This document shows, in pieces, positions 1 to 23,165 of a DNA stretch of 23,165 nucleotides. Position 1 is the stretch's first letter. Each line of letters begins with the position of its first letter. Source of the stretch: a virus; IMG/VR virus record IMGVR_UViG_3300034061_003404, positions 1-23,165 of that record, one strand, 5' to 3'. The position numbers and the translations under genes are program-made. Below the pieces are notes generated by a model. That model was not told the DNA's origin. It searched no databases and worked only from the letters and a program-made list of their open reading frames with translations.

Positions 1-1
1 A

Positions 2-91
2 TTGTCTTTTGATGACAGAGATTCATATTTAAAACAAACTGTCACTTTCTCATATCAAGATGCAGAATTTACAAAATCGAATAATCGCTAA
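2..91 (+). CDS. C-terminal end of a tail-tube-like protein (partial)
   Basis: An open frame enters from the left edge and stops at TAA 89-91, leaving 29 codons. The readable tail is FDDRDSYLKQTVTFSYQDAE followed by FTKSNNR. The QTVTFSY stretch resembles the C-terminal strand of T4 gp19 tail-tube proteins and of the related gp54/gp48 tube-initiator proteins. It lies 12 nt upstream of gp26, so it probably belongs to the same tail operon. The family call rests on a short piece and on context only. Confidence 0.5.
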   Translation: MSFDDRDSYLKQTVTFSYQDAEFTKSNNR

Positions 92-103
92 GGAGATTAA
101 ATA

Positions 104-805
104 ATGTTACCAAAAATTGACGTTGCAACCTTTGAAATGAAATTACCATCAAATGGTCAAAAAGTAAGATATAGACCATTCTTAGTAAAGGAAGAAAAAA
201 TTCTTCTAATTGCCGCAGAATCTAAAGACAATGATCAGATTCTGCAAGCAATGGATCAAGTTATAACAAATTGTTTGATCGATAAAGTAGATATTGAAGA
301 ATTACCATCATTTGATATTGAATATATTTTTCTAAAATTAAGAGAAAAATCAATAGGTGAAGTAATCAAAGTGAATGTTATTGATCCAGATACAAATAAA
401 AAATTTGAAGTAAATGTAGATTTAAATAAAGTTATAGTAAAAAGATCAACAAAACACGAAAAAAGATTAAAATTATCAGATTCTTTGTTTGTGGAAATGA
501 AGTACCCAAACATGCGAGCAATTCTATCAGTAGATCCATCTAAACCGTTGGTAGAAAATGGATTCAATATCATAGTAAATTGCATTGATAAAATTTACGA
601 TAAAGATTCTGTATATAATGCTTCAGACTATTCTAAAAAAGAACTACAAGAATTTGTAGAACAATTTACGCAAGATATGTACGAAAAAATGAGTAAATTT
701 TTTGATACAATGCCCTCAATATACTATGAGTCGGAAGAAATGTCGCCGTATTCACAAAAGAAAGTAAAGGTTGTTTTGGATAAATTTGTTGATTTTTTCG
801 ACTAG
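104..805 (+). CDS. gp26: T4 gp26-like baseplate hub/wedge protein
   Basis: A 233-residue protein of the T4 gp26 family (T4 baseplate protein, Pfam T4_baseplate as I recall it). T4 gp26 is about 208 residues and acts in baseplate hub assembly. The N-terminus has the pattern common to marine T4-like gp26 proteins: MLPKIDVATFEMKLPSNGQK, then an RPFLVKEEKILL motif near residues 25-36. No signal peptide or membrane segment is visible. The start follows a strong AGGAG site at about 91-95. The next gene begins 26 nt after the stop, in the same order as in related phages. The family call comes from remembered similarity, not a search. Confidence 0.75.
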   Translation: MLPKIDVATFEMKLPSNGQKVRYRPFLVKEEKILLIAAESKDNDQILQAMDQVITNCLIDKVDIEELPSFDIEYIFLKLREKSIGEVIKVNVIDPDTNKKFEVNVDLNKVIVKRSTKHEKRLKLSDSLFVEMKYPNMRAILSVDPSKPLVENGFNIIVNCIDKIYDKDSVYNASDYSKKELQEFVEQFTQDMYEKMSKFFDTMPSIYYESEEMSPYSQKKVKVVLDKFVDFFD

Positions 806-831
806 GGCTGGCGAATGAGTCTTTGGAAAAC

Positions 832-987
832 ATGTATAAAACAAACTTTATACTAATCCAAGAACATAAGTACAGCCTAACTGAATTGGAAAATATGATA
901 CCGTGGGAGCGAGAAATATATCTAAATCTTTTAATAAAACATGTAGAGGAAATAAATAAAAGAAAAGAACAATTAAAGAAAAAATAA
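832..987 (+). CDS. Small tail/baseplate assembly protein (gp51-like position)
   Basis: A 51-residue protein beginning MYKTNFILIQEHKYSLTELE. The motif NMIPWEREIYLNLLIKHVEE and a lysine-rich tail follow. The EHKYSLTELE...PWEREIY pattern is typical of short proteins found directly after gp26 in T4-like marine phages, and it also recalls tail-assembly chaperones. In T4 the hub-assembly catalyst gp51 has a comparable role near gp26, so that is the most likely function, but the similarity is positional. The ATG at 832 has no strong ribosome site. A TTG at 823 in the same frame is an alternative start. The stop lies 3 nt before the next ATG, suggesting translational coupling. Confidence 0.65.
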   Translation: MYKTNFILIQEHKYSLTELENMIPWEREIYLNLLIKHVEEINKRKEQLKKK

Positions 988-990
988 CTA

Positions 991-2880
991 ATGTTAGCAC
1001 TACCAACAATAACATCCGAGGGTAAACAAAACACTAAAGCAGTTTCTGGTATTGGACGAATGTTCTCAAATACTGGAACTGCTATGGTTTCTTCTTTTCA
1101 AAGAAACACGACTCCATCACGAAGAAGAATTGCCCGTCCAGAGTCATCTACTCTGTCAGAAAAAATGGATGCTGCGGTACAAAAACAAACTCAGGGATTA
1201 GATTACAAGTTTGTCAAAAAGGCATTTGATATTTACATAAACTTAGCAAACAACATAAAAAAGACTGTAAACGATTTAATCCAAAAAGTAAAAACCATAC
1301 TTGGTATACAAAATGAAAGTGCGTCGTTAAAGGCACAAACTCGTTCACCAATACCCCAACAATCGACAGAACAACTAAGAGAAACCGCTGAGGCTCAACA
1401 AGAACAAGTTTCTTTGCAGATGGATCAAAATAAAACTTTAATCGACATTAAAGTTATTATGGAAAAGATCTTGAAGAAAATTGGAACGGGTGGTTCTGGT
1501 GAGGATTCTGGTGGTGGATTGTTGAGCACTGCCGCCGATGCTGCTATTCTTGCTTCTACATTAAGAAGAGGAGGAAAGGCTGGAGCACTTTCTCGTGTTG
1601 CCAGAGTTGCTGCTGGTGGAAAATTAGGAGCACTTGCAAAGGTAAGAGGCGCATCTGCCCCAATTACAACAGCCGCTAAAGCAATTGATACCACAACAAA
1701 AGCAGCAACTGGCACAAAAGCAGCAATAACAGGAACGGCATCAAAAGCAGGAAGCAAAGCATTATCTCTTCTAGGTTTTGGAACTGCACTTGGTGCCGCT
1801 GGATCAGCTGCTCCAGCAATAGCACAATCAGTAGCCCCAGTTGCAGCCGGAATACAAAACATTCCAGGTCAAGGGTTTGTTATGCAACCCCCGTCAACAC
1901 CAACCACAAGTCCTGCTCAACTACTTTCAACCCCCGCATCCACAACAGCACAAGCCGCCGCAGCAGCACCAAAGCCCGGCTTCTTTGGTAGAATGTTACA
2001 AACTGCAAAAAATATAGGCACTGGTGCGGTGGGGATGGTGAAGCAACTTGGACAAGGTGGTCTAGAATTAGCAAAAGCCATTAAAAATCCTATGGCATTC
2101 TTAAAAGGACCTGGTAAAAACGTAATACTTCCTGCTCTAAAAAGAGTACCATTGCTTGGTACTGCAATTGAAGGTATCATCGGATACTTAAACATACCAG
2201 CAATACAACAAGATCCCAATTTAACTCCAGAACAAAAGAAGGAAGCAATTGGTGCGGAATTAGGTAAAAGAATGGGTTCCCTTATCGGAACTACCATAGG
2301 TTCCGCTGTAGGTTTGGTTGGAGGACCTTTGGGTTCAATACTCGGTGGAGTTATTGGAACGTATGGTGGTGAATACGTTGGTAATTTAATTGCAGAGGCA
2401 ATAGGACCAAAAGAAGTTTATGAATTTGCGGCTTCTGTGCCTGGAATAGGTGATTGGTTTAAGAAGGGTGTAGAAAAACCAACAACAGCAGAAGGACAAA
2501 CGCCAACAGCAAAGGTAGAAACACCATCATTGAAGGAAACTGTTGCACCTACACCATCTATAGCACCTACAGCAGCGTTTGAATCAACACCAACTGCTTC
2601 TCTATCCCCCGCGCAACAATCAACAACAGGAGAAGCAGTACGGTATCAAACTCAACAAAATATGAATAATGATTTGATGCAAACACCAGTTTCGGCAGCA
2701 AATACACAACCAGTAATTATAAACAATAATTATTACAACAATGGCACAAAGATGATGCCAATGGGTCAATCCGGTGGAACAGTAGTAGATGGTGCAGCAA
2801 TACCACCAGATGAGAGCGGAATGGCAGCAGCACTAACCAGAGATGTCGCTAGAAGTTCTGGATTTGGTGTGCATGTATAA
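991..2880 (+). CDS. Tape-measure/baseplate hub-like structural protein (T4 gp29 analogue?)
   Basis: A 629-residue protein close in length to T4 gp29 (590 residues), the hub protein that sets tail length. Composition fits a tape measure. Residues about 90-160 are rich in K, Q and E (helical). Residues about 165-345 are Ala/Gly/Thr-rich low complexity. A hydrophobic Gly-rich segment lies near residues 425-470 (for example GSAVGLVGGPLGSILGGVIG), of the kind thought to insert into the host membrane. A Pro/Thr-rich region follows. The C-terminal part carries QPVIINNNYYNN, a motif seen in many phage tail proteins. It follows the small gene by 3 nt and is the last gene before the convergent hairpin. 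gp29 identity is inferred from length, composition and neighbours, not from clear homology. Confidence 0.5.
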   Translation: MLALPTITSEGKQNTKAVSGIGRMFSNTGTAMVSSFQRNTTPSRRRIARPESSTLSEKMDAAVQKQTQGLDYKFVKKAFDIYINLANNIKKTVNDLIQKVKTILGIQNESASLKAQTRSPIPQQSTEQLRETAEAQQEQVSLQMDQNKTLIDIKVIMEKILKKIGTGGSGEDSGGGLLSTAADAAILASTLRRGGKAGALSRVARVAAGGKLGALAKVRGASAPITTAAKAIDTTTKAATGTKAAITGTASKAGSKALSLLGFGTALGAAGSAAPAIAQSVAPVAAGIQNIPGQGFVMQPPSTPTTSPAQLLSTPASTTAQAAAAAPKPGFFGRMLQTAKNIGTGAVGMVKQLGQGGLELAKAIKNPMAFLKGPGKNVILPALKRVPLLGTAIEGIIGYLNIPAIQQDPNLTPEQKKEAIGAELGKRMGSLIGTTIGSAVGLVGGPLGSILGGVIGTYGGEYVGNLIAEAIGPKEVYEFAASVPGIGDWFKKGVEKPTTAEGQTPTAKVETPSLKETVAPTPSIAPTAAFESTPTASLSPAQQSTTGEAVRYQTQQNMNNDLMQTPVSAANTQPVIINNNYYNNGTKMMPMGQSGGTVVDGAAIPPDESGMAAALTRDVARSSGFGVHV

Positions 2881-2885
2881 AAGAA

Positions 2886-2907
2886 AAGACGGCGTTTAAG
2901 CCGTCTT
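2886..2907. terminator. Bidirectional hairpin terminator between convergent tail and gp32 genes
   Basis: A perfect 8-bp inverted repeat AAGACGGC/GCCGTCTT with a 6-nt loop lies 6 nt after the tail-operon stop and 29 nt after the gp32 stop. Read on the minus strand it is followed by TTTTCTTTT, a good uridine tract, so it should end gp32 transcription. In the plus direction the tract is weaker (CTTCTCC). Confidence 0.75.
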
Positions 2908-2935
2908 CTCCAAATTACACTCAAACAAAATTAGT

Positions 2936-3856
2936 TCACTCTTCCTTTGCCAACTTCTCAAAGTAAGAGAGCGCATCCTCTTCCTCCGCATCATCTTCGA
3001 CCGGAGACTTCTTTTCTGGCATCTTTGGAGGATTCTTGAACTTTGGTGCAGAACCAAAACGCTGCTCCGCGTCCTCAATCTGCTCCATCTCTTCCGCAGT
3101 CTTTGCCTTACCTTCACTGCCACCACGAAGAACTGATTCCATCTTAGACTTTAGTTCGTCATAAGACTTGAAGTTCTCGGGATTAGTGAACTCCTTAAGA
3201 GCATACTGCTTCTTCCAAAGTGCTTCCAACTTTGCATCATCACCACCAAGAAGCGGAGTTGGCTCTTCAAATTCACTCTTGTCATAGTTGATATAACCAG
3301 CAACCTTGCGAATCTTCAACTTGAAGTTTGCACCTTGCCAGAAATCAAACACATTGACAGGAGAATCATCTGGGAATTCGGGTTGGATCTTCTCCATGAT
3401 CTTATCAAAGATCTTCTTACCGAACTTAAAGAGGAACACCTTACCCTCGTTCTCTGGGTGCTTTGGATCGGAAACAACATAAACATTGGCAACATAACTC
3501 AACTTGCGCTTACGATCACGCGCAACAGTCTTGTCGTCTTCAATCCCGCTGTTCCAAAGTTCGTTGTTTGCTTCACACACTGGGCACTTCTTACCTAGTG
3601 TAGTTGGGCAGTTCTCAATGAACCATCCACCCTTGCCTTGGAACCCGTGACTAAACACACGCGCCCAAGGAACATCCTCACCGTCAACGACCGGTAGGAA
3701 TCGAATTACTGCAAAACCATTTGATGCTTGATCCAGTTCAGGCTTCCAGAACCGGTCGTCCTTGTACGACTCTGCACCACCCTTGTTCAACTTATCCAAC
3801 TCTTGGGTGATCTTTGAGAGATCGGTGGACTTCTTCTTTAAATCTTTAAATGACAT
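2936..3856 (-). CDS. gp32: gp32 single-stranded DNA-binding protein
   Basis: A 306-residue orthologue of T4 gp32 (301 residues), which coats single-stranded DNA during replication, recombination and repair. The N-terminal LAST motif for cooperative binding is visible as KKKST at residues 7-11. The zinc site is H70, C83, C91 and C94, with H-x12-C-x7-C-x2-C spacing close to T4 (H64, C77, C87, C90). The core OB-fold region runs to about residue 250. The C-terminal tail is acidic and ends EEEDALSYFEKLAKEE, matching the T4 domain that contacts other replication proteins. The start follows AGGA at suitable spacing. The gene has its own sigma70-type promoter and a terminator hairpin, so it is an independent unit. 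Its GC content (about 48% in a sampled line) is well above that of the sugar genes upstream. Confidence 0.95.
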   Translation of the reverse strand: MSFKDLKKKSTDLSKITQELDKLNKGGAESYKDDRFWKPELDQASNGFAVIRFLPVVDGEDVPWARVFSHGFQGKGGWFIENCPTTLGKKCPVCEANNELWNSGIEDDKTVARDRKRKLSYVANVYVVSDPKHPENEGKVFLFKFGKKIFDKIMEKIQPEFPDDSPVNVFDFWQGANFKLKIRKVAGYINYDKSEFEEPTPLLGGDDAKLEALWKKQYALKEFTNPENFKSYDELKSKMESVLRGGSEGKAKTAEEMEQIEDAEQRFGSAPKFKNPPKMPEKKSPVEDDAEEEDALSYFEKLAKEE

Positions 3857-3871
3857 TTGTATCCTTTCGTG

Positions 3872-3909
3872 TACGAAGTATTAAAGTGTGACAGATATAC
3901 GAAGTATTA
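3872..3909 (-). repeat. 12-nt direct repeat in the gp32 leader/promoter
   Basis: TACGAAGTATTA occurs at 3872-3883 and again at 3898-3909 (plus-strand reading), 26 bp apart. The second copy overlaps the -10 box and the first lies in the leader before the gp32 ATG. It may be an operator or RNA site for control of gp32. T4 gp32 represses its own translation through its leader, but no pseudoknot is evident here. Confidence 0.45.
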
Positions 3910-3934
3910 TAACCGTATTATGTAGGTAAGTCAA
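3906..3934 (-). promoter_or_regulatory. Sigma70-type promoter for gp32
   Basis: On the minus strand TTGACT (3934-3929) and TATAAT (3911-3906) are separated by exactly 17 nt, which is near consensus. The predicted start is about 45 nt upstream of the gp32 ATG. The -35 box includes the TGA stop codon of gp33. Confidence 0.8.
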
Positions 3935-4152
3935 ATAGGAAGTCGAGAAGATTTAGGCAGGAAGTTCAATGACTGTGCTTCGGCTTTAATCTTTTCAACA
4001 ACAGGCTTTGACAAATGCTTGGCAATATATGAAGGATCTATATTGTGTAATTCACAAATTTGTAGAACCGCATCCATATAAGAACAATTCTTCTTTTTAA
4101 TTATCTTTTCAATTTCATTTTGAATATTTAATTCACCAGATTCAAGTATCAT
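3931..4152 (-). CDS. gp33: gp33-like late transcription co-activator
   Basis: A 73-residue protein resembling the conserved part of T4 gp33 (112 residues), which links RNA polymerase to the sliding clamp and activates late genes together with gp55. The middle motif CSYMDAVLQICELHNIDPSY followed by IAKHLSKPVVEKIKAEAQSL matches the pattern in T4 gp33 (MSYLEATTAFLEEN..., IIEKIQSEAIDENLL). The ATG at 4152 follows GGAG 10 nt away. An upstream in-frame ATG at 4203 lies inside the epimerase gene and is less likely. It overlaps the epimerase gene by 11 nt and gp32 lies immediately downstream. Two TATAAATA late promoters in the window agree with a gp33/gp55 system. The protein lacks much of the N-terminal part found in T4. 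Confidence 0.82.
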   Translation of the reverse strand: MILESGELNIQNEIEKIIKKKNCSYMDAVLQICELHNIDPSYIAKHLSKPVVEKIKAEAQSLNFLPKSSRLPI

Positions 4153-5050
4153 ATTCTTTATTCTCCATATATTCCTTAAGACATTTGGTTGGTTGCCATC
4201 CAAGAGTTTGTTTAATTACAAAAATATCGGCACAAGTTTGTCTTGCTTCTCCAGTTCTTGGTGCAACATGAGTATACTCTCCACCCATCATTTTTGCAAG
4301 ATCTAAAACAGAATATGATGTACCAGTTCCAACATTCATTATCTTACCACAAAGATTTGTATTGTGATTCATTGCTGCAATATTAGCAGAAACTACATCG
4401 GATACGTGAATATAATCTCTGGTTTGCAAACCATCTCCAACAACCGTCATTAATTGATTTGCTTTCTTTTGACGAGAGAATACACCAATTACAGGCGCAT
4501 ATGATCCGCGTTTTGGTTGTCTTGGACCATACACATTAAAATATCTAAAACAAGCAGTATCCAGATTGTACAAATCGGAGTACATTTTGCACAATCCTTC
4601 TGAAAAAAATTTAGAATATGAATAAGCATTTAAACAATCTGGTTTGTCGGATTCTTTTTGAATTGCCTTATTTGTCAATCCATAGATCGCAGAAGTACTT
4701 GAAAAAATTACACGTTTTGCTTTAACCATTTTGGCAGCATTCAATACATTTTGAGTACCAAAAGTATTAATATCTAATGCTCTACCGGGATTCAGTATAC
4801 AATTTTGTATTCTTGCCTCTGCTGCTAAATGAAAAACGTACTCAGGTTCATGACGATCAAATACACCATTTACAAGATGTTCATTTGTAATATCGTAATG
4901 ATAGTATTTTGCTTGTGGATTGAAATAGAATTGATCGTGTGCATCGGATGAGAGATCATCCATAACAGTAACATCATGTCCCTGTATAATTAATTCATCT
5001 ACAAGATTTGATCCAATAAATCCACAACCACCTGTTATTATTGTTTTCAT
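4142..5050 (-). CDS. NAD-dependent sugar-nucleotide epimerase/dehydratase (GalE-like)
   Basis: A 302-residue extended short-chain dehydrogenase that would convert an NDP-sugar, most likely as a 4-epimerase of the GalE/WbpP type. The Rossmann motif TGGCGFIG is at residues 6-13. The catalytic set is SST at 117-119 with Y143 and K147 (YSYSK). Substrate-side motifs NVYGPRQ (172-178) and RDYIHVSDV (211-219) are typical of this group. The length is slightly short of GalE (about 338 residues). Its ATG overlaps the aminotransferase stop by 4 nt, so the two are probably made together. The exact sugar cannot be read from the sequence. Confidence 0.88.
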   Translation of the reverse strand: MKTIITGGCGFIGSNLVDELIIQGHDVTVMDDLSSDAHDQFYFNPQAKYYHYDITNEHLVNGVFDRHEPEYVFHLAAEARIQNCILNPGRALDINTFGTQNVLNAAKMVKAKRVIFSSTSAIYGLTNKAIQKESDKPDCLNAYSYSKFFSEGLCKMYSDLYNLDTACFRYFNVYGPRQPKRGSYAPVIGVFSRQKKANQLMTVVGDGLQTRDYIHVSDVVSANIAAMNHNTNLCGKIMNVGTGTSYSVLDLAKMMGGEYTHVAPRTGEARQTCADIFVIKQTLGWQPTKCLKEYMENKEYDT

Positions 5051-6153
5051 TTTGTTACCACATTAGAATTGTAATTTATAACCATGTCACAAATATATTC
5101 TAATTCCATATCAGTTAATTCAGGATATGATGGTAAAATTATACATTCGTTATTTAGAGTAGTTGCTATTTTATTGTTTGATTTAATATGTCGTAAATGC
5201 TTGTGTACATCTATAGGATAAAACATTGGTCTTGTTTCTATTCCAACCGAGTCAAAATACTTTTTAGATACTGCATACGATAGATTATTTTCAATTCTAA
5301 GACCAAACAACCACATGGAATGCTTAGTGTTGTTTTCCGCACTTTGTAAAGAAATTCCGTCTATATTTCTCAACAATGTTTGATATGTATTGAAGATTTT
5401 AGTTTTTCTGTTTTTAATTTCTTCATAATAATCCAATTGACCTAATAATATAGCAGCATGAATATTAGTCATTCTGTAGTTATATCCTAATACATCATGA
5501 ATAAATCGTTCTTCTGTTTGTCCTTGTCCATGAACTTTATTTAAATATTGATATAATTCAGTATTATTAGTATAAACTGCTCCACCTTCTCCTGTGGTGA
5601 TGTTTTTGTTACCAAAGAAAGATATTGCAGAACAAAAAGATTCAGATCCAGACATTTTGTTTTCGTATTCACCAAATATACCTTCACAATTATCTTCTAT
5701 GAATATTGATTTTGGATACTTTTCTTTTAATTTTGGAACATTTACTATATTACCAAGATTATGAACAACCAAAAAAATTGTATTTTCGTCGGGTTCAAAC
5801 GGAAGATTTGAGTAATCGGCATTCCATGTGTTTATATTTGCATCTATTGGATAGATATCAAATTCATGCAAATCGTCATATAATATGGCATTATATGCAG
5901 CAATATAAGCATTATTTGGAACTATAACTTTCTTTGCATTTGGATATAAGAACTTTATACCTTTAAATAAAAGATGGGTTGCGACTGTTCCATTGGAAAC
6001 AAGTAAAGAGTGCTTAACTCCCAATGTCTTTGATAATTTATTTGATGCTATGTTTTTATACTTGCCTAAAGATGAAATCCATCCACTTTTTATTGCATCG
6101 TATGCATATTTTAGTGATTCTTCCGGTAAGTATGGTTTGTAAATTGGAATCAT
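5047..6153 (-). CDS. per: GDP-perosamine synthase-like aminotransferase (DegT family)
   Basis: A 368-residue PLP-dependent sugar aminotransferase. Family landmarks are SNGT (53-56), EDNCEG (153-158) and the Schiff-base lysine K183 in SFFGNKNITTGEGG. Details match Vibrio RfbE/Per perosamine synthases as I remember them: WISSLGKY near 25-32, HGQG, HDVLGYNYRMTNIHAAILLG and ETRPMFYPIDVHKH. Such enzymes convert GDP-4-keto-6-deoxymannose to GDP-perosamine, and the required first enzyme, Gmd, is encoded in the same cassette at 13.4-14.5 kb. It sits between the epimerase (4-nt overlap) and the methyltransferase (1-nt gap). A different 4-keto sugar substrate remains possible. Confidence 0.82.
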   Translation of the reverse strand: MIPIYKPYLPEESLKYAYDAIKSGWISSLGKYKNIASNKLSKTLGVKHSLLVSNGTVATHLLFKGIKFLYPNAKKVIVPNNAYIAAYNAILYDDLHEFDIYPIDANINTWNADYSNLPFEPDENTIFLVVHNLGNIVNVPKLKEKYPKSIFIEDNCEGIFGEYENKMSGSESFCSAISFFGNKNITTGEGGAVYTNNTELYQYLNKVHGQGQTEERFIHDVLGYNYRMTNIHAAILLGQLDYYEEIKNRKTKIFNTYQTLLRNIDGISLQSAENNTKHSMWLFGLRIENNLSYAVSKKYFDSVGIETRPMFYPIDVHKHLRHIKSNNKIATTLNNECIILPSYPELTDMELEYICDMVINYNSNVVTK

Positions 6154-6154
6154 A

Positions 6155-6766
6155 TTAAATAGTTTTTATGAGATGCGCCAAACCTGTATGTCCTTCCAAT
6201 ACAGATACAAGTTTGAATCCATGAAAATTTGTGCTTTGTAAATATTGCTTAACAAAATTACCTCTACCTCCAGATATAGACCAATCATGTAAACATACAT
6301 GTGTGCCTTTTTTTAATTTATTTTCTAGATATTTGAAGGATTGTACATTTTCTGATAAATTTACATTTTTCAGATATTCATCTACTGGTAATTTGGTATT
6401 ACTATCTTCCGCTTCGTCGCCGCCATCTAAAAACACAAAATTAATTTTATCAAACATTTCATCATTTAAATCTAAAATACCATCATTAAATCTTTTATTA
6501 ACTAAATTAACAAATTTTTTGTCTTTTTCATTATTAAATGTCATACAAGCAGTATCATAAAATTGTTTATATTCTTCATATGTGTATAAGACGCCATAAT
6601 TGTTATCAACTAGAGAAGAAACTATACTTCTTGTGCTTCCTGCTCCTGTACCAGTTCCAGATTCTAAGCATATATTTGGTCTGAATTGTTTAATTAAATC
6701 ATATAAAAAATTTGCTTCTTTTATTGAAATTCTGCCTTGTAATTCGTTACTTTGTAGTTCTGCCAT
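6155..6766 (-). CDS. Class I SAM-dependent methyltransferase
   Basis: A 203-residue protein with the methyltransferase motif I ESGTGTGAGS (residues about 35-44) and a later acidic strand FVFLDGGDE (motif III-like, about 110-118). It resembles the small Methyltransf_24 type found in glycan clusters. The C-terminal part holds LHDWSISGGRGNFVKQYL, where DWS..G.G recalls the metal/substrate site of CmcI/TylF-like sugar methyltransferases. It would probably methylate a sugar hydroxyl or a GT product. The substrate is unknown. Confidence 0.7.
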   Translation of the reverse strand: MAELQSNELQGRISIKEANFLYDLIKQFRPNICLESGTGTGAGSTRSIVSSLVDNNYGVLYTYEEYKQFYDTACMTFNNEKDKKFVNLVNKRFNDGILDLNDEMFDKINFVFLDGGDEAEDSNTKLPVDEYLKNVNLSENVQSFKYLENKLKKGTHVCLHDWSISGGRGNFVKQYLQSTNFHGFKLVSVLEGHTGLAHLIKTI

Positions 6767-6778
6767 AATTTTATTTTC

Positions 6779-7087
6779 TTAATAAGTTTTATGTTTTCTT
6801 TGTATATGTTTTCCAGAATCTAAATCAGATCCTAATAATCCATCTTTAACTATTTCCAAAACTTTTTCGTCTATTTCGTCAATTAGAGTATTTCGTTGAA
6901 CATTTAAATCACATGCCTTTTTTAAGCATTCCCACAATCTCAAAGATCCATCTTCCTGTAAGAAATATTTTTCCTTATATTCCTCGAAGGTCATTCTACG
7001 AATTTCGTACAACAATTCCTGATTATTCCACATTTTCATATCAATTGTTATTAGTTTATCAATTAGTCCACCAAATGTATCAGCCAT
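6779..7087 (-). CDS. Small cassette protein, DUF4254-like
   Basis: A 102-residue protein beginning MADTFGGLIDKLITIDMKMW, with a basic C-terminus ending KHKTY. The TFGGLIDKL...K.W start is a pattern I associate with the DUF4254 family, short helical proteins embedded in glycosyltransferase clusters of bacteria and phages. No catalytic motif, signal peptide or membrane segment is visible. It lies 12 nt upstream of the methyltransferase and 1 nt downstream of the acetyltransferase. Function unknown. The family assignment is from memory. Confidence 0.6.
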   Translation of the reverse strand: MADTFGGLIDKLITIDMKMWNNQELLYEIRRMTFEEYKEKYFLQEDGSLRLWECLKKACDLNVQRNTLIDEIDEKVLEIVKDGLLGSDLDSGKHIQRKHKTY

Positions 7088-7088
7088 T

Positions 7089-7508
7089 TTAAAATTCCTT
7101 TATCATTTCTAAATAAAATTCATTTACTTTTTTTATTTTGAAATTAAATTTATTGTAAAGATTTATAGCAACACTATTATTTATGTCAACGCTTAGATGT
7201 ATTTTTTCTATATTATTTAATTTACAAGTAGAAATCATATGATTTAATATAAATGAACCAATACCATATCCTTGATATTTTTTACTAATACAAATCCCAA
7301 ACCAATTTATATTATTTTCATTTTCAATATGATAATAACCAATTGCAGCATCATTCAAATATAACAGATAAGAGCAAATATGAGTTTTAAAAATATCATA
7401 TGGTCTATTTGAAAAATATCTAAATGATTTTGTTTCTTCTTTACAAGATTCTATGAATTCTTTTAATTCATATTCATTTGTTATATTTTTTAATATTAAA
7501 TTATTCAT
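7089..7508 (-). CDS. GNAT family N-acetyltransferase
   Basis: A 139-residue GNAT protein. The acetyl-CoA pyrophosphate loop is QGYGIG at 79-84. It is preceded by the strand WFGICISKKY and followed by LSVDINNSVAINLYNKFNF, the usual GNAT C-terminal motif. In this position it could acetylate an amino sugar such as the perosamine made by the neighbouring aminotransferase (inference). The coding sequence is extremely AT-rich: one sampled 60-nt line holds 13 G/C. Confidence 0.85.
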   Translation of the reverse strand: MNNLILKNITNEYELKEFIESCKEETKSFRYFSNRPYDIFKTHICSYLLYLNDAAIGYYHIENENNINWFGICISKKYQGYGIGSFILNHMISTCKLNNIEKIHLSVDINNSVAINLYNKFNFKIKKVNEFYLEMIKEF

Positions 7509-7513
7509 GTGAA

Positions 7514-8356
7514 TTATGTTAGAAGTTCTTTGTATGTTTTTAATATGTTTTGTTCTGGTAAATACAGTTTAGCCATCCATATAAAATTATTGTTATGGCA
7601 GATCACTTTTACATTTTTATTTAATCCAAGACTAATTAGATAAGAACCACTAAATCCTATTTGTATAACTTCATTAGCATTTTTTACTAAATTATATTCA
7701 TAAACAAATTTATCAATATTAGGTTCATGCATTAAATGTTCTTGAGTTAAATCAATTACTTTATCTTTATCCAGTTTATCTATTAATTGATAGTATATTG
7801 AATACACCCAATGTTTGTATGAATTGTATTCAGTATTTTTATTATAATCTACTATTCTATCTCCCATGAGAATTATCTTACCATTGTAGCAATTTAAATA
7901 TTTAATAAGATATTGGATGTTTGAATCATTCAATGTTTTATCGTATTCACGAATTTTTACATTTATCACAACATAATTATAATTTGGTTTTTCAAAATCT
8001 TCCTTATGTACTATAAAACTTAAATCTTTTGGTTTAAATTCAACATCTAATAATTTAGAATAATCATGAGTACAAATAGATCCAGTATCCAAAGGATCAT
8101 CTATTAGTTGAAATCTAGGATCTTTAAATACACATTTTGCTAATGACTGTGTAAATTTATGCAAAGATTCAGAATATTTATTATCATTTCTATAAAAATA
8201 TAAAACACCATAATCTATCCTAATTTTAACAGACTCAAATCTATTAAATAATTCACTACCATAAATGTAACAATTTATTAGATCACCTATACCCGGATTA
8301 GTTTGTAAGTGTGGTATATTGGATTTGAAAATATGTTTTTTAATAGTTTCTATCAT
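7514..8356 (-). CDS. Putative GT-B-type glycosyltransferase
   Basis: A 280-residue protein with no certain family match. An N-terminal GIGDLINCY resembles the G-D-I loop of GT9/heptosyltransferase-like and related GT-B enzymes. A late segment VIQIGFSGSYLISLGLNKNV resembles their nucleotide-binding half, where a Gly-Ser-rich turn precedes a helix. Several Tyr/Asn-rich stretches reflect AT-rich coding. It overlaps the next upstream gene by 4 nt, whose product has a similar N-terminal loop, so the two may be distant relatives. Its role as a sugar transferase is inferred from cassette position and fold hints. Confidence 0.45.
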   Translation of the reverse strand: MIETIKKHIFKSNIPHLQTNPGIGDLINCYIYGSELFNRFESVKIRIDYGVLYFYRNDNKYSESLHKFTQSLAKCVFKDPRFQLIDDPLDTGSICTHDYSKLLDVEFKPKDLSFIVHKEDFEKPNYNYVVINVKIREYDKTLNDSNIQYLIKYLNCYNGKIILMGDRIVDYNKNTEYNSYKHWVYSIYYQLIDKLDKDKVIDLTQEHLMHEPNIDKFVYEYNLVKNANEVIQIGFSGSYLISLGLNKNVKVICHNNNFIWMAKLYLPEQNILKTYKELLT

Positions 8357-9207
8357 TCTTTATGATATCCCTGTATTGTAAATGTATTATTTGCTCCTTG
8401 ATACATTGGATATTTTCTTTTGCATAATATTTCGGAACAATCTTGCCATATTAAATTCCAATCATGTATGGAATTGTTTCCCCAAATTGCTCCTCTCCAT
8501 GCATGTAAATTTAATTTTGGTTTGCTCATGTCATATATTTTAGCTTCTATTAGACAACGAATAGAACTTTCCATTAAATGTAATTCTGAGGCATTTTCCA
8601 AAACTTTGCCCAAATCCATTATGCTATAGTTTTTTGGATTATCTATTATTTTTATTTTGCTATTTAAACATTTTCTACTAGGAGCAATCATTTGTCGCGT
8701 CATATCATCAATTGCAACAAAAATATACTCTTCATTATTTGGATTTAATTCTGTATAAACTTGATTTTCTCTCTCAATGTCTCTATCAAAAGAAAAACCA
8801 TCAAATCGTAGTTCATATGGAACTTGTGTTTGCATATAAAAACATTGATCACAAGAAACATGTTGTGATATTTTTTTATGACATTCATTTTCCATCCAAC
8901 TAAAACCTACTTGATAATAATCTCCACTATTTCCAGTTAACCAATCGACTACACCATTATGATGCAAAGAAACTCCACAATTTTTTAAATATTCATTTAC
9001 TTGTTTCTGCTCGTTAGTATGTCCCTTTAGTGGTATCAATTCTACTTTTTTGTTAAAGTATAGTTTTTTTAAATTTTCTAGATTATGCTCCCAACAAAAT
9101 AAAAACATCTTATCAACATTCCATCTTTTAATAAGTTCCAAAACCATTCCATTACAACAAAAATGATCACCTAGACCCATGTGATGGTGTAAATATTTTA
9201 TTTTCAT
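8353..9207 (-). CDS. Putative glycosyltransferase with MGLGDH motif
   Basis: A 284-residue protein starting MKIKYLHHHMGLGDHFCCNG. The HHMGLGDH loop at residues 7-14 recurs in phage and bacterial GT-B-like proteins of glycan clusters. The C-terminal half contains LGKVLENASELHLMESSIRC, similar to the donor-binding half of such enzymes (an S/E-rich turn after a strand). It has start/stop overlaps of 4 nt on both sides. No DxD motif is apparent, in keeping with a GT-B type. Specific donor and acceptor cannot be inferred. Confidence 0.5.
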   Translation of the reverse strand: MKIKYLHHHMGLGDHFCCNGMVLELIKRWNVDKMFLFCWEHNLENLKKLYFNKKVELIPLKGHTNEQKQVNEYLKNCGVSLHHNGVVDWLTGNSGDYYQVGFSWMENECHKKISQHVSCDQCFYMQTQVPYELRFDGFSFDRDIERENQVYTELNPNNEEYIFVAIDDMTRQMIAPSRKCLNSKIKIIDNPKNYSIMDLGKVLENASELHLMESSIRCLIEAKIYDMSKPKLNLHAWRGAIWGNNSIHDWNLIWQDCSEILCKRKYPMYQGANNTFTIQGYHKE

Positions 9208-9968
9208 GTATTATCCTTGTAAAAATTAATATCTTCATCGCTTACGCTTTCTATTCTTCCAATATAATCATTATCATAATTATCGTATTTTTTATATTCT
9301 TGAGAGCGTTGTTCTTTGGTGGTAGCATTCAAATACATCAATATATCGTTTTGAATAAATTCTCGCATTGGTTCTTTTCTTGGTATTGGAAATTTTTTAG
9401 CACCTTCTCCAAAACGATCCATAAAATCATGAACCAATGAATTATTTTTTACCAGAGGATAAATGACCTCTTTTAAAAATTCTTGATCTATATTTTTTCT
9501 ATTGTTTGTTTCTTTTCTACTATAATTATCTATCAATGATTTCATATTTGGTACTGCTCCTTGCATTGCACCCCACATTCCACCCATAATTTTGGCACTA
9601 TGTGAGCGATGATCTCTCATTATATGAAACATTTTTTTACTTGCAATCCATTCATCAACTGCTGCTTTATCTCTTATGTTTAAATAACTGTCACAGTCTC
9701 TAGAAATCATAATATCTACGGTTGGATCGCTTGCTGGATAAAATCTCCAAAACATACCATTCCAACCCTCATCTTCGCCCATCAAAACAATTTCAGAATT
9801 ATCTCTACTGTTTATAAAATTTACAATATTTTGCGGAACATTCGGTGATAAATGGACTCTACAGGTCCAACCTTCAAAAAACTGTTTTGCTAAATCTAAA
9901 TTTTTTATTAAATTTATTGTATATTGCGGAGAAGAACCCCACAAACTATATGATATTACTTTTTTCAT
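9204..9968 (-). CDS. GT-A-like glycosyltransferase, paralogue A
   Basis: A 254-residue protein starting MKKVISYSLWG. The central segment RFYPASDPTVDIMISRDCDS provides a DxD-like motif (RDCDS), expected to hold the metal and nucleotide sugar in GT-A enzymes. MGGMWGAMQGAVP follows. The neighbouring upstream gene encodes a protein with the same order of motifs (ISYSLWG, RFYPA, SRDTDS, MGGLWGA), so the two arose by tandem duplication. Compared with its paralogue it is shorter by 56 residues. 4-nt overlaps join it to both neighbours. Confidence 0.65.
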   Translation of the reverse strand: MKKVISYSLWGSSPQYTINLIKNLDLAKQFFEGWTCRVHLSPNVPQNIVNFINSRDNSEIVLMGEDEGWNGMFWRFYPASDPTVDIMISRDCDSYLNIRDKAAVDEWIASKKMFHIMRDHRSHSAKIMGGMWGAMQGAVPNMKSLIDNYSRKETNNRKNIDQEFLKEVIYPLVKNNSLVHDFMDRFGEGAKKFPIPRKEPMREFIQNDILMYLNATTKEQRSQEYKKYDNYDNDYIGRIESVSDEDINFYKDNT

Positions 9969-10897
9969 ATTATCTTCTCCGAACCATGTTCGTGCTGTAC
10001 TGGACTAAAACCATACTTGTATTGTTTAATTAAATACTGTTTATAATATTTAAAAATATTTTCTCGTTCTTGTTTTTCTTCTTCACTTAAATTCAGATAT
10101 TTTATTTCATCTTGTGTTAAAGATTCGACTTTTCCAATATATTTATTATCGTGTTTTAACCCGCAATGCACACAAGTATGGTAACATTCGCCATATTGTC
10201 TGGGAATAGGCATTTTTCGCATCTCATCATTTACATGAGGAAGTCGGCTAAAACCGGGAAACCTCAAACAACCAAATGCAATATCATCATGAGAAATTAT
10301 ACTAATTTGATTTGGATCATATGTTCCTAATTTATTAATTTTTTCACAATTTGCATCTATTTCACCAACAGCATACAAATAAACTTTTGAGTTTAAAAAA
10401 TCTTGATCGCACCCCTTTCTAGCAGATCCATTTTTTACTTTCTTTAACATAAAATCAATATGAGGTTTAATCCAATTTAAATAACCCCTTTTAGCACCCC
10501 ATAATCCACCCATCATTTGGGATTGATGTACGCAAGTATCTCTTATGACATGAAGTTTTTTTGTACTCACTAACCATTGATCCACACACGCTTTTTCTCT
10601 AAAAGAAAGTCGGCTATCGGTATCTCTACTTAGCATTACCTCAACATCATCTTCTGTGGCAGGATAAAAACGATAAAGCATTCCACCCCAACCAACATTA
10701 TCATTGTAAAATACAATTTCTACATTATCTTGTTTTTTTAATTCTTCAACTACCCATTGAGGAACTGATGGTTCGTGAATATAAAAACGACATATCCATC
10801 CGGGATATATTTCTTTTGCTTGTTTTGCGTTCGAAATTGCACCAACGGTATACAGAGGTAAATCTCCCCAAAGACTATATGATATTATTTTTTTCAT
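9965..10897 (-). CDS. GT-A-like glycosyltransferase, paralogue B
   Basis: A 310-residue protein starting MKKIISYSLWG, with RFYPATEDDVEVMLSRDTDS (DxD motif), then MMGGLWGAKRGYL. The pattern is shared with the next gene downstream (paralogue A). An insertion in the C-terminal half contains a CVHCG-type Cys/His cluster (CYHTCVHCGLKH) that could bind a metal and is missing in paralogue A. The remaining C-terminus is charged. Its ATG overlaps the upstream stop by 4 nt. Confidence 0.65.
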   Translation of the reverse strand: MKKIISYSLWGDLPLYTVGAISNAKQAKEIYPGWICRFYIHEPSVPQWVVEELKKQDNVEIVFYNDNVGWGGMLYRFYPATEDDVEVMLSRDTDSRLSFREKACVDQWLVSTKKLHVIRDTCVHQSQMMGGLWGAKRGYLNWIKPHIDFMLKKVKNGSARKGCDQDFLNSKVYLYAVGEIDANCEKINKLGTYDPNQISIISHDDIAFGCLRFPGFSRLPHVNDEMRKMPIPRQYGECYHTCVHCGLKHDNKYIGKVESLTQDEIKYLNLSEEEKQERENIFKYYKQYLIKQYKYGFSPVQHEHGSEKII

Positions 10898-11484
10898 TTA
10901 TTTCTCTTCATAAACTTTACTGTTTCAGATTTTGCAGAATCAAATTGGTAGATATACATCCGATCACCAATCAGTGCTTCTGTTTTCATTAATCCACTAT
11001 CCCACAAGCGGTGAGAATAATCTTGATCTTCACCGTGAGATATTTCGGGATATCGTACTTGTCTTGCAATACTAGTTTTAATTGTATTCAAATGGTTTGG
11101 TGTGCGAAATTGTATTCCATCTTTGCGGAAATGCCCACCGCAGTTCAAATTATGAATAAATGGTAGATTGTATTTTGGTAAGAAACCAACAAGTTCTACG
11201 ACATCTGGCTTTGATTCTAGTGCTTTTAAAGTTTTAGAAACGTAGATATTCGTGATCATATCATCGTCATCAATAAAGCAAACATATTCACCTCTTGCTT
11301 TGTCCAAGACGGTGTTTCGCTTTTTACCAACACTGTTTTCACCATTATCAGTTTCGGTTATGATCTCAATTTTATCTTGAGCATTTTCTGCTGCAATTTG
11401 TTTATTGAGTTCCGTAAGTAATTGATTATAAACATGCGCGCGTTTTGGTAAATGTAAAATACCTATAGTCCATAATATACTCAT
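10894..11484 (-). CDS. GT2-like glycosyltransferase
   Basis: A 196-residue protein with a compact GT-A/GT2 layout: an N-terminal strand ILWTIGILHLPKRA, the basic segment GKKRNTVLDKARGEYVCFID, then DDDD (DxD) near residue 77, and later HGEDQDYSHRLWDSG, which resembles the ED acceptor/catalytic-base motif of GT2 enzymes. It is shorter than typical GT2 proteins (over 220 residues) but appears complete. 4-nt overlaps join it to both neighbours. Confidence 0.75.
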   Translation of the reverse strand: MSILWTIGILHLPKRAHVYNQLLTELNKQIAAENAQDKIEIITETDNGENSVGKKRNTVLDKARGEYVCFIDDDDMITNIYVSKTLKALESKPDVVELVGFLPKYNLPFIHNLNCGGHFRKDGIQFRTPNHLNTIKTSIARQVRYPEISHGEDQDYSHRLWDSGLMKTEALIGDRMYIYQFDSAKSETVKFMKRNK

Positions 11485-12146
11485 AGTGGAAATCCTCTTT
11501 GTTTTCTTGATTCAAATACTTGTTTATCGCTATGATAAAATTTTTCAGTGTGTTGTCTTAGATTGTCTTTTATATCATTCCAATCATGTGTGATAATTTT
11601 ATTGTTTATATCAACAATTTTATTTAAAGATCTGGCAATAACAGTTTGTTCTTCATCACAAAATAAACTAGTGTACTCTGGATGATATATGTAATTAAAT
11701 CTTTTATAGTATGGATTTCCTATAATTGAAAGTACCATAACTTTTGGATATGCATGACCTCCACAATTATAATTTAATGCACCATCTAAATCTGGAAAAT
11801 GCATATTCATATCATTGATTATTATTTCATCAAATCCATGAACTCTTGGTGTCATGTCATCTGAAACTAAAACACAAACTTTCCAACCATCTGTTGGAAT
11901 ATTACGATTACATGCATGTATTTTATTTTGACTATCACCGTAATGATATTCCAAATCAATTCGTGATTTCATATCTTCTAAGAAATAGCGCATTGGATTA
12001 TTATTGCAAGTTTCGTCATTCAAATCCATAGAAATAACAAACTTGACTTTATATTTGCCAGATAATTTATTTACATATTCCGAAAGAATACGTTTAAATT
12101 GATCTGGTCTGGCTCGTGTTGGATATTTAATTAATAAGTCTATCAT
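11481..12146 (-). CDS. GT2-like glycosyltransferase
   Basis: A 221-residue protein starting MIDLLIKYPTRARPDQFKRI, the opening strand and basic loop of GT2-like enzymes. The DxD equivalent is VLVSDDMTPR near residues 92-101. A later NCGGHAYPKVMVLSI and the ED-like CDEEQTVIARS complete the layout. It belongs to the run of genes with 4-nt overlaps. The sugar donor is unknown. Confidence 0.65.
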   Translation of the reverse strand: MIDLLIKYPTRARPDQFKRILSEYVNKLSGKYKVKFVISMDLNDETCNNNPMRYFLEDMKSRIDLEYHYGDSQNKIHACNRNIPTDGWKVCVLVSDDMTPRVHGFDEIIINDMNMHFPDLDGALNYNCGGHAYPKVMVLSIIGNPYYKRFNYIYHPEYTSLFCDEEQTVIARSLNKIVDINNKIITHDWNDIKDNLRQHTEKFYHSDKQVFESRKQRGFPL

Positions 12147-12820
12147 AGTAAAGGTTCACTGTTTGGAAAATTATTTGCTTTGCGTTCCCTGTAAATTTTC
12201 TCCGCTACCTTTGTATTTCCTGCTGGAATGGTGGGATGAAATTTATGAGTTCCGCGAAGTCGATGCTCATGGTATTGCTTCAAGTCGCCGCGTATCCACA
12301 AGCAATTGTATTTAGTTGCAACTTGATATAGTTCCGTATCCGCCCACATGTGCCAATATTCTTCCCACATTGGACCTTTACCTTGATTGATTTTTTCCCT
12401 AAACTCTTTACCCAACCAAGCACTTCCGCAGATTTGTTCACAGGTATCACAAGCCATGCTTCCAAACTTATCACCGTATGGTTGCATTACACCAAAAGTA
12501 CCACCAAAATGACGAACAAATTGTAAACGTAGTTGGTGTGCTTCATAATCTGAATCTGGGTACATATCATCACCAGCAGCAATTATTATTTCATAATCAG
12601 ACAATAATCCAGATAGGTAATTTACTGCTTTGGGCCAACCTTGATAACCACCAATGCTAGATTCTGCAACGATAATATCGGCTAATCCTGAGTATTGAGA
12701 AAGCAATCTATCTGGAACAATTACGGCAATCTTATAACCTTTACTTTTCCAAACCGGAAAAGTTTTCTTTGCCATTTCTATATTTGCACTGGGTAGTGCT
12801 AACCACACATCTTCTTTCAT
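12143..12820 (-). CDS. GT-A-like glycosyltransferase
   Basis: A 225-residue protein starting [20 protein letters not shown]. The segment YEIIIAAGDDMYPDSDYEAH (about 75-95) supplies the DxD-type motif. A W-rich segment MWEEYWHMWADTELYQVATK includes an ADTELY motif equivalent to the ED motif of GT2 enzymes. The C-terminus is short and charged. It is related in layout to the neighbouring downstream gene (SDDM against GDDM), though similarity outside the motifs is low. Start and stop each overlap a neighbour by 4 nt. Confidence 0.65.
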   Translation of the reverse strand: MKEDVWLALPSANIEMAKKTFPVWKSKGYKIAVIVPDRLLSQYSGLADIIVAESSIGGYQGWPKAVNYLSGLLSDYEIIIAAGDDMYPDSDYEAHQLRLQFVRHFGGTFGVMQPYGDKFGSMACDTCEQICGSAWLGKEFREKINQGKGPMWEEYWHMWADTELYQVATKYNCLWIRGDLKQYHEHRLRGTHKFHPTIPAGNTKVAEKIYRERKANNFPNSEPLL

Positions 12821-13428
12821 TTTCCTACCTTTGTTTTAAGTCTTCTGCTTGCTTGCATATGTTCAACTACTACTGGTTGTTCTGGTTCAAACCATTTGCA
12901 GTCAAATACTTTGCAATATGACTGTGGAAAATTAAAAGTACGCAATCCCATTTTATCATAAGATTCCCATACCTTTTGTAAACTTTGTTGCTCCCAACGA
13001 TTGGGATTGTTTCTGCTTTCAACTTTCCATGTATTGATTAGACTTCTTGCAAGCGGAGTATTGTTAAAATACATTGTACCTCCAGCAAGAGCCTCATTAC
13101 CAAGATTCCAAGGTTTTAAGTGTGCATTTTTTGGTTGATTCCAAACATTAGGAATCCAATAACAGCCAAAATCATAATCACCAAGTTTATCAAACAATTC
13201 TGGTTTATTTCTAAATCTACCATCAGCATCCACCCAAATAACACCACCTTGACATTCATGTAGTGCTTGTTCTATTACTTCGGCTTTCATGGTGCAATTA
13301 TGAACCCAAGAACCTTTACTTTCTTTGGGATATGCTTTTACTGGCAATTGAAAATTGTTGCAAGTCTTAACAAGTTCAATTGCTTCTTCTTTATATTCTG
13401 GTGTATAAAAAGTAATTACAGTTACCAT
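12817..13428 (-). CDS. Nucleotide-diphospho-sugar transferase-like protein
   Basis: A 203-residue GT-A-like protein. Landmarks are [18 protein letters not shown] (about 39-56), WVDADGRF (DxD), [10 protein letters not shown] and the C-terminal [10 protein letters not shown]. The gene at 14456-15082 encodes a protein with the same landmarks ([29 protein letters not shown]), so the two are paralogues placed on either side of gmd. This layout resembles small nucleotide-diphospho-sugar transferases of the DUF268/PF03407 type, but I am not certain of the family name. It overlaps gmd by 7 nt. Confidence 0.65.
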
Positions 13429-14459
13429 TTTGGTTTTAAATTCTTATCATGGATATGAATCGTATAATCTCTTCTACCAAGTTCAAAATCGTGCTCTGTC
13501 ATCATGTTTACTAGACCATCAAAATCTACTTTTGGTTGCCAACCAAGAACGGTTCTTGCTTTTGTAGAATCTCCTAGCAACTGATCTACTTCGGCTGGAC
13601 GATAGTAACGCGGATCAATTTCAACATAATCCTCATAGTTCATGTTATATTTTGAAAATGCTTTTTGACAGAATTCACGAACCGAATACATTTTTCCAGT
13701 TGAAACAACATAATCATCTGGAGTATCTTGTTGTAACATTAGCCACATTGCTTCGACGTAATCCCCGGCAAATCCCCAATCACGCAAAGCGTCTAAATTT
13801 CCAAGATACAATTTCTTTTGTAATCCTTGATAAATTCTACCAATTGCTCTTGTAATCTTTCTTGTTACGAATGTTTCACCTCTGCGTGGACTTTCGTGAT
13901 TAAAAAGAATACCACAAGAAGCGTGCATTCCATAACTTTCTCGATAGTTTACAGTTAAGTAATGTGCATATACCTTCGCACAACCATAAGGAGAGCGGGG
14001 ATAGAATGGTGTAGTTTCCTTTTGCGGAACTTCTTGTACCTTACCAAACATTTCGCTACTGGATGCCTGATAGTAACGAATCTTCTTTCCAGTTCTCTGC
14101 TCATACTCTCGTATTGCTTCCAGAGCATTTAGAGTACCAATACCAACCACTTCACCCGTGTATACTGGAGCATCGAAAGATACTTTAACGTGGCTTTGCG
14201 CTCCAAGATTATAAAACTCGTCTGGGTTATATTTGTTTATTACATTTGAAATTGTATTATAGTCTGATAGATCACCGTAATGTAAAAACAGAGTCTTATT
14301 ATAGACCTCTGGATTGTTCATTAAATGTTCAATTCTTGCTGTATTGAAGGAAGAAGAACGACGAATTATGCCATGTACCTCGTAACCTTTCTCCAACAAA
14401 AGATCTGCGAGATAAGAACCATCTTGACCAGTTATTCCTGTAATTATTGCTTTTTTCAT
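13422..14459 (-). CDS. gmd: GDP-mannose 4,6-dehydratase
   Basis: A 345-residue Gmd, full length for the family. It converts GDP-mannose to GDP-4-keto-6-deoxymannose, the precursor of GDP-fucose, GDP-rhamnose and GDP-perosamine. The NADP-binding motif is GITGQDG (8-14), with RR.SS near 33-37. The active site includes S135/E136 (SSSEMFG, 133-139) and Y158/K162 (YGCAK). [15 protein letters not shown] (187-201) is diagnostic of Gmd. No fcl/GDP-fucose synthase is present in the window, while a perosamine-synthase-like gene is. Both ends overlap neighbours (7 and 4 nt). Confidence 0.96.
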
Positions 14460-15082
14460 TGTCTATTCACTTTCTGTTCTACTGAAGCTAAACGATGTAA
14501 AATCACTGCACCTTGACGACCGTGCATTCTATCTATCTGACAATAAGACTGTGGTAAAAACTCTGTCTTGGGTTGTATGTCACACCAAGCCTGTTGCAGA
14601 GTCCATTGATCCCAATCCGTTGGTTTTTCGTTTTTTAATTGAATCCATCTATCGCACAGTTTTATACTGTTTTCACAAACTCGCATAAAAATAGTACCAG
14701 AATTAAACCAACATGGAGTAACTGTTTGCGGCCAATTATTAGGTAAATGAATTCGTTCTCTACCAGCCGGTATTTTACTTTTACCGCCTGGTTCTCCCCG
14801 AATCATAAATTCTTGATCACCTAATAAAAACAAATCAGGATATTTCACGATCTCCGCATCGCTGTCGATCCATACTATGCATTCATTCTTTGGTGTTTGT
14901 AACAGCATAGTTTTCATAAACTGTGCCTTTATAGCACAGTTCTTGACCCAAGAACCCATGTCCTCTTGGAGTTGAATTACATAATTCAAAGAATACTTTT
15001 CTAAACTTTTTTCTAAGTTTTTTATAAGTTTAGGATATATTCCAGTATTTGTATAGAAAGATACAAATGTTACTTTGTTCAT
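14456..15082 (-). CDS. Nucleotide-diphospho-sugar transferase-like protein, second copy
   Basis: A 208-residue paralogue of the product at 12817-13428. Shared features in order are an opening VTFVSFYT strand, [23 protein letters not shown] (DxD), SGTIFMRV and LPQSYCQID. The ending differs and is rich in basic residues. It lies directly upstream of gmd with a 4-nt overlap. Donor and acceptor are unknown. Confidence 0.65.
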
Positions 15083-15945
15083 TTTTTACGCTTATGTAGC
15101 AAATCAAAATATGTTGTCATATTTACTTTTTTGCGTTCAGCCTCTTGTTGTTTTTTAGCGTTCATCATTTTTCTATATTCATGACGATTTCTGTCAATTT
15201 CTGACATTTTTTTGGCTTGTTGTTTTTGTTTTACTTCTTCTCGTATTCTTTCAATAGATTGAGAATACGACATTGTTGGACGAACCGGATCATTTTTTTT
15301 TACTTTATCTAAAATGTCATGTGTGAATTTGGGAACAAATTGTTCAAAAATAGGTCCACATTCCCACGAATACCATTCGTATCCTTTTTGTTTTGCAACT
15401 GGATACCAAGTAACAAGAGCATCTTTTATCTGATCTAATGTCTTTTTAAAATTATGCTGTTTCTTTTTATCAAAATTTTTCAATTCGTATGAATACTTTG
15501 TGTCGAATGATTGTGCTTCTAAATCATTTCCAGCAAAAATAATATTTTTTACTCCAGAAACGTGCAACCACTGTATGGCAAATGTAAGAGTCTTGTGTGG
15601 ACCACGCAACAAAGGTTTATACGGATCGAATAGTAAAGTTTCATACTGTCTGTTTGCTTCTCTACCTTCGTGATAGGGATGCATCAATACCGATTTACCC
15701 GGTGATCTTGGTGTTTTATTTGGTATTACTTTTTGAATTAATTCATTTTCCCAAGCCTCTTTACCCTCATCACCGTGCATCTCATTTAGATGATCGGCAA
15801 TAAACCAATAATCCGGAGTTTTTACAGATCGTATTGCTGTGCTAATTGCACATATTGGTAGTCCTAAAGAAAACACATCTACTTTATTTAAAGATGGTCC
15901 AGAACAAGCAACAACACAAGTATCAACTGGAAACTGATAGTTCAT
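15079..15945 (-). CDS. DUF115/GT42-like protein with basic coiled-coil tail
   Basis: A 288-residue protein. The N-terminal VVACSGPSLNKVD (about 11-23) is the GPSL loop seen in DUF115 (MptE-like) proteins and in GT42 sialyltransferases. ISTAIR, DYWFIADH and NIIFAGND follow the same fold order. The last 70 residues are very rich in K, R, E and Q, and look like a long charged helix, not a usual part of these families. DUF115 proteins are linked to glycosylation of flagella and surface structures, which fits the cassette. It overlaps the exonuclease gene by 23 nt. Confidence 0.6.
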   Translation of the reverse strand: MNYQFPVDTCVVACSGPSLNKVDVFSLGLPICAISTAIRSVKTPDYWFIADHLNEMHGDEGKEAWENELIQKVIPNKTPRSPGKSVLMHPYHEGREANRQYETLLFDPYKPLLRGPHKTLTFAIQWLHVSGVKNIIFAGNDLEAQSFDTKYSYELKNFDKKKQHNFKKTLDQIKDALVTWYPVAKQKGYEWYSWECGPIFEQFVPKFTHDILDKVKKNDPVRPTMSYSQSIERIREEVKQKQQAKKMSEIDRNRHEYRKMMNAKKQQEAERKKVNMTTYFDLLHKRKK

Positions 15946-16597
15946 TTACATTTTCCTCGTAATATTCATCTATTGCAGTTTTCAAACTAGCAACATATTT
16001 GATTGGATCTTTTTGGTATACCATAATAGAACCATCTTCGCATGACATTAGAATTGCGATATTTCTAATGGAAATTCCTGTTCTCTCTTGAAACATTATT
16101 GCATATGCGGTTGCTTGCATAAAATACTCTTGAATGTCTTTTTCGTCTTTGATTGCTTTGCTTGTTTTAAAATCTATGACAGAGAGTTTCCCATCATATT
16201 CTGCAATGCAATCAACTCTTCCAGCCATGCGTAGTGTGCTAGACCACAAAGCAGTTTCTATTGCTTTGATATTATTTATCTTGTCCAGTTCTTCCTTGAT
16301 CTGAGCAAACATGTAATAATCACCGGGACGAGATGTTTTCTTCTCTTCGACCACGGCGTCTTCGTTCATCAAATAGTTTTCAATTATGGAATGGAATGAG
16401 GTTCCGCGAGAAAGAACTCGGCGAGACTCGTCTGGATTTTTTCTTCGCCACTCTGCGAAGAACGCTCTCTTTTTCCAACCCGTAATGGTTGTAACCGATG
16501 GGTATTTGTTGCCATCTGGAGCAACATAATATCTTTTACCGTTTATTTCTTCTGTTTTTAAATTGTCTTCTATCTTCACTATATCATGATTAAACAT
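15923..16597 (-). CDS. PD-(D/E)XK exonuclease (RecB/Cas4-like fold)
   Basis: A 224-residue nuclease. The active site reads GRVDCIAEYDGKLSVIDFKT with D129, D142 and K144 as the D...DxK set. E114 is in the preceding helix. An upstream GTSFHSIIE (65-73) gives the G.xxH motif of RecB-like and MGME1-like exonucleases, and QATAYAIMF (161-169) supplies the following QxxxY-type helix. Similar single-domain exonucleases are common in T4-like marine phages and are thought to take part in DNA degradation or recombination. It sits upstream of the sugar cassette and overlaps it, so it is co-transcribed. Confidence 0.85.
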   Translation of the reverse strand: MFNHDIVKIEDNLKTEEINGKRYYVAPDGNKYPSVTTITGWKKRAFFAEWRRKNPDESRRVLSRGTSFHSIIENYLMNEDAVVEEKKTSRPGDYYMFAQIKEELDKINNIKAIETALWSSTLRMAGRVDCIAEYDGKLSVIDFKTSKAIKDEKDIQEYFMQATAYAIMFQERTGISIRNIAILMSCEDGSIMVYQKDPIKYVASLKTAIDEYYEENVNELSVSS

Positions 16598-16607
16598 ATG
16601 TTCACTT

Positions 16608-17186
16608 TCAATCTAGTTCGGGCATTCCCCGCATTTTCATTTTGAATTTTTTACCCATTCCCGAGGATTGTACTTGGGCAGGATCAAATGTTCTTATACC
16701 GGATGTTGGAATATAACCAACTGCGGATACTGATTTTTTACCAGTTGAGTGTGGCATTACTGATATAAACCCGTGAGGTCCAGCACTCATACCAGAAACT
16801 TTATGTGTCTTTTTACCACTCATCAAATAGGTGCTACCGTCTGAATGAGGAACTAAGTAATGTCTTTCCAATTCACCCTCATGCTCATCACCAAACTTTG
16901 GTTCTTTTTGTAAGAACACTGCAACTCCTTTGCCACCCTTCAAATGACCACTTATTGCATCATGAGAGGCTTGTGCTGCTTTTTGTCTTGCCTCGCCGGT
17001 TACTTCTGCGGCGATATTTCTGGGACGGGGTGCAACCTGTGCTTTTGATTTGGCAACATCTCCAGCAAACACGCCGCTCGCATCAGTAGCAGCAGTGTAA
17101 GCCTTGGGTGCAGACTTTCTTGCTTCTTCTAGTTTTTGTTCAATTAATTGGGTTACTTGTCTGAATACAAAAAAGTCGATTGCCAT
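16608..17186 (-). CDS. Hypothetical protein, basic with Gly-rich C-terminus
   Basis: A 192-residue protein of unrecognised family. Residues about 1-30 form a charged helix. Residues about 30-75 are Ala-rich. The second half has many Gly, Ser, His and Lys residues and ends in a Met/Lys-rich segment GMGKKFKMKMRGMPELD. No catalytic motif or membrane segment is seen. I chose the ATG at 17186 because AGGAG lies 8 nt before it. The ATG at 17192 is only 2 nt from that site. It is the first gene after the structured late-promoter leader at 17.2-17.4 kb and could be a virion or late protein. Confidence 0.6.
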   Translation of the reverse strand: MAIDFFVFRQVTQLIEQKLEEARKSAPKAYTAATDASGVFAGDVAKSKAQVAPRPRNIAAEVTGEARQKAAQASHDAISGHLKGGKGVAVFLQKEPKFGDEHEGELERHYLVPHSDGSTYLMSGKKTHKVSGMSAGPHGFISVMPHSTGKKSVSAVGYIPTSGIRTFDPAQVQSSGMGKKFKMKMRGMPELD

Positions 17187-17252
17187 TGCCATTACTCCTG
17201 TTATTTACAACTATTTAGTACTCCGGGAACCTCGACCTTTATAGATAAAGAA

Positions 17253-17273
17253 CCGGACTCTTTTGGAGTCCGG
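17253..17273 (-). terminator. Hairpin terminator after the structured non-coding stretch
   Basis: A perfect 8-bp stem CCGGACTC/GAGTCCGG with a 5-nt loop. On the minus strand it is followed by TTCTTTAT, a moderately U-rich tract. It lies about 120 nt downstream of the late promoter at 17.40 kb and 66 nt before the next start codon, so it may be a terminator or an attenuator. Confidence 0.6.
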
Positions 17274-17392
17274 CTCCCCTGACGGTCGAAAGGTAGCGAA
17301 ATTCCTCAAGCGCATGAATAGCGTAATCAATGGTTTCCAGTGTTCGCGGCACTGTCTCCTAATCGATCCCCGGTATTCAAATCCCTCCAACC
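17253..17392 (-). ncRNA. Candidate structured non-coding RNA or long leader
   Basis: About 140 nt between a TATAAATA late promoter and the hairpin at 17.26 kb hold no credible gene. The stretch can fold: CAGTG/CACTG with a 7-nt loop at about 17347-17363, and further pairing between GGGAGCC and GGTTCCC, and between TCGACC and GGTCGA, around the terminator hairpin. These compete with or enclose the hairpin and suggest a folded RNA or a regulatory leader of the gene at 16608. No known RNA family is recognised. Confidence 0.4.
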
Positions 17393-17397
17393 ACCTC

Positions 17398-17405
17398 TAT
17401 TTATA
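17398..17405 (-). promoter_or_regulatory. T4-type late promoter
   Basis: TATAAATA on the minus strand, an exact match to the T4 late-promoter box recognised by gp55 with gp33 and the clamp. The preceding bases CTAT are identical to those at the second box (18.43 kb), giving a shared 12-mer CTATTATAAATA. The predicted start is about 17392, and no start codon follows for about 200 nt. Confidence 0.7.
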
Positions 17406-17414
17406 ATAGGCAAG

Positions 17415-17627
17415 TTATCTGGCTCTAACATTTATTCGTTTTGCTCTGCGAATATTCTCTTGATTTGCAGTGCTGACCATGACCAGTTCTGGAGCAGTCT
17501 TGTGTGCCCAATCCATAAAACCCATCATTGGCTTTGCTTCTGAGCAACCAACACAGGTATCTACGCCAGGAAGTGCTTCCTGACGAGCCTTGGGAATATT
17601 CTTTTCACAATTCTTACACTTAGCCAT
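17415..17627 (-). CDS. DksA/TraR-type zinc-finger small protein
   Basis: A 70-residue protein with a four-cysteine zinc site C4, C7, C25 and C28 (CKNC...CVGC). The intervening I-x3-R-x2-A-L-P pattern (IPKARQEALPGVD) is typical of DksA/TraR-type C4 fingers. The DksA coiled-coil is missing, so it is a finger-only version as in many phages. Such proteins act on RNA polymerase in bacteria, while the role here is unknown. The ATG follows GAGG 6 nt away, inside the end of the previous gene. Confidence 0.75.
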   Translation of the reverse strand: MAKCKNCEKNIPKARQEALPGVDTCVGCSEAKPMMGFMDWAHKTAPELVMVSTANQENIRRAKRINVRAR

Positions 17628-17630
17628 TTG

Positions 17631-17825
17631 TTACCTCACAAAGAAAGAGTTCTTGACAGTCTTACGCTGAACTGCGAAAAAAGCATCACCGTGCATCTTT
17701 CGCGTCTTAAGTGTCACCTTACCGAGACCCCGTTTGGCAATTTGTGTAGTCACTTGCTTCTTGAAGGCATTACCTTCCCTCTCAGCAGCCATATCAAACT
17801 CATCCCAATGTCTCTTGCGATTCAT
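17631..17825 (-). CDS. Hypothetical small basic protein
   Basis: A 64-residue protein, strongly basic (many K and R), starting MNRKRHWDEFDMAAEREGNA. No family is recognised. Its ATG has GGAG 8 nt upstream. It lies behind the terminator-promoter junction at 17.85 kb and 3 nt upstream of the zinc-finger gene, so both probably share one transcript. Confidence 0.6.
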   Translation of the reverse strand: MNRKRHWDEFDMAAEREGNAFKKQVTTQIAKRGLGKVTLKTRKMHGDAFFAVQRKTVKNSFFVR

Positions 17826-17840
17826 AATATAACTCCAAAT

Positions 17841-17865
17841 AAAAGAGGACGCACTTCTCGTCCTC
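17841..17865 (-). terminator. Intrinsic terminator
   Basis: On the minus strand GAGGACG pairs with CGTCCTC across a 7-nt loop (AGAAGTG). TTTTATTT follows directly, a typical intrinsic terminator. It should stop transcription coming from the gene at 17966-18424. Confidence 0.75.
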
Positions 17866-17866
17866 T

Positions 17867-17894
17867 AGTATAGTCTTATTTAGTTGTAAGTCAA
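17867..17894 (-). promoter_or_regulatory. Sigma70-type promoter for the 17.4-17.8 kb genes
   Basis: TTGACT (17894-17889) and TATACT (17872-17867) are 16 nt apart. The predicted start falls at about 17860, within the first arm of the terminator stem, so transcripts from this promoter would lack a complete hairpin and read through it. Confidence 0.65.
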
Positions 17895-17919
17895 GTTTTG
17901 GGTCTTAGGTCTTTATGGG

Positions 17920-17940
17920 CCTGTGTCGCACATACACAGG
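17920..17940. other. Hairpin without U-tract
   Basis: CCTGTGT pairs with ACACAGG across a 7-nt loop, about 25 nt after the stop of the 17966 gene. No thymine run follows on either strand. It could protect the 3' end of the mRNA. Confidence 0.35.
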
Positions 17941-17965
17941 TATGTAGACTTCGGTATGAGTGGCC

Positions 17966-18424
17966 TTATAGAGTGAAGGAAGATGCTCCCTTTGCTCTCA
18001 TAGCGGCCGCCTTGTCTCTTCTTAAACCAGCCAAAGCCTTTTCTGCTTTGTCTACGTTCTTAGAAGCCTCTATCTTGCCACATTCGACTTTAAGTTCATC
18101 AAAGTCTTGTTGAATTAATTTTTGTTTATCTGGATTATTCTTGGCACTAGCATGTTGTCTTTGGAGTGCAGCCAATCTTTCATGACAACGAATGACTTCC
18201 TTGTCCAACATTTCTGCACCCTCTTTACGACGTTGCATTGCTTCCATACCACCGGATACAGCGGCTTTAGCCAAAGGACCACCAACAACATCTAAAGCGG
18301 CAGAACCTATTGTTTTACCAATACCACCCAATGCACCCTTTAAGAAAGAGCCAATTTGCTCTTCAACGGGTTCTTGGCATCCGCAATCTTCTTGTGAATT
18401 TAAATATTGTGAGAAGTTCTTCAT
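17966..18424 (-). CDS. Hypothetical late protein starting MKNFSQYL
   Basis: A 152-residue protein of unknown family. Residues about 25-60 are Gly/Ala-rich and weakly hydrophobic (FLKGALGGIGKTIGSAALDV). Residues about 65-150 are highly charged, Lys/Glu/Ala-rich and likely helical or coiled. CGCQEP near residue 15 has a Cys pair. The ATG at 18424 is chosen because the upstream extension of the frame runs through tRNA-Pro. No Shine-Dalgarno is visible. A late-promoter box ends 9 nt before this ATG, leaving a leader of only about 3 nt. A short MKxFxQYL start is common in T4-like phage late proteins, some of which are packaged (recollection, not proof). Confidence 0.65.
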   Translation of the reverse strand: MKNFSQYLNSQEDCGCQEPVEEQIGSFLKGALGGIGKTIGSAALDVVGGPLAKAAVSGGMEAMQRRKEGAEMLDKEVIRCHERLAALQRQHASAKNNPDKQKLIQQDFDELKVECGKIEASKNVDKAEKALAGLRRDKAAAMRAKGASSFTL

Positions 18425-18432
18425 AGTGCCAG

Positions 18433-18440
18433 TATTTATA
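18433..18440 (-). promoter_or_regulatory. T4-type late promoter
   Basis: Exact TATAAATA box, preceded by CTAT as at 17.40 kb. It lies between the 3' end of tRNA-Pro and the ATG of the 17966 gene, with an expected start about 3 nt before that ATG. Confidence 0.65.
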
Positions 18441-18444
18441 ATAG

Positions 18445-18518
18445 TCGGAGAAACAGGATTTGAACCTGCGACCTCCTGGTCCCAAACCAGGCGCACTACC
18501 AAACTGTGCTACTCTCCG
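18445..18518 (-). tRNA. trnP: tRNA-Pro (anticodon TGG)
   Basis: All four arms pair. The acceptor is CGGAGAG/TTCTCCG with C1-G72, usual for Pro. The anticodon arm is CCTGG-TTTGGGA-CCAGG. The T-arm is GCAGG-TTCAAAT-CCTGT. The discriminator is A73. CCA is not encoded. It ends 3 nt before the Ser gene's 3' end region and is the last tRNA of this cluster in transcription order. Confidence 0.95.
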
Positions 18519-18520
18519 AA

Positions 18521-18610
18521 CGGATAGAGAGGGATTCGAACCCCCGGTAAGTATCTAGTACCTACGGCGGTTTAGTAAACCGCAGCCTTAAACCACTCGG
18601 CCATCTATCC
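18521..18610 (-). tRNA. trnS: tRNA-Ser with rare anticodon ACT
   Basis: A 90-nt class II tRNA. The acceptor is GGATAGA/TCTATCC with G73. The D-arm GCC...GGC has three pairs, as usual for Ser. The anticodon arm is GCGGT-TTACTAA-ACCGC, with U33 and anticodon ACT (reading AGU). The variable arm is a perfect 7-bp stem GTAGGTA/TACTTAC with a 5-nt loop. The T-arm is GGGGG-TTCGAAT-CCCTC. Identity is Ser by class, G73 and anticodon. Normal tRNAs for AGU/AGC carry GCT, so A34 here is unusual. No CCA is encoded. Confidence 0.9.
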
Positions 18611-18613
18611 AAA

Positions 18614-18702
18614 AGCGTAGTGGAGGACTTGCACCTCTGTTGCTCTGTATCAAATCACCCCTTGCAAGTAGGCGATTCTAGTCAGCGTTAACTGAACTAC
18701 GC
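18614..18702 (-). ncRNA. tRNA-like element of uncertain isotype
   Basis: Between tRNA-Tyr and tRNA-Ser an 88-nt stretch has a perfect 7-bp acceptor-like stem (GCGTAGT/ACTACGC) and a T-arm-like hairpin (AGAGG-TGCAAGT-CCTCC, four of five pairs). The middle hairpin is a 7-bp stem AATCGCC/GGTGATT (one G-U) with an 11-nt loop, not a normal anticodon arm, and the D-loop lacks GG. The possible 3' discriminator is U. Candidate anticodons in the loop are TGC, GCA or TTG, none with normal pairing. The two hairpin loops share a perfect 7-nt complement. It may be a degenerate tRNA or another structured RNA. Confidence 0.6.
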
Positions 18703-18706
18703 AGAA

Positions 18707-18788
18707 TGCGAGCGGAGGGACTCGAACCCCCGAAGTCGAATGACAACAGATTTACAGTCTGTCCTCGTTGCCGCTTGAGTACACTCGC
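18707..18788 (-). tRNA. trnY: tRNA-Tyr (anticodon GTA)
   Basis: An 82-nt class II tRNA with acceptor GCGAGTG/CGCTCGC, anticodon arm ACAGA-CTGTAAA-TCTGT, a 14-nt variable arm, T-arm GGGGG-TTCGAGT-CCCTC and A73. GTA reads both Tyr codons. No CCA is encoded. Confidence 0.95.
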
Positions 18789-18792
18789 AAAA

Positions 18793-18865
18793 TACCCAAG
18801 GTCGGGATCGAACCGACGACTTCTTCCGTGTAAAGGAAGCACTCTAGCCGCTGAGTTACTCGGGT
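18793..18865 (-). tRNA. trnV: tRNA-Val (anticodon TAC)
   Basis: Acceptor ACCCGAG/CTTGGGT, D-stem ACTC/GAGT, anticodon arm CTTCC-TTTACAC-GGAAG, T-arm GTCGG-TTCGATC-CCGAC, A73. Its first base directly follows the stop codon of the membrane-protein gene upstream. Confidence 0.95.
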
Positions 18866-19195
18866 TTAAATCTTGGCAATAATGATTCCAAGTACGGAAA
18901 TCACACAACCAATAATTGTCTTAGTATCTATTTTAAAATCAAAGAGAAAAAGCGGAAATGCTAGGACCATAATTGTCACACCAACATCCCAAATACAATT
19001 AATAATCATGATTGTATTTGGATCTTTATAGTGACGAACCAAACAAGTCCAAGCAGTCACACTCAATATTGCTGCAATTGCTGCCAAGGTATATGCAAAG
19101 AATGCATTCTTTTGACATTTATCTGAATACGCAACAATCGCATACAAATAACTGGAAACGGTAATAGCAATAAATCCAATAATATAAGGCATCAT
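18866..19195 (-). CDS. Small four-helix membrane protein, SMR/EamA-like
   Basis: About 109 residues with four hydrophobic segments: IIGFIAITVSSYLYAIVAY, a second from FFAYTLAAIAAILSVTAWTC, a third around TIMVLAFPLFLF, and TIIGCVISVLGIIIAKI at the end. Charged loops separate them. The layout and the final helix resemble small multidrug resistance/EamA half-transporters. It fills the space between two tRNA genes exactly: the ATG lies 3 nt after the tRNA-Asn 3' end and the stop abuts the tRNA-Val 5' end. The start site GGGGAG lies within the tRNA-Asn acceptor strand. The first ATG is at 19195. A second at 19192 is better spaced. Confidence 0.7.
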   Translation of the reverse strand: MMPYIIGFIAITVSSYLYAIVAYSDKCQKNAFFAYTLAAIAAILSVTAWTCLVRHYKDPNTIMIINCIWDVGVTIMVLAFPLFLFDFKIDTKTIIGCVISVLGIIIAKI

Positions 19196-19198
19196 AAA

Positions 19199-19271
19199 CT
19201 CCCCGAACTGGACTCGAACCAGTGACATGCGAGTTAACAGCTCGCCGCTCTACCAACTGAGCTATCAGGGA
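19199..19271 (-). tRNA. trnN: tRNA-Asn (anticodon GTT)
   Basis: Acceptor TCCCTGA/TCGGGGA, D-stem GCTC/GAGC, anticodon arm GCGAG-CTGTTAA-CTCGC, T-arm ACTGG-TTCGAGT-CCAGT, G73 as usual for Asn. The 5' end overlaps the last 7 nt of the cREC gene, whose TGA stop lies in the acceptor stem. Confidence 0.95.
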
Positions 19272-19645
19272 ATGTTTCTCAAAATTCCGTCCAAACTTCT
19301 CATCAGTACCGGATCATTCCAACAACCGGCAACTTTAAGAATTTTGTAACCAAAATTCTGAAGCAAAGTATGTATGTTGTTTCCACCAACAGGATTCATG
19401 GTATGAACAACGACCATACCACACTTAATATTATGCTCTACCATGTATTTTGCAACATCATAACCGGTCTTAATTTCATCACCAAGATCGTGATCTAAAA
19501 ACACAATATCGTATTGGCGATAACCAAAACCATTAGTTGCAGCATTATAGTTGATAGCCCAAGCCGCACACCAATTCATTTCTGTTGCTTGCTTGGAATA
19601 TTCACTCCAACGCTCAGTACTATCATCTACAAACAAAGTATTCAT
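19265..19645 (-). CDS. Cyclic-phosphate-processing receiver-domain (cREC) protein
   Basis: A 126-residue protein matching the cREC group of receiver-like domains. The N-terminal acidic pair is FVDDSTERW (D7, D8). The central DIVFLDHDLGD (D46, D51, H52, D53) and the C-terminal VVVHTMNPVGGNN (H81, N84, P85) are the signature that sets cREC apart from ordinary response regulators. This family was predicted to act on cyclic phosphates at broken RNA ends as part of RNA repair. No output domain is present. It sits among tRNA genes, overlaps tRNA-Asn by 7 nt and overlaps the preceding gene by 4 nt. Confidence 0.8.
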   Translation of the reverse strand: MNTLFVDDSTERWSEYSKQATEMNWCAAWAINYNAATNGFGYRQYDIVFLDHDLGDEIKTGYDVAKYMVEHNIKCGMVVVHTMNPVGGNNIHTLLQNFGYKILKVAGCWNDPVLMRSLDGILRNIP

Positions 19646-20013
19646 TTTTCTTCTGTCTTTTCTTGTTTCGTTCTGGCTTCTAATGAGTCATAATAGTCCA
19701 TGCGCTCAATGGCATCTTGAAGCCCATAATACTTTGCCATAATCTTTTCTTCTACAAATTCAATACGAATTTGCAAATCTTTGCGCTTTGGGTTATCATA
19801 ATAATTCTTGGTTTCACCCTTATGTTGTTCAATAAGACAACCTTGGGCTTCTCTCAAGTAACCGTGTTCTTCTAGAAGAACAGCAATTGGTGCGTACTTC
19901 AAACGGAATGTAAACTTATCAAAAGTTTCATCTAAAACCCAATTGATGGCACCTTTTGGTGACCATAATTTTGTAATTTTATCAATAGACTTTTTAACTC
20001 TCTTCTTTGCCAT
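19642..20013 (-). CDS. Hypothetical protein, highly charged helical
   Basis: A 123-residue protein with a basic start MAKKRVKKSIDKITKLWSPK and a long charged helical C-terminus ending in Lys/Glu repeats. A middle segment (KFTFRLKYAPIAVLLEEHGY) is more hydrophobic. No family is recognised. The ATG at 20013 has AGGAG 8 nt upstream, and the open frame above it lies within the preceding gene. Overlaps neighbours by 20 nt and 4 nt, so it belongs to one operon with cREC. Confidence 0.65.
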   Translation of the reverse strand: MAKKRVKKSIDKITKLWSPKGAINWVLDETFDKFTFRLKYAPIAVLLEEHGYLREAQGCLIEQHKGETKNYYDNPKRKDLQIRIEFVEEKIMAKYYGLQDAIERMDYYDSLEARTKQEKTEEK

Positions 20014-20215
20014 CTTTATGCTCCTGATGAAACACAATAAAATGTTCCGGTACATCTTCTGGATTGTTCTCTGCTCTTATCTTTGCTCGGTTATATTCAA
20101 CATCAGTTAAAAGTAATGATGTTACTTCTCCGTTGGCATCAACATGTGCAACAAAATAATACTCTTCGTTTGCAGTTGGCTTCTTGTTTTTGTTTTTAAT
20201 TTTTCCCTTGGCCAT
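19994..20215 (-). CDS. Hypothetical small protein
   Basis: A 73-residue protein with a very basic N-terminus (MAKGKIKNKNKKPTANEE) followed by a short beta-rich domain (YYFVAHVDANGEVTSLLLTD) and an acidic, His-containing end. Function unknown. It overlaps the next gene by 20 nt and touches the previous gene's stop (1-nt overlap). Confidence 0.6.
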   Translation of the reverse strand: MAKGKIKNKNKKPTANEEYYFVAHVDANGEVTSLLLTDVEYNRAKIRAENNPEDVPEHFIVFHQEHKDGKEES

Positions 20216-20403
20216 TAACCGCTCTCCTCGTCGAATCTACGACGAATATCCTGTTTGTGATAAAATCCCATCAACTCATCACGAACATCATTTAGTAAAT
20301 CGACAATACTATCAGTAGTATATTCGTGCATTAAAGCACGAGGCGTAGACAATTCTAGTAGCGCCTTGTTGATTCGTTCGATTGTGTAATACTTTGGATT
20401 CAT
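20215..20403 (-). CDS. Hypothetical small protein starting directly after tRNA-Leu
   Basis: A 62-residue charged, helical protein beginning MNPKYYTIERINKALLELST and ending DIRRRFDEESG. The frame extends upstream through tRNA-Leu, so the ATG at 20403 is the realistic start. It lies only 3 nt after the tRNA 3' end and no ribosome-binding site is visible. Function unknown. Confidence 0.6.
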   Translation of the reverse strand: MNPKYYTIERINKALLELSTPRALMHEYTTDSIVDLLNDVRDELMGFYHKQDIRRRFDEESG

Positions 20404-20406
20404 AAG

Positions 20407-20480
20407 TAGCACGGGTGGGACTCGAACCCACACTACACAGATTTTAAGTCTATTGACTCTGCCGATTGGTCTACCGTGCC
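20407..20480 (-). tRNA. trnL: tRNA-Leu (anticodon TAA) with short variable loop
   Basis: Acceptor GGCACGG/CCGTGCT (G1-U72 wobble), anticodon arm ATAGA-CTTAAAA-TCTGT with anticodon TAA (reads UUA), T-arm GTGGG-TTCGAGT-CCCAC, A73. The D-stem has only three pairs (GAC/GTC) and a large loop, as in Leu. The variable region is 5 nt (GTAGT), not the long arm normal for bacterial Leu. The anticodon arm otherwise looks Leu-like. Confidence 0.85.
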
Positions 20481-20484
20481 GTAG

Positions 20485-20567
20485 TACCCGCAGTAGGACT
20501 TGAACCTACACGCTTCTTAGGGCAGCGGATTTTGAATCCGCTGTGTCTGCCATTCCACCATGCGGGC
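20485..20567 (-). tRNA. trnL: tRNA-Leu (anticodon CAA)
   Basis: An 83-nt class II tRNA: acceptor GCCCGCA/TGCGGGT (G1-U72), anticodon arm GCGGA-TTCAAAA-TCCGC, long variable arm, T-arm GTAGG-TTCAAGT-CCTAC, A73. It reads UUG. No CCA is encoded. Confidence 0.95.
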
Positions 20568-20576
20568 GTGAACTGT

Positions 20577-20605
20577 ATTATATCATGCCTCTGTCTTCAA
20601 TGCAA
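20577..20605 (-). promoter_or_regulatory. Sigma70-type promoter for the tRNA-Leu pair
   Basis: TTGCAT (20605-20600) and TATAAT (20582-20577) are 17 nt apart on the minus strand, and the tRNA-Leu(CAA) gene starts about 10 nt beyond. The -35 side touches the end of the tmRNA coding piece. Confidence 0.65.
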
Positions 20606-20960
20606 GTGGTTGTTGAGGATTTCTCCCCAACAACCGTGATCCGTTCAGTCGCGGGTGGATCAGACCCCACTGCTTCAAGCAGCCATTGCCATTGGTGCGG
20701 CAATCAATTTTTGCAACTGTTTATTTACGACACTTGTTACCCGTGTCGGGTATCTCCTTCTTCATTACTCTGCGTCAATCGAAGCCAGTTCAGCCCCTTA
20801 AATACCTGAAGCCCGGGCTTCAGGAATTGCCCCCTGCAAAGAGGACTTTACTCGCCATCTCTAATAGACTTGCAGAATCTATTTCGGTTAGGCTAATGGA
20901 GCCGAGGGGAATCGAACCCCTGTGTTGTTCGCATTTCAATCCAATATCAACAATACCAAA
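20606..20960 (-). ncRNA. ssrA: Circularly permuted two-piece tmRNA
   Basis: tmRNA rescues stalled ribosomes by acting as Ala-tRNA and then as mRNA for a degradation tag. Here the 3' half is encoded first. The acceptor piece (about 20960-20897) ends with T-arm AGGGG-TTCGATT-CCCCT, CGGCTCC and A73. After a 99-nt spacer the coding piece starts at 20797 with GGGGCTG. The two ends form seven pairs with G3-U70, the Ala identity pair. GGCTTCGATT is the D-like loop. P2 forms from TTG/CAA and CGCA/TGCG. PK1 is clear: TACCC/GGGTA encloses GACAC, which pairs with GTGTC (20752-20729). A tag frame ends AAPMAMAA-TGA at 20677-20675 inside hairpin CTGCTT/AAGCAG. Two further hairpins follow (20637-20662, 20608-20635). 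Outer ends are approximate. Confidence 0.9.
20798..20896 (-). other. Internal spacer of the permuted tmRNA precursor
   Basis: The 99 nt between the acceptor A73 and the coding-piece G1, expected to be cut out by RNase P (5' of GGGG) and 3' trimming. It contains a perfect 20-nt palindrome at 20805-20824 (CCTGAAGCCC with its complement), likely a strong hairpin that brings the two halves together. CCA is not encoded after A73. Confidence 0.75.
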
Positions 20961-20966
20961 GATTAT

Positions 20967-21239
20967 TTAGTCCATTTCCTTTTGATCGCTTATAAAGTCG
21001 TCATATAGACCAAGTTCTTCATCTAATTGTGCCAGTCTATCAAGTGCGTCGCGGCGAGGAGTATTTAGAATATGCACTGCTTCTTTTACAATAGAAGCCA
21101 ATCCATGCACATCGCCCTTTTTTAGCGTTTCGCTGTAGTATCCATCATAGTCTACGAGGATAGCCCATGCGCGGAACATAGTTTCTCTAAGTTCCTTATT
21201 TTCTTTTTCAAGTTGCTTAATCTTTTCTTCGTTACTCAT
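20967..21239 (-). CDS. Hypothetical coiled-coil protein
   Basis: A 90-residue protein beginning MSNEEKIKQLEKENKELRET, a short leucine-zipper-like coiled coil. A more mixed segment follows, and an acidic end. Function unknown. The start at 21239 is chosen because the upstream part of the frame overlaps the previous gene deeply and AAGG lies just before this ATG. It overlaps that gene by 8 nt. The stop lies directly before the tmRNA acceptor piece, so both may share a transcript. Confidence 0.65.
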   Translation of the reverse strand: MSNEEKIKQLEKENKELRETMFRAWAILVDYDGYYSETLKKGDVHGLASIVKEAVHILNTPRRDALDRLAQLDEELGLYDDFISDQKEMD

Positions 21240-21471
21240 CCTTACCCTTTCCCCAACCATTTTGAAACTTTTGCATCGCTTCGCGTTTAATTTGAGAAAT
21301 TTCTTTTTCTAAATTTAAAACTCGTTCACGTAACTTATCGTTTTCAATTTCCAACATTTGATTACGCAAACGCAATGCTTGATTATTCATCAAGACATCT
21401 TCAAACTCCCAAGAACGCTCAGGAGTTCTATCAGTCTGCTCCTTCAGAAAATCCTTGTGATCCATACTCAT
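21232..21471 (-). CDS. Hypothetical coiled-coil protein
   Basis: A 79-residue protein beginning MSMDHKDFLKEQTDRTPERS, with heptad-like Leu/Ile spacing in LRLRNQMLEIENDKLRERVL and following residues, thus mostly coiled coil. The ATG at 21471 has AAGGA 7 nt upstream. The frame is open to 21531, but that part lies within the previous gene. It resembles its downstream neighbour in layout (short coiled coils). Function unknown. Confidence 0.6.
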   Translation of the reverse strand: MSMDHKDFLKEQTDRTPERSWEFEDVLMNNQALRLRNQMLEIENDKLRERVLNLEKEISQIKREAMQKFQNGWGKGKDE

Positions 21472-21607
21472 GTTTCGTTCCTTTTGGTTCTCTAAGTAAT
21501 CGAATTTCATACATGGCATCTTTGCAAACATCTCTAACTTCAGGTTGCGCCCACTGCCATTTGTTTGCTAATTCTTGCAATCTATCTAGTATGTCTGTAT
21601 TATTCAT
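21431..21607 (-). CDS. Hypothetical 58-residue protein
   Basis: A short gene reading MNNTDILDRLQELANKWQWA, then QPEVRDVCKDAMYEIRLLRE and a polar end finishing SEGAD. Its start overlaps the stop of the upstream gene by 8 nt and its end overlaps the next start by 41 nt, the same chained layout as its neighbours. The amphipathic helical composition with DILDRLQELA and AMYEIRLLRE is common in small phage proteins of early regions. Function unknown. Confidence 0.6.
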   Translation of the reverse strand: MNNTDILDRLQELANKWQWAQPEVRDVCKDAMYEIRLLREPKGTKHEYGSQGFSEGAD

Positions 21608-21872
21608 ATCTAACCTTAATCTTTGCGTAACCTTTTTCCGAATCTAGTATTTCAATAGAACGGACTTTAGCATCCATATCTATCTCAATCATTGGATCAC
21701 CGACCATTAAAAATGGACCACCTTCAAAGTCAAACATTTCGGTGGTATTATCTTTGTCAACCGTAGAACAACGATAGTACAGAGTTTCCCCTTCAATAAT
21801 TAGGGAACCATCTGCATCTTCTGTAATTAAACGATTAACTCCGTATCTTGATTTTATCAGTTTTACCATCAT
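21600..21872 (-). CDS. Hypothetical small beta-rich protein
   Basis: A 90-residue protein with alternating hydrophobic residues (SLIIEGETLYYRCSTVD, FLMVGDPMIEIDMDAKVRSI) suggesting a small beta fold. No membrane segment is seen. The start is ATG 21872 or the next codon 21869. It lies 4 nt after the 3' end of tRNA-Gly with no clear ribosome-binding site. Function unknown. Confidence 0.6.
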   Translation of the reverse strand: MMVKLIKSRYGVNRLITEDADGSLIIEGETLYYRCSTVDKDNTTEMFDFEGGPFLMVGDPMIEIDMDAKVRSIEILDSEKGYAKIKVRYE

Positions 21873-22101
21873 ATAGTGCGGTAGGAGAGAATCGAACTCT
21901 CATGTCGGGTTTGGAAAACCCGCGTAATGAGCCATTATACGACGACCGCTTGTTTTCGCGCTCTTTTGCCATAAAGAGCCCTTGACTGATGCCACTATGG
22001 TTTCCATCTTGATAACCATTGTGATAAGCAGTTCTATAGTACCAAATTTGAAAGGCAATGATAGCGCACAGACCTGATATCGAAAGTAGTATTGTTTCCA
22101 T
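21835..22101 (-). CDS. Hypothetical membrane-anchored protein, frame runs through tRNA-Gly
   Basis: Up to 88 residues. The N-terminus METILLSISGLCAIIAFQIW is a single membrane anchor, followed by a Tyr/His/Gly-rich segment and FMAKERENKR. The first 52 residues are ordinary coding sequence. The rest is encoded by the whole tRNA-Gly gene and the start of the next gene. Either the gene truly ends with this tail, or the protein is a recent product of tRNA insertion. AAGG lies 13 nt upstream of the ATG, so translation initiation is weakly supported. Confidence 0.5.
   Translation of the reverse strand: METILLSISGLCAIIAFQIWYYRTAYHNGYQDGNHSGISQGLFMAKERENKRSSYNGSLRGFSKPDMRVRFSPTALYDGKTDKIKIRS
21877..21949 (-). 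tRNA. trnG: tRNA-Gly (anticodon TCC)
   Basis: Anticodon arm CGGGT-TTTCCAA-ACCCG, T-arm GAGAG-TTCGATT-CTCTC and a typical Gly D-region GTATAATGGCT. Acceptor GCGGTCG/CTACCGC has one C-U mismatch (pair 6:67). Discriminator is A. It is embedded in the frame of the 21835-22101 gene. Confidence 0.9.
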
Positions 22102-22148
22102 GCAAGTATGTTTGCCTTACCATATTTTGAACCGAATCTTAACTTTAG

Positions 22149-22222
22149 TACACCTACGGGGACTCGAACCCCGAGTCACCGCCTTGAAAGGGCGGGGATT
22201 TAGCCGGTTAATCTATAGGTGC
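22149..22222 (-). tRNA. trnE: tRNA-Glu (anticodon TTC)
   Basis: Acceptor GCACCTA/TAGGTGT (G1-U72), D-stem GATT/AATC, anticodon arm CCGCC-CTTTCAA-GGCGG, T-arm CGGGG-TTCGAGT-CCCCG, A73. TTC reads both Glu codons. It lies 54 nt downstream of the TrmH-like gene. Confidence 0.93.
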
Positions 22223-22276
22223 AGAAAGCCCCAATCACAAATCATAATATACGCCGGGGCCCAGCGAATGTATATA

Positions 22277-22822
22277 TCAACCTATTTGCACTCCGTTGCA
22301 AACCTTAGAGCAGTAATCATACATTGCGATACCGCTGGCTGTTCCAACATTTAGACTTCTCACTGATCCATACTGCCTAATATACACCAACTCATCACAC
22401 AAGTCAAGCAGTTTCTTCGGGATTCCAATCTGCTCCTGTCCAAAAATCATGAGGACAGGCTTACTGCATGGCCAACTAAACTCATCAATTGGCTTAGCAT
22501 CTCCAACATTGTCAACACCAACAACATACATGCCACGCATTGCCTTTAGAAGTTCTGCTTCTTGATCTTCCTTAAAATGGCGGAAGTGGGTATAGTTGTG
22601 TGTACCGACAGTTCCACGACGATCATATTGCTTATTTCCATAAATCCAAACGGAGTTGGCTAGAAATGCATTAGCATTACGAATCACCGTAGCAATGTTG
22701 AAATCATTTCCAAGATTACTGCAAAGAACAGTAAAGTTGTTGCGCTTGGTGTCAAGATCTGCAACAATATCATCGTGCTTCCAATAATGATAGTGGTCGA
22801 TGATGTTACGAGTTTCGCTCAC
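22277..22822 (-). CDS. SPOUT-family (TrmH/SpoU) RNA 2'-O-methyltransferase
   Basis: A 181-residue SPOUT methyltransferase. Motif 1 is NLGNDFNIATVIRNANAF, with the conserved N and R. Motif 2 is PVLMIFGQEQIGIP. Motif 3 is IRQYGSVRSLNVGTASGIAM. These three form the knotted SAM site of TrmH-type enzymes, which methylate the 2'-OH of tRNA or rRNA residues. The start is GTG at 22822 with GGAGG 7 nt upstream, giving a 4-nt overlap with the previous gene. The longer ATG-initiated frame contains that gene's region. It lacks an extra substrate-binding domain, so it is close to the minimal SPOUT length. tRNA genes follow directly downstream. Confidence 0.9.
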   Translation of the reverse strand: MSETRNIIDHYHYWKHDDIVADLDTKRNNFTVLCSNLGNDFNIATVIRNANAFLANSVWIYGNKQYDRRGTVGTHNYTHFRHFKEDQEAELLKAMRGMYVVGVDNVGDAKPIDEFSWPCSKPVLMIFGQEQIGIPKKLLDLCDELVYIRQYGSVRSLNVGTASGIAMYDYCSKVCNGVQIG

Positions 22823-23052
22823 TTGTCGTCCTCCTTTCGTGGCACAGGGACAATCGTCACCAGATCGTCGGGAGGTGCAGGAAGGTCGCGCACACCGCGT
22901 AGCACCTCTTGACCGAGCAACAGCAAGCGACATTCCCGCCTCGCCTCGTCGCGCTCTTTGATTAGCCGCTCAATCACTTCTGCGATCTCATCGGCACAGT
23001 TGATGCTGTGAGACAGTCTCTTGATCCTTGCGATGGCATCGTGTTCGTTCAC
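22819..23052 (-). CDS. Hypothetical small protein, GC-rich
   Basis: A 77-residue protein beginning (V)NEHDAIARIKRLSHSINCAD, mostly helical and charged, with a Pro-rich tail PAPPDDLVTIVPVPRKEDDK. No family is recognised. The GTG start at 23052 follows AAGGAGG at ideal spacing. The gene is much richer in GC (38 of 60 in one line) than others in the window. It is the first gene after a consensus promoter and overlaps the TrmH-like gene by 4 nt. Confidence 0.65.
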   Translation of the reverse strand: MNEHDAIARIKRLSHSINCADEIAEVIERLIKERDEARRECRLLLLGQEVLRGVRDLPAPPDDLVTIVPVPRKEDDK

Positions 23053-23074
23053 TTGGTTTCCTCCTTGTCGGTAG

Positions 23075-23103
23075 AGTATAGCAGGTAAATAGTGTGGTGT
23101 CAA
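23075..23103 (-). promoter_or_regulatory. Consensus sigma70 promoter
   Basis: TTGACA (23103-23098) and TATACT (23080-23075) are exactly 17 nt apart on the minus strand. The start lies about 15 nt before the AAGGAGG site of the next gene. The -35 box contains the stop codon of the preceding gene, as at gp32. Confidence 0.85.
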
Positions 23104-23165
23104 GCAAACATCTTGCGGATCTGCTGGTAGCCGTAGTATGCCATCACGGACACTCCCATGACGAT
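23100..23165 (-). CDS. C-terminal fragment of a hypothetical protein
   Basis: An open frame enters from the right edge and ends at TGA 23102-23100. The 21 visible residues read IVMGVSVMAYYGYQQIRKMF plus A. The hydrophobic start and basic end suggest a membrane segment with cytoplasmic tail. Start and full length are outside the window. Confidence 0.5.
   Translation of the reverse strand: MVMGVSVMAYYGYQQIRKMFA

Follow-up and report, generated by a model that had tools for sequence, protein, structure and literature searches.

The locus described here raises two questions: whether positions 20606–20960 on the minus strand of a 23,165-nt stretch of viral DNA (the whole of which is referred to as the window) encode a circularly permuted tmRNA, as had been proposed from the letters alone, and what lies in the segment between the two halves of such a gene. 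From its sequence features the region is identified as a circularly permuted tmRNA gene, which confirms the original prediction.

Identification of the permuted tmRNA gene

The covariance model RF04321 (tmRNA_permuted) was found to match 20957–20675 with 69.5 bits (E 9.6e-12), well above its gathering cut-off of 47 bits. The matched region also has the architecture of that family, with the 3' half placed before the 5' half, ends which pair with a G3-U70 pair, and a pseudoknot PK1 followed by a tag reading frame. RF04321 passed its cut-off in all ten contigs scanned, including L011 (54.1 bits), whose tmRNA looks one-piece by eye, so this match is not in itself proof of permutation, which is shown instead by the order of the halves. 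The gene order is likewise that of betaproteobacterial tmRNA (RF01850, beta_tmRNA), and the window aligns over the whole of that model; however, it scores only 50.6 bits against a cut-off of 84, and at the spacer the alignment passes over 30 positions of the model against 98 in the window. Five relatives listed among the eight loci scanned scored from 37.1 to 58.0 bits with RF01850.

A check with ARAGORN was divided in its outcome, as no tmRNA was called in the window, whereas tmRNA* was called in 22 of the 37 related loci given to the program (out of 89 parsed besides the window). The asterisk presumably marks the permuted form. The layout first proposed proved exact on the minus strand, with A73 at 20897, a 99-nt spacer holding a 20-nt palindrome, and G1 at 20797 (GGGGCTG). 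Overlooked at that stage were a second pseudoknot (PK2, 20670–20637), the terminal hairpin (20635–20608) and the conserved structure of the spacer. The features are as follows, with the basis of each in brackets.

20897–20957, minus strand: 3' half, transcribed first (RF04321 match starting at 20957, sequence and parser; 5' end approximate)
20921–20905, minus strand: T-arm, within the 3' half
20904–20898, minus strand: acceptor 3' strand CGGCTCC, within the 3' half, with A73 at 20897 and CCA not encoded
20798–20896, minus strand: whole intervening segment of 99 nt, between A73 and G1, expected to be absent from the mature tmRNA
20828–20896, minus strand: conserved 69-nt structured element (covariation over 36 distinct cores; 84.3 bits with model R1, the window being in the seed)
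20805–20824, minus strand: 20-nt palindromic hairpin, third and optional (double changes at 7 of 9 pairs in the 37-row alignment A1)
20606–20797, minus strand: 5' half or mRNA-like domain, with G1 at 20797 (3' end approximate)
20713–20748, minus strand: PK1, CGACAC/GTGTCG and GTAAC/GTTGC (alignment of 5' halves)
20675–20701, minus strand: tag frame GCC GCA CCA ATG GCA ATG GCT GCT TGA, AAPMAMAA, 11 nt after PK1
20670–20682, minus strand: hairpin around the stop codon of the tag (paired in 99.1%, double changes at one pair)
20637–20670, minus strand: PK2, GTGGG/CCCGC and TGATCC/GGATCA (own versus swapped partner strands)
20608–20635, minus strand: terminal hairpin GGTTGTTG...CAACAACC (folds)

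The distant ends pair as had been claimed, all seven acceptor pairs being formed in the window with a G3-U70 pair. The G3-U70 wobble pair is an identity element for alanine. When the two mature pieces were co-folded without constraint, the acceptor stem, the T-stem and a helix between the pieces were obtained. When the 5' half was limited to its first 50 nt, 11 of 300 mononucleotide-shuffled controls folded equally well, so energy by itself is weak evidence.

The T4-like context that had been suggested is borne out by genes for a single-strand DNA-binding protein and for a baseplate hub, both recognised through PHROG. The closest isolate for the gp32-like protein is Pelagibacter phage HTVC008M (56% identity, full length), and the tmRNA gene lies among nine phage tRNA genes. 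Beside the tRNA genes is a SpoU-type RNA methyltransferase (22277–22933, minus strand; PF00588, 85.4 bits), a phage-encoded RNA-modification gene. A block of sugar or glycan genes (4142–15945, minus strand) is located between the genes for the gp32-like protein and a PD-(D/E)XK nuclease, with Pfam matches to NAD epimerase, DegT aminotransferase, GDP-mannose dehydratase and acetyltransferase, the other six of ten tested giving weak matches or none. A cyclic-phosphate processing receiver domain (cREC_REC; PF20274, 60 bits) is encoded among the tRNA genes at 19265–19645 (minus strand). A link of this gene to the spacer element was considered and rejected, the gene being found in only 2 of 16 related contigs, one of which is the contig of the near relative L030.

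Conservation of the tmRNA among related phages

Relatives were collected from IMG/VR contigs by five pattern scans (25, 28, 58, 85 and 55 stretches returned) and by a sixth scan for a long spacer type (6 stretches). Two further records, L051 and L055, were reached through relatives of the gp32-like protein with no tmRNA pattern used; they were the only ones with a parsable tmRNA among 80 loci fetched in this way, most of which were too short to reach it. The final set consists of 90 records including the window, in all of which both halves were parsed. These represent 70 distinct precursor sequences which are related to one another, the precursors of the window and L023 being identical. Left out were repeats of the same contig (L001, L027–L030 and L141), records that were unparsed or truncated at the end of a contig or locus (L004, L018, L112, L121, L166 and L175), L122 (3'-end pattern only), and Melnitz, a phage discussed below. 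Also left out were five phage contigs with tmRNAs that look one-piece by eye (L006, L008, L011, L015 and L024), and L021, where a tmRNA of another type near 2395 (plus strand) looks permuted by eye, with CCA encoded and a spacer of about 70 nt that may hold hairpins.

For a record to be parsed, GGG at positions 1–3, A73 and a minimum of 6 of 7 acceptor pairs were demanded; the complete acceptor pairing seen in 89 of 90 records is therefore partly built in. Not built in are the variety of acceptor combinations, 11 in all (such as GGGGCTG/CGGCTCC, GGGGTCG/CGACTCC, GGGTCCG/CGGATCC, GGGACCG/CGGTTCC and GGGCCTA/TAGGTCC) and the presence of U70 rather than C70, and with it of G3-U70, in all 90. Acceptor pairing and PK1 are kept in the related phages.

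The 5' halves were aligned as 47 distinct sequences of 165 nt, drawn from 66 parsed loci. The four helices tested were paired in 94.5% of cells and held five doubly changed pairs, where shuffles had 2.2 on average and only 1 in 500 reached five; further pair types did not exceed shuffles, 278 of 500 being as high. The predicted PK1 is present at 20748–20713 and co-varies in relatives. Its first stem is 98.2% paired, with double changes at three of six pairs (three of the five in the domain), and its second stem (GTAAC/GTTGC) is 97.9% paired, forming in 46 of 47 sequences with one-sided changes only.

A tag ending in Ala-Ala with its stop in a hairpin had also been predicted, and GCT GCT TGA was found at 20683–20675 with the stop inside the hairpin at 20682–20670. 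All 90 records have a frame of eight codons ending in Ala-Ala and a stop (TAA in 68, TGA in 22), which starts 10 nt after PK1 in 52 records and 11 nt after it in 38. Sixteen peptides are encoded, the commonest being AAPMRMAA, ANQLAMAA and ANELAMAA; the tag of the window would be A-AAPMAMAA. In all 22 loci which it called, ARAGORN gave a tag that ends in this frame, and in 11 of these the same start codon. In the other 11 it placed the start upstream, at a GCA overlapping the second stem of PK1 or earlier still. As the upstream GCA is out of frame in the 11-nt records, the window included, the shared start seems preferable. A hairpin over the tag codons is paired in 82.1%. For PK2, whose partner strands vary widely between records, the mean stem over 23 distinct strand pairs was 6.8 bp with the strand's own partner, 5.3 with swapped partners and 4.5 with shuffled ones. 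Short PK2 stems are weak evidence, since the search takes the longest stem and 87% of shuffles reach 4 bp. Pairing and a tag frame that are kept through change show selection on the tmRNA gene in these phages.

Rfam, co-variation of the acceptor and PK1, and conservation of the tag frame all speak, then, for a two-piece tmRNA of the permuted kind carried by a T4-like phage. Whether other phages carry one had been left open by the original prediction. Such genes are in fact already known from three papers (PMC9004378; PMC11915505; PMC4131195). The first describes a two-piece tmRNA in phage Melnitz, which was checked on the Melnitz record, and counts 133 unique phage tmRNA structures, of which 53 are in two pieces, with 50 from marine or aquatic phages (PMC9004378). 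The second counts 79 bacteriophage tmRNA sequences and describes RF04321 (PMC11915505), and earlier phage tmRNAs have been listed (PMC4131195).

Melnitz (MZ577097) resembles the window in having a permuted ssrA in a T4-like (Kyanoviridae) phage, with genes for a PD-(D/E)XK nuclease and an ssDNA-binding protein in the same region. However, its tmRNA is of the alpha type (RF01849, 106.7 bits) with CCA encoded, whereas that of the window is below the beta cut-off and lacks CCA. The Melnitz spacer of about 142 nt bears no resemblance by eye to the structured spacer of the window, and a glutamine riboswitch lies just 3' of the Melnitz tmRNA. When blastn was run with the window region and the L149 tmRNA against 50,697 phage records, those listed held only matches on the tRNA-Leu side or of T-arm size, so no isolate with this tmRNA lineage is apparent at that sensitivity. 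With its score below the betaproteobacterial cut-off and no encoded CCA, the tmRNA of the window is assigned, by sequence, to another lineage. The gene is ordinary in kind and well supported as a tmRNA, its unusual part being the spacer. For structured spacers in permuted tmRNAs, no paper was found among the results of searches in one open-access library.

The intervening segment

The spacer had been described as 99 nt with a palindrome, which is right as to length and palindrome but undersells it, the conserved structure having been overlooked. The first 69 nt are identified, by comparison of relatives, as a conserved folded RNA and not filler. The model of this element consists of a 3-bp closing helix P0 (GCC/GGC), a hairpin P1, a linker GANNNAA and a hairpin P2, with kissing loops formed by the P1 loop CUGC and the P2 loop GCAG. 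Mean column identity is 81% (36 distinct cores from 62 records) compared with 82% for the 5' halves, and some of the strongly conserved unpaired bases are invariant.

Over the 36 cores, 96.0% of cells are paired. Double changes occur at 10 of 19 pairs, against a shuffled mean of 4.3 with none of 500 shuffles as high, and structures slid along the alignment gave at most three doubly changed pairs. The number of further pair types is no clear excess over shuffled alignments, since 487 of 500 shuffles reached it in the 37-row alignment A1, 278 in A2 (the 5' halves) and 17 in A3 (the 36 cores). Among individual changes, a P0 pair goes from C-G to G-C in two sequences, a kissing pair from C-G to U-A in two, and at the outer P2 pair G-C is replaced by A-U in one, the exact register of P2 not being fixed; in P1, 15 of 36 sequences do not form the pair 12-35. 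Folded singly, the spacer of the window does not stand out (z -1.52, with 13 of 200 shuffles doing as well). As such energies are not significant, the case for structure in the spacer rests on comparison. The third, palindromic hairpin co-varies strongly and is missing from 6 of 37 rows. An alternative pairing of the start of the segment with this hairpin (AGCCTA/TAGGCT), which competes with P0, can form in 39 of 62 records.

The element was found only in company with these tmRNAs. Each of the 58 stretches returned by the spacer pattern has one or both tmRNA halves next to it: 54 were parsed whole, one (L141) repeats L055, and three (L004, L018 and L121) reach a contig end. Model R1, built from 37 sequences of the element, was run over 162 sources (1.64 Mb, overlapping loci included, the 85-, 6- and 55-stretch scans not among them) and gave 64 matches of at least 66 bits, in these tmRNA spacers, plus one of 16.3 bits (L158, E 0.31). 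Two stretches of the Melnitz genome searched with R1 held no element. Neither R1 over the 162 sources nor a pattern scan of bacterial and archaeal contigs gave a credible copy outside these tmRNAs. In that scan, over 257 Gb, the exact spacer pattern was found in three stretches, with about three expected by chance. A bacterial origin of the element was rejected on this account, the number being that of chance, the 110–220 nt inspected of each stretch holding no tmRNA by eye, and L158 reaching only the 16.3 bits given above.

The segment is variable in content. Of the 90 records, 62 hold the short element, 3 a remnant of it, 8 an unrelated segment of 122–173 nt and 17 only 5–6 nt (TTCAC, CTTTAC, CTATAC, CTTAC or TTCGAC). 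One of the 17 is L051, fetched by its gp32-like protein. The 69-nt element looks optional, since L147, which has it, and L169, which does not, share the same mRNA-like stretch (nt 31–165 of the 5' half are identical). The acceptor arms of these two differ, so that arm and segment were likely exchanged together. Similarly, the 5' halves of a long-insert and a short-element record (L176 and L130) match at 133 of 135 positions. In L178, L180 and L187 the spacer is an identical 31-nt remnant, which from its sequence is assigned to decay of the short element, and both tmRNA halves still parse.

The long insert (L010 at 2199–2364, minus strand, and also L022, L113, L114, L123, L176, L183 and L190) occurs as five distinct sequences with GGTTAG/CTAACC ends. 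Its helices show compensated changes, for example from CCGGC/GCCGG to CTTGC/GCAAG, and in some of the five a stretch in a hairpin loop can pair with the bases just before G1. Its single-sequence fold is unremarkable (z -0.66, 50 of 200 shuffles as good), and a search of it against Rfam gave only the tmRNA parts and weak matches.

Proposed maturation and role

The gene order, the acceptor pairing, PK1, the tag frame, the structured element and its presence, absence or replacement are established by comparative sequence analysis, and from these we infer processing, charging and tagging during infection, the element's release and whatever function it may have. The reading which we consider probable is that of a host-processed two-piece tmRNA that adds a tag, with the intervening segment as a landing site that small structured RNAs may or may not occupy. 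A single precursor would carry the 3' half, the intervening segment and the 5' half, and its distant ends would pair into an acceptor stem with G3-U70, joining the halves. As the ends form such a stem, host tRNA enzymes would excise the segment: cutting by host RNase P at G1, 3' trimming and CCA addition would yield the two-piece tmRNA. CCA is encoded in none of the 90 records, the first bases after A73 being TT in 83 and CT in 7. No SmpB gene was found in any of 10 large contigs and no CCA-adding enzyme in any of 16 contigs (contigs which are not necessarily complete), so the phage probably relies on factors of the host. The alanyl-tRNA synthetase and SmpB of the host would then charge the tmRNA and bring it to stalled ribosomes (phage or host), whose products would gain the tag A-AAPMAMAA. 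Any small RNA lodged in the segment would be set free by the same cuts. The roles suggested at first, namely ribosome rescue or replacement of the host tag, and resistance to RNA-cutting defences, are putative.

The element might instead be a processing element or self-cleaving ribozyme which frees the tmRNA ends without host enzymes. Theta ribozymes, which are HDV-like and sit at the 3' ends of phage tRNAs without CCA, have been proposed to do this job at phage tRNAs, of which only 4.5% have CCA (PMC10879173). The window is similar in that a structured RNA follows directly after a tRNA-like 3' end without CCA, the element beginning immediately after A73 in a set where no record encodes CCA, and in the strong conservation of its unpaired bases. 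The element differs in being optional, in having no Rfam ribozyme match and in its first base, which is T (83) or C (7) and never G, although a cut a few bases further in could still occur. Seventeen of the 90 tmRNAs have only 5–6 nt and three only the 31-nt remnant, and the sole exact 6-nt complement of the segment's 5' end is in the optional third hairpin (39 of 62). Rfam holds HDV-like models, and a search of the segment at 20790–20905 (E ≤ 10) gave three matches, falling in two unrelated families, all far below cut-offs and including no ribozyme and no riboswitch. The order of helices in the element also differs from that of the HDV-like fold. A theta or HDV-like identity of the spacer was rejected as unsupported, with no Rfam ribozyme match and no G at the first base, and the ribozyme explanation as a whole is unlikely. 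The conserved features are the same in tmRNAs that lack the element, which is therefore unlikely to be required for maturation; this would favour an optional RNA carried in the segment.

Less likely again is an aptamer or regulator which senses a ligand and controls tmRNA maturation. It would suit the compact pseudoknotted fold with invariant unpaired bases, and there is a precedent in the glutamine riboswitch which lies just after the Melnitz tmRNA and is proposed to control ssrA (PMC9004378). However, the element lies within the transcript instead of in a leader, 17 of the 90 records do without it, and the Rfam matches to the window's segment include no riboswitch. Searches for the glutamine riboswitch (RF01739 and RF01704) gave no match in the tmRNA region of the window, and the Melnitz positive control was found. 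That the gene is a decayed or inert copy of a host tmRNA without function is very improbable, given the compensatory changes in the acceptor, PK1 and the stop hairpin and the single open tag frame in every one of the 90 records.

Returning to the host-processed tmRNA with an optional landing site, a more specific version may be put forward tentatively. The cut-away segment could be a carrier site for at least two unrelated autonomous RNAs, the 69-nt kissing-hairpin element and the one of 122–173 nt, each of which would be made as part of the tmRNA transcript and let go when that is processed; one of the two might prove to be a new self-cleaving ribozyme, or a small RNA by which the phage acts on the host RNA machinery. 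Neither carried element had a convincing Rfam match where tested. A segment that has been regarded as thrown away can hold a conserved structured RNA which comes, goes and is exchanged. If the element is released and functional, the permuted form of the gene would have a use that goes beyond its history, carrying small RNAs that are ready to be processed out, and the element would be a concrete candidate for a new ribozyme or a phage regulatory RNA.
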